Assembly (NCBI RefSeq): GCF_016863435.1
Contig: NZ_BOOW01000013.1
Location: forward strand, 124,001-188,000
DNA from: Sinosporangium siamense
Lineage (GTDB): Bacteria; Actinomycetota; Actinomycetes; Streptosporangiales; Streptosporangiaceae
Direction of reading: 5' to 3'
DNA length: 64,000 bases
The translations under genes were made by a program, and so were the position numbers. Below, piece by piece: positions 1-64,000 of this stretch. The stretch's first letter is position 1. Every line of letters begins with the position of its first letter. Under the pieces are notes generated by a model. That model made no database searches. It was given only the letters and a program-made list of their open reading frames with translations, and was not told the DNA's origin.

Positions 1-198
1 ATAGTGCAGGACTGCCAGGACGCGGCGGTTGTGGTGGGTGGAGGGTGGGAGGTCGAGGCGGTCGAAGAGGGTGGAGATGCGTTTTTCCACGGCGGCGGGG
101 GTGAGGTGGAGGCACTCGGCGATGGAGGTGTTGGAGCGGCCCTCGGCCATGAGGACAAGGATCTCACGCTGGGCGGCGGTCAGTCGGCGCATGTCCAT
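1..198 (-). CDS. LuxR-type helix-turn-helix protein, partial (runs off the left edge)
   Basis: Read on the minus strand from an ATG at 198, the frame stays open to the edge of the window (66 codons). It shows a NarL/LuxR DNA-binding domain almost from its first residue: LTAAQREILVLMAEGRSN, then IAECLHLTPAAVEKRIS and the tail NRRVLAVL, the usual form in actinomycete NarL response regulators. No receiver domain precedes it, so the gene is either an HTH-only protein or its start lies further upstream across the TetR operator. A purine-rich GGGAGC lies just upstream of the ATG. The gene diverges from the TetR gene. The domain is clear; the start and the gene as a whole are uncertain. Confidence 0.55.
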   Translation of the reverse strand, partial: MDMRRLTAAQREILVLMAEGRSNTSIAECLHLTPAAVEKRISTLFDRLDLPPSTHHNRRVLAVLHY

Positions 199-249
199 AC
201 TGCTCCCTAGGTAGGGAAAACCCGAGAGTTCTCCCTGTTCTCTTGCCAC

Positions 250-267
250 ATTCTGACCGGTCAGAAT
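250..267. promoter_or_regulatory. Perfect 18-bp palindrome, probable TetR operator
   Basis: ATTCTGACCGGTCAGAAT is a perfect inverted repeat with no spacer, ending 11 bp before the tetR start codon. Perfect dyads of this size beside a divergent gene pair are typical of TetR autoregulation. The site would control the operon that starts at 279 and possibly the divergent LuxR-type gene. Confidence 0.75.
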
Positions 268-278
268 AAATACTGTCC

Positions 279-890
279 ATGCGGACAAGCGAGAAGGCCT
301 CCCTCATCGAGGAGATCCGCCGCCGGCAGATCGTGACGAGCGCGATCGAGACCATCGCCGGCAGCGGCTTCAATCAGGCGTCGCTCACGGAGATCGCCAG
401 GAACGCCGGCGTCAGCAAGGGCGTGATCGGCTACCACTTCGAGGGCAAGGACGAACTGATCCAGCAAGTGGTCACCACCCTGCTGCGGGAGTCGAACGAT
501 TACATCAAGGAGCGGGTTCGGGCCCAGGAGAAGGCGGCCGATCAGCTCAGGGTCTACATCGAGGCCAGCTTCGCCTTCATGGGCGAGAACCGTGCGAACT
601 TCGTCGCGTTGGTCGACATCTGGGGCAGCTTCGGGAGTGTGGCGGCCAAGCGGGCGTTCAACGCGACGGCGTATGAGCCATGCCGGCGCCACCTGTCGGG
701 CATTCTCCGGGCAGGGCAGGAGAAGGGGGAGTTCCGGGACTTTCCCGTGGAGACGGTGGCGACCATGCTCCAGGGGGCCGTCGACGGGGTGATGCTCCAA
801 TGGGTGTTCGACGAGCGGGCCGTCGACCTGGCGGCGTGCGCGGCCGAGTTGACGGCGATGTTCGACCGCGCCACGGCGGTCGAGCCGTGA
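279..890 (+). CDS. TetR/AcrR family transcriptional regulator
   Basis: This 203-residue protein has the usual TetR layout. An N-terminal helix-turn-helix spans about residues 20-55, including LTEIARNAGVSKGVIGYHFEGKDEL, which is here split as LTEIARNAGVSKG and VIGYHFEGKDEL. An all-helical ligand and dimer domain follows to the end. The dyad at 250-267 is a ready operator just upstream. No strong ribosome-binding site precedes the ATG, so the message may be leaderless. The stop codon overlaps the GTG start of the acyl-CoA ligase by 4 bp, so regulator and enzyme genes are translationally coupled. The likely ligand is an acyl-CoA or the acid handled by the downstream enzymes; that is inference from context. 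Confidence 0.9.
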   Translation: MRTSEKASLIEEIRRRQIVTSAIETIAGSGFNQASLTEIARNAGVSKGVIGYHFEGKDELIQQVVTTLLRESNDYIKERVRAQEKAADQLRVYIEASFAFMGENRANFVALVDIWGSFGSVAAKRAFNATAYEPCRRHLSGILRAGQEKGEFRDFPVETVATMLQGAVDGVMLQWVFDERAVDLAACAAELTAMFDRATAVEP

Positions 891-2380
891 GCCTTGGCCA
901 CCTGCTCCGCGAGCGGGCGGAGGCGGCGGGTCACCGTACTCTGCTGCGTTTTCCCGGAGTGGCGGAGTTGACCGTGGCCGACGCCGATCTCCGGTCGAAC
1001 CGGCTGGCCAACGGCCTGGCCAGGCTCGGCGTCGGGAAGGGCGACCGGGTCGTGGTCATGCTGGCGAACGGGCTCGGCTTTCCCCTGCTGTGGTTCGCGC
1101 TCGCCAAGCTGGGTGCCGTGATCGTGCCGGTCAACGCGGGCTACCGGCGCGACGACCTGCGCCACGTGCTCACGGACTCGGGCGCGGGGGTGGCCGTGGC
1201 GGGCACGCCGGAGGCGGCCCGCCTGCTGCGCGACGCGGGCGGCGTGCGTGCGGTGGTCATGCTCGACGCCGCCACCGGCGACCCCCGCGACGGGGAGTAC
1301 GGCACAGCCATCGACATCTCGGACCCGCACTTCGAACTCGGCGACGTCGGGCCGGGTGACCTGCTCAACCTGCAATACACCTCCGGCACCACCGGGTTCC
1401 CCAAGGGGTGCATGCTGACCCACGGCTACTGGCTGCGGCTGGCCGGGGCGGCGGCGGACCTCATGGAGGTGCGTGAGGACGACGTCGACATGACGGCTCA
1501 GCCGTATTCCTATATGGACCCGCAGTGGAACACCGTGCTGTGCCTGATGGCGGGGATTCCGCTGGTGGTGCTGCCGCGCTTTTCCGCCTCGGGGTTCTGG
1601 GGCTCGGTGCGTGAACATGGGGTGACGTTCTTCTACGTGCTCGGCACGATGCCGGTCTACCTGCTCAAGCAGCCGGCCGATCCGGTGCTGGACCGGGCGC
1701 ACCGGGTGCGGGCCGTGTTGTGCTCCGGCATCGCCCCGGGCATCCACCGCGCCTTGGAGGAGCGCTGGGGTGCGCCGTGGCGTGAGGCATATGGCAGCAC
1801 GGAGACCGGGGTGGACCTCTTCGTCCCGCTGGAGGACGCCGGCAGCGTCGGGTCGGGGCTGATGGGGCGGCCGGTGCCGGGGAAACGGGTGGAGATCCGG
1901 GACGGCGAGATGGTGGTCAAGGGCGAGCCGATGATGCTCGGCTACTGGAACCGGCCACCGGTGTTCGACGACGGCTGGTTCCACACCGGCGACCTGGTGG
2001 AACGTGCCGCGAACGGCTACTTCCGCCTGGTCGGCCGGACCAAGGACATGATCCGCCGCGGTGGCGAGAACATCGCCGCCGCCGAGGTCGAGGCGGTGCT
2101 CACCGGCCACCCGTCGGTGCTGGCGGCGGCGGTGGTGCCCGTGCCGGACGAGTTACGCGGCGAGGAGGTGCTGGCCTACCTGCGGACGCGGGAGCCGGTC
2201 GAACCCGGCGAGGTGGTGAAGTACGTCGCGGACCGGTTGGCGAAGTTCAAGGTGCCGAGGTTTGTCGTCTTCGTCGACGACTTCCCGATGACTCCCTCGG
2301 AGCGCATCGCCAAGCATGCGCTGACCACCGCCGGTGCTCATGTGTATGACGCGGTGAAGGGCGAGTGGGTTCGTGGGTGA
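887..2380 (+). CDS. Class I adenylate-forming acyl-CoA ligase
   Basis: The enzyme activates a carboxylic acid to its acyl-AMP and then to the CoA thioester. The 497-residue protein shows the ATP-binding loop YTSGTTGFPKG near residue 164, YGSTE near 302, GWFHTGDL near 363 and the hinge region GRTKDMIRRGGENI, so both the N-terminal and the mobile C-terminal domains are present. The GTG at 887 is chosen because the family match starts there and GTGA overlaps the tetR stop. Length and motifs resemble CaiC-like ATP-dependent acyl-CoA ligases. With the hydratase and permease that follow it probably feeds a short or amino-acid-derived acid into beta-oxidation. The substrate cannot be read from sequence. 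Confidence 0.9.
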   Translation: MSLGHLLRERAEAAGHRTLLRFPGVAELTVADADLRSNRLANGLARLGVGKGDRVVVMLANGLGFPLLWFALAKLGAVIVPVNAGYRRDDLRHVLTDSGAGVAVAGTPEAARLLRDAGGVRAVVMLDAATGDPRDGEYGTAIDISDPHFELGDVGPGDLLNLQYTSGTTGFPKGCMLTHGYWLRLAGAAADLMEVREDDVDMTAQPYSYMDPQWNTVLCLMAGIPLVVLPRFSASGFWGSVREHGVTFFYVLGTMPVYLLKQPADPVLDRAHRVRAVLCSGIAPGIHRALEERWGAPWREAYGSTETGVDLFVPLEDAGSVGSGLMGRPVPGKRVEIRDGEMVVKGEPMMLGYWNRPPVFDDGWFHTGDLVERAANGYFRLVGRTKDMIRRGGENIAAAEVEAVLTGHPSVLAAAVVPVPDELRGEEVLAYLRTREPVEPGEVVKYVADRLAKFKVPRFVVFVDDFPMTPSERIAKHALTTAGAHVYDAVKGEWVRG

Positions 2381-3152
2381 TCTCGTTGTGGAACGTTCCG
2401 GGCGGGTCGGCGTGGTGCGGTTCGACCGGCCGGCCAAGCTCAACGCCTTCACCTCGGCCATGCTGGCCGACCTCGCCGCGGCGCTCGCCGAGCTCGCGAA
2501 CGACCCTCGCACGTCGGCACTCGTGCTGACGGGCACGGGCAGGGCCTTCTCGGCCGGCATCGACCTCGCCGAGGTCGCGGCCGACCTGGCGGGCGGCGAC
2601 CCGGCGGCGCAGCGGGCCAGGGTCGCCGCGTTGCAAGACCTCACCCGCACCCTGTCGGTCTATCCGAAGCCGGTGATTTCCGCCGTCAACGGGCTGGCGG
2701 TGGGGGTCGGCGCGGAGCTCGCCATCGCCAGTGATCTGCGCATCGCCGCGGAGAGTGCGTCGTTCGCCTTTATGGAGGCGCGGCGCGGCCTGTTCCCCAC
2801 CAATGGTGTTCTCTACTATCTTCCCCGGCTTGTCGGGCACGGCAGGGCGATGGACCTGCTGCTGTCCGGCGACCCTCTCACCGCGGCGGACGCCCTGACG
2901 GCGGGCCTGGTCAGCCGCGTGTTGCCGGAGGGCGATCTGCTGGCTCACGCCGTACACCTCGGCGAGACGATCGCCGGGGCCGCGCCGATCTCCGTCGACC
3001 TCATCCGGCGGGCGGCGCGCCGGGTCTGGGAGATGGATCTGGCGCAGGTCCTGGAGACGGAGACCGAGGGCATGCTCGCCTGCCTCGGCAGCACCGACCT
3101 GGTCGAGGGCGTCACCGCCTTCGCCGCCCGCCGCACCCCCGATTTCGACTGA
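2373..3152 (+). CDS. Enoyl-CoA hydratase/isomerase family protein
   Basis: This is a crotonase-fold enzyme of 259 residues, normal for the family. The first oxyanion-hole segment is seen as LTGTGRAFSAGIDL and the second as INGLAVGVGAELAIA-like text (VNGLAVGVGAELAIASDLRI). The typical glutamate of the active-site helix falls in FMEARRGLFPTNG. It would hydrate or isomerise the enoyl-CoA derived from the product of the upstream ligase. The GTG start overlaps the ligase stop by 8 bp, so the two are one transcription unit. Hydratase, isomerase and racemase activities cannot be separated by sequence alone. Confidence 0.88.
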   Translation: MGDLVVERSGRVGVVRFDRPAKLNAFTSAMLADLAAALAELANDPRTSALVLTGTGRAFSAGIDLAEVAADLAGGDPAAQRARVAALQDLTRTLSVYPKPVISAVNGLAVGVGAELAIASDLRIAAESASFAFMEARRGLFPTNGVLYYLPRLVGHGRAMDLLLSGDPLTAADALTAGLVSRVLPEGDLLAHAVHLGETIAGAAPISVDLIRRAARRVWEMDLAQVLETETEGMLACLGSTDLVEGVTAFAARRTPDFD

Positions 3153-3188
3153 GACCTCCCACGCTGACACACCCCCCAAGGAGCCACC

Positions 3189-4535
3189 ATGCGTGTTCAG
3201 CCTGCCCGAAAACTCAGGCACGACCTTTCCCGCCGGCATATGCGCATGATCGGCATCGGCGGCATCATCGGCGCCGGGCTGTTCGTCAGCAGCGGCTCGG
3301 TCATCGCCTCGGCCGGTCCCGCGTCGATCGTCGCCTACGCGGCCGGTGGCCTGCTCGTCATCCTCGTCATGCGGATGCTCGGGGAGATGGCCGCCGCTCA
3401 TCCCGCTTCCGGATCGTTCTCGGAATATGCCCGGATGGCCTTCGGGCGGGCGGCCGGGTTCATGACCGGCTGGACCTACTGGTATTTCGCGGTGTTCGTC
3501 ATCGCCTTCGAGGCGGTGGCGGGAGCGCAGCTGGCGCGGGTGTTCGTGCCGGAGTTGCCGGTATGGCTCGGGGCGCTCATCCTGCTGGCCGTACTGACGG
3601 GGGCCAACCTCGTCTCGGTGCGGCTGTTCGGGGAGACCGAGTTCTGGCTGGCCTCGATCAAGGTCGGCTTGATCGTGGGGTTCCTGGTGGCCGGGGCGGT
3701 GTTCGCGGCCGGGCTGTGGCCGGGCGGGGGCGGCGTCGAGGCCCTGTGGGTGCACGGCGGATTCGCGCCGCACGGGTGGGGTGCGGTGCTCCAAGCCCTT
3801 GTGATGGTGATATTTGCCTACTTCGGGGCGGGGATCGTGACGATCGCTGCGGCGGAGTCGGCGGAGCCGGCCAGGGAAGTGGCCCGCGCGACCGTCTCCG
3901 TCGTGTGGCGGGTGCTGGTGTTCTACGTCGGCTCCATCTTCGTGATCGTCGCCGTCGTGCCGTGGAACCAGGTGCCGGCCGACGGCCAGGGCAGCCCCTT
4001 CGCGACCGCCTTCGACCGGCTCGGCATCCCCGGAGCGGCGACGCTGATGAACCTCGTGGTGCTGGTGGCCGTCGTGTCGATCCTCAACGCCGGTGTGTAC
4101 GGCTCGTCGCGCATGCTGATGGCCCTCGCCGCCCGGGGCGAGGCACCCGCCGTGCTCGGCCGCGTCGCCCCCTCAGGCGTGCCCGTGCCGGCGGTGCTCG
4201 CCGGTGCCTCCGTCGGAGTGGTCGCCGTGGTGCTCGCGGTGCTGTTCCCCGGCGAGGTCTTCGGCTTCCTGCTCAACGCCTCCGGGCTGCTCACCCTCCT
4301 GCTCTATCTCGTCATCGCGGCCAGCCAGCTCAAACTGCGGCGCACACTCCCCCAGGACGGCGAGGTGCGCATGTGGGGGCATCCCTGGCTGAGCGCCGCC
4401 GTCATCGTGGTGCTGCTCGCGGCCCTGGCCGCCGTGGTCACCTCCCCCGGCACCCTGCCCATCATCGCCGGAGTCGCCACCGTGCTCGCCCTCACGTATG
4501 CGGCCTACCTGGTCGCCTTCCGAAAGGACATCTGA
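3189..4535 (+). CDS. APC-superfamily amino acid permease
   Basis: A 448-residue membrane protein with about 12 hydrophobic segments and the amino-acid-transporter signature in TM1 (GIGGIIGAGLFVSSG). It most resembles the AAT group of proton-coupled amino acid permeases. AAGGAG lies at the right distance from the ATG, 37 bp after the hydratase gene, so it belongs to the same operon. It is likely the uptake system for the compound activated by the CoA ligase, which suggests an amino acid, betaine or amino-acid-like substrate (inference). The stop codon overlaps the next start in TGATG. Confidence 0.9.
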   Translation: MRVQPARKLRHDLSRRHMRMIGIGGIIGAGLFVSSGSVIASAGPASIVAYAAGGLLVILVMRMLGEMAAAHPASGSFSEYARMAFGRAAGFMTGWTYWYFAVFVIAFEAVAGAQLARVFVPELPVWLGALILLAVLTGANLVSVRLFGETEFWLASIKVGLIVGFLVAGAVFAAGLWPGGGGVEALWVHGGFAPHGWGAVLQALVMVIFAYFGAGIVTIAAAESAEPAREVARATVSVVWRVLVFYVGSIFVIVAVVPWNQVPADGQGSPFATAFDRLGIPGAATLMNLVVLVAVVSILNAGVYGSSRMLMALAARGEAPAVLGRVAPSGVPVPAVLAGASVGVVAVVLAVLFPGEVFGFLLNASGLLTLLLYLVIAASQLKLRRTLPQDGEVRMWGHPWLSAAVIVVLLAALAAVVTSPGTLPIIAGVATVLALTYAAYLVAFRKDI

Positions 4536-5617
4536 TGTTCACACGCATCGCGGCGCTCCTCGCCGCCTGCGTCACCGCGCTTCACATCCTCACGGCGCCC
4601 GCGTCGGCTTCGCCGTACGGCTTGCGCTGCCTGATCGACACCTGGGCGGCACGGCCGGAGATCCCCGGTGTGTCCCTGGAGGTGCGCGGCCTCGGAGTGC
4701 GGTTCCGGGAGGCCGCCGGGCTGTTCGCGGAGAATGGCAGGCGGCTGCGGCCGACTGACGCCTTCCGGACGGCGAGCGTAACCAAATCGATCACCGCTGC
4801 GACGCTTTTGCGCCTGGCCGAGCAGCGCAAAGTACGACTGGACGCCCCAGTGTCCACCTATCTCGACATGGCGAAAGTGCCGAACGGCGCGGACATGACG
4901 GTGCGGCAGCTACTCGACCACACGGCGGGGCTCTACGACTATGTGACCGACCCGGCCTGGCGCGAGGCCGTCATCGCCGACCCGCAACGCACATGGACCC
5001 CGGACGAGCTGCTGGAGTGGGGCCTCACCAGGGGCCGGCCGTATTTCAAACCCGGCGAGGGCTACCACTACTCCGACACCGGCTATATCCTCGCGGGTCG
5101 CGTCATCGAGAAGGTGTACGGCAAAGCCCTCCATCACGCCTACCGCGACCTGGTGTTCCGCCCGCTTGGCATGCGTGACACCTACCTGGAGCACTGGGAG
5201 CGGCCCCGGGCGCCGAGGCCGCTCTCGCACGCCTACTTCGGCGAGATCGACACGCGAGACTGGAACCCCACGTTCGACACGTTCGGCGGGGGTGGGCTGG
5301 TCTCCACGTCGGCCGACCTCACCCGCTTCGCCCGCGGCCTGTTCGAGGGCCGGCTGTTCGGCCACGCCGACACGCTGCCCACCATGCTCAAGGCCACTCC
5401 GCAGAGCGGCGGCAGGTATTCCCTGGGGCTGGTCAAGACGCGGCTTGGCGGTGAGGAGGCTTGGGGGCATAGCGGGTTCTTCGGGGCGTTCTTCCTTTAC
5501 GTCCCCGCCCAGGGACTGTCCATCGCCGGCACCGTCAACCAGAGCGACGCCGATCAGGGCGAGCTCGTGACCCAGGCTTATGGGCACGTGGCGGGGACTC
5601 TCTCCTGCCCTCGGTAG
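4535..5617 (+). CDS. Secreted serine hydrolase of the beta-lactamase / D-Ala-D-Ala carboxypeptidase fold
   Basis: Residues 1-26 form a signal peptide ending ASA. The class C beta-lactamase / DD-peptidase catalytic set is complete: nucleophile S81 with K84 (SVTK), Y179-S180-D181 in place of the usual YxN, and the third box HSG at 312-314. It acts outside the membrane on peptide or ester bonds, for example D-amino-acid peptides. The ATG at 4535 overlaps the permease stop by one base, so the hydrolase could release the substrate that the permease imports. Whether it is a peptidase, esterase or beta-lactamase cannot be decided. Confidence 0.88.
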   Translation: MFTRIAALLAACVTALHILTAPASASPYGLRCLIDTWAARPEIPGVSLEVRGLGVRFREAAGLFAENGRRLRPTDAFRTASVTKSITAATLLRLAEQRKVRLDAPVSTYLDMAKVPNGADMTVRQLLDHTAGLYDYVTDPAWREAVIADPQRTWTPDELLEWGLTRGRPYFKPGEGYHYSDTGYILAGRVIEKVYGKALHHAYRDLVFRPLGMRDTYLEHWERPRAPRPLSHAYFGEIDTRDWNPTFDTFGGGGLVSTSADLTRFARGLFEGRLFGHADTLPTMLKATPQSGGRYSLGLVKTRLGGEEAWGHSGFFGAFFLYVPAQGLSIAGTVNQSDADQGELVTQAYGHVAGTLSCPR

Positions 5618-5708
5618 AGCGGGAAACCCACCTTTTTGATGATTTCGCGTTGTTCTTGGGTGCGTATCGTCGCTAGCAGTGATCCCGATCATGCGAGGAA
5701 GGGTCTGA

Positions 5709-6071
5709 ATGACCGATGATGCGGCGCGGCGCGTCTTCCAGGTAGTCGACACGTTCGACCCCGACCGGTTCGTGCTGCTCCTGGCCGAAAACGCCACGCT
5801 GACGTTCGGCAACGCCAAACCGGTGACAGGGCGTCAGGCGATCGCCGACAGTTTGCGGGCGTTCTTCTCCACGATCGCCGGGCTACGGCACCGCATCGTC
5901 CGCAGCTGGGAGGTGGACGCCGACGTCATCGCGGAGACCGAGGTGACCTATCGGCGGCTCGACGGGTCACATGTCAACGTGGTGGCGGTGTCGATCTGGC
6001 AGACCGGTGAGGATGGGTTGATCACTGACTATCGGATCTTTGTGGATCTGGCACCCATCTACACGGTCTAG
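5709..6071 (+). CDS. SnoaL/NTF2-like domain protein
   Basis: A 120-residue protein with the NTF2-fold pattern: an N-terminal helix (VFQVVDTFDPDRF), a loop asking for a small ligand (LTFGNAKPVTGRQAIADSL), and beta strands ending in RIFVDLAPIY. Proteins of this family are small cone-shaped binding or isomerase domains. AGGAAGGG precedes the ATG. It stands alone, 91 bp after the hydrolase gene, and might or might not be in the TetR-controlled operon. No catalytic residues can be assigned. Confidence 0.8.
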   Translation: MTDDAARRVFQVVDTFDPDRFVLLLAENATLTFGNAKPVTGRQAIADSLRAFFSTIAGLRHRIVRSWEVDADVIAETEVTYRRLDGSHVNVVAVSIWQTGEDGLITDYRIFVDLAPIYTV

Positions 6072-6171
6072 GGGTGTTGTTCGAGGGCAGGCTCCTTCCG
6101 ACCCACCCGGAGGGGCTTGTCCGCAGTCTCGAACTCCGTCGCCGTTCACTCGGTCGCGGTGCTGGTGTGAC

Positions 6172-6310
6172 TCACCGCCACCACCTGATGTCGGTCCCTG
6201 CGTGCGCCGCTGCGGGCCACCATTCCTCATCAGTCAGATCTTGACGATTCAGGCGTTCATCCACGCCAGTGGTCTACCGGAATCCGTGATCAAGATCTAC
6301 GGGACAGGCC
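6172..6310 (-). mobile_element. Remnant of an IS5-type insertion sequence (one end plus transposase N-terminus)
   Basis: On the minus strand, 6310 to 6298 reads as an IS-end-like GGCCTGTCCCGTAG. It is followed by a GTG at 6264 whose product VDERLNRQDLTDEEWW matches the first residues of IS5-like transposases before it stops after 31 codons at 6172. The rest of the element is missing. Sequence from 6072 to 6514 is otherwise non-coding. I see no intact second end and no target-site duplication. The family assignment rests on the short DLTDEEW stretch and is tentative. Confidence 0.4.
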
Positions 6311-6514
6311 CTAGGCGATGGCAGGATGCCGCTTGCGGCGAACCGGCCAACAAGCGTGTGACCTTTGGCCCGGACCATGCGGGCGTCTCTGCAAGCGGCG
6401 CCCGCGCCTTCTACGAACGGGTCGGGTCCACCCTCGCTGAAGCTGCGGACCCCCGGACCGGGAGGCGGTCCCCGCCAGGTTTGCCGGCGAGCCCTTCTCT
6501 GAGGGGACGCCGCC

Positions 6515-7348
6515 TTACGCCGTGCTCAGAATGCCGGCCAGAGCCTCGCGTGAGTGATCGTCGCCCGGGGCCTGGGACAGGATATAGATTCCCTGCTCCG
6601 CCACAGGGCGCAGCAGGGAAAAGCTCAGCCTGAGCCGGGAGGACGCCCGCGAAGGGATGGTCACCTCGACCGTGACCGGGGTGAAGTCCTGGACGGCGCG
6701 GCAGCGCCACCAGTGGGACACGTCAGGGCGTTGCGTGGTCAGCAGGTGGACGATCTCGGCGGTGCGGGGGTCGTCCGGCACGTGGGCGGTGTTGGCGCGG
6801 AACTGTTCGTAGAGGCCGCGGAGCAGGGGTTCCGGCTCGGCCACGGCGGGACGGTCGTCCGCCGGGGTCGCCAGCCACAGCAGGACGTTGCGGTGTTCCT
6901 CGGGGATGAGGGCGGGATCGCCCCAGAGCCGGCTGTGGGCGGCGTTGCCGCCCGCGATGTCGAAACGTTCGTTTACGATCGCGGCCGGGGTCGTCGTCCA
7001 GCTGTCGACCAGCAGGCGGGTCTCCTGGCCGATGCGTTCGGCGCGGGTGCCGTTCAGCGGCGCCAGGGGGAGGAAGCCCGCCAGCGCCAAGGTGTGGCGG
7101 TGAGCCGCGGAGTCCATGCGCAGGACGCGGCACAGTGCGTCGATGACCTGGCGGGTCGTGGTGGCCCGGCCCTGCTCAAGCCACGTGTACCACGCGACGC
7201 TGACGCCGGCCAGGGCGGCGACCTCTTCGCGGCGCAGGCCGGGGGTGCGCCGTCGTTCCCCGCCGACGAGGCCGACCTCGGCCGGGGCGACCTGCTCGCG
7301 GGCCGCGCGCAGGTGTGCGCCGAGTTCGCGGCGGAGCGAAGAATTCAT
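6515..7348 (-). CDS. XRE-family regulator with MmyB-like ligand domain
   Basis: A 277-residue protein. Residues about 30-80 hold a helix-turn-helix (RTPGLRREEVAALAGVSV followed by WYTWLEQGR), the signature of the actinobacterial helix-turn-helix / MmyB group. The remaining part is the PAS-like MmyB ligand-binding domain, with typical text NERFDIAGGNAAHSRLWGD. Such proteins often repress a neighbouring dehydrogenase or transporter gene, but none is next to it here; the IS remnant downstream suggests a partner may have been lost. It diverges from the VOC protein gene. Confidence 0.88.
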   Translation of the reverse strand: MNSSLRRELGAHLRAAREQVAPAEVGLVGGERRRTPGLRREEVAALAGVSVAWYTWLEQGRATTTRQVIDALCRVLRMDSAAHRHTLALAGFLPLAPLNGTRAERIGQETRLLVDSWTTTPAAIVNERFDIAGGNAAHSRLWGDPALIPEEHRNVLLWLATPADDRPAVAEPEPLLRGLYEQFRANTAHVPDDPRTAEIVHLLTTQRPDVSHWWRCRAVQDFTPVTVEVTIPSRASSRLRLSFSLLRPVAEQGIYILSQAPGDDHSREALAGILSTA

Positions 7349-7385
7349 AGCGTAATCCTATGACTTCGCCCTGTTCGTGCCGGAA

Positions 7386-7407
7386 GGTGAGAGTCGAACC
7401 TCTCACC
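7386..7407. repeat. Perfect 8-bp stem hairpin between divergent genes
   Basis: GGTGAGAG and CTCTCACC flank a 6-base centre, in the 141-bp gap between the XRE regulator and the VOC gene. It could be an operator or an RNA hairpin in the regulator's leader. It looks superficially like a tRNA T-arm but does not keep the 5+7 geometry. Confidence 0.45.
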
Positions 7408-7489
7408 AAGCTGTGATGAAGGTGTGAGTGGAAGTAACCCCATAAACGGTTATCTGTCGGGATCGTAAACCTGTCTCCAGGCTGGACCT

Positions 7490-7918
7490 ATGACAACTCG
7501 GCAACCACGTGTGTGGCGGAAGAACACCGATTCCTCCACACTCACCCGGCCTCGTGTTCTCATCCGGGTGTTCCTTCCCCCAGGCACGATCGAGGACTCC
7601 GCCGACTTCTACGAGCGACTCCAGGGGATCGAGGCCGACGCCCGGTTCGATTTCCCGGAAGCCCGCCTCAATCTCGCCACCGTCGGGGCGTTTCTCCTGA
7701 TAGAGGGGGATGAGGAGGCGCTGGCCCCGTTCCGCGATACGGCGGGCACCCTGCTCGTGGACGACGTCCAGCCTTACTACGACAAACTCATCTCCGAGGG
7801 AGCGGAGATCATCTTCCCCTTGCAGCAGGTGCCGACGGGAGCGGGCTTCAACGTCCGGCACCCCGACGGCACGACGGTGGAATATGTCCACCATCGCCCG
7901 ACTGTGGAAGGGCATTGA
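7490..7918 (+). CDS. VOC-superfamily (glyoxalase/bleomycin-resistance-like) protein
   Basis: A 142-residue protein with the paired beta-alpha-beta-beta-beta modules of the vicinal-oxygen-chelate fold. Recognisable pieces are SADFYERLQGIEAD, the strand LATVGAFLLIEG and the end GAGFNVRHPDGTTVEYVHH. Members bind a divalent metal or act as binding proteins and include glyoxalases, dioxygenases and drug-binding proteins. The family match begins near residue 22, so the real start may be a GTG around 7553. No operon partner is evident. Confidence 0.78.
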   Translation: MTTRQPRVWRKNTDSSTLTRPRVLIRVFLPPGTIEDSADFYERLQGIEADARFDFPEARLNLATVGAFLLIEGDEEALAPFRDTAGTLLVDDVQPYYDKLISEGAEIIFPLQQVPTGAGFNVRHPDGTTVEYVHHRPTVEGH

Positions 7919-7971
7919 CGTTCACAACCGGACGGGGCCCAAAGTGCGGCGATGGGACCTCGTGGACCACA

Positions 7972-8004
7972 TGAGTATGACTACATTACCCTCGTGAGTA
8001 TGAC
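7972..8004 (+). promoter_or_regulatory. Direct repeats before a toxin-antitoxin-like pair
   Basis: TGAGTATGAC occurs at 7972-7981 and again at 7995-8004, start to start 23 bp, about two helical turns. The second copy covers the start codon region of the antitoxin-like gene. Repeats of this kind are common operators of ribbon-helix-helix antitoxins; the function is inferred. Confidence 0.4.
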
Positions 8005-8233
8005 CAAGAAGATTACGATCAGCCTGCCCGACGATCTCGCGGAGGAGGCGCAGAGATCGGGCAACGCGTCCGGCTACATCGCACATGCCCTGCGGGAACA
8101 GCGCAGGATCAGGAACGGCATGGCCGCCCTTGACCGCCTTTTCGGAGACGGCTGGCAGGAGCACATCAGCGACTCCGACCGCCGCCGTGCGGAGACCCTG
8201 TTCGACGGGGCTCATCGGCAGGGCAAGGGGTGA
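8000..8233 (+). CDS. Ribbon-helix-helix antitoxin-like protein
   Basis: A 77-residue protein beginning MTKKITISLPDDLAEEAQ, the form of the ribbon-helix-helix DNA-binding strand and first helix in CopG/ParD/VapB-like antitoxins. It continues with a charged helix (REQRRIRNGMAALDRLFGD) that would wrap the partner. ATG 8000 is chosen; GTG 7994 in the same frame is possible. Its stop overlaps the next start by 4 bp (GTGA). Size, fold and coupling support an antitoxin role. Confidence 0.75.
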   Translation: MTKKITISLPDDLAEEAQRSGNASGYIAHALREQRRIRNGMAALDRLFGDGWQEHISDSDRRRAETLFDGAHRQGKG

Positions 8234-8715
8234 GCACCGGTGATGAGGAGCTGACCGGCCACAGACTGGACGTGAGCACCGGCGGTGAGGACGAGGGGCT
8301 GACCGGCCACATCTTGGACCTCGCGGCCATCTGGCACCTCCTCGACGGGAAGAGCCAATATGGCCGCGAGATCCTCCAGCAGTCCGTCCTGCGCAACACC
8401 ACGCTTCTGCTGCCCGCCCTCGCCGCCGAATATCTGGCCGCCATGCGGCCCGAGCAGGCCGAACACCTGCTGGCGGTGCCGGTGGTGACCATCGGCGCCC
8501 TGACCGAGGCCGACGCCGTCGGTGCGGGCCGAGTGGGAGCGCAGATGCTCGCCAACCTCCGTAGAGGCCCCAGTGCCGTCGACGCCGAGTTGCCCGCCGT
8601 GCTCGCGGGGGCTCATGCCGTACTCCTGTCGGAGGCCCGCGGGGGCTGGCGTGTGATCACTGCGGCGCCGTCGCTCTACGACGGTGTCAAGGTGCGCCTG
8701 GAGATCCTGCCCTGA
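8230..8715 (+). CDS. Probable PIN-like toxin partner with duplicated N-terminus
   Basis: A 161-residue protein that I place only tentatively in the PIN-like group. After residue 27 the text ILDLAAIWHLLDG, LLPALAAEYLAA and ALTEADAVGAGRV has the spacing of the first aspartate, the glutamate and the later aspartate of VapC-like RNases, but the match is weak. The first 14 residues (MSTGDEELTGHRLD) are repeated as VSTGGEDEGLTGHILD, so the 5' end carries a recent 42-48 bp tandem duplication. A second GTG at 8272 would give the shorter ancestral form. Coupling to the antitoxin-like gene argues for a toxin role. Confidence 0.6.
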   Translation: MSTGDEELTGHRLDVSTGGEDEGLTGHILDLAAIWHLLDGKSQYGREILQQSVLRNTTLLLPALAAEYLAAMRPEQAEHLLAVPVVTIGALTEADAVGAGRVGAQMLANLRRGPSAVDAELPAVLAGAHAVLLSEARGGWRVITAAPSLYDGVKVRLEILP

Positions 8716-8722
8716 GCTGCGG

Positions 8723-9592
8723 TCAGGCGCGGCCGAAGTCCGCGGCGACCTGCTGGTGGAGCTGGAAGGCCCGCGGAGAGTAGGCCGCGTAGAAGTCCTT
8801 ACCGCAGGTCAGGTCGTCGAGAGCGGCGGCGATCTCCTTGTCGAGGTACGGCTTGGCCTCCTCGGGCTTCATGGCCGGGACGAGGTGCACCTTCCTTCCC
8901 TTGGCCCTGGCGGGCGGCTTGAGGCCGCGCTCCTTGGCGACGTCCGTGCGGTCCTGCATGAACGCCTCCCGGCCGCGCTCGGCGAGGGCGCCGGGCTTGG
9001 CCGACGCGACCTCGTAGTCCCTGCCCTTGAGACAGGTGCCGAAGTCCGCGGCGAGCTTGACCAGGTTGCGGTCGGAGTCCAGCTCACGGGCGGTGAGCCT
9101 CTTCAGCGCCGCGTTGAACTGCCGGTAGTAGTCCTCCTGCGAGGCGACGCGCTTGCCCACCACGGACTTGACCGCCTGCGAGAAGCACTTGTCGTTCGCG
9201 GCCTTGTAAGCCTTGTGCTCCTTCTCCGGCAGGGCCAGCACGATGGCGTTGTTGGGGCTTTCGACGTCGGGACCGTTCACCGCCGGGTCCTTGGGGTAGA
9301 CCTGGGTGGCCCACACGCCGAAGCCATACTTCGCGCGATATGCCTGGAGGGCGGCGTGGTCGCCGTTCAGCCGCTTGAGCCGGGCCTCGTCGGGACGCGG
9401 GAGGGGCGACTCGGGGATGTATTTGTAGCCGGCCTGCTTCATGCACTCGGCACGCGCGGCCTCCAGCCGTTCCTGCGCCGCCCGGGCAGGGGCGGCCGCG
9501 GTCGCGGTGGCGGATGCGGCGGCGGTGAGGCCGGTTCCCGCGGCGAACGCGGTGGCGAGCAGGATGGCGGTGACGCCTCTGGAGACGGTCAT
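8723..9592 (-). CDS. Secreted protein of unknown function
   Basis: A 289-residue protein. Residues 1-30 form a Sec signal peptide with an alanine-rich cleavage region. The mature part is rich in lysine, alanine and tyrosine and has four well-spaced cysteines (ECMKQAGYKY, DKCFSQA, FGTCLKG, LTCGKDF), which could form two disulfides outside the cell. No known domain is recognised. It starts 28 bp after the end of the CU044_5270-type gene in the same direction, so it is probably an output of the ECF sigma unit. Confidence 0.75.
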   Translation of the reverse strand: MTVSRGVTAILLATAFAAGTGLTAAASATATAAAPARAAQERLEAARAECMKQAGYKYIPESPLPRPDEARLKRLNGDHAALQAYRAKYGFGVWATQVYPKDPAVNGPDVESPNNAIVLALPEKEHKAYKAANDKCFSQAVKSVVGKRVASQEDYYRQFNAALKRLTARELDSDRNLVKLAADFGTCLKGRDYEVASAKPGALAERGREAFMQDRTDVAKERGLKPPARAKGRKVHLVPAMKPEEAKPYLDKEIAAALDDLTCGKDFYAAYSPRAFQLHQQVAADFGRA

Positions 9593-9620
9593 TGTCTTCC
9601 TTTGTTGTGATGAATGGATA

Positions 9621-10718
9621 TCAGCAGGGGATGGTCATGCGGGAGGCGTCGGCCGACAGCTTGGGGAGCCGGTCGACGACCTCGACGCCCATGACGGCAC
9701 TGCCGCTCGGGCTCTGGGTTCTGGGGACCTCGCGCGCGGGCCCCCGGGGGGCGCGGTCGCCGGTCGGGACCTCGCGCTCGCCGAGGTAGCGGTAGGTCTC
9801 CCGATCGAAGATCAGCTCATAGCGAGTGCCCTCACCGTCGTCGAACGCGGCGGCGACGCCGACCCTGCCGGCGACGTCGACGGCGTCCCGGACGAGCGTC
9901 ACTCCGTCGACCCCGGCTGCCACCTGGTAGAGCGCGCCGGTGAGGCTGGGGCGGGCGGCCGAGAGCCGGATGAGCTCGCTGAGCGTGGCCCACAGACGTG
10001 TGTGCGCGGGACTGGGGCGCCTCGCCGCCACGGCGCGCACCCGCTGGCTCAGCGCCTCGACCTCGGTCGGCCAGGTGTGCAGCCGCAGGAAGGAGAGGGT
10101 CGCGTCCGGTGCGTCCTTGCACGAGGTGCTGTACAGAATGTCCTCCACCACGCCCTCCCGCTTCGACAGCGCCTTCGTGATGTGGGCGGGCAGGGGGCGA
10201 TCCTTGTCGGCCGGCGATGTCGAGAGGGTCTCCTCGCGCTGCAGCATCGGCAGGCCGGCCTCGGCGGGCACCCACCGCTCCTCGCGGCGCACCTGGAGTG
10301 CCTCCGCCCACTGCCCGTCGCTCCGCCGCATCATGAGCCCGGCGGCGACCAGACTGCTCGTGCGCACATATTGATCGGGGCGGGGTCGCAGGTCGGGCTG
10401 ACCCTCCGTGGCGGCTGCGGCGAGCGCGAACAGTTCCTTGGCGTTCGCCGGCGTCGCCGGGCCCATGAGGTTGCCCTGGTGCACCAGCACGGCGGCGGCG
10501 ACCGCGCCGGCCAGCCCGGCCGCTGTGGCGAGCCGGGGGAGGCCGCGGCGCCACATCCGGCCGAACAGCCGCCTGCGGGGGGAAGGCCGGGGCTGCTCCT
10601 GCCGTTCCGGTGTGGACTGGCAGGTTCGCAGCAGCGACGCCCGAGCGGTGGCCAGGTCTTTCGCGGAGCCTTCGGGCGTGCCGGCCCAGAGGCTCCGCAC
10701 GGCGTCCATCTCATCCAT
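9621..10718 (-). CDS. CU044_5270 family protein (membrane-anchored ECF sigma partner)
   Basis: A 365-residue protein with an N-terminal cytoplasmic part (MDEMDAVRSLWAGTPEGS), one transmembrane segment near residues 63-82 (LATAAGLAGAVAAAVLVHQG), and a large outside domain beginning at NAKELFALAAAATEGQPDLRP. This matches the CU044_5270 family, which in actinomycetes is found directly after ECF sigma genes and is presumed to act as an anti-sigma or surface sensor. Its start overlaps the sigma factor stop by 8 bp. Function is known from context only. Confidence 0.82.
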   Translation of the reverse strand: MDEMDAVRSLWAGTPEGSAKDLATARASLLRTCQSTPERQEQPRPSPRRRLFGRMWRRGLPRLATAAGLAGAVAAAVLVHQGNLMGPATPANAKELFALAAAATEGQPDLRPRPDQYVRTSSLVAAGLMMRRSDGQWAEALQVRREERWVPAEAGLPMLQREETLSTSPADKDRPLPAHITKALSKREGVVEDILYSTSCKDAPDATLSFLRLHTWPTEVEALSQRVRAVAARRPSPAHTRLWATLSELIRLSAARPSLTGALYQVAAGVDGVTLVRDAVDVAGRVGVAAAFDDGEGTRYELIFDRETYRYLGEREVPTGDRAPRGPAREVPRTQSPSGSAVMGVEVVDRLPKLSADASRMTIPC

Positions 10719-11304
10719 CGCAGTCCTCGTCCATTACGGACAACATCGGCGTTCCTTCAAGGGCGTGCCGGGCTTTCTTTCTGGCCCGGTTGAGGCGGGA
10801 GCGAACGGTTCCCAGGGGGATGTCCAGCGCCTGGGCGACCTCCTCGTAGGTCAGCTCGCCCCAGGCGATCAGCAGCAGCACGTCGCGGTCTCCGCTGCGC
10901 AGCTTGGCCAGCATCGTGACCAGCGGGCGGTTCAGGGCCAGCAGTCCCGGACTGTCGCCGTCGGGCTCGTAGGAGATCTCCGTCGGGTCCGGGGCGCGCG
11001 CATGTGCGCGATATCTGGCGATCTCCTCGCGAAGGCGCTTGCCGATCACATTGGAGGCGATGCCGTACAACCATGGCCGCGCGTCGGTATAGCCGAGATC
11101 GAAACGTTCCCGGTGCTGGAACGCGACGAGGAACGTCTCGGAGACGACGTCCTCGGCCGCGTCGCGCCCCAGCCGCCGCGTGGCATATCTGTGCAGGCGA
11201 GGGGCGTGCCGGTCGAATAGCACGGCAAAGGCCTCGGGCTCTCGCCACGAGCGGTGCACCAGCTCCGCGTCGGACAGTTCCAGCGCCGTGGCCAGATCAG
11301 CCAT
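10711..11304 (-). CDS. ECF RNA polymerase sigma factor
   Basis: A 197-residue sigma-70 family protein with regions 2 and 4 only. Region 2 is seen in FAVLFDRHAPRLHRYATRRLG and ETFLVAFQHRERFD plus ARPWLYGIASNV; region 4 in RDVLLLIAWGELTYEEVAQ and IPLGTVRSRLNRARKKAR. It would direct polymerase to a small stress regulon and its own operon with the downstream membrane partner and secreted protein. No GAAC-type -35 was identified with confidence upstream. Confidence 0.92.
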   Translation of the reverse strand: MADLATALELSDAELVHRSWREPEAFAVLFDRHAPRLHRYATRRLGRDAAEDVVSETFLVAFQHRERFDLGYTDARPWLYGIASNVIGKRLREEIARYRAHARAPDPTEISYEPDGDSPGLLALNRPLVTMLAKLRSGDRDVLLLIAWGELTYEEVAQALDIPLGTVRSRLNRARKKARHALEGTPMLSVMDEDCDG

Positions 11305-11699
11305 GGGCAGCCTGTTCGATCATTCGTGGCCTCTCTGCGTGGTGGTTCGGACGCCAGTACTTACCTTGAGGCGATGAAATGGTTCACGCTGCGGCCGGAA
11401 GATTTGGACGGCGGGGCACGCCGATAAATGGCTTGCGCCGTACGGCAGAGCCTGCGTTACAGTGGGCGCGAGCGCCAGCCGGATCAGCCGGCGGGCCATG
11501 GGGAGGAGAGGAGGTGCGGACATATGCGGGTCTACAAGGCGCAGGTTTGCCATGCGCGGGTCTTTCACGTGACTTCGTCGTCCATTCACCTCCAGATGTC
11601 CTCCTGATCTGAGACCACCTCGGATCCGTCGGTTTCACCGACGACCGCCGCCCCTGTGCGGGGTGGGGAGGGCATCGGGCCTTCCGAAGGGGTTTCCCA
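11305..11699 (+). other. 395-bp intergenic leader with hairpins ahead of the RsgA-type gene
   Basis: Between the divergent sigma gene and the GTPase gene. It holds a candidate 27-residue ORF at 11524-11607, a 7-bp perfect hairpin at 11627-11643 (CGTCGGT / ACCGACG) and a GC-rich CCCC/GGGG hairpin near 11650-11665. No U-run follows the hairpins. The layout of short ORF, hairpins, then gene resembles an attenuator-type leader, but no riboswitch class is recognised. Confidence 0.4.
11524..11607 (+). CDS. Candidate 27-residue leader peptide
   Basis: An ATG at 11524 follows a very strong ribosome-binding sequence (GGAGAGGAGG). It encodes a 27-residue basic-to-polar peptide starting MRVYKAQVCHARVFHV and ending in TGA at 11607, before the hairpins. 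There is no homologue I recognise. The strong Shine-Dalgarno and position in the rsgA leader are the only support. Confidence 0.35.
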   Translation: MRVYKAQVCHARVFHVTSSSIHLQMSS

Positions 11700-12821
11700 A
11701 TGTCCTCACCAGGCGACGCTGGTGTTTTCGATCTTTCTCTTCTCGGCTGGACCGACTCTCTGGCCGCCGATCTGCCCGCCGGGAGCGTGCCCGGCCGCAT
11801 CGCCCAGGTGCACCGGGGCGCCGCCGAGGTCATCACTGCCGAGGGGCGGCGGCAGGCGCGTTACTCCGCGAAGGTGCGCCGCGCCGCCGCGGCCGATCCG
11901 GTGATGCTGCCGTGCGTCGGCGACTGGGCCGCCGTGCGCCTCGTCGTGCCCGAGGGGCGCTACGAGCTCGACGGTGTGCTGCCGCGCCGCACGGCGTTCG
12001 TGCGGGGCGGGGTCAGCCGTGACGTTCGCGGCGGGCTGTCGGGCGACGGGCAGGGGCAGGTGCTCGCCGCCAACGTGGACGTCGTGTTCGTGGCCGAGCC
12101 CTCGATGCACGGCACCGACCTCGCCGACCTCGGCCGTGTGGAGCGGCTGGTCACCCTGGCCTGGGAGAGCGGGGCGCGGCCCGTCGTGCTCGTCACCAAG
12201 GCCGACATGCTGACACTGGGCCTGCACGACCTGATCAAGGACGTGGAGGGTGTGGTGCCCGGGGTCCCCGTGCACGCGGTCAGCTCACTGCGGGGGCAGG
12301 GAGTGGAGATCGTGCGCGACTACCTCGGGACCTCCGCCACGGCGGTCGTGCTCGGCACGTCGGGCGCGGGCAAGTCCACCCTCGTCAACGCCCTGGCGGG
12401 CAGGGAGGCGATGGAGACCCAGCAGGTGCGCGCGGGCGACGGCAGGGGGCGCCACACCACGGTGCACCGCGAGCTGATCCCGCTTCCCGGCGGCGGCCTG
12501 ATCATCGACACGCCGGGCATCCGCCGCGTCGGGCTCTACGAGATCGGCGACGGGGTCGAGCGGGTCTTCGCGGACGTCGAGGACCTGGCGCGGCTCTGCC
12601 GCTTCGACGACTGCGCCCACAACGGCGAGCCGGGGTGTGCGGTGCTGGAGGCGCTCCAGAGCGGCGCACTGCCGGAGCGGCGCTATGAGAGCTGGCGCAA
12701 GCTCCAGCGGGAGGCGGCCTGGATGGCCCGCCGCACCGACGCCCGCCTCCGCAGCGAGGAACAACGCAAGTGGAAGACGATCCACAAGGAGATGCGCAAG
12801 TCCGGCCGCAACCGTCCGTGA
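11700..12821 (+). CDS. rsgA: Ribosome small-subunit-dependent GTPase A
   Basis: RsgA is a circularly permuted GTPase that checks late 30S ribosome assembly. The 373-residue protein shows the permuted order: an N-terminal OB-like region, G4 VTKADM, then the P-loop GTSGAGKST near residue 219, G3 DTPGIR near 268, and the zinc-binding knuckle CRFDDCAHNGEPGC. The length is slightly above the usual 290-350. It starts at ATG 11700 after a structured leader. The last codons and stop lie inside the first copy of a 106-bp repeat, so that repeat has invaded or duplicated the gene's 3' end. Confidence 0.93.
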   Translation: MSSPGDAGVFDLSLLGWTDSLAADLPAGSVPGRIAQVHRGAAEVITAEGRRQARYSAKVRRAAAADPVMLPCVGDWAAVRLVVPEGRYELDGVLPRRTAFVRGGVSRDVRGGLSGDGQGQVLAANVDVVFVAEPSMHGTDLADLGRVERLVTLAWESGARPVVLVTKADMLTLGLHDLIKDVEGVVPGVPVHAVSSLRGQGVEIVRDYLGTSATAVVLGTSGAGKSTLVNALAGREAMETQQVRAGDGRGRHTTVHRELIPLPGGGLIIDTPGIRRVGLYEIGDGVERVFADVEDLARLCRFDDCAHNGEPGCAVLEALQSGALPERRYESWRKLQREAAWMARRTDARLRSEEQRKWKTIHKEMRKSGRNRP

Positions 12822-13010
12822 CCAATCTTGTACGGCGAAAGCCAGGCTGGCCTCGACAACAGGGGCCTAGGCCGGCCGGGCTTTGCCAAGCCGGGGGTTG
12901 GGGCCGGCCGGTAGGCACCGTCCGTGACGAACTCTGTACGGCGAAAGCCGGGCCGGCCTTGCCGACAGGGGCCTTGGCCGGCCGGGCCTCGCCAAGCCGG
13001 GTCTTGACGG
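12811..13010. repeat. Two tandem copies of a ~106-bp GC-rich element
   Basis: ACCGTCCGTGAC begins at 12811 and again at 12917, and the text stays parallel through GTACGGCGAAAGCC, GACAGGGGCCTTGGCCGGCC-type sequence and CCAAGCCGGG, with a few substitutions. Copy one covers the rsgA stop codon. Each unit contains GGCCGGCC palindromes and a short GGCTT...AAGCC stem. No ORF is seen. Confidence 0.8.
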
Positions 13011-13065
13011 GTGGGAAGTTTGCGTCTTATGTCCTGATTAGGTATTTCGGGGTAGGAGTCGAGGT

Positions 13066-13713
13066 ATGGCGGAGATGCCATACGACCTACCCTTCCTTGA
13101 TCGCGCTGAGGCGGGTGTCCTGCTCGGCGAACGCCTCACGCGGCTGGGCCTGCGTGCTCCCGTCGTGCTGGGGCTGCCGCGCGGGGGTGTGGCGGTGGCC
13201 GCGCCCGTCGCCGAACGGCTGCACGGGACGCTGGACGTGCTGATCGTGAGGAAGATCGGTTATCCGTTCCAGCCCGAACTCGGGGTCGGCGCCATCGCGG
13301 AGGGAGGCGCCCCCGTCCTCGACACCACGCTGATGCGCAGGCTGGGCCTCACCGAGGAGACCCTGGCCAAAGTGGTGTCCTCGGAGCGCAAGGAACTGGC
13401 CCGGCAGGCCGCGGTCTACCGTGGCGGACGTCCGCTGCCCGACCTGTCGGGACGGGACGTCGTGGTCGTGGACGACGGGCTGGCGACCGGCGGCACCGCC
13501 CGTGCCGCCCTGCGCGCGCTGCGGCCGATGGACACGGCTGTGCTGGTCCTCGCCGTACCTGTCGGGGCCCGTGAGACACGGGAGGCGCTGCGCGACGAGG
13601 CCGACGATGTCGTGATTCTGGTGACACCACCGCAGTTCCGGGCGGTGGGGGAGTGGTACGAGCACTTCGGCCAGCTGACCGACGACGACGTGCTCGACCT
13701 CCTCAGCCGCTGA
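13066..13713 (+). CDS. Phosphoribosyltransferase-family protein
   Basis: A 215-residue type I PRTase-fold protein. The PRPP-binding motif is VVVVDDGLATGGTA at about residues 138-151, preceded by the entry strands VVLGLPRGGVAVA and VLIVRKIGYP. Proteins of this subgroup (COG1926-like) are often stress-associated and their base substrate is unknown. The start at 13066 sits 55 bp beyond the tandem repeat. It does not belong to an obvious operon, as the cyd genes follow 200 bp later behind their own regulatory region. Confidence 0.87.
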   Translation: MAEMPYDLPFLDRAEAGVLLGERLTRLGLRAPVVLGLPRGGVAVAAPVAERLHGTLDVLIVRKIGYPFQPELGVGAIAEGGAPVLDTTLMRRLGLTEETLAKVVSSERKELARQAAVYRGGRPLPDLSGRDVVVVDDGLATGGTARAALRALRPMDTAVLVLAVPVGARETREALRDEADDVVILVTPPQFRAVGEWYEHFGQLTDDDVLDLLSR

Positions 13714-13732
13714 CCGCCACCCCTTCCGCGCT

Positions 13733-13784
13733 CACCGCTCTGCCCAGACCCACCGCTCTGCCCAGACCCACCGCTCTGCCCAGA
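13733..13784. repeat. 18-bp tandem repeat, three copies
   Basis: CACCGCTCTGCCCAGACC starts at 13733 and 13751 and, with the last bases changed, at 13769. It lies between the PRTase gene and cydA. There are no spacers between copies, so it is a simple tandem array rather than a CRISPR. Confidence 0.8.
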
Positions 13785-13869
13785 GTCGACGCCATGAGCT
13801 AACTCAACGCTCTGACCAGGGGATACGTGGGGAGATCGGCCGCGCGCCTCCATCTCGGGGGAGTTTCCC

Positions 13870-13882
13870 TCACCTAAGGTGA
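13870..13882. promoter_or_regulatory. TCACCT-A-AGGTGA dyad upstream of the first cydA
   Basis: Six-base arms TCACCT and AGGTGA around a single A, 32 bp before the chosen cydA start. Its position suits a repressor or activator site for the cyd operon. It is not a Rex box and does not resemble the dyads in front of the second cyd operon. Confidence 0.4.
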
Positions 13883-13914
13883 TCATGTCGTGGATGTCGT
13901 ACGGGGGAGGCGGC

Positions 13915-15306
13915 GTGGAAGCGCTCGATCTTGCGCGCTGGCAGTTCGCGGCCACCACCGTTTACCACTTCCTCTTCGTGCCGTTGACGATAGGCATGTC
14001 GCTGGTAGTGGCCATTCTCCAGACGGCGTGGGTGCGGACAGGGAAAAGTGTTTATCTGCGAGCCACGAAGTTCTGGGGAAAGCTTTTCCTGATCAATTTT
14101 GCCATGGGCGTGGTCACGGGCATTGTGCAGGAGTTCCAGTTCGGCATGAACTGGAGTGAATATTCGAGATTCGTGGGAGATATCTTCGGTGCCCCGCTGG
14201 CCATCGAAGCCCTGCTCGCTTTCTTCCTGGAATCCGTGTTCATCGGCCTGTGGATCTTCGGCTGGGGCACTCTTCCGAAAAAACTGCACCTCGCCACGAT
14301 CTGGGTGGCCGCGATCGGCAGCGTGGTCTCCGCCTACTTCATCCTGGCGGCCAACGCGTTCATGCAGTGGCCCGTCGGCGCCGTCATCAACCGGGAGCGG
14401 GGGCGGGCGGAGCTCGCCGACTTCGGGGCGGTCCTGTCCAACAAGGTGCTTGTCAACTCCTTCCCGCATACTTTGTTCGGCTGTTTTCTCGCCGCCGGGG
14501 CACTGTTGATCGCCGTCTCCTCCTGGCATTTGGCGAGAAGGCGTGACCTGGAGGTCTTCCGCCCGTCGATGAAACTCGGGGCCTGGGCCGTCTTGATCGG
14601 CTTCGCGGGCACTCTGATCAGCGGAGACACGCTCGGCAAGGTCATGACCGAGACCCAGCCGATGAAGATGGCGGCGGCCGAGGCGCTCTACGAGACGGCC
14701 CGGCCCGCGCCCTTCTCGCTCTTCACGATCGGCACGCTCAGCGGCGAGGCACCTACCTTCAGCCTGGACGTGCCGGGGCTGCTGTCCTTCCTGGCGACGG
14801 GGAGCTTCAACGGCGAGGTGCAGGGGATCAACGACCTCCAGGCGGAATATCAGCAGACCTATGGTCCCGGCAACTATCGCCCGTATATTCCGCTGGCCTA
14901 CTGGTCGTTCCGCCTGATGATCGGATTCGGCGCGCTCACGGCGCTGCTCGCCCTGCTGCTGCTCTGGCTGACGCGCCGGGGCCGCCTGCCGGACGATCCG
15001 ATGTTGTGGCGGCTCGGCACATGGTCGGTGGCGTTTCCGCTGCTCGCCAACAGCTTCGGCTGGATCTTCACCGAGACCGCCAGGCAGCCGTGGATCGTGT
15101 TCAGCCGCATGAAGACGGCGGACGGCGTCTCACCGGTCGGTGCGGGAACGGTCCTGACCTCCTTCATCGTGTTCACCGTCCTGTATGGCGTGCTGGCCGC
15201 CATCGAGGTCGGGCTGATGATCAAATATGCCAAGGCCGGGCCGCCGAGTGCGGAGGACGCGGAGCCCCGGCCGGACAAGGAGGGGCCGCTGTCGTTCGCA
15301 TATTAG
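13915..15306 (+). CDS. cydA: Cytochrome bd-type quinol oxidase subunit I (copy 1)
   Basis: CydA binds haems b558, b595 and d and oxidises quinol at the outer face of the membrane. The 463-residue protein begins MEALDLARWQFAATTVYHFLF with the N-terminal haem-ligand histidine at about residue 18, has nine or so TM segments, and keeps the quinol-loop text QPMKMAAAEALYE. The signature GWxxxExGRQPW reads GWIFTETARQPW, with alanine in place of glycine, unlike copy 2. GTG 13915 is chosen because GGGGGAGG precedes it at a good distance and the family match starts there; ATG 13885 and 13894 are in frame upstream. cydB follows after 92 bp. No cydDC is present. Confidence 0.93.
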   Translation: MEALDLARWQFAATTVYHFLFVPLTIGMSLVVAILQTAWVRTGKSVYLRATKFWGKLFLINFAMGVVTGIVQEFQFGMNWSEYSRFVGDIFGAPLAIEALLAFFLESVFIGLWIFGWGTLPKKLHLATIWVAAIGSVVSAYFILAANAFMQWPVGAVINRERGRAELADFGAVLSNKVLVNSFPHTLFGCFLAAGALLIAVSSWHLARRRDLEVFRPSMKLGAWAVLIGFAGTLISGDTLGKVMTETQPMKMAAAEALYETARPAPFSLFTIGTLSGEAPTFSLDVPGLLSFLATGSFNGEVQGINDLQAEYQQTYGPGNYRPYIPLAYWSFRLMIGFGALTALLALLLLWLTRRGRLPDDPMLWRLGTWSVAFPLLANSFGWIFTETARQPWIVFSRMKTADGVSPVGAGTVLTSFIVFTVLYGVLAAIEVGLMIKYAKAGPPSAEDAEPRPDKEGPLSFAY

Positions 15307-15398
15307 CGAACGAGCGTCGATTCCGCTGTCAACTCCCTGGTCGCAGATGTGGCCAACCTGTCATCGCGAGACCGCCGTTTGCGGAGAGATGGGTGCCG

Positions 15399-16397
15399 AT
15401 GATCCTGAACGATGTCTGGTTCGTAGCCATAGCTATCCTGTGGATCGGCTACTTCTTGCTGGAAGGCTTTGACTTCGGCGTAGGGATTCTGCTACCTGTC
15501 CTGGCCCGTGACGACACCGAGCGCCGTGTCATGATCAACACCATCGGCCCGCTCTGGGACGGCAACGAGGTATGGCTGATCACCGCGGCCGGCGCGACCT
15601 TCGCCGCCTTCCCCGAGTGGTATGCCTCGCTTTTCAGTGGTTTCTACATCCCGATGCTGGTCATCCTGGTCGCCCTGATCCTCCGAGGACTCGGGTTCGA
15701 ATACCGCGCCAAGCACGACTCGGTTCTCTGGCGGCGCCGGTGGGACGCGGCCCTCATCGCGGGCTCCGCCGTACCGGCGTTCCTGTGGGGCCTCGTGGTG
15801 GCGAACGTCGTGCGCGGGGTGCCGCTCGGCCCGGGACACCACTACGTGGGAACGGTCTGGGAGCTGCTGCATCCCTATGCGCTGCTGGGTGGGTTCATGA
15901 CCTTTGCCATCTTCGTCACGCACGGAGCGGTCTTCATCGCGCTGAAGACGAAGGGCAGCCTCAGGGTGAGGGCCAACAGGCTGGCCGCGGGGGCGGGGGT
16001 GGGGGCCGCCGTGCTCGCCGTGGGATTCCTGGCCTGGACGCATTTCCAGAAGGCATCGCCGGTCGGGGGAGTGCTGGCCGCGCTGGCGGTGCTGGCGTGG
16101 CTCCTGGGGCTGGCGGCGAACGCGAGGCGAGCGGAGGGCTGGGCTTTCACCGGATCGGCCACGACCATCGTGCTGGCTGTGGCCTCGCTCTTTGTGGCGC
16201 TCTATCCCGACGTGCTGCCGTCGACGGTGAATCCCGCCTACAGCCTGACGGTGGAGAACGCCTCCGCGACCCAGAAGACACTAGGTGTCATGACGTGGGT
16301 CGCGGTGATCTTCCTTCCGCTGGTGCTGCTCTATCAGTCCTGGACGTACTGGGTGTTCCGCCGCAGGATCGGGGTGAGCGACATCCCAGCGGGATAA
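15399..16397 (+). CDS. cydB: Cytochrome bd-type quinol oxidase subunit II (copy 1)
   Basis: CydB is the structural partner of CydA in the membrane. The 332-residue protein starts MILNDVWFVAIAILWIGYFLLEGFD, here broken as MILNDVWFVAIA and GYFLLEGFDFGVGILLPVL. It keeps the conserved NEVWLITAAGATFAAFPEWYA region split as GNEVWLITAAGA and FAAFPEWYASLFS, with eight to nine TM segments. ATG 15399 is preferred; GTG 15393 in frame is closer to the GGAGAG. The 92-bp gap from cydA is long for a coupled pair but shows no terminator. Confidence 0.93.
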   Translation: MILNDVWFVAIAILWIGYFLLEGFDFGVGILLPVLARDDTERRVMINTIGPLWDGNEVWLITAAGATFAAFPEWYASLFSGFYIPMLVILVALILRGLGFEYRAKHDSVLWRRRWDAALIAGSAVPAFLWGLVVANVVRGVPLGPGHHYVGTVWELLHPYALLGGFMTFAIFVTHGAVFIALKTKGSLRVRANRLAAGAGVGAAVLAVGFLAWTHFQKASPVGGVLAALAVLAWLLGLAANARRAEGWAFTGSATTIVLAVASLFVALYPDVLPSTVNPAYSLTVENASATQKTLGVMTWVAVIFLPLVLLYQSWTYWVFRRRIGVSDIPAG

Positions 16398-16491
16398 AAC
16401 GGTCTTGCGGATCTCAGCGGCGTGATCTCGCGACCGCGAGATCACGCGCCTTCGAAGGGGGAATGCAGCTGCTGCGATGCCGGGTGGGAAG

Positions 16492-16803
16492 TCAGGCCGC
16501 GGAGATGCCGGCGCTGGCCGCGCGGCGCATGCGACGGCGGCGCTCAGACGCGCGCTCGTCCTCGTTCAGGCCACCCCACGTGCCGTATTTCTCAGGACGC
16601 GAGAGCGCGTAGTCAAGGCATTCGGCGCGAACGGGGCACTGGGCGCAGATGGCCTTGGCCTTCCGCTCGCGGATGTCACGCTCGGGCTGACGCTCGCCGT
16701 CGGGTCCAAAAAACAGCACGAGGTCCTCACCCCGGCACGCGGCATCATCCTGCCACCCCCAGGAGGGACGAGGGCGGGCGATCTGCCGACGTACCTGAGA
16801 CAT
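16492..16803 (-). CDS. WhiB-family iron-sulfur transcription factor
   Basis: Wbl proteins bind a [4Fe-4S] cluster and work with the principal sigma factor. The 103-residue form starting at ATG 16803 has the four cluster cysteines C23, C53, C56 and C62 (the CxxC pair as CAQC), the turn motif YGTWGGL and a very basic C-terminus (ERRRRMRR) that contacts DNA. AAAGGTGG precedes this ATG; a longer form to 16875 is open but not supported. It is convergent with cydB and may respond to redox or NO. Which Wbl subclass it belongs to cannot be settled here. Confidence 0.92.
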   Translation of the reverse strand: MSQVRRQIARPRPSWGWQDDAACRGEDLVLFFGPDGERQPERDIRERKAKAICAQCPVRAECLDYALSRPEKYGTWGGLNEDERASERRRRMRRAASAGISAA

Positions 16804-16937
16804 GAGAGAACCACCTTTGGTGAGAGGTATTTCGTGTTTGTGCCGCAATGAACGCTTGTGACGTCCCTGGGTCAACGCGCGGATCAGCCGTGGTTGTTCC
16901 CGTCGATCAGGTCACAGGGCGTGGTATACCGCACAAG

Positions 16938-17879
16938 CTAGAGCTCGTGCAGCTCAACCAGGCGGTAAGTCTTGATCGTGTTGTCGGCGCGGTCGTCTCC
17001 GCCCGCCGCCCAACACGGTGCCTCGAACACCGCCGGCTCAACCACAACCCGAAACCGGACAACGCCCCCGCGCACGATGGCCTCGGTGGCGTCGCCTTCT
17101 GACCTGGTGGATTCCACGGCCACTCCGCTGACCGAGAGCTCACCCGTGTGTGCACGGACGAAATGCTCAGCAGCTTGCGATGGCTCAGGGATGCCTGCGC
17201 GTCCCCGGAAGCGGTCGAGGATGACCTCGCCGTGCCGGTACGCAACTGCTGCCGCGAGCGCGGCAGCTTGAGACATGCTGCCGTAGTAAAGCCCGTGTGG
17301 CAAGCACACAACGTTGGCGGCGTATCGATCGCCGCCAACATGTGACGTTTCCCATACTACGTCTGGCATGATCTCCGCCAGGCCGCGAGCTATGGGCAAT
17401 CCAATGCGGGCACAGCACGCATTGCGCTTGGCGTGCGTGCAGACCAGAAATACCGGCTCGCTCACAAGTATGCAGGACTCGGGGACCACTCCGCGCAAGA
17501 CGGCGTCCAGGTCAAGATCGTCTGGAGCTGCGACGATGCCCTCGGCCAGCCAGGGGTGCTCGCCGGCGGAGTGCGCGACTAGCACATGGACGCCGTCGGC
17601 CCGCGGGCGGGGGCGGCGTCCGGGACGGCGGATGAGCTGCGCTCGAATGCCGAGCCGGGTCGCCCGCTTGATCAGCAGATGCACGACTTCGGGAAGGTCG
17701 CAGTCGGGCAGATGCGACGCCCAGGGGCCGTGGTGCTCGATCAACAGCCAGGAGCGTGTGGCGGACGTCGCGCTGGCGAAGATCGGTGCGTCGCCCGTGT
17801 GCAGCGCGGGGATGTGCGTGCAGCCCTTGGGCCGTGCCAGGGGTGCACACGCCCCCGCACGACCGCCGCTCTCGCCCAT
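16938..17879 (-). CDS. Sucrase/ferredoxin-like protein (thioredoxin-fold [2Fe-2S] type)
   Basis: A 313-residue protein of the Suc_Fer-like family. Key stretches are FLVCTHAKRNACCARIG, with closely set cysteines, and SHVGGDRYAANVVCLPHGLYYG, the diagnostic second motif. These proteins carry a thioredoxin-like ferredoxin domain; the physiological role is unclear. The ATG at 17879 is chosen since AAGGAGGTG lies 10-13 bases upstream; an in-frame GTG at 17891 is too close to that site. An IdeR/DmdR-type iron box sits directly upstream, so it is probably induced when iron is scarce. Confidence 0.85.
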   Translation of the reverse strand: MGESGGRAGACAPLARPKGCTHIPALHTGDAPIFASATSATRSWLLIEHHGPWASHLPDCDLPEVVHLLIKRATRLGIRAQLIRRPGRRPRPRADGVHVLVAHSAGEHPWLAEGIVAAPDDLDLDAVLRGVVPESCILVSEPVFLVCTHAKRNACCARIGLPIARGLAEIMPDVVWETSHVGGDRYAANVVCLPHGLYYGSMSQAAALAAAVAYRHGEVILDRFRGRAGIPEPSQAAEHFVRAHTGELSVSGVAVESTRSEGDATEAIVRGGVVRFRVVVEPAVFEAPCWAAGGDDRADNTIKTYRLVELHEL

Positions 17880-17905
17880 CACGTCCCTCACACCTCCTTG
17901 TAGAT

Positions 17906-17924
17906 TTAGGGAAGCCTAACCTAA
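17906..17924. promoter_or_regulatory. Iron box (IdeR/DmdR/DtxR-type operator)
   Basis: TTAGGGAAGCCTAACCTAA matches the 19-bp consensus TTAGGTTAGGCTAACCTAA at 16 positions and lies just upstream of the ribosome-binding site of the sucrase/ferredoxin-like gene. Fe(II)-loaded DtxR-family repressors bind this sequence. Confidence 0.8.
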
Positions 17925-18004
17925 TCAGATCTGGGGGTGTTCTTGGGGTGGCAACACGCGCACGAAAGGAGTGACAACTTTCTCGCGATCATCGCCGTGC
18001 AACA

Positions 18005-19576
18005 TCAGAACCCCCTAATTTTCCAGGCATTACTCAACGCGAGTGCGGCGGCGGATTCCGCAATCTTGCGATCCTCGGCTACCAGACCGATGCGGGTTCT
18101 TCTGTCAAGCAGATCTTCCACATTCAAGGCCCCCTCATGACGCACCGCCCACACCATTTCCGCCCGGGTCACGGCGATTCCCGTCGCGACCGGTTCGGCG
18201 AGCGAAGGATCGTCCTTCCCCAGCGCTATTACGGCGTGAGCCTCGGTCCCATAACGCTCGGCCAGCCGGCGCGGCACACTGCCGTTCCCCGGCCCCGCGC
18301 CTCCTTTACCTGGGGCGCCCACCAAGGGCAGGCGTGCCGTACGGCAGGGCCCCGCGGAGAGGGAACGCTCCCGCACCACGACATCCACCGCGTCCTCGGC
18401 CATACGCCGATATGTCGTCAGCTTCCCCCCGACGACGGTGACGATGCCGTCCGCCGATCGCAGCACCGCGTGCCGCCGCGACAGGTCGGCCGTGCGGCCG
18501 CCCGCCGCCAGCAGGGGCCGCAGGCCCGCGAAGGCCCCCGCGACCCGCTCCCGCGGCACCGGCACGGACACCACGGAGTTCAGCACGTCGAGCAGGAACG
18601 TGACGTCCTGCGGCGGGACGTCGGGCACATCGGGCACCGGCCCGTCCACGGGCTCGTCCGTCAGGCCCACGTAAACCCGCCCGTCGTGCTGGGGCAGCAC
18701 GAGCACGAACCGGTTGCTCTCCCCGGGGATCGGCACGTGCAGACCGGCCCGCAGCCCCGGCAGCGTTCCGGCGCGCAGCACCAGGTGCGTGCCTCGCGAC
18801 GGCCGCAGCCGGGCCGAGGGCACCAGCCCCCCGGCCCACACGCCCGCCGCGTTGACCACCGCCCGCGCCTTGATCGCGAACTCGTCCCCGGTCTCCTCGT
18901 CCCGCACCCACGCCCCGTGCCCCGACAGCCGCAGCGCCCGGCACCGCGTGATCACCCGGGCTCCGTGGGCCGCCGCCGTACGCGCCACGGCCACCACCAG
19001 CCGGGCGTCGTCCACGAGCCGCCCGTCCCACGAGAGCAGCGCCCCGCGCAGCCCGCCCGCGGCGAGGGGGCCGGCCAGCTCCAGCGCCCGCGCCGCCGTG
19101 ACGCGCGACGGGCCGGGCAGAGTTCCGCGAGGTGTGCGCGCGGCGGCCCGCAGCGCGTCACCCAGGCGATATCCCGCCATGACCGTCGCACCCTGAGCCC
19201 GTGACACATCGGGTGTCAGCGGCAGCACGTAGGGCGCGGCGCGCACCAAGTGCGGGGCGGTGCGTGTGAGCAGGATGTTGCGTTCCACGGCGCTCTCGTA
19301 GGCGACCCCCACCTGGCCCTTGGCGAGATAGCGCAGCCCGCCGTGGATCATCTTCGAGCTCCACCGGGACGTTCCGTACGCGAGGTCGTGGGCGTCGATC
19401 GCCGCCACCGACAACCCGCGCGAGGCCGCGTCCAGTGCCACTCCCGCACCGGTCGCGCCGAGCCCGACCACCAGCAGGTCCACTTCCCCGCCGTCCGCCA
19501 GCGCGGCCAGCTCGCGGGCGCGGCGCGCCGCGTTGAGGGATGATCCCGCGGGGGGAGGGGGAACCACCTGTGACAT
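18005..19576 (-). CDS. glpD: FAD-dependent glycerol-3-phosphate dehydrogenase
   Basis: GlpD oxidises sn-glycerol 3-phosphate to dihydroxyacetone phosphate and passes electrons to quinone. The 523-residue protein has the FAD dinucleotide fold VVGLGATGAGVALDAASRGL near residues 37-56, the GlpD signature TSRWSSKMIHGGLRYL, and the C-terminal DUF-type helical domain ending ALALSNAWKIRGF. ATG 19576 is used although AGGAGG is only one base away; GTG 19567 would give better spacing. It diverges from an alkyl-DHAP-synthase-like gene across 137 bp, so both handle glycerol-phosphate-type substrates. Confidence 0.9.
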   Translation of the reverse strand: MSQVVPPPPAGSSLNAARRARELAALADGGEVDLLVVGLGATGAGVALDAASRGLSVAAIDAHDLAYGTSRWSSKMIHGGLRYLAKGQVGVAYESAVERNILLTRTAPHLVRAAPYVLPLTPDVSRAQGATVMAGYRLGDALRAAARTPRGTLPGPSRVTAARALELAGPLAAGGLRGALLSWDGRLVDDARLVVAVARTAAAHGARVITRCRALRLSGHGAWVRDEETGDEFAIKARAVVNAAGVWAGGLVPSARLRPSRGTHLVLRAGTLPGLRAGLHVPIPGESNRFVLVLPQHDGRVYVGLTDEPVDGPVPDVPDVPPQDVTFLLDVLNSVVSVPVPRERVAGAFAGLRPLLAAGGRTADLSRRHAVLRSADGIVTVVGGKLTTYRRMAEDAVDVVVRERSLSAGPCRTARLPLVGAPGKGGAGPGNGSVPRRLAERYGTEAHAVIALGKDDPSLAEPVATGIAVTRAEMVWAVRHEGALNVEDLLDRRTRIGLVAEDRKIAESAAALALSNAWKIRGF

Positions 19577-19713
19577 ACCTCCTGGCTGTACAGCCGAACG
19601 GCGTCCGGGCAACATGCCACAGTGTAAGGGGAAGTGTCCGAAAAGCCCGATCTATGCATCAGGGTATTACGGATGGCCGAAACCCGGGAAGCGATGACAA
19701 CGTGGAGAGAGCA

Positions 19714-21309
19714 GTGAACGGACCGGAGAACCCGCCAACCGCGATGAACTGGCGCGGATGGGGTGACCCCGGCAAAGAGGCCGAACTCCCGGAAAGTGTG
19801 CGCACCCTCCTGCGCGACCTGCTCGGCGTCCGCGAGCCCACCACCCCCGCCGCCACCCTCGATGAGGTGCGGCTGCCGCCCGCCGATCTCCCTGAAGGCT
19901 TCGCCGAGGCGGCCCGGCTGATCGTCGGGGCCGGCGCCGTGCACCTCGACCACGAGGCCAGGGTCCGCCACACCCGCGGCAAATCCACCCCCGACCTGCT
20001 CCGGATGCGCGCCGGCGACGCGAGCGACGCGCCGGACGCCGTCGTCGCGCCGGGATCGCACGACGACGTGCTCGCCCTGCTGCGCCTGTGCGGCGAGCAC
20101 CGGGTCGCCGTGGTGCCCTTCGGCGGCGGCACCTCCGTCGTGGGCGGCCTGGCGGCCGACCGCGGCGGCTACGCCGGGGTGATCGCCCTCGACCTCGCCC
20201 GCCTCAACCGGCTGATCTCCGTCGACACCGAGTCGATGACCGCCACCCTGGAGCCCGGCCTGCGCGCCCCGGAGGCGGAGCGGCTGCTCGCCGGGCACGG
20301 CCTCACCATCGGCCACTTCCCCCAGTCATATGAATACGCCACGCTCGGCGGGTTCGCCGCCGCCCGCTCCAGCGGGCAGGCGTCGGCCGGCTACGGCCGC
20401 TTCGACGACCTGGTGGTGGGCCTGACCGTCGCCACCCCGCGCGGCACCCTCGACCTCGGCCGCGCCCCCAAGTCGGCGGCCGGCCCCGATCTGCGGCAAC
20501 TCGTGCTCGGCTCGGAGGGCGCCTTCGGCGTGATCACCTCCCTCCGCGTCCGGGTACGGCGGCAGCCCGCCGAACGTGTCTACGAAGGCTGGCGCTTCAC
20601 CTCCTTCGCCGCCGGGCGCAGGGCGATGCGCGCCCTTGTCCAGGAGGGGCCGCTGCCCACGGTGCTGCGGCTCTCCGACGAGACCGAGACCATGGTCGGA
20701 CTGGCCAAGCCCGGCGAGATCGGCGCCCCCTCGGCCGGCGGGTGCCTGCTCATCGCCGGCTACGAGGGCGACAAGGTCGCCCCCGCGTGCGAGGGGGTGG
20801 CCAAGGCGCTCGCCGCGTTCGGCGGCACGCACCTCGGGGCGGGGCCCGGCGACTCGTGGGTGCACGGCCGCTTCTCCGCGCCCTATCTCCGCGACTCGCT
20901 CCTCGCCGCAGGGGCCACGGTGGAGACCCTGGAGACCGCGGGCTTCTGGGCGGACCTGCCCAGGATCTACGATGCGGTGCGGCTGGCACTGCACGGCGCG
21001 CTGGGGTCGCCGCTGGTGATGTGCCACGTGTCCCACGTATATCCCACGGGGGCGTCGCTCTACTTCACCGTGGTGACCGCGCAGACCGGCGACCCGCTGG
21101 AGCAGTGGGCCTCGGCCAAGCGGGCGGCGAACGAGGCCATCCTGGCCGCCGGCGGCACCATCAGCCACCACCACGGGGTGGGGCGCGACCACCGCGACGG
21201 CTACGCGGCCGAGATCGGGGAGCTCGGCCTTGAGATCGTCCAGGCGGTGAAGGAGCGGCTGGACCCCGAGGGCGTGCTCAACCCGGGAGTGCTCTTCCAC
21301 AAAGCGTGA
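19714..21309 (+). CDS. FAD-linked oxidase similar to alkyldihydroxyacetonephosphate synthase
   Basis: A 531-residue flavoprotein of the VAO/PCMH family. The FAD-binding half shows VAVVPFGGGTSVVGGL and the central TLGGFAAARSSGQAS; the C-terminal cap has the AGPS-like histidine cluster SHHHGVGRDH and the end LDPEGVLNPGVLF. AGPS makes ether lipids from acyl-DHAP, but bacterial relatives include D-lactate and glycolate-type dehydrogenases. The N-terminal segment MNWRGWGDPGKEAELPES is typical of the AGPS group. GTG 19714 follows GGAGAG. Pairing with glpD suggests a role in glycerol-phosphate or ether-lipid metabolism (inference). Confidence 0.87.
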   Translation: MNGPENPPTAMNWRGWGDPGKEAELPESVRTLLRDLLGVREPTTPAATLDEVRLPPADLPEGFAEAARLIVGAGAVHLDHEARVRHTRGKSTPDLLRMRAGDASDAPDAVVAPGSHDDVLALLRLCGEHRVAVVPFGGGTSVVGGLAADRGGYAGVIALDLARLNRLISVDTESMTATLEPGLRAPEAERLLAGHGLTIGHFPQSYEYATLGGFAAARSSGQASAGYGRFDDLVVGLTVATPRGTLDLGRAPKSAAGPDLRQLVLGSEGAFGVITSLRVRVRRQPAERVYEGWRFTSFAAGRRAMRALVQEGPLPTVLRLSDETETMVGLAKPGEIGAPSAGGCLLIAGYEGDKVAPACEGVAKALAAFGGTHLGAGPGDSWVHGRFSAPYLRDSLLAAGATVETLETAGFWADLPRIYDAVRLALHGALGSPLVMCHVSHVYPTGASLYFTVVTAQTGDPLEQWASAKRAANEAILAAGGTISHHHGVGRDHRDGYAAEIGELGLEIVQAVKERLDPEGVLNPGVLFHKA

Positions 21310-21402
21310 ACCAGACCTATTCCCCTTACACCACCGGCCGTTCGCGGTGCGCGCACTGCCCGGCGGCCACTGGTGGAGTAGCGGGCGGCGTTCCGGGAGA
21401 AC

Positions 21403-21525
21403 TCCCCCCCGCGACAACACCCCGGCGAGGGTGAACGATTCGGGATCCGACAGAGCGGCGTCCAGGTAGACCCAGCCGAATTCGGTGCCGGCGACTACTA
21501 TGCGCAACGGATTCTGGTCGGTCAC
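21403..21525 (-). pseudogene. N-terminal fragment of a thiazolinyl imide reductase-like gene
   Basis: From a GTG at 21525 the minus strand encodes NPLRIVVAGTEFGWVYLDAA and then FTLAGVLSRGG, which matches the start of the PchG/Irp3-type reductases that reduce thiazoline rings in pyochelin or yersiniabactin assembly. Homology stops after about 41 codons, and the frame beyond is not family-like. It lies head to head with an NRPS fragment, so both are remains of one siderophore cluster. The assignment rests on a short but characteristic stretch. Confidence 0.55.
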
Positions 21526-21537
21526 AAAGCCCGGCGT

Positions 21538-22150
21538 TTGCAGGGCGACCTGTGGGGGGCACTCGACCACCGGGAGGTCTCGGCGGTTTGGGTGACGCGG
21601 GAGATGGCGAAACGCACCAGTGAGGCCGAGGGCGTGGAGGTCACCCACCGGGCCGCCGCCAACACCGTGGAGGACATCAACGACAGATGCGCCGCCGGCC
21701 CTGGCGACCGTGTGCTCGCGGTCTCCGCGCTCGACTTCGACTTGTCCGTCTACGACATCTTCGGCCTGCTTTCCGCCGGCGGCGCCGTCGTCACCGTCGA
21801 CGAGGCGAACGCCCGGCGCCGGGCGACCCTCGCCGCCCGGCACGGGGTGAGGATCTGGAACACCGTCCCCAAGCTGCTCGACATGCTCCTGGTCGTGCTC
21901 GAATCCGGCGGACCCGGCGGTCCGGTACGGCTGCGCCGCGCCCTGGCCTCGGGAGACTGGGGCGGGGGTTTCGGGAGACTGGGGCGGGCTGAATCTGCCG
22001 GACAGACTGGCCCGTGCCATACCCGGATGCCGGCTGGCGGCGCTCGGCGGGGCGACCGAGGCGTCGATCTGGTCCAACGCGTTCGAGGTTGAGCGGGTCG
22101 ATCCGGTATGGCGGTCGATTCCGTACGGTTACCCGCTGCAAGGGGAGAGC
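21538..22150 (+). pseudogene. Decayed NRPS adenylation-domain fragment (thiazoline-siderophore type)
   Basis: The frame from 21538 reads VEVTHRAAANTVEDINDR and then GDRVLAVSALDFDLSVYDIF, the mid part of an NRPS adenylation domain. After SGDW a 22-bp tandem duplication (21949-21970 and 21971-21988) shifts the frame. In the new frame the domain resumes as GLNLPDRLARAIPGCRLAAL, GGATEASIWSN and WRSIPYGYPLQ, then ends abruptly near 22140. The upstream P-loop is degraded and the C-terminal part and other modules are missing. GGATEASIWSN is typical of the cysteine-activating Cy-A modules in pyochelin/yersiniabactin-like enzymes. It is non-functional. Confidence 0.75.
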
Positions 22151-22233
22151 TTGCGGGGGAGCGCGGCCGGGCCGGCGATGTGCGAGATCCGGCCGCGGCT
22201 CTCCGCCGGCTCGTGCCGTACCTCCCCGCCGGG

Positions 22234-23745
22234 TCAGGAGGTCTTCGGCAGCGAGATGACCACTTCGTCCTCCAGGGGCGGGTTCACCTCCTGGGCGAGG
22301 CAGCCGGTGGCGGCGAAGCAGCGGATCCGCAGGGTGTCGGGGGAGACGCTGATGTGGAGGAAACTCTTGAAGAACGGAGGCTGGTCCCAGTCCGACATCT
22401 CCGATAGATAGCGGTGGAAGACCCGGCCCACCGGCAGGCGCACCGGCGAGCCGCCCGCCCCCAGCAGACCCGCCGCCCAGCGCATGCGGCGCGTGATCCT
22501 GACCCGCTCGGCCTGCGGGCGCACCGGAGGGTTGCCGACGCGCTCCCGCATGATGGCCGCCGCCTCCTTGGGCGCGAGGTAGAGCCAGCGCATGCGGAGC
22601 CGCCTGCTGTAGAGCCGGCTGTAGAACGACAACGAGTCGCCGCGCAGCGGATAGCAGCGGAAGTCGTCCTCGTCCACGCCGCCCACGCTGATCCGGTCGA
22701 TCGTATGCGTCGCGTGGGTGAACGCCCCCGAACCGCCCGCCACGAGGTATTCGATCGTACGGTCACCCACCTTCACCGGGTAACGCTGGTAGTTGTGGAT
22801 GTCACCGCCGATCGCCACCACATAGTTGTGGGCGGGGTCCCGCACGATGTCGTCGATCGTGCCGCCGCCCTCGATCTTCGACGGCTTGTAGGCGTTGCGC
22901 GTGTAGATCGGTTTGCCGGTGACGAGCATCTTCGGGCGTGGGTCACGTGACACCTCCCGTAACCATTGCCCCTGTTCGGCGTCGATTTCGCCGTTGATCC
23001 CGGTGTCCACTCCGACGATCAGCAGGTTCGGCGTCTCCATCGCCCAGTAGGGGCCCGGCTGCGTCGCCCGCTGGCCCTGGGCGCCCCGGCGCTTGCGGGC
23101 CATGGCCAGCCGCGGCTCGTCGATCGCCTCCGGCTTGCGCCAGAAGAGGCCGCGCAGCAGGCCCCCCACCCGGTGGTGCCGCGGGTGGAGCGGGGGAGCG
23201 TCGCAGAAGACCCGCATGAATCCACCGAGGCCGTCGTACCAGTCGTGGTTTCCGGGAAGGGCGTAGATGGGCGAGGGATAGTCCTGATATGGGCGGAAAA
23301 ACTTATCGTCATAATCGCTTGCTGCCCCCGCCGGATAAACCACGTCACTCGCCACCACTGCGAACGACGTGCCCTCACCCAGCTTTAACAGTCCAGGCAC
23401 CACGGCATATTGCGAGAAATCCCCCTCACCGGGGTCGCCCAGCAGCAGGAATGAGAAGTCATCCCCCTCCACAGGCCTGATGCGAAAGCCCGGCTCCGCC
23501 CCGCGTCTCCGCTGCTCCGCCACCCACGCCCGGCGGATCTTCGGTGAGGGGTCCCCGAACAACTTGGCGACCACCTCGTTGCGGGACCGCCATAACGTCA
23601 GCGGATGCAGCCACGAGAAGCTCTTGCGATTTGGCTTAAGTTGGACAAACGTGCCAATCTCCCCGCAGTCCCAGCCTGCTCCCTCCTCCGAAACCCGCGA
23701 AGAACCCTCGCGTCCACGCTCGACGGCTGCCGTCAAATCGACCAT
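22234..23745 (-). CDS. Calcineurin-like metallophosphoesterase
   Basis: A 503-residue enzyme with the dinuclear-metal phosphoesterase motifs: LLLGDPGEGDFS (GD), VVASDVVYPAGA, ALPGNHDWYDG (GNHD) and AIGGDIHNYQRY. The C-terminal 150 residues contain a GGSGAFTHATHTI segment and an extra domain not seen in short MPEs. The large size suggests a structural or membrane-associated phosphodiesterase rather than a nucleotidase. ATG 23745 is chosen with GAGGATG eight bases upstream; the longer frame to 23886 adds low-complexity text. Substrate unknown. It diverges from the polymerase gene. Confidence 0.85.
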   Translation of the reverse strand: MVDLTAAVERGREGSSRVSEEGAGWDCGEIGTFVQLKPNRKSFSWLHPLTLWRSRNEVVAKLFGDPSPKIRRAWVAEQRRRGAEPGFRIRPVEGDDFSFLLLGDPGEGDFSQYAVVPGLLKLGEGTSFAVVASDVVYPAGAASDYDDKFFRPYQDYPSPIYALPGNHDWYDGLGGFMRVFCDAPPLHPRHHRVGGLLRGLFWRKPEAIDEPRLAMARKRRGAQGQRATQPGPYWAMETPNLLIVGVDTGINGEIDAEQGQWLREVSRDPRPKMLVTGKPIYTRNAYKPSKIEGGGTIDDIVRDPAHNYVVAIGGDIHNYQRYPVKVGDRTIEYLVAGGSGAFTHATHTIDRISVGGVDEDDFRCYPLRGDSLSFYSRLYSRRLRMRWLYLAPKEAAAIMRERVGNPPVRPQAERVRITRRMRWAAGLLGAGGSPVRLPVGRVFHRYLSEMSDWDQPPFFKSFLHISVSPDTLRIRCFAATGCLAQEVNPPLEDEVVISLPKTS

Positions 23746-23927
23746 GGTTACATCCTCGCGGCGCACACCCTCTCGCGCACGAACTTGCTTCACATTCCAC
23801 AGAAACCAGGCAGGTCGGCTAGTCCGCCACGATCCACCTTTCCACCCGCTCCCGCACCCGCCCCGGACCGAGGATTTTTGGCGCACCTGGTCCGGGGATT
23901 GTCGGTGGGGGGTGGCAGGCTGGGTGG

Positions 23928-25541
23928 GTGCGGGTGGGAAGGGTCGAGGTGGCGGCTGAGGGGGCCGGGGGGTCGATCACGGCTGTGGGTGGGGAGACGC
24001 GGTGGGTGGACGATCTCGTGGGGGTGATGCGTGAGCTGGAGGGGGAGCGGCCGCGGTGGGTGTGGGGGGATGGGCGGGAGTTTTATCCGGGGGTGTTGAA
24101 AGCGGATCTGCGGGTCTCGCGCTGCCACGACCTGTTCTTGACGGAGGGGCTGCTCCTGGCCGCCGAAGGCCGGTTCGGTGAGCCTCGATCGGTTGGGGCG
24201 GCTTACGCGAGGCTTCACGGGTTGCCGGTTCCCGGCGAACGCGCCGGTCCGGTCGCGGGGGATCAGGGCACGCTTTTCGAGACGGCGAGCGAGGCGCCGC
24301 CCGTGCCCGCGGCCGAGATGGTCGCGGAGGTCCACGCCGACCAGCTCCGGCGGATCGCCGCCCGGGAGGATCCGGCCCGGTTCGGGCTGCTGGTGGCGGC
24401 GGAGTCGGCCGGAGGGCTGATCGCCGCCGAGATGAGCCACGACGGCATGCCGTGGCGGCGCGACGCGCACGACGCCCTGCTCACCGAGCTGCTCGGGCCG
24501 CGCCCCGCGCACGGCATGCGCCCGGCCAGACTCCAGCACCTCGCCGACGAGGTGTCGGCCGCCTTCGGCAGGCAGGTCAACCCCGACTCCCCGCAGCAGA
24601 TCGTCAAGGCGTTCAAGACGGCCGGGGTGACGGTGCCGTCCACCAGGTCCCACGTGCTCAAGCAGGTCGAGCACCCGGCTGTCGCGCCGCTCCTCGCCTA
24701 CAAGGAGCTGGCCCGGCTGTTTAGCTTCCACGGCTGGGTGTGGGCCGACCAGTGGGTGCACGGCGACCGCTTCCGGCCGGAATATGTGGTGGGCGGCGTC
24801 GTCTCGGGGCGCTGGGCCACGAGCGGCGGTGGCGCGCTCCAGATTCCCAAGATCATGCGTCGTGTGGTGGTGGCCGACGAGGGCTGGTCGCTGGTCGTGG
24901 CCGACGCCGCCCAGCTGGAGCCCCGTGTGCTCGCCGCTATGGCGGGCGACCGCGGCCTCGCCCACGCGGCGGGCGAGATCGACCTCTACTCCGCCCTGGC
25001 CCAGTCCTTCGGCGGGGCCCGCGACGACGCCAAGCTCGCCATGCTGTCGGCGATGTACGGCGGCACCAGCGGCGACGCGTCCAAACTCCTGGCCTTGATG
25101 CGTGAGCGCTTCCCCCGCGCCTACGGCTTTGTCGAGGCCGCCGCCAAGGCGGGTGAGGACGGCAAACTTGTGCGCTCCTGGCTCGGCCGTACAAGCCCCC
25201 CGCCCTCCGACAGTTGGCGTGAGCTCGTCTCCACTCCGGAGGGCACCCGCGCCGCCCGCGACCGCGGCCGGTTCACCCGTAACTTCGTAGTCCAGGCCAC
25301 CGCCGCCGAGTGGGCCCTGGCCATGATGGCGGTCCTCCGCACCCGGCTGCCTGCCCCCGCCCACCTGGTCTTCTTCCAGCACGACGAGATCATCGTGCAC
25401 TGCCCGGCCCCTCTGGGCCCCGAGGTGGCGGCGGTCGTCCACGACGCGGCGGTCGAGGCGACCCACCTCCTGTTCGGCTCCACCCCGGTGCGCATCCCCA
25501 TGGAAACCGCAATCGTTTCGTGCTACGCAGACGCCAAATAA
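23928..25541 (+). CDS. Bifunctional 3'-5' exonuclease/DNA polymerase, family A
   Basis: A 537-residue relative of DNA polymerase I found in actinomycetes. The N-terminal third resembles a degenerate 3'-5' exonuclease domain. The polymerase core follows: the thumb and palm (QQIVKAFKTAGVTVPSTRS), motif A as VADAAQLEPRVLAAMAGD in place of DYSQIELR, the finger helix RDDAKLAMLSAMYGG, and motif C FFQHDEIIVH. The catalytic aspartates of motifs A and C are present. It could act in repair or gap filling; 5' nuclease sequence is absent. GTG 23928 is used, and the real start may be a few codons away. Confidence 0.88.
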   Translation: MRVGRVEVAAEGAGGSITAVGGETRWVDDLVGVMRELEGERPRWVWGDGREFYPGVLKADLRVSRCHDLFLTEGLLLAAEGRFGEPRSVGAAYARLHGLPVPGERAGPVAGDQGTLFETASEAPPVPAAEMVAEVHADQLRRIAAREDPARFGLLVAAESAGGLIAAEMSHDGMPWRRDAHDALLTELLGPRPAHGMRPARLQHLADEVSAAFGRQVNPDSPQQIVKAFKTAGVTVPSTRSHVLKQVEHPAVAPLLAYKELARLFSFHGWVWADQWVHGDRFRPEYVVGGVVSGRWATSGGGALQIPKIMRRVVVADEGWSLVVADAAQLEPRVLAAMAGDRGLAHAAGEIDLYSALAQSFGGARDDAKLAMLSAMYGGTSGDASKLLALMRERFPRAYGFVEAAAKAGEDGKLVRSWLGRTSPPPSDSWRELVSTPEGTRAARDRGRFTRNFVVQATAAEWALAMMAVLRTRLPAPAHLVFFQHDEIIVHCPAPLGPEVAAVVHDAAVEATHLLFGSTPVRIPMETAIVSCYADAK

Positions 25542-25566
25542 CCCATTTAGCACGAAATTTCATGAC

Positions 25567-25591
25567 ATTACGCGAGGTGGGCTCGTGTAAT
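25567..25591 (+). terminator. Hairpin after the polymerase gene
   Basis: ATTACGCGAG and CTCGTGTAAT pair with one G-T, around a GTGGG loop, followed by TTTACC. The position 25 bp after the stop suits an intrinsic terminator, though the U-run is short. Confidence 0.45.
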
Positions 25592-25675
25592 TTACCCCTT
25601 CTGGGAAGCTCGCTATTGGTGGTGGCAACGGCAAACGCCTGAAGGACGTTCACGCCGGGCTGCGGGGTTAGTGGT

Positions 25676-26953
25676 TCAGGTGCGGCGGCCGGCGAGGAGG
25701 AACCACGCGGTGCACAGCACCACAAGTGTGCTTGTGACGATGCCGAGGGTGGCGTAGCTCCACCAGCCGACGATCGCGCCCGCGACGAGGGTGCCGCCGG
25801 CGCCGCAGACGTTCATGAGGAGGTCGGACAGGCCCTGTACGGCGGGGCGGCGTTCGAGCGGGACCGACTCGGTGAGCAGGGCGGAGCCGGCGACGAGGGC
25901 GCAGGACCAGCCGACGCCGAGGAGGGTGAGGCCGGCGGTGATCTGGGGGACGTTGTGCGGGTCGGCGGCGGGGGCGATGACGGCGGCCGACAGGAGAAAG
26001 ACGAGGCCGAGGACGAGGACCGGGGCTCTGCCGTACCGGTCGGAGAGCCAGCCGACGATGGGGGAGAAGACGTACATGCCGGCGATGTGCAGGCTGATGA
26101 TCATGCCGATGACGGTGACGCTCGCCCCGTGGTGATCCATGTGCACGGGGGTCATGGTCATGATGGAGGCCATCGCGGTGTGCGCGACCGCGATCGTGAC
26201 GAGGGCCCGCCGGGCGTTGACCGACTCCTTGAGAGCGGTCCAGGCGTCGCGGGTGGCGCGGGGCCTGCTCTTGGGGGCGATGTCGCCGCCGGCGGCGCGG
26301 CGTGCGGTGACGAGCGGGTCGGGGCGCAGGCCGATCGCCACGATCAGCAGGGCGGTGAGCGCGGTGATCGCGGCGACGGCGAACGGGCCCGCCGGCGGGC
26401 TGAGGCCCGCCCAGGCGCTGAGGCTCAGGGACGGGCCGACGAGATTGGGGCCGATGACCGAGCCCACGGTGAGGGCCCACACGGCGAGCGACAGGTGCCG
26501 GCCGGCGTGCCCGGGGGGTGACAGGTCGGTGGCGGCGTAGCGTGCGGCCAGGCCGCCGGCGCTGCCGCCGCCCATGAGCACGAGCCCGGCGAGCAGCAGG
26601 GGCCAGGAGGAGATCTCGACGGCGGCGACGCCGATGAGACACCCGGCGAGCGCGGCGGCGAACGCGGTCGCCAGACCCGGCCTGCGCCCGCCCCGCGCCG
26701 CGAGGTTCGCGATCGGCAGCGCGAGCATCGCCGCGCCGAGCACGCTCGCCGTCCCGGCGAACCCGCCGATCGCCGCCGAACCCGACAGCTTCGCCACGAT
26801 CAGCGAGGAGTATGCCAACCCCACAGCGACCCCGACCCCACCCGTCACCTGCGCCGCCGCCAGCACGGCAAGCGTGCGCCGCTGCACGACGCGCAGCCGC
26901 TCAGGTCCAAGATCGGTGGGAGATATAGCGGACTTCGTGGGGATTTCCGTCAC
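25676..26953 (-). CDS. Major facilitator superfamily transporter
   Basis: A 425-residue protein with 12 predicted TM helices. The basic loop 2-3 (NLAARGGRRPGL) and the inter-domain loop before GWLSDRYGRAPVL, which is the second MFS motif A (DRYGR), are visible. It resembles drug or metabolite exporters of the EmrB/QacA-like 12-TM type. The stop is near 25676 and a repeat-rich gap separates it from the next gene. No regulator is adjacent except the small XRE protein on the other side of the repeats. Confidence 0.87.
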   Translation of the reverse strand: MTEIPTKSAISPTDLGPERLRVVQRRTLAVLAAAQVTGGVGVAVGLAYSSLIVAKLSGSAAIGGFAGTASVLGAAMLALPIANLAARGGRRPGLATAFAAALAGCLIGVAAVEISSWPLLLAGLVLMGGGSAGGLAARYAATDLSPPGHAGRHLSLAVWALTVGSVIGPNLVGPSLSLSAWAGLSPPAGPFAVAAITALTALLIVAIGLRPDPLVTARRAAGGDIAPKSRPRATRDAWTALKESVNARRALVTIAVAHTAMASIMTMTPVHMDHHGASVTVIGMIISLHIAGMYVFSPIVGWLSDRYGRAPVLVLGLVFLLSAAVIAPAADPHNVPQITAGLTLLGVGWSCALVAGSALLTESVPLERRPAVQGLSDLLMNVCGAGGTLVAGAIVGWWSYATLGIVTSTLVVLCTAWFLLAGRRT

Positions 26954-27036
26954 GGGTGAAGTGTGCCATCACCCCTGGCACGCTCCACCGCCCACCCGCT
27001 CGCAAACCTCCCCATCGCCGCCTCCCGCGCTATCGG

Positions 27037-27158
27037 CATCCCCTCCAGCTCTCGTTGCCTACCGCACAGCCGGGCCCCCGCGACATCCCCTCACAGCCCT
27101 CGTTACCTATCCCGCCGCGCTGGGACACCGTGGCATCCCCTCACAATTCCCGCTGTCT
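27037..27158. repeat. Three imperfect ~48-bp repeats upstream of a small regulator
   Basis: CATCCCCTC is followed by a CTCGTTRCCT-like block at 27037-27060, 27084-27108 and 27134-27158, spaced 47-50 bp. The copies have diverged, most in the third. They fill the gap between the exporter and the XRE gene and may be old duplications or binding sites. Confidence 0.5.
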
Positions 27159-27215
27159 CCTGGGCCGCCCCTGCTACCGTCTCGCGCGGTTGGAATCGTT
27201 CGAGAGGCACGTGTG

Positions 27216-27512
27216 ATGGCTGGATACCACACCCGATGGGTTCGGTCCGAGGTTCATGACGACGACCCCGAGCGCTTGGAGATTCGTGAGGCCCTCGCCT
27301 TCGGCAAGGCGCACTACGACCGCCGGACCGCTATGGGGCTGAGTGTGGCCCAGGTGGCCGAGCGGGCGGACATGAGTGAGGACGAGGTCGAGTGCATTGA
27401 GGAAGGCGGCACCGCTCCGATGGTCCCGCTGCTGCGCCGCCTGGCGGCGGCACTCGACGCCGATGTGCGACTCACCGCCGCCGACGTGCACTTCGAGGCC
27501 CACGCCGCCTGA
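27216..27512 (+). CDS. Small XRE-family helix-turn-helix protein
   Basis: A 98-residue protein with one Cro/CI-type HTH at about residues 35-85 (GLSVAQVAERADMSEDEVECI, here split GLSVAQVAERA and DMSEDEVECIEEGG), preceded by an N-terminal tail that often touches a partner (ERLEIREALAFGKAHYDRR). The form is like HigA/Xre antitoxins and standalone regulators. No toxin gene is seen next to it. ATG 27216 is preceded by weak GAGAGGCACG. Role unknown. Confidence 0.8.
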   Translation: MAGYHTRWVRSEVHDDDPERLEIREALAFGKAHYDRRTAMGLSVAQVAERADMSEDEVECIEEGGTAPMVPLLRRLAAALDADVRLTAADVHFEAHAA

Positions 27513-27607
27513 GGGCAAGGCCAGGAAAGGGCCTTTCGTAAGCACCGTTTCGTCCGCGGCTGAGGGCGGGTGGAGAAGTCAGATGCCGAAGCAGCGTGTC
27601 GGGCCGT

Positions 27608-29560
27608 TCAGGACGGGGTGAAGGTGTCGAGGAAGGTGGCGCGGAGTTTCGCGTTGTCGTCCCAGCGGGCTTCGGGGAGGGCGAACTCGATCGTGTACGC
27701 CTTGTCATCGCTGATGTTGACGAAGCGGGTGAGGGCGTGCATGGGCACCCCGTTGGACTCCGTGTAGGTGTACTCCCAGTCGGTGGCCTTCCACTCCCCG
27801 TAGCTCACCGTCTGCAACTGGATCTGGATATACTCCGCCACCGTCGCTCCGGCACGTTCCCTGGTGAGGGTTTCGTAGCCGCCGTCGGCCACGGGGGTGG
27901 CGGGCAGGACCGTGATGCTCATGCGTGAGTCCTGCGGGCCGTTGAAGCGGAAGCCGCCCTCACGCTCGGTGGTGCGCCACGAGGTGGGGATGGCGGCGGA
28001 GAAGCCGCCCTGGACGCGGCGTTTGTAGCCGTCGGGCACCCGGCCGCTGCCGGTGACGGGGCGGGGGGTGGTCGAGCGGGCGGGAGGTTTCGCGGTGGGG
28101 ACGTTGCCCTGCGGGGTGGCGGGTTCCTCCTCGCCGCCGGGCAGGACGATGAGCATGATCGCCGCCACGAGGGCGACGACCCCGGCGGCGGCGACGGCGA
28201 TGAGCCGGGGGGTGGGTTGCCCCTGCTGCATCCACTTGCCGTTCTCCTCGACGGCTCTGCGGCGGCCGCCCCGGCCGCTGCGAGGCGCGGGGGCGGGGGT
28301 GCCGCGGCGGCCGCGGCCGACGGGTCTCGGGGTGGTGGGCGCTTCGGGGACGACCTCGCCTGCGGGGGTGTCGGGGACTCTGTTCCCGCCGGACGAGCTG
28401 CGCAGGGCGTCGAATCCGAGGCTCTGCAGGTCGGCGGGTGAGCCGAAGGGGTCGTCCGCGGGAGGTGCCGCGGGGGAGGCGGGCACGTCGGGGTGGGTCC
28501 CGTTGGGGATCGCGGGCATGAGCGGCGAGCCGTCGGCGGGCACGCGGATGGGGCCCGAGGGGGTCTCGATGATGCGCAGCGGCGTGGGCCCGAGCGGCGG
28601 GTCGAGCGGCGGCAGCAGATGCGGCGCGGCGGCGGCGTCGGGCGCGGCGGCGGCCGGGGTCTGGGCGAGGTCGGGCGGGCTGGAGCCGTGGCTGCGCAGG
28701 ACGCGTTCCAGCATTTCGGCCACCTGGCCGGCGTTGATGCGCTCGGCCGGGTTCTTGCGGAGCAGGCCGTCGATGACGGGCAGCAGGGCGCCTGCCCGCT
28801 GCGGCCGGGTGGGCTCCTGGGTGAGCACCGCGCCGAGCACGGCGACGGCGTCGGGCCCTTCGTACGGCGGACGCCCCTCGACCGCGGCGTAAAGCGTGGC
28901 CCCGAACGACCAGAGGTCGGCGGAGTGGGTGACGGGCTGCCCTTGCAGCCGCTCCGGCGGGATGTAGGCCGGCGACCCCATGAGCAGCCCGGTCTGGGTG
29001 ATGTTGACATCGCCTTCGACGGCGGCGATGCCGAAGTCGGTGAGGATGACCCGGTCGGAGGTCAGCATGACGTTGCCGGGTTTGACGTCGCGGTGGAGGA
29101 TGCCCGCCGCGTGGGCGTGGCGCAGCGCGTCGAGGATCCGCACGCCTATCTCGGCGGCCTGCACGACGGGTAGGGGTCCGCTCTGGCGCACGGCCTGTTC
29201 GAGCGACCAGGCCCGCACGAGCTCCATGACGATCCAGGGCCGCTCGTCCTCTTCCACGACATCGTGCACGGTCACGATGCCGGGGTGGCTGAGTCTGGCC
29301 GCGGATCTGGCCTCGCGGAGCATGCGCCGGTGCGCGGAGCGTTTGCCGGCCTCGTCGAGGCCGTAGGGGAGAATGAGTTCCTTGACCGCGACGTCGCGGT
29401 CGAGTAGGACGTCGTGCGCGTGCCAGACCATGCCCATGCCGCCTCGGCCGACCGGCGACAGCAGTCGGTAGCGGCTGCCGACGAGGCGGCCCTGGTTCTC
29501 CTTGGCGCCATGCCCTTCCGGCATCGGAGGCACCTTCCCGAGCAGGCGGTCGGTCGTCAA
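27608..29560 (-). CDS. Membrane-anchored Ser/Thr protein kinase (PknB-type)
   Basis: The 650-residue protein has an N-terminal Hanks-type kinase domain with glycine loop GRGGMGMVW, catalytic lysine K60 (VAVKE), HRD at 156-158, DFG at 175-177 and the APE-like PPERLQG. A proline- and glycine-rich linker to about 440 leads to a TM segment at about 453-473 (IAVAAAGVVALVAAIMLIVL), followed by an outside domain of 170 residues with no PASTA motifs. It senses an unknown signal and phosphorylates intracellular targets. A later start at M13 is possible. No phosphatase gene adjoins it. Confidence 0.92.
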   Translation of the reverse strand: MTTDRLLGKVPPMPEGHGAKENQGRLVGSRYRLLSPVGRGGMGMVWHAHDVLLDRDVAVKELILPYGLDEAGKRSAHRRMLREARSAARLSHPGIVTVHDVVEEDERPWIVMELVRAWSLEQAVRQSGPLPVVQAAEIGVRILDALRHAHAAGILHRDVKPGNVMLTSDRVILTDFGIAAVEGDVNITQTGLLMGSPAYIPPERLQGQPVTHSADLWSFGATLYAAVEGRPPYEGPDAVAVLGAVLTQEPTRPQRAGALLPVIDGLLRKNPAERINAGQVAEMLERVLRSHGSSPPDLAQTPAAAAPDAAAAPHLLPPLDPPLGPTPLRIIETPSGPIRVPADGSPLMPAIPNGTHPDVPASPAAPPADDPFGSPADLQSLGFDALRSSSGGNRVPDTPAGEVVPEAPTTPRPVGRGRRGTPAPAPRSGRGGRRRAVEENGKWMQQGQPTPRLIAVAAAGVVALVAAIMLIVLPGGEEEPATPQGNVPTAKPPARSTTPRPVTGSGRVPDGYKRRVQGGFSAAIPTSWRTTEREGGFRFNGPQDSRMSITVLPATPVADGGYETLTRERAGATVAEYIQIQLQTVSYGEWKATDWEYTYTESNGVPMHALTRFVNISDDKAYTIEFALPEARWDDNAKLRATFLDTFTPS

Positions 29561-29761
29561 ATCCGTACCCCCTCATCCAGGTCATCCAGCGCCGGGCGCG
29601 TCTCAGGCAGGGCACACGACATGAGCTGTGATTGTTCCAGATTGCGGGGCTGTACACGATATCGGCTGTGGAACCACCACTTATCCACACATAAAGCTAG
29701 CGTGGAAAGGGCATAGTGTCGCGCGACTTGACCTGCGGAGTCATGGAGAGTCGGGGATCGT

Positions 29762-31162
29762 TCAAGCGGTGTTTTCCGGAGCCTCCTCCGCCAGCGCGGC
29801 GAGCGCTGTGGTAAATGCCTCAACGGGGGGATTGACCAGCCCTGCTCCCACCTGACCGGTTCCCGCCACCCGCCCGGCGATACCGGTGTTGACCACAGGC
29901 AGCAGCCCGGTCCGCGCGACCAGCGTGACGTCAATGCCCACGGGTGTGCCCCGGAATCCAAGCCCGGGAATCTGGTACGCCGGGTGCTCGGCCAGCGTGA
30001 TCTCGTACATCGATCGGGTCGCCGCCGTCGCCTCCGCCACGTCGCCGCCGACGAACCGCACGATGGCCGGTGAGGCGGCCATCGCGAACCCGCCCACACC
30101 CCCCGTCTCGGTGATCGTCGAATCCCCGATGTCAGGGTTGGCGTCGGCCGGGCCGTACGCCCCGAGATAGAGCCCGTCGGGCACCCCCGCGGGCCCGGTG
30201 AACCACCGGTCGCCGAGGCCCGACACCTGGATGCCGAAGTCGGTGCCGTTGCGCGCCATCGCCACCACCATGGAGGATCCGGGCACGTTCCGCGCCGCGT
30301 CCGCCGAAACCTTGCAGGCGGCCATGCCGGCGTTCAGGAAGAAGTGATCGTTGCCGTGGATGAAGCGAAGCACCTCGGCCGCCCGCTCCGGCGCGGCGTC
30401 GACGATCGCCGGGGCGAGCTCGCGCAGCAGCAGTGACGTGGCCGCCCGGTTGCGATTGTGGAGCTCGTCACCCATCTGCAGCGCCTGCGCCATCAGTGCG
30501 CGCAAATCCAGCGGCCCGCTCACCGCGAGCGCCGCCCGCAGCACCGGGCCGAGCACGTCGCCCATCCACTGCAGCCGTTTGAGCACCTCGGGGCCGTAGG
30601 CGCCGTAGCGCAGCACCTTGCCCAGCCCCTCGTTCAGCGAGCAATAGGCGGTGCCGCCGTGCTCGGCGTCGTGCACCTCCAGCATCCACATCGACCGGCT
30701 CACCACTCCGGCCATCGGCCCGACGGTCCGGTGGTGGTGGCAGGGCGACAGGCGCACGTCGCCCGCGGCGAGCATCCGCTCGGCCTCCCGCGCGTCGCCC
30801 GCGGCCCCTTCGTACAACATCGCGCCGATCAGCGCCCCCCGCAGCGGCCCCGACGCCCGCTTCCACCCGATGGGCGGCCCCGCGTGCAGGAACGCGCCGG
30901 GCGCCAGGTCGAGCACCTCGTGCGCGGGCCGTACGGTGACCAGGTGCGGCCGGGCCGACAGGAGCCGGTCGACGGCGGTCTCGTTGGCCGCCGCACGCCG
31001 CGGGTCGGCGAGCACACGGGCGATAGCCGCCTCGGTGCCGGGCAGCGGTGGCCGCCAGTCGACCCCCACGCGGGGTACGGCTTGCGCGTCGACGGCCTCC
31101 CCCAGCAGGCCGGCGCCCACCGTGATCACCTGGAGGTCTCCGGAGAGCATCGGCAGCGTCAT
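29762..31162 (-). CDS. allG: AllG (YlbE-like, DUF1116) subunit of oxamate carbamoyltransferase
   Basis: A 466-residue DUF1116 protein. Typical text is GAMLYEGAAGDAREAERMLA, then CHHHRTVGPMAGVVSRSMWM and HGNDHFFLNAGMA. In E. coli YlbE, FdrA and YlbF together form oxamate carbamoyltransferase (AllGFH), which yields carbamoyl phosphate from allantoin-derived oxalurate and leaves oxamate. ATG 31162 overlaps the allF stop by 4 bp (ATGA), so allF and allG are coupled. The role in the actinomycete is inferred from family and synteny. Confidence 0.82.
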   Translation of the reverse strand: MTLPMLSGDLQVITVGAGLLGEAVDAQAVPRVGVDWRPPLPGTEAAIARVLADPRRAAANETAVDRLLSARPHLVTVRPAHEVLDLAPGAFLHAGPPIGWKRASGPLRGALIGAMLYEGAAGDAREAERMLAAGDVRLSPCHHHRTVGPMAGVVSRSMWMLEVHDAEHGGTAYCSLNEGLGKVLRYGAYGPEVLKRLQWMGDVLGPVLRAALAVSGPLDLRALMAQALQMGDELHNRNRAATSLLLRELAPAIVDAAPERAAEVLRFIHGNDHFFLNAGMAACKVSADAARNVPGSSMVVAMARNGTDFGIQVSGLGDRWFTGPAGVPDGLYLGAYGPADANPDIGDSTITETGGVGGFAMAASPAIVRFVGGDVAEATAATRSMYEITLAEHPAYQIPGLGFRGTPVGIDVTLVARTGLLPVVNTGIAGRVAGTGQVGAGLVNPPVEAFTTALAALAEEAPENTA

Positions 31163-32568
31163 TTGGCACTCCCGGTCAGTGAGACGGCGTGCCGTACGGC
31201 ATGCGCGTTGGAGATGAACACCGACGCCCCCGCGCCGGCCAGCGCGTGGATCTGCCGGGTGAGGCCCTGTGGATCGCCCTCGGTGCCGACGACCACGGCG
31301 ACGACGGCGATGCCGCGCCGCACAGCCTGGGCGACGGCGGGGGCTAGGGAGGCCGACGGGTCGGGGTCGGCGCCGTGGCCGAGTACGACGTCCAGCAGGA
31401 CGACGTCGCCCGCCGGCACGGCGGCCAGAGCGTCGAGGCGGAGTGTTCCGTCGATCATGGGGTGCGGGCGGCCCCGCGTGTAGGCGTCGGCGCCGAAGTC
31501 GGTGAACGTGCCCTCGCCGGCCAGGGCCTCCGCCTCGGCGCACAGCGTGCCGCCCGCGTACAGCCCGTGGAGAGCGCCGCCGGCCCACCCCGGCCCGTGC
31601 GCGGTCATCTCACCGGACTCCCGCGCGATCCAGGAGGGCCAGTCGGGGATCGGCATCTCCAAGGCGTTGAGTACGGCTTCCGCCGCCGAGGTCAGGTCGT
31701 GCCCGTCCGGCCCGAGCAGCGCCGGCACGACCGGCGTGGCGAGGCCGCGGACGGTGTCGAGCACCAGGTCGGCCGCCTCGGGGGCGGGCGGTTTGGAGAT
31801 GAGCACGATGAGGGAGGTGGCCGGGTCGGCGTCCAGCGCCCGCAGCGCCCGCACGGTGGAACGCCCGCGAACCTCGGCCGACAGGTCGCGCCCGCCGACG
31901 CCCAGGATGTGGCTGACGCCCGCACCCGCGTGGTCGAGCAGCGTCGCGACCTGCTGAGCTCCGGTGCCCGAGGCCGCCACCAGCCCGACCTCACCCGGTC
32001 TCAGCACGTTGGCGAAACCGAGGCCCACGCCGCCCACGGCAGCCGTGCCGCAGTCAGGGCCCATCACGAGCGCGCCGACGGCGGCCGCCCGGTCCTTCAG
32101 CCGGATCTCCTGCTCGATGGACACGTTGTCGCTGAACACCATGACCGAGACCCCGGCCTCGACCGCGTCGAGCGCCTCGGCGAAGGCGTGCTCACCGGGG
32201 ACCGAGACCAGCGCCACCGCCGCCCCTTCCACCCCGGCGAGCGCGGCCCGGGTGGTGCGCGGCGGGCTCACCGCCGCCTCCCCGCCGGTCCTCCGGTTCG
32301 CGAGCGCGGCGAACTGCCGCTCCAGCTCGGCCTCCGCGGCGTCGAGCGTGCCGGCGTCGCCGGCCCGCACGGCGATCAGCAGCCCCGAGGGGTCGGCGGG
32401 CGGAAGATCGAACCCGAGGTCGCGGGCGAGCCCCAGGTTCAACTCCGTCGCCATCGCCACCACGGCCGCCTCGACCCCGGGCAGCGCGGCCAGCGCCCGG
32501 CTGACCCCCATCAGGCTCACCGAGTCGTGGTAGACCCCGCTACGCACCCGGACGAGATCAGCGCTCAT
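31159..32568 (-). CDS. allF: AllF (FdrA-like) subunit of oxamate carbamoyltransferase
   Basis: The 469-residue protein has the succinyl-CoA-synthetase-alpha-like fold of FdrA. Landmarks are VSLVGVSRALAAL-type text (VSLMGVSRALAALPGVEAA), VMGPDCGTAAVGGVGLGFAN, the middle GLVAASGTGAQQVATL, and SHILGVGGRDLSAEV. It is shorter than E. coli FdrA (about 555), mainly at the end. GGGGGGAA precedes ATG 32568. With AllG and AllH it would cleave oxalurate by carbamoyl transfer to phosphate. A carbamate kinase, its usual energy partner, is not in the window. Confidence 0.82.
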   Translation of the reverse strand: MSADLVRVRSGVYHDSVSLMGVSRALAALPGVEAAVVAMATELNLGLARDLGFDLPPADPSGLLIAVRAGDAGTLDAAEAELERQFAALANRRTGGEAAVSPPRTTRAALAGVEGAAVALVSVPGEHAFAEALDAVEAGVSVMVFSDNVSIEQEIRLKDRAAAVGALVMGPDCGTAAVGGVGLGFANVLRPGEVGLVAASGTGAQQVATLLDHAGAGVSHILGVGGRDLSAEVRGRSTVRALRALDADPATSLIVLISKPPAPEAADLVLDTVRGLATPVVPALLGPDGHDLTSAAEAVLNALEMPIPDWPSWIARESGEMTAHGPGWAGGALHGLYAGGTLCAEAEALAGEGTFTDFGADAYTRGRPHPMIDGTLRLDALAAVPAGDVVLLDVVLGHGADPDPSASLAPAVAQAVRRGIAVVAVVVGTEGDPQGLTRQIHALAGAGASVFISNAHAVRHAVSLTGSAK

Positions 32569-32642
32569 CGTTCCCCCCAACCTTCCGTACGGACAATCCC
32601 GGATAGGTCTGTCGTGTGCCCGTCGTGCGGGCTTTGATCTGG

Positions 32643-33521
32643 TCAGGCCAGGCTCACCACGGTGTCGAGGCCGATGCGGAGCCCGCAGGCCAGGTCGGCG
32701 CCGGAGGTGTGGCCGAGGGGGAGCAGGCGTTGCACGGCGGGTTCGAGGGGGTGGCGCCCGGCCATGCCGCGCAGCACCGACATCACCTCGGGGCTGGCCT
32801 CGCCGCGGGCCGCGCAGTGCAAGAGCGTCGCGGAGATGGGGGTGGTCCGGGTGCGGGCGTCGAACGTGACCGCGGCGGCCAGCCAGTCGGCCAGGTGGAC
32901 GGCTCTCGGCACCCCGGCGGCGGTGCCGAGGTGGCGCAGGGCGACGAGCAGCCCGGCCAGGACGTCGTCGCCGCTCGGGGTGAGCCCGGGGCCGAGGCCG
33001 ATGAGCCGGTAGGCCGCGCTGATGGTGTCGAGTAGCGATCCGCGGGCGCAGCCGTCGGCGAGCAGGGCGACCGCGCCGTTGCCGTCGAGGCCGGGCCGTC
33101 TGGCCGCCCGGTCGAGGGCGGCGGCCATGGCGGGGGCGGCGAGGGCGAGCAGGCCGGGCTCCGCGGGGCCGAGCGGGGGAGCGGGATTCCACCAGCGTCC
33201 GGCGCTGAGGCTGAGGCCGCCGAGCCGGATCGTGCCGTCGCCGACGGCGGCGTCGTCGCCCATGGCCGCCTCGGGGACGGCGCCGGAGAGCACGATGGAG
33301 TTGGGGAGCCGTACGGCGTCGCCTCTGATCACGGCGACGACCTGTGGCTCGTTCTCGGTCCGGACCTCCAGGTAGATCCCCGCCGGAAACGCCGCCAGCA
33401 CCCGGGCCGGCCTCCGGGGCGACTCGAGGACCGGGCGCAGTGCCGTACTCGCCGCCCCTGTCACATGCGTGGTCGGGCGCACCTGCGCACGCCGCGCTGC
33501 AGGGCGTGTTCCGACGGTCAC
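32643..33521 (-). CDS. allH: AllH (YlbF-like, DUF2877) subunit of oxamate carbamoyltransferase
   Basis: A 292-residue DUF2877 protein. Its diagnostic segment is GLGPGLTPSGDDVLAGLL in the C-terminal half, with the N-terminal beta region (PNSIVLSGAVPEAA). In E. coli it is the third subunit of the enzyme encoded by fdrA-ylbE-ylbF. GTG 33521 is set seven bases after a perfect AGGAGG. It is the first gene of the unit, followed by allF after 74 bp, and diverges from pucR, which probably controls it. Confidence 0.82.
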   Translation of the reverse strand: MTVGTRPAARRAQVRPTTHVTGAASTALRPVLESPRRPARVLAAFPAGIYLEVRTENEPQVVAVIRGDAVRLPNSIVLSGAVPEAAMGDDAAVGDGTIRLGGLSLSAGRWWNPAPPLGPAEPGLLALAAPAMAAALDRAARRPGLDGNGAVALLADGCARGSLLDTISAAYRLIGLGPGLTPSGDDVLAGLLVALRHLGTAAGVPRAVHLADWLAAAVTFDARTRTTPISATLLHCAARGEASPEVMSVLRGMAGRHPLEPAVQRLLPLGHTSGADLACGLRIGLDTVVSLA

Positions 33522-33629
33522 GAAAAGACCTCCTGACGTGGGCGGATACCTGGAATGTGCCTGCCCTTCGGCATGGCTCTCGAACCCGACGGTAGAGCGT
33601 GATTCGGAGCGGCCCGTACGGAGAAAGAT

Positions 33630-33654
33630 GCCAACAGTCCGCCTAAAGGTTGGC
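33630..33654. promoter_or_regulatory. GCCAAC-N13-GTTGGC dyad between allH and pucR
   Basis: The arms GCCAAC (33630-33635) and GTTGGC (33649-33654) form an inverted repeat 20 bp before the pucR start. A PucR dimer could bind here to act on both directions. It is unlike the B. subtilis PucR box, so the assignment is by position alone. Confidence 0.35.
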
Positions 33655-33674
33655 TCTTCCTGACAGATGGGTGC

Positions 33675-35348
33675 ATGGGTAAGAATCTCCCTATGGAGCC
33701 CCCTGTACGGCTGGCAAGTACCGGCACGATCATCCACGGTGTAGCGGTGGGTGAGGTTCTCGGCGTTTCCACGCTCGCCGGAGCGCGACTGATCGCCGGA
33801 GAGAACGGCCTGAACCGGATCGTGCAGCGACTCAACGTGATGGAGGTCCCCGACATCCTCGCGTGGGTCAAACCCCATGAACTCCTGCTGACCACCGGCT
33901 ATCCGCTGCGCAACACCCCCCAGTCCCTCAGCAGGCTCATCACCGACCTCGACGAACGGGGACTGGCCGCGCTCGCCGTCAAACTCGGCCGCTATCTCGA
34001 CGAGCTCCCCGAGGAGATGGTCGAGCAGGCCGACCGGCTGGGCTTCCCGCTGATCCAGCTCCCAAACGACGTCGGCTTCGACGACATCCTCAACCAGGTC
34101 CTCACCGACATCCTGAACCGGCAGGCCGCCGCGCTCGCCCGCACCGAGGAGGTGCACCGGGCTCTCGTACAGGTCGTGCTGGCCGGGGGCGGGCTGCGCG
34201 AGGTGACCGCCGAGGTGTCGGGGCTGCTCGACGTCGCGGTCGCGGCGGTCGACGGCGTGGGCCGGGTGCAGGCCGCCACCGGTCCGAACGACCAGGTCCT
34301 CGCCCTGCGCGACATCATCGCCCGCGAGGTGGCCGCCGTCGACGCGGTGGGCCGCGGCCACGCCGGACGTTCACCCGCGGGGCGCGGCGACAAGAGCGAC
34401 GCCCCCGCCGGGCCCGGCGCCTACGCCACCGTGCCGGTCGTCGCCGGCGGCCACCACCACGGGCGGATCGTCGCCTACAGCCCGGCGGGCGCGCTCAGGG
34501 AGAGCGACATCGGCATCCTGGAACGCGCTGCCACGGTCGCCGCGCTCGTCGTGACCCGCCAGGAGGCGGTCAACGCCGTCGAGAGCAAATATCGCGCCGA
34601 CTTCCTGCGCGACGTGCTCACCGGCCGCGCCGGCGGCGCCGAGCGGGTCGCCGCCCGCGCCCGCGCCTTCGGCTGGGACCTGGAGCGGCCCGTGACCGTG
34701 CTCGTCGCCGAACTCGACCCCGAGGGCGACGTGCGCGTGGCGCAGGACCGCCTGATCACCTCGTGGGCGGGGGCGATGCGCCGCCACGACCCGAGCGGCG
34801 CGGTCGCCGGCTTCTCGCACGAGGTCGTGGCGATCGTCGGCTCGGCCGTGGACGGCACCCGTATGGCCAAGGACGCCGCCGCCGCGCTCGCCGACGCCTG
34901 CGTCACGACCTTCTCCACCGGCACGAGTCGTACGGCTGCCGCCCCCGAGGAGCTACCCGAGGCCTATGCCCAGGCCCTCAAGGCGGCCAGGGTCGGCCGT
35001 CAGCTCCACGGGCCCGGCGCGGTGGCCCACTTCGACCAGCTCGGCGTCTATCGGTTGCTTTCGCTCGTGAACGACACCGAGGAACTCCATGCCTTCGTCA
35101 AGGAGACCTTGGGCCCCCTGGCCGGGGACGCCGACGCGGAGAACGCCGACCTGCGCCGCACGCTCCACGTGCTCCTGGAGACCAACCTCAACGTCGCCGA
35201 GACCGCCCGCCGCCTGCACTTCCACTACAACACGCTGAGGTATCGCATCGGCAAGCTGGAACGATTGCTGGGAAACTTCACCGAGGACGCTCACCTCCGG
35301 CTCAACCTCACGCTGGCCCTTCACATCATGCGCATGCGCGGAATCTGA
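33675..35348 (+). CDS. pucR: PucR-family transcriptional regulator of purine catabolism
   Basis: A 557-residue protein with three parts: the N-terminal PucR domain (about 20-150, including LNVMEVPDILAWVKPHELLLTT split as VMEVPDILAWVKPHELL and TTGYPLR), a central GGDEF-like/CdaR segment, and the C-terminal HTH_30 (LETNLNVAETARRLHFHYNT then LRYRIGKLERLLG). PucR-type activators respond to purine breakdown intermediates such as allantoin. It sits between allHFG on one strand and the permease and hydroxylase genes on the other, and probably regulates both. Confidence 0.88.
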   Translation: MGKNLPMEPPVRLASTGTIIHGVAVGEVLGVSTLAGARLIAGENGLNRIVQRLNVMEVPDILAWVKPHELLLTTGYPLRNTPQSLSRLITDLDERGLAALAVKLGRYLDELPEEMVEQADRLGFPLIQLPNDVGFDDILNQVLTDILNRQAAALARTEEVHRALVQVVLAGGGLREVTAEVSGLLDVAVAAVDGVGRVQAATGPNDQVLALRDIIAREVAAVDAVGRGHAGRSPAGRGDKSDAPAGPGAYATVPVVAGGHHHGRIVAYSPAGALRESDIGILERAATVAALVVTRQEAVNAVESKYRADFLRDVLTGRAGGAERVAARARAFGWDLERPVTVLVAELDPEGDVRVAQDRLITSWAGAMRRHDPSGAVAGFSHEVVAIVGSAVDGTRMAKDAAAALADACVTTFSTGTSRTAAAPEELPEAYAQALKAARVGRQLHGPGAVAHFDQLGVYRLLSLVNDTEELHAFVKETLGPLAGDADAENADLRRTLHVLLETNLNVAETARRLHFHYNTLRYRIGKLERLLGNFTEDAHLRLNLTLALHIMRMRGI

Positions 35349-35513
35349 TGGAATTCGCGATGGTACCCCTGGTCAGAAGCACAGATTTGGCACATCATGC
35401 CCGTGTAACGTGAAGATCGCGGGCCTACTGTGCCCGCAACGCTCAGATCCGCCGCGGAGGATGCCTGCGGGGTGGCCTACCGACCGACGGCCCAGGCACG
35501 AAAAGGGGCTCAA

Positions 35514-36872
35514 TTGGTTTCCGGTTGGATAAAACATGGCGATGGCAAGCACTTGGCCCCCGGCGAGGTGGTGCGGCCCGACGAGCGGCTGACCTGGCCG
35601 CGAACCGTCGGCATCGGCGCCCAGCACGTGATCGCGATGTTCGGCGCCACCTTCGTCTTCCCCGTCGTCATGGGACTCGACCCCAACGTCGCGGTCATGA
35701 TGTCGGGTGTCGCCACCATCCTCTTCCTGCTGATCGTGCAGGGGAAGATCCCGAGCTATCTCGGCACCAGCGCCTCCTTCGTCGGCGGCGTGCTCGCGAT
35801 CCGCGCCGCCCAGGGCGACAGCGCCACGGTGACCGGCGCGATCTTGGTCGCGGGCCTCGTGCTCGCCGGCGTCGGCGTGCTGATCCACGTGCTCGGCGTC
35901 AAGGTCATCAACAAGGTGTTCCCGCCGGTCGTGACCGGCGCCGTCGTCATGCTGATCGGCTTTGGCCTGGCCTTCGTGGTCGCCGACGTCTACTGGCCGA
36001 AGGACCAGTGGATGGCGCTCATTACGATGACCCTCACGTTCATATTCATCGTCGCCTTCAAGGGCTTCCTCGGCCGCATCGGCATCCTGCTCGGCCTGGT
36101 GGCCGGCTTCGTGCTCTCGTGGGTCGCAGACAAGGTCTTCGGCAACCTCACCGTCGTGGACGCCGCCACCCAGCAGGTCACGAGTGTTCCCCGGGTCAGC
36201 TTCGACGCGGTCGCGAAGGCGGACTGGTTCGGCTGGCCCAACTTCCACGGCCCGGCGTTCGAGCTCGGCGCCATCGTGCTCGTGCTCCCCGCCGTCATCG
36301 CGCTGATCGCCGAGAACGTCGGCCATGTCAAGGCGGTCGGCGAGATGACCGGCACCGACGTCGACCCGTCCATGGGCCGCGCCGTCGCCGCCGACGGCGT
36401 CGCCACCGCCGTCGCGAGCGCCGTCGGCGGCTCGCCCACCACGACCTACGCCGAGAACATCGGCGTCATGGCCGCCACCCGCGTCTACTCCACCGCCGCC
36501 TACTACGTCGCCGCCGTCATCGCCATCCTCTTCGGCCTGATCCCGAAATTCGGCGCACTCGTCGCGGCGACTCCCGAAGGCGTGCTCGGTGGTGTAACAG
36601 TGATCCTCTACGGCATGATCGGTCTGCTGGGGGCGAAGATCTGGATCGAGAATCGGGTGGACTTCGCGGACCCGGTCAACATGGTTCCGGTCGGCGCGGG
36701 CATCATCCTCGCCATCGGACCGGTCAAACAGATGATCACAGACGACTTCACGCTGGAGGGCATCGCGCTGGGCACCATCGTCGTGCTGGTGGGATACCAC
36801 CTGTTGCGGGTCATCTCCGGTCGGAGAGGAGCCACCGCTCTCGCCGGTGGCACAAGGGGAGACGCCGGGTGA
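35514..36872 (+). CDS. NCS2-family purine/pyrimidine permease
   Basis: A 452-residue membrane transporter with the NCS2 fold (12-14 TM, GxxQHVIAMFGATFVFPVV near the N-terminus, and VIALIAENVGHVKAVGEMTG with the substrate-binding glutamate). It resembles uracil/xanthine permeases such as UraA and RutG; xanthine or uric acid fits the locus. The typical family N-terminus (HGDGKHLAPGEVVRPDERLTWPR) starts close to a TTG at 35514 preceded by AAAAGGGG; an ATG at 35430 and a GTG at 35472 in frame are alternatives. Its stop overlaps the next start by 4 bp. Confidence 0.87.
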   Translation: MVSGWIKHGDGKHLAPGEVVRPDERLTWPRTVGIGAQHVIAMFGATFVFPVVMGLDPNVAVMMSGVATILFLLIVQGKIPSYLGTSASFVGGVLAIRAAQGDSATVTGAILVAGLVLAGVGVLIHVLGVKVINKVFPPVVTGAVVMLIGFGLAFVVADVYWPKDQWMALITMTLTFIFIVAFKGFLGRIGILLGLVAGFVLSWVADKVFGNLTVVDAATQQVTSVPRVSFDAVAKADWFGWPNFHGPAFELGAIVLVLPAVIALIAENVGHVKAVGEMTGTDVDPSMGRAVAADGVATAVASAVGGSPTTTYAENIGVMAATRVYSTAAYYVAAVIAILFGLIPKFGALVAATPEGVLGGVTVILYGMIGLLGAKIWIENRVDFADPVNMVPVGAGIILAIGPVKQMITDDFTLEGIALGTIVVLVGYHLLRVISGRRGATALAGGTRGDAG

Positions 36873-37732
36873 AACCACCCCCGTTCGACTACCACGCTCC
36901 CCGGGACCTCGGCGAGGCCCTCGCGGTCCTCGCCGAGACCGGGGAGCACGGCAAGGTGCTCGCGGGCGGGCAGAGCCTCATCCCGCTGCTCAACATGCGG
37001 CTCGCCGCCCCCGGGCATCTTGTGGACATCAACCGCATCGATCCCCTCGACACCCTCACGGCCACCGCCGAGGGTGTCACCGTCGGCGCCCTGGCCAGGC
37101 ACAGCCGAGTGGAGCGCTCCAGCGAGGCCGCCGCCGCGCAGCCGCTGCTGCGCCAGGCGCTGCGCCTGGTCGCCCACCCGGTGATCCGCAACCGGGGCAC
37201 CGTCGTCGGCAGCCTCGTGCACGCCGACCCCGCCGCCGAAATGCCCGCCGTCCTGGCCCTGCTCGGCGGCAGTGTACGGCTGGCGCGGGCGGACGGCCCG
37301 GCCCGCGAGGTGGCCGCCGCCGACTTCTTCACCGGCCCGCTCGAATCGGCCCTGCGGCCGGGCGAACTCGCCGTCTCGGCGTTCTTCCCCGCGCTGCCGC
37401 CCCGTTCAGGCACCGCCTTCCGCGAGTTCGCGCGCCGCCACGGCGACTACGCCCTCGCCGGCATCGCCGCCCTCGTCACCCTCGACGAGGCCGGGGCCGT
37501 CGGCGCGGTCAAGGTCGCCTGCATCGGCGTGGGCGCCACGCCGATCGTGCTAGACCTCACCGGGGTGGAGCCGGACGCGGTGGCTCACGCCGTACGCGGG
37601 CGGATAGAGCCGGAGGCAGACATTCACGCGAGTGCGGACTATCGCCGCCATCTGGCGGGGGTGCTCGCGGCCCGCGCCGTCGACGAGGCGAACGGAGAGG
37701 CGAGACGTGCATTCGATCACGCTGGTCGTTAA
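36869..37732 (+). CDS. FAD-binding subunit of a xanthine-dehydrogenase-family hydroxylase
   Basis: The 287-residue medium subunit (CoxM/XdhB-type) carries the FAD-binding signature GKVLAGGQSLIPLLNMRLA near residues 28-46 and IRNRGTVVGSLVHADPAAEMP near 105, split here as IRNRGTVVGS and LVHADPAAEMPA. It passes electrons from the iron-sulfur clusters to NAD or another acceptor. GTG 36869 overlaps the permease stop (GTGA). It is followed by the small and large subunits with overlapping ends, as in prokaryotic XDH/CO-dehydrogenase operons. Confidence 0.9.
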   Translation: MKPPPFDYHAPRDLGEALAVLAETGEHGKVLAGGQSLIPLLNMRLAAPGHLVDINRIDPLDTLTATAEGVTVGALARHSRVERSSEAAAAQPLLRQALRLVAHPVIRNRGTVVGSLVHADPAAEMPAVLALLGGSVRLARADGPAREVAAADFFTGPLESALRPGELAVSAFFPALPPRSGTAFREFARRHGDYALAGIAALVTLDEAGAVGAVKVACIGVGATPIVLDLTGVEPDAVAHAVRGRIEPEADIHASADYRRHLAGVLAARAVDEANGEARRAFDHAGR

Positions 37733-38183
37733 CGGGGTCGTCCGCGAGGCGACGGTGCCGGCGCGCACGCTGCTGTCCGACTGCCTGCGCCACCACCTCG
37801 GGCTGACCGGCACCCACGTCGGCTGCGAGCACGGGGTCTGCGGGTGCTGCACGGTGCTGATGGACGGTGAGCCGGTGCGATCGTGCCTGACGCTCGCCGT
37901 CACCGCCGACGGGCACGAGATCACCACCGTGGAGGGGCTCGCCGGGCCCGGCGGCGCCCTGTCCCCGGTGCAGCGGGCCTTCGCCGAGTGCCACGGCCTG
38001 CAATGCGGCTTCTGCACCCCCGGGTTCCTGTGTACGGCGACGGCCCTGCTGGCCGAGAACCCCGATCCGAGCGACGATGAGATTGTGGAGGGCATCTCCG
38101 GCAACCTCTGCCGTTGCACCGGATATCAGAACATCGTGAAGTCCGTGCGCCGCGCGGCAGAACTGATCCGGGAGGAGGCGTGA
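37707..38183 (+). CDS. [2Fe-2S] small subunit of a xanthine-dehydrogenase-family hydroxylase
   Basis: A 158-residue protein with two [2Fe-2S] sites: the plant-ferredoxin-like CEHGVCGCCTVLMDGEPVRSC split as CEHGVCGCC and SC, and the second, CGFCTPGF with CRCTGY. It carries electrons from the molybdenum site to FAD. GTG 37707 starts within the 3' end of the FAD-subunit gene (26-bp overlap), preceded by GGAGAGG. The cysteine spacing is complete. Confidence 0.93.
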   Translation: MHSITLVVNGVVREATVPARTLLSDCLRHHLGLTGTHVGCEHGVCGCCTVLMDGEPVRSCLTLAVTADGHEITTVEGLAGPGGALSPVQRAFAECHGLQCGFCTPGFLCTATALLAENPDPSDDEIVEGISGNLCRCTGYQNIVKSVRRAAELIREEA

Positions 38184-40573
38184 CCACCAAGCTCTTCGGC
38201 GAGCCCGTGCAGAGGCGGGAGGATCCGCGCCTGCTCACCGGGCAGGGCCGCTACCTCGACGACCTCGGCCCCGGCGCGCTCGCCGCCGCGTTTGTACGCT
38301 CACCCCACGCGCACGCCCGCATCAGGGACATCGACGTGTCGGGAGCCCTCGACGTCGAAGGGCTCGTCGCGATCTACACGTGGGAGGACCTGCCCGGTCG
38401 GGCCGGGCAGCCCCTGCCGCTGCTCATCCCGCACCCCGCGCTCACCCACGGCCGCACCGCCTACCCGCTGGCCAAGGACGTCGTGCGGCACGTCGGCGAA
38501 CCCGTGGTCATGGTCGTCGCCCGCGACCGCTACCTCGCCGAGGATGCCTGCGCGCTCATCGAGGTCGACTACGAGTTCCTCAAACCCGTCGTCGGGGTGG
38601 AGGAGGCGCTGCGGTCGGGCAACCTCGTGCACGAGGACGTGCCCGACAACGTGGGCGCGCACATGGTGCAGGAGGTGCCGTCGGCCGACGGGCGCGGGGC
38701 GGCCGAGGCCATCGAGGCGGCGCCGTACTCCCTGGAGTTCCGGCTCGACATCGAGCGCAGCGCGTCGATGCCGCTGGAGGGGCGCGGGGTCTACGCGCGG
38801 TGGGACGCCGACGATCATTCGCTGCGGGTCTACTCCAGCACCCAGACCTCCACCAGCGTGCGCATGGCGATCGCGGCCACCCTCGGGCTGCCGCTGCCCA
38901 AGGTCGAGGTGATCGCGCCCGACGTCGGCGGCGGTTTCGGGGTGAAGATCATGCATCCGTGGCCGGAGGAGATCCTCGTGCCGTGGGCCGCGATCACCCT
39001 CGGGCGCGAGGTCAAATGGACCGAGGACCGGCGCGAGCACTTCATCTCCTCGGCCCACGAACGGGCCCAGGTGCAGCAGGTGAAGGTGGGGTTCGACGGG
39101 GAGGGGCACGTCCTCGGGCTCGACGTCACGATCCTGCACGACCACGGCGCCTACACGCCCTACGGCATCATCGTGCCGATCATCACCTCCACGCAGCTGC
39201 TCGGGCCCTACCGCATCGGGGCCTACCGGGTCGAGTTCTCCTCGGTCTACACCAACACCGTGCAGGTCACGCCGTACCGCGGGGCCGGGCGGCCGCAGGG
39301 TGTGTTCTGCATGGAGCGCACCATGGACCACATCAGTCGCCACCTCGGCCTCGACCGGGCGGCGGTGCGCGCGGCCAACTTCATCCAGCCCGACGAGTTC
39401 CCCTACGACCAGGGCATGATCTTCCAGGACGGGCGGCCGCTGATCTACGACAGCGGCGACTACCCCGAGTCCCTGCGCATGCTCAAGGAACTGATCGACT
39501 GGGACGGTTTCCCCGCCCGCAAGGCCGAGGCCGCCGCGCGGGGGCGCCGGCTCGGCATCGGCATCGGCTGCTATGTCGAGGGCACCGGCGTCGGTCCTTA
39601 TGAGGGCGGCCACGTGCAGGTCACCTCCGACGGGCGTGTGCACGTCTCCACCGGGCTCACCTCCCAAGGCCAGGGCCACGAGACCGTCTTCGCCCAGATC
39701 GCGGCAAGCGAACTGGGGGTCCCGCTGGAGCGCGTGTCGGTCGTGACCGGAGACACCCGGCGATTCGGCTATGCCGTGGGCACATTCGCCTCGCGCGCCG
39801 CCGTGATGAGCGGCAACGCCATCGCGCTGGCCTGCCGCAAGGTGCGGGAGAAGGCGCTGCGCATCGCTGCCGACGCCCTGGAGGCCGACCCGCGCGACCT
39901 GTCGATCACCGACGGCGTCGTGCACGTCGCCGGCGACCCGCGCGCCTCTATCCCCCTCGCCACGGTCGCGGTGCTCTCCAACCCGCTGCGCTACGCCTTC
40001 GACGAGGAGGCCAAACGCGCCACCCAGTTCGCGGGCGGCGGCTCAGCCGACCGGCCCCCCATCGAGGAAGGGGACGAACCCGGGCTGGAGGGGCGCGAGT
40101 ACTATTCGCCGATCCGCTCGACCTTCGCCTCCGGCATGCACGCGGCCATCGTGGAGACCGACCCCGACACCGCCGAGATCACCATCCTGCGCTACGCCGT
40201 GGTGCACGACTGCGGCAACCTCATCAACCCGATGATCGTCGAGGGGCAGATCCACGGGGGAGTCGCCCAGGGGGTGGGCGGCGCGTTGTACGAGCGCATG
40301 GTGTACGACCAGCACGGGCAGTTGCTCAACGCGTCGTTCATGGACTTCCTGATGCCTTATGTCACGGAGGTGCCGGCGGTCGAGACCGCCCACCTGGAGA
40401 CCCCGTCACCGCTCAACCCGCTCGGCATCAAGGGCGCAGGCGAGGCGGGCGTGATCCCGGTGTCGGCCGTCATCGCCTCCGCCGTCGAGGACGCCGAGGA
40501 CTTCCCGATCGATCGCATGCCGCTGTCCCCGTCGGAGTTGTTCGACCTCAGATCCCGGCACGGGACGGGGTGA
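38180..40573 (+). CDS. Molybdopterin-binding large subunit of a xanthine-dehydrogenase-family hydroxylase
   Basis: A 797-residue subunit holding molybdopterin cytosine dinucleotide. The conserved pieces are the N-terminal VQRREDPRLLTGQGRYLDDL, the Mo-loop VTPYRGAGRPQGVFCMERTM and the active-site glutamate region GIKGAGEAGVIPV. It has the YRGAGRPE-like loop of xanthine/aldehyde oxidoreductases rather than the AYRCSFR loop of CO dehydrogenases. In this context xanthine or hypoxanthine is the likely substrate. GTG 38180 overlaps the small-subunit stop. The operon ends at the strong terminator after 40573. No XdhC-type maturation gene is in the window. Confidence 0.92.
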   Translation: MTTKLFGEPVQRREDPRLLTGQGRYLDDLGPGALAAAFVRSPHAHARIRDIDVSGALDVEGLVAIYTWEDLPGRAGQPLPLLIPHPALTHGRTAYPLAKDVVRHVGEPVVMVVARDRYLAEDACALIEVDYEFLKPVVGVEEALRSGNLVHEDVPDNVGAHMVQEVPSADGRGAAEAIEAAPYSLEFRLDIERSASMPLEGRGVYARWDADDHSLRVYSSTQTSTSVRMAIAATLGLPLPKVEVIAPDVGGGFGVKIMHPWPEEILVPWAAITLGREVKWTEDRREHFISSAHERAQVQQVKVGFDGEGHVLGLDVTILHDHGAYTPYGIIVPIITSTQLLGPYRIGAYRVEFSSVYTNTVQVTPYRGAGRPQGVFCMERTMDHISRHLGLDRAAVRAANFIQPDEFPYDQGMIFQDGRPLIYDSGDYPESLRMLKELIDWDGFPARKAEAAARGRRLGIGIGCYVEGTGVGPYEGGHVQVTSDGRVHVSTGLTSQGQGHETVFAQIAASELGVPLERVSVVTGDTRRFGYAVGTFASRAAVMSGNAIALACRKVREKALRIAADALEADPRDLSITDGVVHVAGDPRASIPLATVAVLSNPLRYAFDEEAKRATQFAGGGSADRPPIEEGDEPGLEGREYYSPIRSTFASGMHAAIVETDPDTAEITILRYAVVHDCGNLINPMIVEGQIHGGVAQGVGGALYERMVYDQHGQLLNASFMDFLMPYVTEVPAVETAHLETPSPLNPLGIKGAGEAGVIPVSAVIASAVEDAEDFPIDRMPLSPSELFDLRSRHGTG

Positions 40574-40629
40574 CCGGGTCCTGATCGGCAGCCGGCCGGT
40601 GTGGTTGCGACCGGAGGGCGGACATGCCT

Positions 40630-40664
40630 CGGGGCCGGTTCCCGGGCGAAAGGAACCGGCCCCG
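40630..40664. terminator. Strong bidirectional hairpin terminator
   Basis: A perfect 13-bp stem CGGGGCCGGTTCC / GGAACCGGCCCCG with a 9-base loop lies between the convergent hydroxylase operon (stop 40573) and cydB copy 2 (stop 40703). TGTTTT follows on the plus strand. Confidence 0.9.
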
Positions 40665-40680
40665 ATGTTTTCCGGCCGCC

Positions 40681-40724
40681 TCAGGCCTTGGCCGGCACCA
40701 CCTCAAGCCTTGGCCGGCACCACC
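40681..40724. repeat. 22-bp tandem duplication at the cydB copy 2 stop codon
   Basis: TCAGGCCTTGGCCGGCACCACC (40681-40702) and TCAAGCCTTGGCCGGCACCACC (40703-40724) differ at one base. Both contain a stop read on the minus strand. It leaves the protein end VVPAKA unchanged and repeats it past the stop. Confidence 0.9.
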
Positions 40725-41653
40725 TCGGCCGTCGGTTCGGTGACCGGCTGGCGGGTGAGGCGCTTGCGGAACACCCAGTACGTCCATCCCTGGTAGAGCA
40801 GGATGAACGGCAGAGCCGCGATGGCGATCCAGGTCATGATCGTGAGCGCGTAGGGCGCCGACGCCGCCTCCAGCAGGTTGATCCCCGGCATCGGCGTCGG
40901 CCACAAAGCCAGGAACACCGCCGCCGACACCCCGGCGATCGCGCCCGCCGTCGCCGTGAACGCCCACCCCTCGCGTCCCCGCCACACGGCCACGCCGGCC
41001 CCCGCCAGCGCCGTGACCGAGGCCCACACGAGCAGTGCCGTCAGCGCGTCGCCCCGGGGGACCGCGCTCAGCGCGAACGCCGCCAGGGGTACGGCGACGG
41101 CGACCGTGGCCAGTGCCGTACGGCGGGCCCGGACCCGCACCTCGCCCTCGGTCTTCAGGGCCACGAACACCGCGCCGTGCAGGACGAACACCACGAGCGA
41201 GAACACCCCGCCCAGCAGCGCCGCGGCGGCGCTGTCGAACAGCACGTCGGCGAAGACGCCGCCCCACAGGAACGCCGGCAGCAGGCTTCCCACGAGAATG
41301 CCGGTGTCACACCACATCCGGCCGCCCGGCCGGGTCACCTTGCCGCGCCACTCCAGGCCGACACCCCGCACGATCAGGCCGACCAGCACCAGCATCATGG
41401 CCAGGTAGAAGTGGCTGAGCATGCCCGCATACCAGGCGGGGAACGCGGCGAACATGCCGCCGATCGCGGTGATCAGCCAGACCTCGTTGCCGTCCCAGAC
41501 CGGGCCGATGGTGAGCAGCACCTGGCGGCGCTCGCTCTCGTCGCGGGACAACACCGGGGCGAGGATGCCGACGCCGAAGTCGAAGCCCTCAAGGACGAAG
41601 TAACCGGTCCAGAGCACGGCGACGAGGATGAACCAGACAGTGATGAGGTCCAT
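40703..41653 (-). CDS. cydB: Cytochrome bd-type quinol oxidase subunit II (copy 2)
   Basis: The 316-residue partner of the second CydA. It starts MDLITVWFILVAVLWTGYFV then LEGFDFGVGILAPVL and keeps GNEVWLITAIGGMFAAFPAW split as GNEVWLITAIG and FAAFPAWYAGML, in a pattern of eight or nine TM helices. It is 16 residues shorter than copy 1 and clearly paralogous. The start is 18 bp after the cydA stop, as expected for an operon transcribed from the CTAC-N5-GTAG region. The gene ends in the tandem 22-bp repeat. Confidence 0.93.
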   Translation of the reverse strand: MDLITVWFILVAVLWTGYFVLEGFDFGVGILAPVLSRDESERRQVLLTIGPVWDGNEVWLITAIGGMFAAFPAWYAGMLSHFYLAMMLVLVGLIVRGVGLEWRGKVTRPGGRMWCDTGILVGSLLPAFLWGGVFADVLFDSAAAALLGGVFSLVVFVLHGAVFVALKTEGEVRVRARRTALATVAVAVPLAAFALSAVPRGDALTALLVWASVTALAGAGVAVWRGREGWAFTATAGAIAGVSAAVFLALWPTPMPGINLLEAASAPYALTIMTWIAIAALPFILLYQGWTYWVFRKRLTRQPVTEPTAEVVPAKA

Positions 41654-41671
41654 GGCGAATCACAGGTCCTG

Positions 41672-43069
41672 TCAGTACATGAAGGTGAGTTGGCGGGCGT
41701 TGTCGTCGGTCTTGTCCGCCGCGGGGGTCTCGACCGGGATCGGCTCGGGACCCTTGCGGATGTAGCGGGCGAGCAGGATGCCCTCGGCCACCGCGAGCGC
41801 GCCGTACAGGAGGGTGAAGACGGTGAGCGAGATCGCGACCTCGGCGAACGTCACCCCCGGCGACACGCTGGCCGCCGTCAGCAGTTCACCTTGCACCACC
41901 CACGGCTGGCGTCCCATCTCGGCGAGCAGCCATCCGGCGATCACGGCGAGGAGGGGCAGCGGGAGCGACCAGAAGAGCACGCGGGCGAACCAGAAGGGGA
42001 CCTGCTCCTTCGACCGCGCACGCTTGCGGGTCAGCCAGAGGCCGATCAGCGACAATCCCACGGTCGCCAGGCCGAACACGATCATCACGCGGAACGACCA
42101 GTAGATGACCGGCATGTTGGGGCGGTAGTCCCCGGGGCCGAACTCCTGCTCGAAACGTTCCTGCAGGTCCTCCACACCGGAAATGGTGGAGTTCGTGTCG
42201 TAGGTCGCGAGGAAGCTGAGCATCCCGGGGATCTCCACCCCCGGCACCGGCGAGAAACCCGCCCCCTGGGTGTCGCGTTCCAGCCCCTCGGCCGCCGCCA
42301 GCTTCATCGGCTGCTGCTCGTGGAGGAGTTTGGCGGAGAAGTCCCCGCTGACCGCCACGATGACACCCGCGATCGCGGTCATCACGAGCGCGCCGCGCAG
42401 GCTCGACCGCCACATCGCCGCGTCCGGCCCGGTGGGGTCCTTGCGGCGCTCACGCATGATGCGGTAGCCGATCACGGCCAGAATGAACCCGCCGGCCACC
42501 ACGAACGACCCGCTCACCACGTGCGGGACCTGGACCAGCGCGGTCGAGTTGGTCAGCACGGCCCAGATGTCGGTCATGCGGGCTTTGCCGTTCTCGACGA
42601 CGTAGCCGACGGGGTGCTTCATCCAGGCGTTGGCGGCCAGGATGAAGTAGGCGGAGAGGTTCGACCCGATGGCGGCGGCCCAGATGGTGGCTAGGTGCAC
42701 GCGTTTGGGAAGCTTGTCCCAGCCGAAGATCCAGAGCCCGAGGAACGTCGACTCCAGGAAGAACGCGAGCAGCGCCTCCATGGCCAGCGGCGCACCGAAG
42801 ACGTCACCCACGAAGATCGAGTACTCGCTCCAGTTCATCCCGAACTGGAACTCCTGCACGAGCCCCGTGACCACACCCATGGCAAAATTGATCAAGAACA
42901 GCTTGCCGAAGAACTTGGTCAGACGGAGGTAGTGGTCTTTGCCTGTCCTGTGCCAGGCAGTCTGCAGACAGGCCACGAAGATGCCGAGGCCGATCGTCAG
43001 AGGTACGAACAGGAAGTGATACACGGTGGTGATGCCGAACTGCCACCGTGCGAGATCAAGTACGTCCAT
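41672..43069 (-). CDS. cydA: Cytochrome bd-type quinol oxidase subunit I (copy 2)
   Basis: A 465-residue CydA with canonical motifs: MDVLDLARWQFGITTVYHFL with the N-terminal haem histidine, quinol-loop QPMKLAAAEGLE and the intact signature GWLLAEMGRQPW (glycine present, unlike copy 1). It ends QLTFMY. ATG 43069 has GAGGGGAAG at good spacing. The start lies 24 bp from three tandem dyads at 43093-43135, so initiation is under tight control. As in copy 1, the cydDC haem/thiol transporter is absent from the window. Confidence 0.95.
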   Translation of the reverse strand: MDVLDLARWQFGITTVYHFLFVPLTIGLGIFVACLQTAWHRTGKDHYLRLTKFFGKLFLINFAMGVVTGLVQEFQFGMNWSEYSIFVGDVFGAPLAMEALLAFFLESTFLGLWIFGWDKLPKRVHLATIWAAAIGSNLSAYFILAANAWMKHPVGYVVENGKARMTDIWAVLTNSTALVQVPHVVSGSFVVAGGFILAVIGYRIMRERRKDPTGPDAAMWRSSLRGALVMTAIAGVIVAVSGDFSAKLLHEQQPMKLAAAEGLERDTQGAGFSPVPGVEIPGMLSFLATYDTNSTISGVEDLQERFEQEFGPGDYRPNMPVIYWSFRVMIVFGLATVGLSLIGLWLTRKRARSKEQVPFWFARVLFWSLPLPLLAVIAGWLLAEMGRQPWVVQGELLTAASVSPGVTFAEVAISLTVFTLLYGALAVAEGILLARYIRKGPEPIPVETPAADKTDDNARQLTFMY

Positions 43070-43092
43070 CTTCCCCTCGCCGGGACTGAGCT

Positions 43093-43135
43093 CTACAGCT
43101 TGTAGTGCTACCTCAAGTAGTACTACAGCCTGTAG
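43093..43135. promoter_or_regulatory. Three tandem CTAC-N5-GTAG dyads upstream of cydA copy 2
   Basis: CTACAGCTTGTAG, CTACCTCAAGTAG and CTACAGCCTGTAG start at 43093, 43108 and 43123: three palindromes exactly 15 bp apart, ending 24 bp before the cydA start. The outer two are perfect 5-3-5 dyads with TACA/TGTA half-sites, the type used by BlaI/MecI/CopY winged-helix repressors. Binding protein not identified in the window. Confidence 0.75.
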
Positions 43136-43197
43136 AGCAACGGCACCGGATGCCGCCCTTTGGACCGTGCGATCTTCGTCACACCGCATCCGAGGGG

Positions 43198-43219
43198 CAT
43201 GTACTAGGCTTAGTACATG
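43198..43219. promoter_or_regulatory. 22-bp palindrome covering the vapB start codon
   Basis: CATGTACTA and TAGTACATG are perfect nine-base arms around GGCT; the last three bases are the vapB ATG. Antitoxin autoregulation over the initiation codon implies a leaderless or near-leaderless mRNA. Confidence 0.8.
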
Positions 43220-43477
43220 TCGCTGAAACGCACGAACGTATATGCCGACCCGGAAGATCTGGCCATCATCAAAGAGGCCGCCATACGCAGAGGGGTGCCC
43301 GAGGCGGAGATCATCCGTGAGGCCATTCATCTTGCCGCGCTGGCGAGCCGGGTTTGGGACGAGCCGCTTGACTGGCCGACCTTTGACGGTAGTGAAGAAC
43401 CGATCACCGGCGAGGCGATCGCCGACGCCGTCGTGTCGGGAAGTGAGAAGGGCCTCCTGGAGGACCGCGACCGGTGA
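43217..43477 (+). CDS. vapB: VapB-type ribbon-helix-helix antitoxin
   Basis: An 86-residue protein with the CopG-type start MSLKRTNVYADPEDLAIIKE followed by AAIRRGVPEAEIIREAIHLA, the ribbon-helix-helix of VapB antitoxins, and an acidic C-terminus (LDWPTFDGSEEPIT) that would cover the toxin's active site. The stop overlaps the toxin start by 4 bp. Together with the palindromic operator this is a standard autoregulated TA pair. Confidence 0.85.
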   Translation: MSLKRTNVYADPEDLAIIKEAAIRRGVPEAEIIREAIHLAALASRVWDEPLDWPTFDGSEEPITGEAIADAVVSGSEKGLLEDRDR

Positions 43478-43908
43478 TCGTCATCGCGGACTCGTCCGGC
43501 GTCATCGCGGCGTCGGATCGCAGAGTGTCCGAGCACGCAGAGTGCCTGCGTGTGCTGAACCAGGCCGGTCTCGTAGTCGTCTCGCCACTGGTGCTGGCGG
43601 AGGTCGGCCACATAGCCGGCAAACGCCTCGGCAAGGGGCCACGAGCAGCCATCTTGGACTTCATTGTGACCCAGGTCCGACGTATGCGATTTGTGGTGCC
43701 GGAGACCGACATTTCGGTTTTGGAACGTGCCATCCGAGTGCAACGACGCTATGCGGGCCTCAACCTCGACCTTGCCGACGCCGTGAATGTGGCGCTGGCC
43801 TCCGTCTACCGCACCGACGTGCTCCTGACCCTTGACCGCCGTGACTTCCGGGCGGTGCGGCCGCTCACGGGTCACAAGGCGTTTCGCCTGCTCCCCGATG
43901 ACCTCTGA
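43474..43908 (+). CDS. vapC: VapC-type PIN-domain ribonuclease toxin
   Basis: A 144-residue PIN-domain protein. Conserved acids are D6 (VIADSSG), E43 (LVLAEVGHI), D99/D102 (NLDLADAV) and D121/D124 (TLDRRDF), the set that binds Mg in VapC RNases. Such toxins cut tRNA or rRNA. The length and the coupling to vapB are normal. The pair is adjacent to cydA copy 2 but transcribed away from it. Confidence 0.9.
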   Translation: MIVIADSSGVIAASDRRVSEHAECLRVLNQAGLVVVSPLVLAEVGHIAGKRLGKGPRAAILDFIVTQVRRMRFVVPETDISVLERAIRVQRRYAGLNLDLADAVNVALASVYRTDVLLTLDRRDFRAVRPLTGHKAFRLLPDDL

Positions 43909-44014
43909 TTATTCCTATATTTTTCTCTTGTCGGATGGAATTTCGCCGATGTTGCCTGGGTTGGGGAGAAGTGACGCCACATCCTGGGGAAATGAGTTAA
44001 ACGGGGAGTTTGTC

Positions 44015-44587
44015 ATGGCCAAGGACAAGGTAATCATCTATGAAGAGACTGGGGCCGATCCTTCCGTCGATCTGGTTGTGACGGTCAGCGGGGCGGGGCG
44101 GACGCGGGTTCGGGCGGTTTCCGAGGCGCACCAGGTGGTTGACCTGGTGCGCGGGCTCGTGGACGAAGGGGTCGACCTGGTGGAGTTGTGCGGCGGGTTC
44201 GGAGCCGTCTGGCATGACGAGGTGGCTCGGGTTGTGCGGGGGCGGGTGCCGCTGGGAGCGGTTTACTTCGGGTTCGAGTCTCTGACCAGCGTGGCTGCTT
44301 TTAAGGCCAGATTCGAGGCGGGGGAACACCTTTCCGAGCTGTTTATTTATGTGCACGAGGGGGCCGACCCCGCCTTCGACCGTCTCGTCCGGGAAAAGCC
44401 CGGAGGCGGCACCACTACTTTGGTCGGCGTGCCCGATGAGGCCGCCGCGGCCAAGGTGGCGGCTGAGCTGGCCGCCGATGTTCAGCTCATCGAGTTGTAC
44501 GGCGGGCACGGGCCGGCGTGGGCCCGGGGTGTGATCGACGCGGTGGAGGCCAAGGTGCCGGTGGGTGTGACCGGTTACGCCCGCTGA
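44015..44587 (+). CDS. DUF6506-like protein with two tandem half-domains
   Basis: A 190-residue protein formed of two similar halves. The first (about 8-85) reads [20 protein letters not shown] and then [22 protein letters not shown], the second (about 105-188) [17 protein letters not shown] and then [20 protein letters not shown]. Both end in a hydrophobic strand (LGAVYFG, VGVTGYA). The single unit resembles small DUF6506-type proteins of 90-100 residues; here it is duplicated inside one gene. ATG 44015 has GGGGAG upstream. Function unknown. Confidence 0.75.
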
Positions 44588-44591
44588 TCAC

Positions 44592-44964
44592 TCACCCCGC
44601 CGACACGTCGGCGATGGCGCAGCTCACGTTGTCCGGGCCGCCGCGGTGGTTGGCCCGGGCGACCAGTTCGCGGATCGCCCGCTCGGGGCCGGGGACGGTG
44701 GTGATCACCTCGCGCACCTCGTCGTCGGTGACGACGGCCGACAGGCCGTCGGAGCACAACAGGAAACGGTCTCCCTCCCGCACGTCGTGCAGGCCGACAT
44801 CGGGGGCCGCCGCGCTCACCGACCTGCTCGGGGGCGTAAAGCCGGTAACCGGTGTCCGGGGCGACCCGGGCGGGCGGCAGCAGGCCGAGTTCGTCGTAAA
44901 GGCGCAATGCCTTGGGCGACAGCCGGGACGCTTTCGCGAACGCCCCGATGGTCAGCAGGCCCAT
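44592..44964 (-). pseudogene. Collapsed MerR-PP2C fusion gene (internal deletion and frame change)
   Basis: From ATG 44964 the minus strand encodes a MerR-type HTH ([20 protein letters not shown] then [20 protein letters not shown] and RLYAPEQV). At about 44820 the frame changes, and the other frame reads [20 protein letters not shown] and then [20 protein letters not shown], the end of a PP2C protein phosphatase domain. A full-length MerR/PP2C protein would need more than 200 extra residues here, so the middle has been deleted and the reading frame broken. Inference: neither domain is functional as a fusion, although an HTH stub could be made. Confidence 0.7.
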
Positions 44965-45015
44965 ATCGCAACCCTCCTCATACCGGGCACGCCGCCCGGT
45001 GATGTGAGCCTGCGG

Positions 45016-45037
45016 CCTTCCCCAAGGTGAAGGTCAA
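45016..45037 (-). promoter_or_regulatory. MerR-type promoter/operator upstream of the collapsed gene
   Basis: On the minus strand TTGACC (45037-45032) is followed by CCTTC-N8-GAAGG dyad symmetry (45016-45033), as in promoters bound by MerR-family regulators between the -35 and -10. The dyad is about 50 bp upstream of the MerR start. No -10 stands out. The rest of 44965-45262 shows no ORF or other feature. Confidence 0.45.
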
Positions 45038-45262
45038 GGTGCCCCCCGGATGCTGGTTCCTATTCCATTTGGCGAGAGCCACAGAGAGCTTTATCTGGAA
45101 AAATCCACCCGGAAGGACTCGGTGCCACACGGCCTAATCCCCGAGGTGCCGGGAAAGATCACCTGCCCGTCAGGGAGATTCCCCAACATCCCCACCGACT
45201 GCCACATTGTTCGTGAATCCCGCAAACCAGTGCCGTACGGCGAAGCACCCTTAGCCGGGGTT

Positions 45263-45898
45263 TCAGATAAGCCGCCGAGACAACGCCACCGCCACCGCCG
45301 CGGCCCGGTTGTCGACGCCCAGTTTGGCATATACGTGCTTAAGGTGGGTTTTCACCGTTGTCTCGCTGATCAGCAGCGTTCGCGCCACCTCCTTGTTGCC
45401 CGCCCCACCCGCGATCAGCCGCAGCACCTCCAGTTCCCGCGCGCTCGGCTCCCGCCGGTTGGCGGACGGTGTGACCAGCCTATCGGCCAGGCGGGACGTG
45501 ACCGCTCCGGCGAACACCCGGCCGCCCGCGGCCACCGTACGGACCGCCCGGTGCAGGTCCTCCCGGGGCGCGTCCTTCAGGAGGTAGCCCGCGACGCCCG
45601 CGGCGAGGGCGCGGGACACATCGCCGTCGGTGTCGTAGGTGGTCAGGACGATGACCTTGATCTCCGGATAGTCGGTGTGCAGCCGTTCGACGGCGCCGAC
45701 GCCGTCGAGGCCCGGCATGCGCAGGTCCATGAGGACGACGTCCGGGCGGTGGGACCTGGCCTGGGCGAGGGCCTCGTGGCCGTCGGCGGCCTCCGCCACG
45801 ACGGTGATGTCGGCCAGGCCGTCGAACATGCCCCGCAGGCCGTCGCGCACCACGGGGTGGTCGTCCACGATCATCAGGCGCACGGGATGCTCAGGCAC
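45263..45898 (-). CDS. NarL-type response regulator
   Basis: The 211-residue protein has a receiver domain (LMIVDDHPVVRDGLRGMF, phospho-acceptor in VVLMDLRMPGLDG) and a LuxR HTH (SARELEVLRLIAGGAGNKEV, LISETTVKTHLKHVYAKLGV). GTG 45898 is chosen with GGAGAGGGG upstream inside the kinase gene; an ATG overlapping the kinase stop as TGATG is the alternative. It is the last gene of the ABC-kinase-regulator operon and probably adjusts that exporter's expression. Confidence 0.9.
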   Translation of the reverse strand: MPEHPVRLMIVDDHPVVRDGLRGMFDGLADITVVAEAADGHEALAQARSHRPDVVLMDLRMPGLDGVGAVERLHTDYPEIKVIVLTTYDTDGDVSRALAAGVAGYLLKDAPREDLHRAVRTVAAGGRVFAGAVTSRLADRLVTPSANRREPSARELEVLRLIAGGAGNKEVARTLLISETTVKTHLKHVYAKLGVDNRAAAVAVALSRRLI

Positions 45899-46977
45899 AG
45901 CGCCGTCCCCTCTCCCGGTGCCGATTCCACTGTGACGGTCCCGCCGGTCCTGGCCGCGCGCTCGCGCATCGCGCACAGGCCGTAGCCGGAGGCGGGTTCG
46001 CCGGGATCGAACCCCTTGCCGTCATCGAAAACGTCAAGGGTGATCTCGTCGTCCATATACGTCAGGGTGAGCGTCACATGCTTGGCCTGGGAGTGTTTGG
46101 CGGCGTTGGCCAGCCCCTCCTGGGCCGCGCGCAGGACGGTGGTCTCCACCTCCGCGCCGAGCGCGCGGGGCTCGCCGTCGACGGTGAGCCCGACCGGGAT
46201 GCCCATCTCCGACGTCCAGCGTTCGGCCACGCCCCGCAGGGCCTCGTGGAGCGGCGCGTGTTCCAGCGGCCCGGGGCGCAGCGCGCCGACCGAGCGCCTG
46301 GCCTCTCTGAGGTTCTCCCGTGCGAGGAGTTTGGCCTGGGCGATCCGGGTGCGCAAGGCCGCCGGGTCGTCGAAGTTCTGCTCTGCGGCCTCAAGCTGGG
46401 CGATCACCCCGCTGAACCCCTGGGCGAGGGTGTCGTGGATCTCCCCGGCGAGCCGCGCCCGCTCCTCCAGGACGCCGATGGTCTTGCTCTGCTCGACATG
46501 GGTGAGCAGCCGATTGGCGAAAAGTCCCACCATGACGACCAGCACGACGTTGCCGAGCGGCGTGATGAGCATCCCGGGATCGCGGGAGATGTCGCTCGGA
46601 TCGACGTCGGCGGCGCTGGCGGTGACAACGAGCAGGGCCGCTCCGGCATAGCCCCACCTGCCGGGCAGGAGCATGTACGGCAGAGCGAACATGCCCCAGA
46701 GCAGCGTCTGATAGACCGGCTCCCGTTTGATCAGAACGTAGAGCAGCGTGAGAAGCACGAGGAGATGCCACACGTTGGGATTGAGACGTTCGAGCCGCGG
46801 AGGGTGGCGGGCGACGAAGAAGGCATACCACCCGCCCATCACCGCCGTCAGCGCGAGGGTGACCGGGGTCTCCGCCGGCTTGCCCTCGCCCAGCAGCATG
46901 GACCCCGTGACCACGGTAAGGCAGGCGAAGAAGAGCAGATGGAAGGCGCGCAGCCATCTGGTCTCCTCATCGTTCAC
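45874..46977 (-). CDS. DesK/NarX-type sensor histidine kinase
   Basis: A 367-residue kinase with several TM helices in residues 15-160, then the HisKA_3 dimerisation domain with the phospho-acceptor histidine in RLAGEIHDTLAQGF near residue 180, and the HATPase (AAQEGLANAAKHSQAKHV, DDGKGFDPGEPASGYGLCAM). The GTG start lies one base after the permease stop. With the response regulator and the ABC exporter it forms a self-regulating unit. The compact TM sensor without an outside loop suggests it senses membrane state or the transporter itself. Confidence 0.9.
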   Translation of the reverse strand: MNDEETRWLRAFHLLFFACLTVVTGSMLLGEGKPAETPVTLALTAVMGGWYAFFVARHPPRLERLNPNVWHLLVLLTLLYVLIKREPVYQTLLWGMFALPYMLLPGRWGYAGAALLVVTASAADVDPSDISRDPGMLITPLGNVVLVVMVGLFANRLLTHVEQSKTIGVLEERARLAGEIHDTLAQGFSGVIAQLEAAEQNFDDPAALRTRIAQAKLLARENLREARRSVGALRPGPLEHAPLHEALRGVAERWTSEMGIPVGLTVDGEPRALGAEVETTVLRAAQEGLANAAKHSQAKHVTLTLTYMDDEITLDVFDDGKGFDPGEPASGYGLCAMRERAARTGGTVTVESAPGEGTALCLSIPCA

Positions 46978-46978
46978 G

Positions 46979-47680
46979 TCATCGATCCCATCTGAAGAGG
47001 AAGGCGGCTCCCGCCGTACATATCACGATTATGCCGATAAGCAGGAGGAACGGCATGAGCGTGGGAGTCTCGAACCACCCCTGGCGCAGCGCCGTGACGC
47101 CGTAGGTGAGCGGCAGGAAGTCGCCGACGCGCTGCACCGACTCGGGCAGCCCGCCGCGCGGCACCGCCGCGCCGGCCAGGAAGATGCTCGGGAACATCAC
47201 CATCAGGCCCATCACACCCGCGCTGATCGCCGTCCGGGCTACAGAGGCGATCAGGAAGCCCAGCGTGTTGGCCATCGTCGAGCACAGTAGGAAGGCGAGC
47301 GCGAGCGACAGCGGATGCCGCGGCGGGTCCACGCCGAAGACGAGGATGCCCGCGCCGACGATGATCAGCGTGGCCAGCAGGCCCAGCACCATCTGCGCCA
47401 CGAACTGGGCACCCAGCAGCGCGAGCGGCGAGATCGGCGTCGTCGCCAGGCGGCGCAGCACCTTGCCTTCGCGATAGGAGCCGATGACACCGGGGAGTGT
47501 GTTGATGCCGCCGATCGCCAACGCCATGGCGATATAGCCGGGCAGGAAGTTCGTGAGCGTCTTGTTCTCGCTGTTCAGGATCAGCAGTAGCAGGGGGAGC
47601 GCCACCATGAAGAACACGTTGCCGCTGTCCCTCGCCAGCAGCTTCAACTCCATCGCGGCGAGGTGGGTGAAAGGCCTCAT
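46979..47680 (-). CDS. ABC-2 type transporter permease
   Basis: The 233-residue membrane protein has six hydrophobic segments and the ABC-2 motif (SYREGKVLRRLATTPISPLAL), with the long re-entrant region MFPSIFLAGAAVPRGGLPES. It exports or drives a lipid, antibiotic or similar compound together with the ATPase encoded upstream. Its start overlaps that gene's stop by 4 bp. The substrate is unknown; drug export in response to cell-envelope stress is a common role for units with this layout. Confidence 0.9.
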   Translation of the reverse strand: MRPFTHLAAMELKLLARDSGNVFFMVALPLLLLILNSENKTLTNFLPGYIAMALAIGGINTLPGVIGSYREGKVLRRLATTPISPLALLGAQFVAQMVLGLLATLIIVGAGILVFGVDPPRHPLSLALAFLLCSTMANTLGFLIASVARTAISAGVMGLMVMFPSIFLAGAAVPRGGLPESVQRVGDFLPLTYGVTALRQGWFETPTLMPFLLLIGIIVICTAGAAFLFRWDR

Positions 47681-48390
47681 CGCGCTGCCCTCGCTAGAGC
47701 GATGTATGCCTGGTCGAGGGAGTTCGTCCCGGTCTGCTGAATGAGTTCCTGAGGTGTGCCCATCGCGATGATCCTGCCCCGGTCAAACACCGCCACCCGG
47801 TCGCACAACACCTCGGCCTCGTCCATGAAGTGGCTGACCAGCACCGCCGTGGTGCCCGACGCCTTGAGGTCCCCGATCAGCGTCCAGGTGTCACGGCGCG
47901 CGACCGGGTCCAGCCCGGTGGTCAGCTCGTCGAGCACCACGACCTCCGGGTCGCCGACCAGGGCCAGCGCGAGCTGGAGCCGCTGTTTCTGCCCTCCCGA
48001 CAGATCGCCGAACGCCTTGTCGCGCATCGGCTCCAGGTCCCACTGCTCCATTACGCGCCGCCAGTCCGCGGGCCGCCGATAGAACGCCGCGAACAACCTC
48101 AGCGCCTCGCCCACCCTCAACCTGGCCGGCAGTGCGCTCTCCTGGAGTTGCGCCCCGGTGCGCTGCGCGAGAGTACGGCGCTGCCGGGCCGGATCGAGCC
48201 CGAGCACCCGCACGGTTCCCGAGTCGGGGCGGCGGAGCCCGAGCAGGCACTCCACCGTGGTCGTCTTCCCGGCTCCGTTGCGGCCCACCAGCCCGAACGT
48301 CTCACCCGCCGCCACCGTGAAGGACACGCCGTCCACGGCCAGGGTCTCGCCATATCGCTTGTGGAGGTCCTTGACCTCGATGGCTGTCAT
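47677..48390 (-). CDS. ABC transporter ATP-binding protein
   Basis: A 237-residue ATPase with Walker A GRNGAGKTT near 41, the ABC signature LSGGQKQRLQLALAL, Walker B VVVLDELTTGLDP and the H-loop VSHFMDEAE. It belongs to the drug-exporter (CcmA/DrrA-like) group. ATG 48390 is chosen; the longer frame to 48426 lacks family text. It heads the operon with the permease, kinase and regulator. Confidence 0.92.
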   Translation of the reverse strand: MTAIEVKDLHKRYGETLAVDGVSFTVAAGETFGLVGRNGAGKTTTVECLLGLRRPDSGTVRVLGLDPARQRRTLAQRTGAQLQESALPARLRVGEALRLFAAFYRRPADWRRVMEQWDLEPMRDKAFGDLSGGQKQRLQLALALVGDPEVVVLDELTTGLDPVARRDTWTLIGDLKASGTTAVLVSHFMDEAEVLCDRVAVFDRGRIIAMGTPQELIQQTGTNSLDQAYIALARAAR

Positions 48391-48477
48391 AAGGCAAGCC
48401 TCGAACGGCGAAGCCCGGCGCGGCATCCTTCACGCCGTTGGCCGCCATCCTCCCTTTGGAGGAGTGAGGCGGGTTTT

Positions 48478-48520
48478 CCGATCGCCTGCGGCTGGGGCGT
48501 GGCCAACCGCAGGCGATCGG
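48478..48520. terminator. Long GC-rich hairpin between convergently spaced minus-strand genes
   Basis: Perfect 14-bp arms CCGATCGCCTGCGG / CCGCAGGCGATCGG with a 15-base loop, 13 bp after the HATPase gene. No U-run follows on that strand; tail-less hairpins like this are common terminators in actinomycetes. Confidence 0.6.
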
Positions 48521-48532
48521 CCGAGCGGGCCG

Positions 48533-48949
48533 TCACCCCGCAGGGGAGGCGGCCCGCTCGAGCATGGCGAAGACGATCTTGCCACCGGGCGCCGGGCGGT
48601 GGCCCCACTTGGCGGCGAGTTCGTCGACGAGCAGCAGACCCCTGCCGCACTCGTCGTCGGCCTCGGGACACTGCTTGACGGGGATCCCGGGAGCCCGGTC
48701 GCGGACCTCGATATGGAGGAACTGAAAGTCCTCTGAGGGAAAGAGGCCGACCCCGATGACTTTCCCGGAGCGGATGGCGTTGGCCACCAATTCGGTTAGC
48801 ACAATTGCGGCCGTGGAGTATAGCTCTGGCATATCCCAATCGGAGAGTGCCGAGGCGAGTAAGGCGCGGCAGTCCGGGGCAGCGTCCGGAATAGGGAGAA
48901 ATGCCCGAGAAACCCCATATGGATCGCTCTGTGCGCTGGCATTCACCAT
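48533..48949 (-). CDS. HATPase_c_2 anti-sigma-factor-like ATP-binding protein
   Basis: The 138-residue protein has a GHKL ATPase fold: helix N-box VLTELVANAIRSGK, G1-like VRDRAPGIPV, and GRGLLLVDELAAKWG. Such proteins resemble RsbW/SpoIIAB-like anti-sigma kinases but in actinomycetes many are of unknown target. The position, divergent from a WhiJ-like XRE regulator, matches the abaA/whiJ-type developmental clusters. It is a probable partner of that regulator. Confidence 0.85.
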   Translation of the reverse strand: MVNASAQSDPYGVSRAFLPIPDAAPDCRALLASALSDWDMPELYSTAAIVLTELVANAIRSGKVIGVGLFPSEDFQFLHIEVRDRAPGIPVKQCPEADDECGRGLLLVDELAAKWGHRPAPGGKIVFAMLERAASPAG

Positions 48950-49055
48950 ATGAATGAGGTCCTCCTAGGCGATCAAGGGCTTACATGCATTGGACCAATG
49001 GGCCACCTTGGGATGTCCTGACGCTTGAGCATGGATCTGTCCTGGGGGAGCAACC

Positions 49056-49127
49056 ATGACGGGGAAGGTATACGCGACATGTATGGAATGTATGTGGATC
49101 ATGACCTACTGTGACGGTAAGAGTTAG
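49056..49127 (+). CDS. Candidate 23-residue cysteine-containing small ORF
   Basis: ATG 49056 follows GGGGGAG at ideal spacing and encodes MTGKVYATCMECMWIMTYCD plus three residues before TAG at 49127. Three cysteines are set as CMEC and C. It lies in the 221-bp gap between the divergent HATPase and XRE genes and may be a leader peptide of the latter. No homologue recognised. Confidence 0.3.
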   Translation: MTGKVYATCMECMWIMTYCDGKS

Positions 49128-49170
49128 GTAAGTGAATACTCGCTCCGGTGCCCCGAGGTAGGTCTCACCG

Positions 49171-50673
49171 ATGAGTCGACCAAGCGCTTCGCGTTACTGC
49201 GGATGCGGGACGCGCCTCGGCCTCGACAATTCTCGAGATCGTTGCAGCCCATGTGAGAGGAAGCGAATCTCTCTCCGTGCCGAAGTCCCCGTGGTGCCGC
49301 CTGCCTTCTGGGACACCCCGCAGTTCCGCGACGCGTTCGCCGGGCAGCATATGGGCCGCGTCTCGCGTGCCTACCGCAAACATGAGCGGCACGCGGCCTA
49401 CTACGGCCGCGACGGCATCCCGCAGGAGCTCATGGGCGCCTGGCTCGGCCTCACCCAGGCCCAGGTGAGCCGGATCGAGAACGGGCCGCCGATGCGCAGC
49501 CTGGACAACCTCGCCCACTGGGCGAGGACCCTCCGTGTCCCGAGTCACCTGCTGTGGTTCAAACTCCTCGACGAACCCTTGGCGGATCCGCCGGCACCCC
49601 ACGCGGCTGAGGAATATGCCCTGGCGCAACCAGACGTCACTCTCAGTCGACAGGAAGACGATGTGAATCGCCGCGAACTGCTACGCATCATGAGCATGTC
49701 CAGCACGCTCATCGCTGTGGCACCCGTCGATCCGGCCGGCTGGGAGTGGCCTGAGAGCGTCCCGCGCGAGGCCGGCGCCGATCCGCTCTGGCGGCACGCC
49801 ACGCGGGGCAGCGAACTCTGGCAGGTCTACAGCCGCTCCCGATCGAAACGCTCCACCTTCCCCCTCGTGCGCGACCAGCTCGACGTCCTCACCGCGAACC
49901 TGCAACGGACCCGCGACCAGGCCACCCACCGGAGCCTCTGCGAACTCGTCAGCGAGCTTTACCAGCTCGCCGGGGAGATCCTCTTCGACTGCGACAACTA
50001 TTCCGACGCGGCCCAGTGCTACACCTTGGCGACCCTCGCGGGACGGGAGGCCGAATCATATGACCTCTGGGCCGCGGCCCTCATCCGTCATTCCTTCGTG
50101 AGTTTGTACAGCAAACAGTTCGACAAGGCTGCCGCCATGCTCGATCTGGCGTCCCGCATCGCGCAGCGGGGCGACAACTCCCTGTCCACTCGGTATTGGG
50201 CTCATGCCGTACAGGCGCACGCCTTGGCGGGGCTCGCCGACGCGGACGGGTGCAATCGGGCACTGGACACGGCGGAAGAGGTGCGGAACCTCACGGGGAG
50301 GGTTCACAACGGAGGGTGGCTGCGATTCCACGGAGGGCGATTGGCGGAGGAGCGGGGCGCCTGCTATGTCCGACTAAACAGGCCGGACCTCGCGGAATCC
50401 GTCTTAGCCGAGGTGGTGAAGGACGGCGTTTCCCCGCGACGTCTGGCCAGCATTCACGTCGATCTCGCCATCCTCGGCGTGCAGTCCCGGGATCCCGCGC
50501 GCGTCACCGTCCACGCGACGGCGGCGATTGAGGCGATGCGGGACACAGGATCCGGCTACGTGGGTCGTAAACTTCAGGGACTCCAGGTTCAACTTATCCC
50601 GCTATTGGGGGATGGTTGGGCACGCCGGCTCCATGAGCAGATCAGGGCCGTCACCAGCCTGGCTGCTCGGTGA
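49171..50673 (+). CDS. WhiJ-like XRE regulator with zinc ribbon and TPR-like repeats
   Basis: The 500-residue protein has three parts: an N-terminal zinc ribbon (YCGCGTRLGLDN and CSPCER), an HTH (ELMGAWLGLTQAQVSRIENG), and a C-terminal helical repeat region similar to TPRs, with DAAQCYTLATLAGREAESYD and AHALAGLADADGCNRAL as repeat units. It belongs to the large actinomycete family of developmental regulators related to WhiJ. Its stop meets a small downstream gene at GTGA. No ligand known. Confidence 0.85.
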   Translation: MSRPSASRYCGCGTRLGLDNSRDRCSPCERKRISLRAEVPVVPPAFWDTPQFRDAFAGQHMGRVSRAYRKHERHAAYYGRDGIPQELMGAWLGLTQAQVSRIENGPPMRSLDNLAHWARTLRVPSHLLWFKLLDEPLADPPAPHAAEEYALAQPDVTLSRQEDDVNRRELLRIMSMSSTLIAVAPVDPAGWEWPESVPREAGADPLWRHATRGSELWQVYSRSRSKRSTFPLVRDQLDVLTANLQRTRDQATHRSLCELVSELYQLAGEILFDCDNYSDAAQCYTLATLAGREAESYDLWAAALIRHSFVSLYSKQFDKAAAMLDLASRIAQRGDNSLSTRYWAHAVQAHALAGLADADGCNRALDTAEEVRNLTGRVHNGGWLRFHGGRLAEERGACYVRLNRPDLAESVLAEVVKDGVSPRRLASIHVDLAILGVQSRDPARVTVHATAAIEAMRDTGSGYVGRKLQGLQVQLIPLLGDGWARRLHEQIRAVTSLAAR

Positions 50674-50687
50674 CGAGAGGGAAGGCA

Positions 50688-51050
50688 ATGGCACAGGTCG
50701 AACGGGCGAGAATCTTTCGCGAGGCGTGGATCGCGGGGGTGCGGAAGTACTATCCGGGCGAACCCAAAGGCGGATATGTCGCACCGTGGGAGGAGATGCC
50801 GGATTGGGAACGCGAGTGTGCCGCTGCTGTCTACGATCAGGTAATCGCCTTTATCGACGCCACCGGGGGAGGGGCCGCCAAGCTGACCCGTGGACAGAAG
50901 GGGAAGTTTGTGGCGGTTTGCTGGGTGGGGCAGATCTACAAGCATGTGCCGGATCCCAAACCTTCGTATGTCGCGGACTGGGACGACCTACCGAAGTGGC
51001 AGCAGGAGACGGACGCGGACATCTTTGAGCGCATCGAAGCGGAACGATGA
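50688..51050 (+). CDS. Small protein of unknown function linked to the WhiJ-like regulator
   Basis: A 120-residue protein with repeated aromatic turns: KYYPGEPKGGYVAPWEEMPD W and, about 60 residues later, IYKHVPDPKPSYVADWDDLP KW. The two segments look like tandem copies of one motif (P-x-x-x-YV-A-x-W-x-x-hP). It is acidic and has no TM helix. ATG 50688 has GAGGGAAGG upstream; GTG 50670 overlaps the regulator stop. Its place is where DUF397 genes are found in WhiJ-type clusters, so it may be an unrelated substitute. I recognise no family. Confidence 0.65.
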   Translation: MAQVERARIFREAWIAGVRKYYPGEPKGGYVAPWEEMPDWERECAAAVYDQVIAFIDATGGGAAKLTRGQKGKFVAVCWVGQIYKHVPDPKPSYVADWDDLPKWQQETDADIFERIEAER

Positions 51051-51195
51051 TGCTCTGACCCGGTTCGGTCGGGCCGCTTACCAGCCGGGCCTTTCGGGGG
51101 TAGAAGGTGAATGGGGCTTCCTCCCGGCCCCGGGCTTCCGGTGCCCTGCCGTACCGGCGCCAGTACTGGGCGATTAAGCGCCAGAAAAGAGGATA

Positions 51196-51237
51196 AAAGG
51201 GTGCACGGGCTCTGGTGGGAGAGCCCATGCACCCTTT
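51196..51237. terminator. Bidirectional hairpin terminator
   Basis: Arms AAAGGGTGCA-C-GGGCTC and GAGCCC-A-TGCACCCTTT pair over 16 of 17 positions around an 8-base loop. T-runs lie at both outer ends. It separates the 120-residue protein gene (+) from the USP gene (-). Confidence 0.88.
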
Positions 51238-51266
51238 CGTGCTATGTGAGACCCGCCGTCGGACCG

Positions 51267-52163
51267 TCAGGCGGTTTGTTCGATGGCGGGGTCTTCCGGT
51301 TCGTGGTAGCCGCTGGGGACGACCACGACCGGGCAGTGGGCGTGGTGGATGACGCCGCGGCTTATGGAGCCGAGGATGGCGGCGCGGAAGCCGCCGAGGC
51401 CGCGGGAGCCGACGACGACGAGGTCGGCCTGCTCGGAGGCGTCGGTGAGGGCGGACACGGGGTGGTCGGAGACGGTGGTCTTGGTGGCGGAGACCTCGGG
51501 GTGCCGGGCGAGCCAGGGGGCGAGGGCCTCCTTCACCGCCTCGTCGCTCTTGATGAACAGATCGTCGGTGGGCGGCGCGTAGCCCGCTGTGAAGGAGGTG
51601 ACCAGCGGATGCTGCCAGGCGTAGACCACTTCCAGGGTCGCGTTGCGGCGGGACGCCTCCTCGAAGGCGTAGTCCAGGGCCGCCTGGGCCTGGCGTGAGC
51701 CGTCGAAGCCGACGACGATCTTGCCGTGGAGGACGTCCGGGGTCTCCCGTACGACCACCACCGGGCAGGCGGCATGGCCGGCCAGCCCGACGCTGACCGA
51801 TCCCGCGAGCAGGCCGGTGAAGCCGCCGTGCCCGCGGTTGCCCACGACGACCTGGATCGCGTTGTCCGACTCCTTGAGCAGATTCTCGGTGATCTTCCCG
51901 GCGGGCATCCGGGTGTTGATCTCGATCCCGGGCGCCTGGACACGGGCGTATTCGACCGCCGCGGCAACCACACCTTCGCAATAGCCGGCCATGCCTTCGG
52001 TCGAAAGAGGCACCGGCTGGGAGGGCACGTCATAGATCCAGGACTCGCACACGTGCACGATGGTGAGCGGGCAGCCGCGCCGGGCGGCATCCTCCGCAGC
52101 CCATTTCACCGCAGTGGTCGCAGGTGCCGACCCATCCGTGCCAACTGCGATATATCCGGACAT
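51267..52163 (-). CDS. Universal stress protein with two UspA domains
   Basis: The 298-residue protein has two complete UspA domains. Each ends with the ATP-binding loop G-x2-G-x9-G: GNRGHGGFTGLLAGS in the first and GSRGLGGFRAAILGS in the second. ATG 52163 follows AGGAGC. Proteins like this are abundant in the mycobacterial DosR regulon. A DosR-like box at 52253-52272 lies between it and ackA, 90 bp from its start, so both genes may be induced together when oxygen is low. Confidence 0.9.
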   Translation of the reverse strand: MSGYIAVGTDGSAPATTAVKWAAEDAARRGCPLTIVHVCESWIYDVPSQPVPLSTEGMAGYCEGVVAAAVEYARVQAPGIEINTRMPAGKITENLLKESDNAIQVVVGNRGHGGFTGLLAGSVSVGLAGHAACPVVVVRETPDVLHGKIVVGFDGSRQAQAALDYAFEEASRRNATLEVVYAWQHPLVTSFTAGYAPPTDDLFIKSDEAVKEALAPWLARHPEVSATKTTVSDHPVSALTDASEQADLVVVGSRGLGGFRAAILGSISRGVIHHAHCPVVVVPSGYHEPEDPAIEQTA

Positions 52164-52252
52164 GAGTGGCTCCTCTCTTCTGTTGTGGACCAGCCACATC
52201 CCCACTGTCGCCCAGGTAGGGCACCGCCTCCAGAGCCCCCGGTCCCACTCCG

Positions 52253-52272
52253 TTAGGGACCTTCGACCCGAA
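52253..52272. promoter_or_regulatory. DosR/DevR-like box between usp and ackA
   Basis: TTAGGGACCTTCGACCCGAA keeps the consensus GGGAC-N2-T-N3-CCC frame (mycobacterial TTSGGGACTWWAGTCCCSAA). It lies 33 bp before the ackA start and 90 bp before the usp start. Confidence 0.65.
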
Positions 52273-52304
52273 TTCTCGGCACCGGTGTGGGGAGACTCAG
52301 CAAC

Positions 52305-53519
52305 GTGAGCGACCACGTCCTCGTCCTGAACATCGGCTCGTCGTCGATCAAATACGAGCTGCTCGACCCCGGCACCGGCGCCCGCACGGCAGTCGGCCTG
52401 GTGGAGCGCGTCGGCGACGGCGAAGGGCGGCTGATCCACCGCCCGAAAGACGGCGAAGCCTATGAAAGGCGCGAACCGTACCCCGACCACCAGGCCGCGA
52501 TGGACGCGGTCGTGGCGGCGTTCGCGGCTGCCGGGCCGGACCTGGCGAGCCTGCGGCTGCGCGCGATCGGCCACCGTGTGGTGCACGGCGGCACCCGCTT
52601 CCGCGAACCCACCGTGATCGACGAGAAGGTGATCGAGGAGATCGAGGCCCTCAGCCCGCTCGCCCCCCTGCACAACCCGGCCAACGTCACCGGCATCCGT
52701 ACGGCGATGCGCCTGTTTCCGGACATCCCGCAGGTGGCGGTGTTCGACACGGCGTTCCATCACACACTGCCGCCCGAGGCGTACACCTACGCGGTGCCCA
52801 GGGAATGGGCCAAGGAGCATGGTGTGCGGAGATACGGCTTCCACGGCACCTCCTACGCCTATGTGTGCCGCCACGCCGCGAAACTCCTGGGCCGCCCGCT
52901 CGGCGAACTCGACCTGATCGTGCTCCACCTCGGCAACGGCGCCAGCGCGGCGGCCGTGCACCACGGGCGCAGCGTCGACACCTCGATGGGCATGACCCCG
53001 ATGGAGGGGCTGGTCATGGGCACCCGCAGCGGCGACGTCGACCCCATCCTGCCGCTCTTCCTGCTCAGGGAACTCGGCCTCACCCCCGACGCGGCGGAAC
53101 AGGTGTTGTCCAGCGGAAGCGGCATGCGCGCCCTGACCGGCGAAACCGATATGCGCGACATCTGGCGACTGGCCGATGCGGGGGACGGGCACGCGCGCCT
53201 TGGGCTGGAGATCTACGCGCGCCGCATCCGCAAGTACATCGGCGCTTACTACGCCCTGCTCGGCCGCCTGGACGCCATCGTCTTCACCGCCGGCGTGGGC
53301 GAACACGACGCGCGCACCCGCGCCGCAGCCCTCAGGGGGCTGGAACGGCTCGGCCTCGTCGTCGATCAAAGTCGCAACGAGGCCGCCTCGACCGGTGCCC
53401 GCGCCGTCTCACCACCCGGCGCGGAGGTCGCCGTCCTGGTCGTCCCCACCGACGAGGAGGCGGAGATCGCCGCCGAGGCCCTCGCCGTACTGGGGTCGAA
53501 TCAGCGCCGGGATCAGTAA
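52305..53519 (+). CDS. ackA: Acetate kinase
   Basis: AckA makes ATP from acetyl phosphate and ADP. The 404-residue protein has the ASKHA motifs [15 protein letters not shown] near the start, [13 protein letters not shown] and [11 protein letters not shown] in the middle, and [13 protein letters not shown] near the end. GTG 52305 is chosen with GGGGAGA upstream; an in-frame GTG 52287 lies before it. It ends 7 bp inside the convergent phosphoketolase gene. Together the two would convert sugar phosphates to acetate plus ATP without oxygen. Confidence 0.93.
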
Positions 53520-55828
53520 GGCCAGACCCAGTCTCTGATGAACGCCGGGTCGTCTCCGTGCTCGCGGGTGTAGATGCGGGCGCGCAGCCGTTCGTCGGCC
53601 ATCTCCTGACGCAGATGGGCGGCCCTGGACATCAGATGCGGCACCCGGTCGATCACATCCATCACCAGGTGGAACCTGTCGATGTCGTTGAGCATCGCCA
53701 TATCGAAGGGGGTGGTCGTCGTGCCCTCCTCCTTGTAGCCGCGCACGTGGATGTTGCCGTGCCCGTTGCGGCGATAGGTGAGCCGGTGGATCAGCCACGG
53801 ATAGCCGTGGAAGTTGAAGATGATCGGCTTGTCACTCGTGAAAAGCGTGTCGAACTCGGCGTCCGACATGCCGTGCGGGTGCTCGGAAGCCGGTTGCAAT
53901 CGCATCAGATCCACCACGTTCACCACGCGCACCCGCAAGTCCGGCAGGTGCTCACGCAGGATCGCCGCCGCCGCGAGCGTCTCCAGGGTGGGCACATCGC
54001 CCGCACAGGCCAGCACGACGTCCGGATCCTCCCCGCCGTCGGTCGAGGCCCAGGTCAGGATGCCCGCCCCGCGTGCGCAGTGGGCGATCGCCTCCCGCAT
54101 GGAGAACAGGTCGAGCACCGGCTGCTTGCCCGCCACGACGACGTTCACATAGTCGCGTGAGCGCAGGCAGTGGTCGGCGGTGGAGAGGAGCGTATTGGCG
54201 TCCGGGGGCAGGTAGACACGCACGATCGACGACTTCTTGTTCATGACGACGTCCAGGAAGCCGGGATCCTGATGGCTGAACCCGTTGTGGTCCTGACGCC
54301 AGACATGTGATGACAGCAGGTAGTTCAACGACGCGATCGGCCGCCGCCAGGGGATGTTCTTCGCCGACTCCAGCCACTTGGCGTGCTGGTTGAACATCGC
54401 ATCCACGATGTGGATGAAAGCCTCATAGCAATTGAACAGCCCGTGCCGCCCGGTGAGCAGATATCCCTCCAGCCACCCCTGGCACAGGTGCTCGCTCAAA
54501 ACCTCCATCACCCGCCCATCCGGCGCGAGATGCTCATCGGTCTTCAGAATCTCCGCATCCCACGCACGATCGGTCACCTCGAACACCGCCGACAACCGGT
54601 TCGACGCGGTCTCATCCGGCCCCATCAGCCGGAAGTTCTCCGGATTGGCGGCGATCACATCCCGCAGGAACCCGCCTAGCACCCGCGTCGGCTCACTCGA
54701 CTCCGTCGCAGGCGACTTCACCTGTACGGCATAGGCCCGGAAGTCCGGCAGCGTGAGCGGGCGCAGCAACTCGCCCCCGTTGGCGTGCGGATTGGCGCTC
54801 ATCCGCCTCGTCCCGCGCGGCGCGGCCTCGGTCACCGTCACCGTGGGCCGCCCCTCGGCGTCGAACAGCTCGTCCGGCCGGTAGGACCGCATCCAGTCCT
54901 CCAGCATGGCCAGATGCACGGCGTCGTCCCTGACCTGCGACAGCGGCACCTGATGGGACCGCCACGTGCCCTCCACCGGTTTCCCGTCGACCTCGCGCGG
55001 GCCCGTCCACCCCTTGGGGGTGCGTAGCACGATCATGGGCGGCCGGGCCCCGGCCAGGCCGCTTTTGATCTCGGCGATCTGCTCGAACACGAGATCCAGC
55101 GTGCGGATCATCGTCTCGTGCATCACCGCCGGATCGTCCCCCGACACGATGTGCGGGCGGTAGCCGTACCCCTCGAAGAGTTTGATCAGCTCCACCTCGG
55201 GGATGCGGGCGAGCACGGTGGGGCCCGCGATCTTGTAGCCGTTGAGGTGGAGGATGGGGAGCACGATCCCGTCCCGCCGGGGATCGATGAACTTGTTCGA
55301 GTGCCAGCTCGCCGCCAGCGGGCCGGTCTCCGCCTCGCCGTCTCCGACCACACACGCGACCACCAGGTCCGGGTTGTCGAACGCCGCGCCGTAGGCGTGT
55401 GCCAGGGCGTAGCCGAGTTCACCCCCTTCGTGGATCGAACCGGGTGTCTCGGGCGCCACGTGGCTGGGGATCCCGCCGGGGAAGGAGAACTGCCGGAACA
55501 GCCGCCGCATCCCCTCAGCGTTCATCGCCACATCCGGATAAATCTCGCTATAGGTGCCTTCCAGCCAGGCGTGCGCCACCGCCGCCGGCCCCCCGTGCCC
55601 CGGGCCCGCGATGTAGATCATGTCCTGGCCGCGCTCGACGATCACCCGGTTGAGATGGGCGAAACAGAAGTTCAGCCCCGGTGTCGTCCCCCAGTGACCG
55701 AGCAGGCGGGGTTTCACGTGCTCCGGCCGCAGTGGCTCCTTCAGCAGCGGATTGTCCAGCAGGTAGATCTGCCCCACGGACAGATAGTTCGCGGCTCGCC
55801 AGAAGGCGTCGATCTCCTTGACATGCAT
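53513..55828 (-). CDS. xfp: Phosphoketolase (xylulose-5-P/fructose-6-P)
   Basis: This thiamine-diphosphate enzyme splits xylulose 5-phosphate or fructose 6-phosphate to acetyl phosphate. The 771-residue protein (usual 790-820) has the N-terminal signature [20 protein letters not shown], the family motif [18 protein letters not shown], the TPP-binding motif [18 protein letters not shown] with [18 protein letters not shown], and the C-terminal [19 protein letters not shown]. It converges with ackA, overlapping by 7 bp. A DosR-like box lies 34-53 bp upstream of its ATG. It supplies acetyl phosphate to AckA. Confidence 0.94.
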
Positions 55829-55861
55829 ACCTTCGACGCTTCCCCCGCTGCCTCCGGTAAA

Positions 55862-55881
55862 CCAGGGACCTTAGTCACCGG
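55862..55881. promoter_or_regulatory. DosR/DevR-like box upstream of xfp
   Basis: CCAGGGACCTTAGTCACCGG keeps GGGAC-N2-TTAGTC as in the mycobacterial box, with A for C in the second half-site. It sits 34 bp before the phosphoketolase ATG on the minus strand, with the TnpB element starting just beyond it. Confidence 0.6.
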
Positions 55882-55897
55882 GATCCGCCCAAGATGC

Positions 55898-55915
55898 CCT
55901 GGCCTTCAGGCCGGG
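55898..55915. mobile_element. IS200/IS605-type end hairpin
   Basis: CCTGGCCTTCAGGCCGGG forms an 8-bp stem with one G-T pair and a TC loop. GAGGA follows. Such CCTTCAGGCCGGGG-type hairpins are found at the ends of actinomycete IS605-group TnpB elements. It is upstream of the truncated tnpB. Sequence from 55916 to 56103 shows no other feature. Confidence 0.5.
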
Positions 55916-56103
55916 GAGGAAGGGGCGTCCCAGGTATGGCCCGGCGGAGCCGGGACGGCCCGCTGCACGATGTGCGGCACCTGCGCGTGCAAGGACCGGT
56001 GCCGATGTTTGGCCGTCTCCTTGAGCCACGCGTGAAAATCGCCGGGAGGACACAACGCGATCTGCCTCACGCCGGCCGCCCATGCCGTCTGCCTGATGGC
56101 AGA

Positions 56104-57024
56104 ATGATCGCTGTGGCGACACCGACAGAGCCGGAGACCGGGTACGCCCGGTACACCTACCGGCTCCGCGTGTCGTCCGCCGCGCGCGACGCCCTGCTTC
56201 GGGAGTGGGACCGGTGCCGGTGGGTGTGGAACGAGTGCGTCGCCTCCTCCCGCGCCGCGCATAAGGCCCGGCAGGAGTGTCGGCCCGCCCGGCTGGACGG
56301 GATGCTGACCGGCTGGCACGGCGAGCACGAGTGGCTGCGGGCGGGCGGCTCGGTGCCGCAGCAGCAGACCGTCCGCGACTTCGCCAGGTCCCGCGCCAAG
56401 GCCCTCAAGGACATCAAGGCCCGCCTGCCGATGCGACAGCGCGCGGGCATGCCCCGCTTCAAGAGGAAGGACCTGGCCGATCCGACGCTGAACTACACCC
56501 GGCGCGGTTTCCGGCTGAGGGACGGCCGCCTGCACCTCGCGGGCGGCATCGCGCTGGCGGTGGTGTGGTCCCGGGACCTGCCCGCCGACCCCTCCAGCGT
56601 CCGCGTCCACCGCGACGGCATCGGCCACTGGTACGCCTCCTTCGTCGTTCCCGCCGAGCTGCGGCCGCTGCCCGCCACGGGCAGGGTGATCGGCATCGAC
56701 TGGGGCGTGAGGCAGACCGCGACCACCACCAGCGACGAGCACGACCTGCCCCACGCCGGGCACGGCGGGAAGGCCGCCGCCAGGCTGGCCCGGTATCAGC
56801 GGATGACGGCCCGGCGGAGGCCCCCGGCGGGCAAGGCCGCCTCCCGGGGCTACCGCCGCGCGAGGAGGCAGGCCGCGAAGGTGCACAAGAAGGCCGCCCG
56901 GCAGCGGCAGGACACCGCCCGCAAGTGGGCCAAGCGCGTCGTGACCGACTTCGACGCCCTGGCGGTGGAGGACTTCCGGCCGAAGTTCCTGGCCAGGTCC
57001 ACCATGGCCCGCAAGGCCCTCTGA
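56104..57024 (+). pseudogene. 3'-truncated TnpB (RNA-guided nuclease of an IS200/IS605 element)
   Basis: The 306-codon frame carries the N-terminal TnpB region (RLRVSSAARDALLREWDRCRW) and the first two RuvC acids: D199 in GRVIGIDWGVRQ and E289 in DALAVEDFRPK. It stops after STMARKAL, before the zinc finger (CxxC pair) and the third RuvC aspartate, which lie about 90 residues further in intact TnpB. The 3' end and its overlapping guide-RNA region are replaced by the devR leader. It cannot be an active nuclease. A TnpA gene is absent. ATG 56104 is used. Confidence 0.8.
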
Positions 57025-57040
57025 TGGATACAGTCGAGAC

Positions 57041-57700
57041 ATGATTCGGGTGTTCCTGGTAGACGATCATGAGGTTGTCCGGCGCGGCGTCGCCGCCCTG
57101 CTCTCCTCCGAAGGCGACATCGAGATCGTCGGCGAGGCCGGCACGGCCGAACAGGCCATCGCGCGCATCCCCGCCGTCAAACCCGACGTCGCCGTGCTCG
57201 ACGTCCGCCTCCCCGACGGCAACGGCGTCACCGTCTGCCGGGAGGTCCGCTCGCGCGTGCCCGACATCGCCTGCCTCATGCTCACCTCCTTCACCGACGA
57301 CGACGCCCTCTTCGACGCCGTCATGGCCGGCGCCTCCGGCTATGTGCTCAAGCAGATCCACGGCTCCGACCTCGTCGGAGCGGTGCGCACCGTCGCCCGC
57401 GGCCAGTCGCTCCTCGACCCGCAGACCACCGCCGCGATGCTCCAGCGCATCCGCGACCACGACCGCAGGAAGGACCCCCTCTCCGCTCTCACCGACCAGG
57501 AACGCCAGATCTTCGAGCACATCGGAGAGGGCATGACCAACCGCCAGATCGGCGAGCGGCTCTTCCTCGCGGAGAAGACGGTCAAGAACTACGTGTCCAA
57601 CCTCCTCGCCAAACTCGACATGCAGCGCCGCACCCAGGTCGCGGCCCTCGCCGCCAAACTGAAGGCCGAACGACCCCACGAAGGGGACTTTCGCCCCTGA
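57041..57700 (+). CDS. devR: DevR/DosR-type response regulator
   Basis: A 219-residue NarL-type regulator that matches mycobacterial DevR closely, including residue numbers: acidic D8-D9, phospho-acceptor D54 (AVLDVRLPDG), T82 (MLTSFT) and K104 (YVLKQI), and DNA-contact residues K179, K182 and N183 in LAEKTVKNYV. In mycobacteria it turns on dormancy genes under hypoxia, NO or CO when phosphorylated by DosS/DosT. No such kinase gene lies in the window. It starts 17 bp after the truncated TnpB, so its promoter may be borrowed from that element. A DosR box overlaps its stop. Confidence 0.92.
   Translation: MIRVFLVDDHEVVRRGVAALLSSEGDIEIVGEAGTAEQAIARIPAVKPDVAVLDVRLPDGNGVTVCREVRSRVPDIACLMLTSFTDDDALFDAVMAGASGYVLKQIHGSDLVGAVRTVARGQSLLDPQTTAAMLQRIRDHDRRKDPLSALTDQERQIFEHIGEGMTNRQIGERLFLAEKTVKNYVSNLLAKLDMQRRTQVAALAAKLKAERPHEGDFRP
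57683..57698. promoter_or_regulatory. DosR/DevR-like box overlapping the devR stop
   Basis: GGGGACTTTCGCCCCT matches the mycobacterial core GGGACTTTNGNCCCT exactly, 36 bp before the PNPOx-like gene. This is the best of three such sites here. Confidence 0.8.
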
Positions 57701-57733
57701 CGTTTATGGCGGAAGCGGCGCGATGCTGATGCC

Positions 57734-58150
57734 ATGAATGTCGATTCGGCCGGCCTGCAGGTCCTCACCAGGACCGAATGCGTGGAGCTGCTGTCCAGCG
57801 TCCCCGTCGGGCGCATCGTCTTCACCGACCGCGCCCTCCCTGCGGTGCAGCCGGTCAACTTCCTGGTCGTGGACGGCCACATCGTCATCCGCACCGGCCA
57901 GGGCTCCAAACTCGCCGCCGCCGCGCGGGACGCGGTGGTGGCGTTCGAGGTGGACGAGTTCGACGCCGCGATGTGGACGGGGTGGTCGGTCACCGTCATC
58001 GGCCACGCCCGGGCCGTGGTGGACCCGCAGGAGGTCGCCCGCCTCTCCCTCCTGCCGCTCATCCCGTGGGCACCGGGAGAACGCAACCAATACGTCGTGG
58101 TGCGCATCGAGGACATCTCCGGGCGCCGCATACGCGACGGCGGCCTGTAG
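57734..58150 (+). CDS. Pyridoxamine-5'-phosphate-oxidase-family flavin-binding protein
   Basis: A 138-residue split-beta-barrel protein. Typical segments are LSSVPVGRIVFTDRALPAV, QPVNFLVVDGHIVIRTGQGS and the end RIEDISGRRI. These FMN- or F420-binding proteins are frequent members of the DosR-like regulon and may detoxify or reduce quinone-like substrates. The gene lies 36 bp beyond a perfect DosR-type box that starts at 57683, so it is a likely target of the DevR protein encoded just upstream. Confidence 0.85.
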   Translation: MNVDSAGLQVLTRTECVELLSSVPVGRIVFTDRALPAVQPVNFLVVDGHIVIRTGQGSKLAAAARDAVVAFEVDEFDAAMWTGWSVTVIGHARAVVDPQEVARLSLLPLIPWAPGERNQYVVVRIEDISGRRIRDGGL

Positions 58151-58225
58151 ATCCGCACTGCTTCTCCCGCTCCGTCTTCCCCCGGCACCGCATTGCCGCA
58201 GGTGAAGGAGTCTGTGTTACTGTCC

Positions 58226-58238
58226 GGGACATTGTCCC
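58226..58238. promoter_or_regulatory. GGGACA-T-TGTCCC dyad before the aldehyde dehydrogenase gene
   Basis: A perfect palindrome 29 bp upstream of the ATG, with an extra TGTCC half-site at 58221-58225 and GTGTTA/TAACAC outside it. The TGTCCC half-site recurs before the dipeptidase gene, so one regulator probably controls both. Confidence 0.65.
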
Positions 58239-58266
58239 ATGTGTTAACACGGATGGAGAACGGCAG

Positions 58267-59709
58267 ATGCGTTCGCCGGCACCCCGGAATCTGATCGACG
58301 GCGGCTTCGAGGAACCCCATGGAGACGAGGTCGTGGAACGGGTCTCCCCGCACGACCCCGACCTGGCCTTCGAGTGCGGATCGTCGAGTGAGGAGCAGCT
58401 CTCCCGGGCGATCGAGACCGCCGGATCCCGCGGCCGGCAGTGGGCTGCGGCGGGCCCTGCCGTACGCTCCGACGCTCTGGCCGCCCTGGCCTCCGCGCTG
58501 CGCGGCGGAGCCGCCGGCCTGGCCGGCGCGCTGGTGGAGGAGCTGGGCAAGACCCGCAGAGAGGCGCTCGGCGAGATCATGAACGCCGCCAGGATCCTCG
58601 ACTTCTACGCGGGCGGTGTGTGGCGGGACACCGGACGGTCGTTCTCCTCCGTGAAGGAGCGCACCACGATCGTCACCACCCGGGAACCGCTCGGCGTCGT
58701 CGCGGCACTCGCTCCCTGGAACTTCCCGGTCAACCTGTCCGTGCTGAAGATCGCCCCCGCCCTCGCCGCGGGCAACTCGGTGGTGCTCAAGCCCGCGCCT
58801 CAGGCGGCTCGATCGTCCACCGAGCTCGCGCACATCATGAGCACGGTGCTGCCGGAGGGGGTGCTCAACGTCGTGCAGGGTGGCGCCGGGACGGGGGCGG
58901 CCCTGGCTGCAGACCCGAGGGTCGGCGGAGTGTCGTTCACCGGGTCGACCGCGGTGGGAAGGCATGTGGCCGCGTCCGCGGCGGCGCGGGGTGTGCCTTT
59001 CGTGTGCGAGATGGGCGGCAAGAACACCGTCGTCGTGGCCGAGGACGCCGATCTGCCGGCGGCGGTGGGGGCCGTCCTCGCCGGCGCTTTCGGCATGGCC
59101 GGGCAGAAGTGCACGGCGACGAGCCGGGTGTCCGTGCACGCCGACCGATATGAGGAGTTTCTCGACCTGCTTCTCGCACGGGTCGCGGAGTGGGTCGTCG
59201 GCGATCCGCGTGAGGAGTCCACCGTGGTGGGGCCCCTGATCGATGAGCCGAGCCGCGACCGGGTGCTCGGGTTGGTGGAGGACGCGGTGGCGGAGGGCGC
59301 GCGCATGCTGACCCCGGCGGCGTCGCCCGTTCCCGGGCACCTGCGTGGTTCCTATCTGAGCCCGGTGGTGCTCGACGGAGTGCACGCCTCGAGCACGATC
59401 TGCCTGCAGGAGGTCTTCGGCCCGGTGCTGGCCGTTCACCGCGGCAAGGACATGGAGGAAGCGCTGGAGTTCGCCAACGCGGGCGACTACGGGCTGGTGG
59501 GGTCGATCTTCACGCGGGACCTCGGCCGGGCCGCGGAGTTCGGCGCCCGGCTGGAGTGCGGCACGGTGCTGGTGAACCAGCCGACGGCGGGGCTTGAGTT
59601 CCATGTGCCCTTCGCCGGATGGAAGGGCTCGGGGCAGGGCGGGAGCGAGCAGAGCGACGCCTCGCTGCGCTCGTATTCCCGGGAGAAGGTGAGCTACCTG
59701 ACGTGGTGA
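58267..59709 (+). CDS. NAD(P)-dependent aldehyde dehydrogenase
   Basis: A 480-residue aldehyde dehydrogenase. The catalytic residues are C282 (GQKCTATSR) and E248 (CEMGGKN); the cofactor segment is PWNFPVNLSVLKIAPALAAG, and the bridge FTGSTAVGRHV. Its GQKCTATSR form is like alpha-ketoglutarate-semialdehyde-type ALDHs. The ATG at 58267 is preceded by GGAG. It begins the catabolic cluster and shares TGTCCCA-type operator sequences with the M19 gene 93 bp after its stop. Substrate unknown. Confidence 0.92.
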   Translation: MRSPAPRNLIDGGFEEPHGDEVVERVSPHDPDLAFECGSSSEEQLSRAIETAGSRGRQWAAAGPAVRSDALAALASALRGGAAGLAGALVEELGKTRREALGEIMNAARILDFYAGGVWRDTGRSFSSVKERTTIVTTREPLGVVAALAPWNFPVNLSVLKIAPALAAGNSVVLKPAPQAARSSTELAHIMSTVLPEGVLNVVQGGAGTGAALAADPRVGGVSFTGSTAVGRHVAASAAARGVPFVCEMGGKNTVVVAEDADLPAAVGAVLAGAFGMAGQKCTATSRVSVHADRYEEFLDLLLARVAEWVVGDPREESTVVGPLIDEPSRDRVLGLVEDAVAEGARMLTPAASPVPGHLRGSYLSPVVLDGVHASSTICLQEVFGPVLAVHRGKDMEEALEFANAGDYGLVGSIFTRDLGRAAEFGARLECGTVLVNQPTAGLEFHVPFAGWKGSGQGGSEQSDASLRSYSREKVSYLTW

Positions 59710-59718
59710 CACCCCTCG

Positions 59719-59769
59719 TTGACCTGTTGAAACCATTCTGGGTACGCTGTCCCAGAATTATTGGGACAG
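59719..59769 (+). promoter_or_regulatory. Promoter with overlapping TGTCCCA dyad before the M19 gene
   Basis: TTGACC (59719-59724), 18-bp spacer, TACGCT (59743-59748). The arms CTGTCCCA (59747-59754) and TGGGACAG (59762-59769) straddle the expected transcription start, typical for repression. The half-site is the same as at 58226. Confidence 0.7.
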
Positions 59770-59801
59770 TGGGCCAACATGCCCTCGCGGAGGAGTGATC
59801 A

Positions 59802-60791
59802 ATGCTTATCGACGCCCTGCAGTTCAGCAAGCCCGGCAGGGAGCGATTCCAGGAGTGGCGTGACGCCGGGCTCGCGGCGGTTCACGTGACGACTGCCATC
59901 TGGGAGGACTCCACCGAGACCATGCGCGAGCTCGGCCGCTGGCAGCGCCTGCTCACCGAGCACGCCGACCTGCTGACGGAGGGGCGCGGCGCGGACGACA
60001 TCCGCGCCGCCAAGGCCGAGGGCCGCACCGCCGTCGTGTTCGGCTTTCAGAACAGCACCCCCTTCGAGGACGACCTCGACCTGGTCGGCGCCTTCCACCA
60101 GGCCGGCGTGCGGATCGCCCAGCTCACGTACAACACGCAGAACTCCGCGGGCGCCGGCTGCTGGGAGCACGAGGACACGGGCCTCTCCCGCACCTACGGC
60201 GTCAATCTCATCCGTGAGATGAACCAGGTCGGCATGCTGGTCGACGTCTCCCACTGCAACGAGCGCACCTGTCTGGAGGCGTTCGAGGCCTCCGAGAAGC
60301 CTGTCGCGATCACCCACGCGAACCCGCGCGACTACGTCGGCGGCGACGTCGAGCTCGCCGTGCGCAACAAGTCGGCTGACGTGCTCAAGACCATGGCCCA
60401 GCAGGACGGCGTCATCGGACTCAGCATGTATCCCCGGCTCGCGCCCAACGGCACCGATTGCAGCCTCGACGACTTCTGCGACATGGTCGCCTGGACGGTC
60501 GACCTCATCGGCGTCGACCACGTCGGTCTCGGCTCGGACTTCTACACCGGCCACGGCGACGAGGAGCTGGTGTGGTGGCGGCAGGGCCGCTGGAGCCGCT
60601 CGCCCATGGTGCCGATCTCCGGCGTGGTCGAGTTCCCGGGCTGGTTCGACGCGGCCAAGGGCTACCGCGACGTCCTCGACGGCCTCCGCAAGCGCGGCAT
60701 GACGGACGAGGAGGTCGCCAAGGTCGCCGGGGAGAACTGGCTGCGCCTTTTCGACGCCACTTTTGGCACGTTCCACAAGCAGGCCGGCTGA
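59802..60791 (+). CDS. M19-family dipeptidase-like metalloenzyme, non-canonical first metal motif
   Basis: A 329-residue amidohydrolase-fold protein related to renal dipeptidase. Matching parts are GAGCWEHEDTGLS, VGMLVDVSHCNERT, and AITHANPRDY, which carry the glutamate and the two later histidine ligands, then GVDHVGLGSDF. The usual N-terminal HxD pair is not there: the start is MLIDALQFSKPGR. This resembles a subgroup with unknown substrates rather than true dipeptidases. GGAGGAG precedes ATG 59802. Coupled with the flavoprotein gene it may hydrolyse an amide, lactam or lactone. Confidence 0.85.
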   Translation: MLIDALQFSKPGRERFQEWRDAGLAAVHVTTAIWEDSTETMRELGRWQRLLTEHADLLTEGRGADDIRAAKAEGRTAVVFGFQNSTPFEDDLDLVGAFHQAGVRIAQLTYNTQNSAGAGCWEHEDTGLSRTYGVNLIREMNQVGMLVDVSHCNERTCLEAFEASEKPVAITHANPRDYVGGDVELAVRNKSADVLKTMAQQDGVIGLSMYPRLAPNGTDCSLDDFCDMVAWTVDLIGVDHVGLGSDFYTGHGDEELVWWRQGRWSRSPMVPISGVVEFPGWFDAAKGYRDVLDGLRKRGMTDEEVAKVAGENWLRLFDATFGTFHKQAG

Positions 60792-60804
60792 TGGCGGGCC
60801 GGGC

Positions 60805-62418
60805 ATGAGAGGACGTACGGCGGAAGCCGAGTTCGACGTCGTCGTCCTGGGCGGCGGGCACAACGGGCTCGTGGCCGCCGCCTACCTCGGCAAGGCGGGA
60901 CTGCGGACCGCACTCGTCGAGGCCCGCGAAACCCTCGGCGGCCCCTGCGGGGCCTACGAGTTCCTGCCGGGCCGCCGGCTGTCCTTCACCAACTCCCCGG
61001 GGTCCCTCGATCCCGCCGTGGTGGCCGAGCTGGACCTTGCCGGCTTCGGCCTGCGGTTCGTCCCGGCCGATCCCACGGTGGTGCAGCGTTACGACGACGG
61101 CTACTTCCTCGGCTGGCGCGACCAGGCGCGGGTCGAGCGGCAGCTCGACGCCTTCGCCCCCGGCGAGGGCGCACGCTACCGGCGGCTGGTGGACGATCTG
61201 GAACGGCTCGGCCGCACGCTCGGGGTCTCCCTCGCCGAGCCGTCGCCCTCCCTCGCCGAGCTCGCCCGCCGGCTGCGGACCCCCGAGGACGAGAGGCTGT
61301 TCACCTCCGTCTTCCTGCGCGGCCTCACTGAACTCCTCGACGACTACCTGGTCGCCGACGAGACCAAGGCGCTGCTCACCATGCTGGCGCTCAACGCCCA
61401 CCTGGTGCCGCCGTCCGCGCCCGGCACGGCGGTGGGGCTCATGATGCGGCCGTTCGCCCTCGCCTCACGTGCGCGGCTCTCCGCCGACGACCCCGGCCGG
61501 GTCGCCCTCCGGGGGTCGACCGGCCTCCCCGTCGGGTCGATGAGCGCCATCGTGGACGCCCTTGAGCGGTGTTGCCGCAGCCACGGCGTGCACATCCGGA
61601 CCGGGTCCCCGGTCACCGACGTCGTCCACGCCGCGGGGCGGGTGCGAGGAGTGGCGGTCGCGGGTGGCGACGTGCTCTCCGCCGACCGTGTCGTGGCCGC
61701 CGTCAGCCCGGTGCATCTCTTCCGCGACCTGCTGGACGACGAGGCGCTGGGACCGGAGGTCCGGCGCGCGGTGGCGTCGAGGCGCATCCGGGGCTCTGCC
61801 TTCAAGGTCCTCCTTGAGGTGGACGGGCTTCCGCCCTACGCCGACCTGCCGGAGGGGGTCTCCCAGACGCAGGCGGCGACGTGTCAGTTCCGCCTCGGCG
61901 GCTCACCGGCCGGCATCGAGCGGTCCATCCACGACGCACTGGCCGGGATACCTTCCCAGAAGCCCCTCATGTGGGGGCTTATCCCTACGATCACCTCACC
62001 TCATCTGACTCCCGGCGACACGCATCTCATCAGTGTGAACGCCTGGCATGCGCCGTACGACCTGCGTGAGGGCGATTGGGAGAGCGAGACCGACAAATTC
62101 GGACGGCGGTGTGTGGACGAGCTCTCGCGGCTCATGCCGGGACTCGCCGACCGCATCGTCGACCACCGTTTCATGGGCCCGGTCGAGATCGAACGCGAAC
62201 TCGGCCTGGTGGAGAGCAACATCACGCACGGCGACATGCTGCCGGGGGACCTCTTCGCCACACGGCCCCACCCCGAGATCGCCGGTTACCGCACGCCGCT
62301 TCGCGGCTTCTACCTCAGCGGCTCGGGCACATGGCCCGGCGGTTACGTCACCGGCATCCCCGGACGTAATGCGAGCCGGGCCGTACTGAGCGACGCCCTC
62401 AACGAGAGAAAGCACTAG
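60805..62418 (+). CDS. Phytoene-desaturase-like FAD-dependent oxidoreductase
   Basis: A 537-residue flavoprotein with the N-terminal dinucleotide fold VVLGGGHNGLVAAAYLGKAG at about 13-32 and the C-terminal FAD segment GFYLSGSGTWPGGYVTGIPG. It belongs to the PYROXD2/CrtI-like amine-oxidase superfamily, which desaturates or isomerises hydrocarbon chains or oxidises small amines. ATG 60805 lies 14 bp after the M19 stop, with an intervening 5-codon mini-frame (60791) that could mediate translational re-initiation. It seems to be the oxidative step in the cluster. Confidence 0.87.
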   Translation: MRGRTAEAEFDVVVLGGGHNGLVAAAYLGKAGLRTALVEARETLGGPCGAYEFLPGRRLSFTNSPGSLDPAVVAELDLAGFGLRFVPADPTVVQRYDDGYFLGWRDQARVERQLDAFAPGEGARYRRLVDDLERLGRTLGVSLAEPSPSLAELARRLRTPEDERLFTSVFLRGLTELLDDYLVADETKALLTMLALNAHLVPPSAPGTAVGLMMRPFALASRARLSADDPGRVALRGSTGLPVGSMSAIVDALERCCRSHGVHIRTGSPVTDVVHAAGRVRGVAVAGGDVLSADRVVAAVSPVHLFRDLLDDEALGPEVRRAVASRRIRGSAFKVLLEVDGLPPYADLPEGVSQTQAATCQFRLGGSPAGIERSIHDALAGIPSQKPLMWGLIPTITSPHLTPGDTHLISVNAWHAPYDLREGDWESETDKFGRRCVDELSRLMPGLADRIVDHRFMGPVEIERELGLVESNITHGDMLPGDLFATRPHPEIAGYRTPLRGFYLSGSGTWPGGYVTGIPGRNASRAVLSDALNERKH

Positions 62419-62421
62419 AGC

Positions 62422-62736
62422 ATGGAATTCCTCGTCAACATCCGCATCCAATGGCCCGCGGACGGCGACCCCGAGAAGTACGCCAGGATCGCCGAGGAGG
62501 AGAGGGCCCTGGCCGGCAAGCTCGCGGAAGCCGGTCACCTCATCCGCATGTGGCGTGTCCCCGGCAGGCGGGAGAACTGGGGCCTCTGGCGGGCGGAGAG
62601 CCCGAGCGAACTGCACGAGATCCTGTCCCGGCTGCCCGTCTGGCCGTGGATGGACATCACCGTGCACCCCCTCGGCTGGCACCCGGTGGACCCCGCGCCG
62701 GAGCACTCGAGACCGCAGGTCACGCTGCCGCACTGA
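62422..62736 (+). CDS. Muconolactone-delta-isomerase-like protein
   Basis: A 104-residue protein with the ferredoxin-like fold of CatC: MEFLVNIRIQWPADGDPEK and LWRAESPSELHEILSRLPVW then MDITVHPLGWHP. In the beta-ketoadipate pathway CatC moves the double bond of muconolactone; the relative here has a catalytic region MWRVPGRRENWGLWRA and may act on another lactone. It is 4 bp after the flavoprotein gene and ends the operon just before a GC-rich hairpin. Confidence 0.87.
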   Translation: MEFLVNIRIQWPADGDPEKYARIAEEERALAGKLAEAGHLIRMWRVPGRRENWGLWRAESPSELHEILSRLPVWPWMDITVHPLGWHPVDPAPEHSRPQVTLPH

Positions 62737-62748
62737 GAAGACCGAGAG

Positions 62749-62785
62749 AGGGGCCCGGCTGCCACTGGGGCGCCGCCGGGCCCCT
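62749..62785 (+). terminator. GC-rich hairpin terminating the catabolic operon
   Basis: Arms AGGGGCCCGGC / GCCGGGCCCCT (11 bp, perfect) around a 15-base loop, 13 bp after the muconolactone-isomerase-like stop. TTGG follows. Confidence 0.7.
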
Positions 62786-62810
62786 TGGCACGTTTCCCGC
62801 CGCTTTGCCG

Positions 62811-62897
62811 AGCATCGCGGCAAGACGAGCACCGCGGCAAGACGAGCACTGCGGCAAGCCGAGCACCGCGGCAAGACGGACGAGCACCGCGAAAAGG
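62811..62897. repeat. 17-bp tandem repeats, four and a half copies
   Basis: AGCACCGCGGCAAGACG-like units start at 62811, 62828, 62845, 62862 and (partial, after a 4-bp insertion) 62883, with one to two changes each. They lie between two hairpins of convergent genes, without spacers. Confidence 0.85.
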
Positions 62898-62920
62898 GGC
62901 CGGGAACAGTCCCGGCCCCT
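62895..62920 (-). terminator. Intrinsic terminator of the oligopeptide ABC operon
   Basis: AGGGGCCGGGA / TCCCGGCCCCT (11 bp, perfect) with ACAG loop. On the minus strand it is followed by TTTT, as expected for a terminator after the ATPase gene that ends at 62940. Confidence 0.85.
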
Positions 62921-62939
62921 CCCCTTGCGTGTGGGGTGC

Positions 62940-63944
62940 TCAGACCGTGGCGGGTGCCAGGGCCGCGATCACGGCGGGGTCGTCGTGACGGTGGCAGGCC
63001 ACCGTGTGACCGTCGGACACGGCCACCGTCGCGGGCTCCGCCGTACGGCACTGGTCCGTCGCGAACGGGCACGTCCGCTGGAAGCGGCAGCCGGGCGGCG
63101 GGGCGACGGGGTCGGGCGGCTCCGCGCGGGGCCGGGTGTCGGTGATGTTCTCCTTCCTGCGGGGGTCGGGAAGGGGGACGGCCCGCAGGAGGGCGTGGGT
63201 GTACGGATGACGGGGAGAGGCGAACAGGTCGTCGCGGGAGGCGGCCTCCATGATGCGCCCGCCGTACATCACGACGACCCGGTCGGAGATGTGGCGCACG
63301 ACGCTGAGGTCGTGTGCGATGAACAGGTAGCTCAGGTCGAGCCGGTCGCGCAGGTCCTGGAGCAGGTTGACGATCTGCCCCTGGATGCTGACGTCGAGCG
63401 CGGAGACGATCTCGTCGCAGACGATGAACCGGGGCTCCACGGCCAGGGCGCGGGCGATCGCCACCCGCTGGCGCTGACCGCCGGAGAGCTCGTGCGGATA
63501 GCGCCGTGCGAGCTCGGGGCGCAGACCGACCTGGTCGAGCAGTTCCGCGACACGCTTGCCGACCGCTTCCCTGGGGACGATCCTGTGCACGGTCAGCACC
63601 TCGCGCAGCACCGCGCCGACCGTCATCCGCGGGTTGAGGCTGGCGAAGGGGTCCTGGTAGACGATCTGCGCGAGGCGGGGCAGCGAGCCGTCGGCCCGCC
63701 GCGTGGCGAGGTCCTCGCCGTGGAGGCGCACCCTGCCCCCGGTGACGGGCGCCAGGCCGATGAGCGCACGGCCCGTGGTGCTCTTGCCGCTGCCGCTCTC
63801 GCCGACCAGGCTGACGATGCCGCGGGCCGGCACGGTGAACGACACCCCGTCGACGGCGCGGGCGGCGGCGACGACCCGGCGCAGCACCCCGGAACGCACG
63901 GGGAAGTGCACACGCAGGTCCTCGACCACGATGTCGGATGTCAT
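62940..63944 (-). CDS. Oligopeptide/dipeptide-type ABC transporter ATP-binding protein (DppF/OppF-like)
   Basis: The 334-residue ATPase has Walker A GESGSGKSTTG, signature LSGGQRQRVAIARAL, Walker B FIVCDEIVSALD and H-loop AHDLSVV. The C-terminal oligopeptide-ABC region follows, with cysteines in GCRFQRTCPFATDQCRT and VACHR, which hold an Fe-S cluster or zinc in this family. ATG 63944 overlaps the upstream gene's stop by 4 bp. It faces the catabolic operon and probably imports its substrate (inference). Confidence 0.93.
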   Translation of the reverse strand: MTSDIVVEDLRVHFPVRSGVLRRVVAAARAVDGVSFTVPARGIVSLVGESGSGKSTTGRALIGLAPVTGGRVRLHGEDLATRRADGSLPRLAQIVYQDPFASLNPRMTVGAVLREVLTVHRIVPREAVGKRVAELLDQVGLRPELARRYPHELSGGQRQRVAIARALAVEPRFIVCDEIVSALDVSIQGQIVNLLQDLRDRLDLSYLFIAHDLSVVRHISDRVVVMYGGRIMEAASRDDLFASPRHPYTHALLRAVPLPDPRRKENITDTRPRAEPPDPVAPPPGCRFQRTCPFATDQCRTAEPATVAVSDGHTVACHRHDDPAVIAALAPATV

Positions 63945-64000
63945 GGGGTTTCCTCCAGCACGACGGGACAGCGGACACGGTGATCGGGCGCCCCGCCGGC
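63941..64000 (-). CDS. C-terminal end of an ABC transporter ATP-binding protein (DppD/OppD-like), partial
   Basis: The last 19 codons and TGA of the gene upstream of the ATPase: the peptide end AGGAPDHRVRCPVVLEETP has the HRVRCP tail of the DppD-type family. The stop overlaps the next start as ATGA. The remainder lies beyond the window. Confidence 0.7.
   Translation of the reverse strand, partial: AGGAPDHRVRCPVVLEETP

Follow-up and report, generated by a model that had tools for sequence, protein, structure and literature searches.

Streptosporangiaceae are a family of soil bacteria, and such actinomycetes are generally regarded as aerobes. In the 64,000-nucleotide stretch of Sinosporangium siamense DNA analysed here (the window; the genome is designated G000), genes for a phosphoketolase and an acetate kinase lie close to that of a DevR/DosR-type response regulator, and DosR-like boxes are found among them. 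This raises the question of whether an oxygen-sensing switch of the DevRS kind would control a fermentative, ATP-yielding enzyme in these bacteria. We consider it likely, with a probability of about 0.78, that a low-oxygen regulon of the DevRS (DosRS/OsdKR) type has its core at this locus, with phosphoketolase as its distinctive target. Regulons of the DevRS/OsdKR type are a known kind, and phosphoketolase as a target of one is apparently unreported: among the matches listed for open-licence PMC, titles and the starts of abstracts gave no report of xfp in a DevR/DosR regulon.

Genes, regulator and boxes of the locus

The locus begins with usp (51267–52163, minus strand), encoding a universal stress protein with two Usp domains (Pfam PF00582, two stretches, 197 bits), followed by the acetate kinase gene ackA (52305–53519, plus strand, GTG start assumed; PF00871, 461 bits) and a full-length phosphoketolase gene, xfp (53513–55828, minus strand; XFP_N, XFP and XFP_C). 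Beyond xfp lie the remnant of an IS605-type tnpB (55882–57019, ends approximate, plus strand; partial OrfB_IS605), the NarL-type response regulator gene devR (57041–57700, plus strand; Response_reg and GerE) and a PNPOx-like gene (57734–58150, plus strand; Pyridox_ox_2, PF12900, 100 bits). The Pfam matches bore out the gene identities given in a preliminary description of this DNA (Usp, acetate kinase, XFP, response regulator and PNPOx-like protein), and an Rfam search of 51000–59000 returned no match at the gathering threshold.

The assignment of the regulator to the DevR/DosR type, already made in that description, is supported by its sequence. Its best PDB match is Mycobacterium tuberculosis DevR (3c3w) at 276 bits, compared with 157 bits for VraR, the next, and the alignment to 3c3w is free of gaps over residues 1–213. 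The residues named earlier as conserved (D54, T82, K104, K179, K182 and N183) are all kept, and the DNA-contact lysines and the recognition helix agree with those of M. tuberculosis DevR. A DevS-type kinase gene lies 13 kb from devR, outside the window; its product has the Pfam domain order GAF, GAF, HisKA_3, HATPase, and in the PDB it matches the GAF-A domains of DevS best, the alignment keeping a histidine at the position of the heme ligand and a tyrosine at the distal one. These two residues would map to His149 and Tyr171, a tentative assignment made by an offset from a mutant position. In DevS, the heme-site residues are named His149 and Tyr171 (PMC4082495).

Boxes were scored as matches to the 12 informative letters of GGGACNWWNGTCCC. 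The three DosR-like boxes previously placed near usp/ackA, xfp and the PNPOx-like gene each score 11/12: TTAGGGACCTTCGACCCGAA between usp and ackA (52253–52272), CCAGGGACCTTAGTCACCGG upstream of xfp (55862–55881, starting at −53) and AAGGGGACTTTCGCCCCTGA upstream of the PNPOx-like gene (57681–57700, also starting at −53), none being assigned to a strand. The last overlaps the 3′ end of the devR coding sequence and, as had been claimed for its core, holds an exact match, GGGACTTTNGNCCC at 57684–57697. The first begins 109 nt upstream of the usp ATG (−109), and its 20 bases start at −52 relative to ackA, provided that the GTG at 52305 is the start. A cydA-like gene at window position 43069 is not claimed as a target here, its best box in 250 bp scoring 9/12, although such a gene neighbours devR in the related genome G108. 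No clear tandem second box was seen in the window; cooperative binding to tandem sites has been reported for M. tuberculosis DevR (PMC4973870).

The 8.86-Mb genome holds 50 near-perfect boxes, three of which fall here within 5.44 kb, beside devR; such a triplet would arise by chance with a probability of about 5e-6 in one named 5.4-kb window and of about 0.02 anywhere in the genome. A lack of genome-wide enrichment of the motif was part of what had been set beforehand as grounds for rejecting the preliminary proposal, and no enrichment was found: there were 50 sites versus 61 for the reversed palindrome, and other scans of the genome gave 21 versus 57 and, with both strands counted, 49 versus 100 for the reversed control. 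Within the window, a loose form of the motif (14-mer, at most three mismatches) gave 59 matches versus 78.6 in shuffles, with no excess. Because many of the 50 sites fall within genes by a rough open-reading-frame call, one that also placed the usp/ackA box within a spurious frame, we do not claim a broad regulon in S. siamense; the six other Usp loci of this genome have no upstream box at 10/12 or better, and its DevR regulon looks local. Stronger evidence for the boxes than these chance statistics comes from their conservation in relatives.

Conservation of the boxes in relatives

Relatives were the best 80 of at least 588 in one scan, so that the taxonomic breadth covered is limited to the closest loci. 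The first set of xfp loci numbered 140, some from one genome being counted twice, and 136 were left once a locus lacking upstream sequence and all repeats agreeing in their last 140 bases had been dropped; shuffles moved two-base blocks, 20 per locus. This comparison with relatives, which the preliminary description had suggested, gave an xfp box of at least 11/12 in 21 of 67 Streptosporangiaceae loci, a class that counts one MAG titled Streptosporangiales, versus 0.35 in shuffles and 0 in the reversed control. Loci from other Actinobacteria gave 8 of 26 (versus 0.10 and 0), the class labels having been taken from record titles, with some MAG labels possibly wrong. Boxes of this grade were found at 0 of 39 non-actinobacterial xfp loci and at 0 of the 4 Mycobacterium/Mycolicibacterium xfp loci examined, while the window's xfp has one, and the earlier placing of xfp outside the classical mycobacterial set holds on this count. 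Roughly two in three family loci lack a box of at least 11/12, and of the 21 boxes, 8 sit well upstream of −57. At 10/12 or better, boxes occur at 32 family loci, 16 of them starting at exactly −56; for 19 of the 67 loci the best such box lies between −54 and −57.

The same motif recurs at other genes, in counts that take in the window's own locus wherever it belongs to the set. A box of at least 11/12 precedes devR in 24 of 37 loci (reversed control 0) and the PNPOx-like gene in 29 of 44 (the window locus and paralogues included; reversed control 0/44); at both genes the boxes lie mostly at −52 to −55, and 21 of the 29 PNPOx-like ones at −52 to −54. Boxes of this grade also precede a small doxX-like gene (8/9), acg-like nitroreductase genes (5/12) and devS (4/19), with 0 in each reversed control. 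The labels doxX-like, acg-like, cydAB-like, GNAT/acyl-CoA synthetase-like and peptide ABC transporter were given by eye; in Pfam, the doxX-like protein matched no family and the acg-like protein matched Nitroreductase. All 26 devR promoters of relatives that bear a box have TANNNT at −13 or −12, which suggests that these promoters are leaderless, and a candidate leaderless −10 element of this form, TACAGT, lies before devR in the window (57029–57034, plus strand, −12 to −7).

The proposed targets did not all fare alike. The xfp and PNPOx-like boxes recur across genera, whereas ackA has no box of even 10/12 in any of 11 relatives, and in four relatives the stretch between usp and ackA reaches 9/12 at best; the sister genome G001 has 9/12 as its best. 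The case for ackA as a target therefore comes from the one genome of S. siamense, since the usp/ackA box is not kept at ackA in relatives. For usp, a box of at least 11/12 is present in 11 of 35 loci (reversed control 1); several usp boxes of relatives lie at −111 to −149, near the window's −109, and others at −64 to −89.

Gene order and a tnpB insertion beside devR

In G001, G039, G057, G093, G105 and Acrocarpospora pleiomorpha, xfp and devR diverge from a single box that stands between them, and the box at 55862–55881 is, judging from these arrangements, ancestrally common to xfp and devR. In S. siamense, devR has no box of its own, the best match in 600 bp upstream scoring 8/12, which we treat as a loss in one genome and not as non-membership of the DevR/DosR family. 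The gene is cut off from the shared box because the tnpB remnant inserted between them. The open frame of the remnant (55894–57024) is cut at its 3′ end, and the limits of the insertion were taken from comparing its flanks with the G001 intergenic region; the search for a second tnpB copy in the genome gave only 145 bases at 70% (40 of 308 candidates scored). In G001 the acg-like, doxX-like, devS, PNPOx-like and devR genes, the box, xfp and ackA form one run. More widely, devR and xfp lie at most 35 kb apart in 19 of 95 genomes having both, S. siamense included, as read by hand.

Of the 120 family genomes searched, which were drawn from a larger group, 107 had an xfp match, S. siamense among them; from these 107, 60 xfp regions were fetched, one per genome. 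Across 60 genomes, the co-occurrence of DevR and the xfp box is a trend only. A box of at least 10/12 between −200 and 0 is found in 27 of 51 genomes with DevR versus 2 of 9 without (P = 0.09), where "without" denotes the lack of a match at E 1e-70 and of any hit at E 1e-45 that exceeds 40% identity, with at most 150 candidates scored per genome in the 40%-identity check. The figures are 18/51 versus 1/9 for a box at 11/12 (P = 0.15) and 15/51 versus 2/9 for a box at −60 to −50 (P = 0.50). In G058 and G100 a DevR-type protein was not found, yet the −56 xfp box is kept.

Known systems, proposed mechanism and alternatives

The locus resembles the M. tuberculosis DevRS/DosRS-DosT system in its regulator, whose best match is 3c3w, in its DevS-type GAF-A kinase and DosR-type box, and in the Usp and nitroreductase genes that lie beside it and carry boxes. 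It differs in the xfp box itself, absent from the four mycobacterial loci, in the divergence of devR from xfp in six relatives and in the distance of about 13 kb between the kinase and regulator genes of S. siamense. In Streptomyces coelicolor, OsdK/OsdR are SCO0203/SCO0204, and the targets predicted for OsdR include Usp, the nitroreductase-family SCO0215 and the PNPOx gene SCO0214, whose box at −50 is comparable to that at −53 here, whereas the OsdR consensus, AGGGCCGATCGGCCCT, has a higher GC content than the boxes described here (PMC5069765). Usp and PNPOx-like targets had in this way already been predicted for a Streptomyces regulon (PMC5069765). The main text of the same paper has 0 occurrences of phosphoketolase or acetate kinase. 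For Rhodococcus equi, DosR-box homologues, listed in Table S6 of the paper, and, separately, the Xfp gene REQ21880 have been reported, and main-text passages of that paper do not connect the two (PMC2947987).

In the mechanism that we propose, the heme-GAF kinase encoded 13 kb away would sense the loss of O2 (or NO/CO) and phosphorylate DevR, which would bind the palindromic boxes whose centres lie about 43–46 bp ahead of the xfp and PNPOx-like start codons and, ancestrally, of that of devR. Placed over the −35 region, DevR would activate weak, probably leaderless promoters, and by analogy with the known systems the locus would respond to hypoxia. Xfp splits pentose or fructose phosphates to yield acetyl phosphate, from which acetate kinase, encoded beside xfp, could form ATP without respiration. 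The tnpB insertion would have severed the autoregulatory half in S. siamense, where devR retains the −10 element and not the box.

An acetyl-phosphate latch, in which DevR would switch xfp on from the divergent promoter they share and the resulting acetyl phosphate would act back on DevR as phosphodonor, or perhaps through K182 acetylation, with AckA draining the pool to ATP, seems to us quite improbable. Acetyl phosphate phosphorylated OsdR in vitro (PMC5069765); for M. tuberculosis DevR, acetyl phosphate has been considered, and phosphorylation was dispensable on overexpression (PMC4973870). Acetylation of K182 would act opposite to the latch, since it is reported to inhibit DosR binding (PMC5999986). 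If the latch were true, the hypoxia switch would be a metabolic latch able to stay on without its kinase.

The boxes could also be real sites of some other NarL/LuxR-type regulator whose palindrome is similar, the nearness of DevR being incidental. The two genomes that keep the −56 box where no DevR-type protein was found, the non-significant co-occurrence and the many loosely similar regulators of S. siamense (171 first-look candidates) would fit this; we nevertheless think it unlikely, as devR is itself preceded by this motif at an equal spacing (24/37), six loci have one box common to devR and xfp, the published DosR motif is the same one (PMC2947987), and the regulator agrees with M. tuberculosis DevR in its recognition helix and DNA-contact lysines. 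We regard it as very improbable that the boxes of the window match by chance, the genome being GC-rich, and that the cluster is an ordinary metabolic neighbourhood. The missing enrichment at the loose threshold and over the reversed palindrome, the overlap of one box with the end of devR and the unconserved ackA box would be expected of chance matches, but the xfp, PNPOx-like and devR boxes are kept across genera at like spacing, with a reversed control of 0 at 11/12, and a span of 5.4 kb contains three of the genome's 50 sites. Given this footprint, chance appears unlikely for the xfp and PNPOx-like boxes.

It is possible, if doubtful, that this is a DevR regulon whose true hypoxia genes are usp and the PNPOx-like gene, xfp being there chiefly for carbon economy or the supply of acetyl-CoA and not for ATP. 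That ackA is not a conserved box target (0/11), and that for many of the family's xfp loci no ackA match lies nearer than about 4 kb, would suit such a role, whereas ackA adjoins xfp in the window, as it does in G001 and at many distant loci. In G108, moreover, the regulator is divergent from cydAB-like genes (by eye) with xfp just beyond, which counts against a carbon-economy role because it would be expected of a respiration-sparing set. We favour a low-oxygen DevRS-type regulon that includes phosphoketolase; the observations of the preliminary description are confirmed, and its interpretation, which paired substrate-level ATP synthesis with a hypoxia response, is partly supported.

The locus would thus join an oxygen-sensing switch to a fermentative, ATP-yielding enzyme, a join that recurs in many genera at like spacing and is missing at the four mycobacterial xfp loci examined. 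The divergent one-box promoter, found in non-pathogens, offers a system for the study of DevR activation, and the tnpB insertion in S. siamense a natural loss of autoregulation that can be compared with the sister species. Phosphoketolase under such a switch would be a concrete explanation, open to testing, of how these actinomycetes might obtain ATP once oxygen fails.

Regulator, genes and predicted boxes in the window

In the 8.86-Mb genome, the window spans C13:124001-188000 and encodes a NarL-type regulator whose best solved match was DevR of Mycobacterium tuberculosis (3c3w; 276 bits over residues 1-213), followed among solved structures by VraR at 157 bits. All of the residues listed for it in the preliminary description (D54, T82, K104, K179, K182 and N183) are present. 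Pfam supported the assignments of this regulator, usp, ackA, xfp, a tnpB-like frame and the PNPOx-like gene, and among the matches listed Xfp was 81-84% identical to the proteins of Microtetraspora niveoalba, Streptosporangium minutum and Acrocarpospora pleiomorpha.

The three DosR-like boxes first described for the window were recovered, each matching 11 of the 12 informative letters of GGGACNWWNGTCCC. Counted from the start codon to the start of the box, the distances are mutually alike for xfp (-53), the PNPOx-like gene (-53) and ackA (-52, provided that its start is the GTG of 52305), while the usp box lies at -109. Enrichment across the genome, which had been proposed as a check, was not found: GGGACNWWNGTCCC with at most one mismatch occurs at 50 places and the reversed palindrome at 61. 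Many of the 50 sites are intragenic by a rough ORF call, and three are the window boxes, all inside 5.44 kb. A search upstream of the other Usp genes of this genome found a good box in none.

Conservation of the boxes in relatives

We compared xfp upstream regions from 60 family genomes and 80 named loci (the best 80 of 588 relatives), with repeats removed. A box of at least 11/12 was present at 21 of 67 family loci and at 8/26 loci from other Actinobacteria (Micromonospora and its kin, Pseudonocardia, Phytoactinopolyspora, Nocardiopsis and Cellulomonas). It was found at none of four mycobacterial loci and none of 39 labelled non-actinobacterial. At this threshold the reversed control gave 0 in each of these four groups, and shuffles gave means of 0.35, 0.10, 0.05 and 0.10, respectively. 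At 10/12 there were 32 family loci, against 4 for the reversed control and 4.6 for shuffles; exactly half of these boxes (16/32) start at -56, and 19 start between -54 and -57. Among the 21 family boxes of at least 11/12, 10 are at -56 and 8 farther upstream.

Boxes of at least 11/12 within 200 bp were also counted for the other genes, in sets that count paralogues and the devR-region locus of the window itself. The preliminary description had placed boxes upstream of usp/ackA, xfp and the PNPOx-like gene; in these sets, besides xfp, a box also stood at the PNPOx-like gene (29/44) and at usp (11/35; reversed control, 1), whereas the ackA site is without support from relatives, as 0 of 11 ackA genes were boxed. 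Boxes further preceded devR (24/37), the doxX-like gene, labelled by eye (8/9), the acg-like gene (5/12) and devS (4/19).

A box of at least 10/12, its 20-mer beginning somewhere from -65 to -41, precedes 26 of 38 distinct devR starts. Each of these 26 promoters also shows TANNNT at -13 or -12 relative to the ATG, a layout expected of leaderless promoters whose activator covers the -35 region. TANNNT at this position was found in 0/27 box-bearing PNPOx-like and 0/21 box-bearing xfp promoters, which may point to a -10 element that is weaker and depends on an activator.

The devR-devS island and its interruption

In the sister genome (G001, locus L305), an acg-like nitroreductase gene, a doxX-like gene and devS are followed on the opposite strand by the PNPOx-like gene and devR, then by one box, xfp and ackA. 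Divergent devR and xfp, about 90 bp apart with one common box, occur at six loci (G001, G039, G057, G093, G105 and Acrocarpospora pleiomorpha). An acetyl-phosphate feedback loop acting through this common promoter seems improbable. The two genes are at most 35 kb apart in 19 of the 95 family genomes with both, S. siamense included, a count read by hand in which many assemblies were too fragmented to show the distance.

In the window, the remnant of a truncated IS605-type tnpB (about 1.1 kb; 55882-57019) stands between devR and the box that devR and xfp have in common in relatives. Set against the region between the two genes in G001, both flanks are retained in the window, the one next to devR with the -10 element and the one next to xfp with the box; because the remnant separates them, the best box within 600 bp of devR scores 8/12. 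The insertion has probably ended devR autoregulation in S. siamense.

A DevS-type kinase (C13:194790-196514; GAF, GAF, HisKA_3 and HATPase domains) is encoded outside the window, 6.8 kb beyond its end, at a distance of 13 kb from devR. Its first GAF domain aligns to GAF-A of DevS and retains a His and a Tyr at what we take to be the proximal and distal heme positions, an assignment based on the numbering offset of a mutant position. PMC4082495 names these residues for DevS itself. Upstream of the kinase gene are a doxX-like gene (by eye; no Pfam family) and a nitroreductase gene, with weaker boxes (10/12) at about -132 and -116, compared with -147 and -118 in G001. At least about 12 kb of unrelated-looking genes part the PNPOx-like gene from the kinase gene (window 58267-63978, on to about 194.7 kb of C13), including aldehyde dehydrogenase, M19 dipeptidase, amine oxidase, Amdase-like and IclR genes by Pfam and a peptide ABC transporter by eye. 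This block looks inserted, because the PNPOx-like gene and devS adjoin in G001.

Several neighbouring genes were labelled by eye. In G108 (L312, 3437-15010), devR and cydAB-like genes are transcribed divergently from either side of a 12/12 box; next come a doxX-like gene, another box and then xfp, and the other side holds GNAT/acyl-CoA synthetase-like and nitroreductase-like genes. A gene of the GNAT/acyl-CoA synthetase-like type, also found near devS in G108, has a box-like site about 70 bp upstream in S. siamense (C29:80375-80388). The window has cydAB-like oxidase genes at about 41000-43069, some 8 kb left of usp, where the best upstream box is 9/12 and none is good.

Phosphoketolase as a predicted target of a DevR-type system

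Control of xfp by DevR has evidence against it. The xfp box was present in 27 of 51 genomes with DevR and in 2 of 9 without, which is a trend only (P = 0.09; P = 0.15 to 0.50 at other cut-offs), and at 11/12 a box is absent from the majority of family xfp loci. In G058 and G100 (loci L210 and L198) a DevR-type regulator was not found, yet the -56 xfp box is kept; the regulator may have been lost recently or missed by the search, or a different one may act there.

The predicted system is of the DevRS/OsdKR kind. For OsdR, the genes of Usp and a nitroreductase and a PNPOx gene boxed at -50 are among the predicted targets (PMC5069765), and these members are therefore no surprise. The main text of that paper does not name phosphoketolase, whereas in the window xfp carries a box; the unboxed xfp loci of the four mycobacteria examined agree with the earlier view that this wiring lies outside the classical mycobacterial DosR set, and among the open-licence papers listed by a literature search there was no report of phosphoketolase as a DevR/DosR-type target. 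Taken together, these observations suggest that xfp is a new predicted target within a known type of system.
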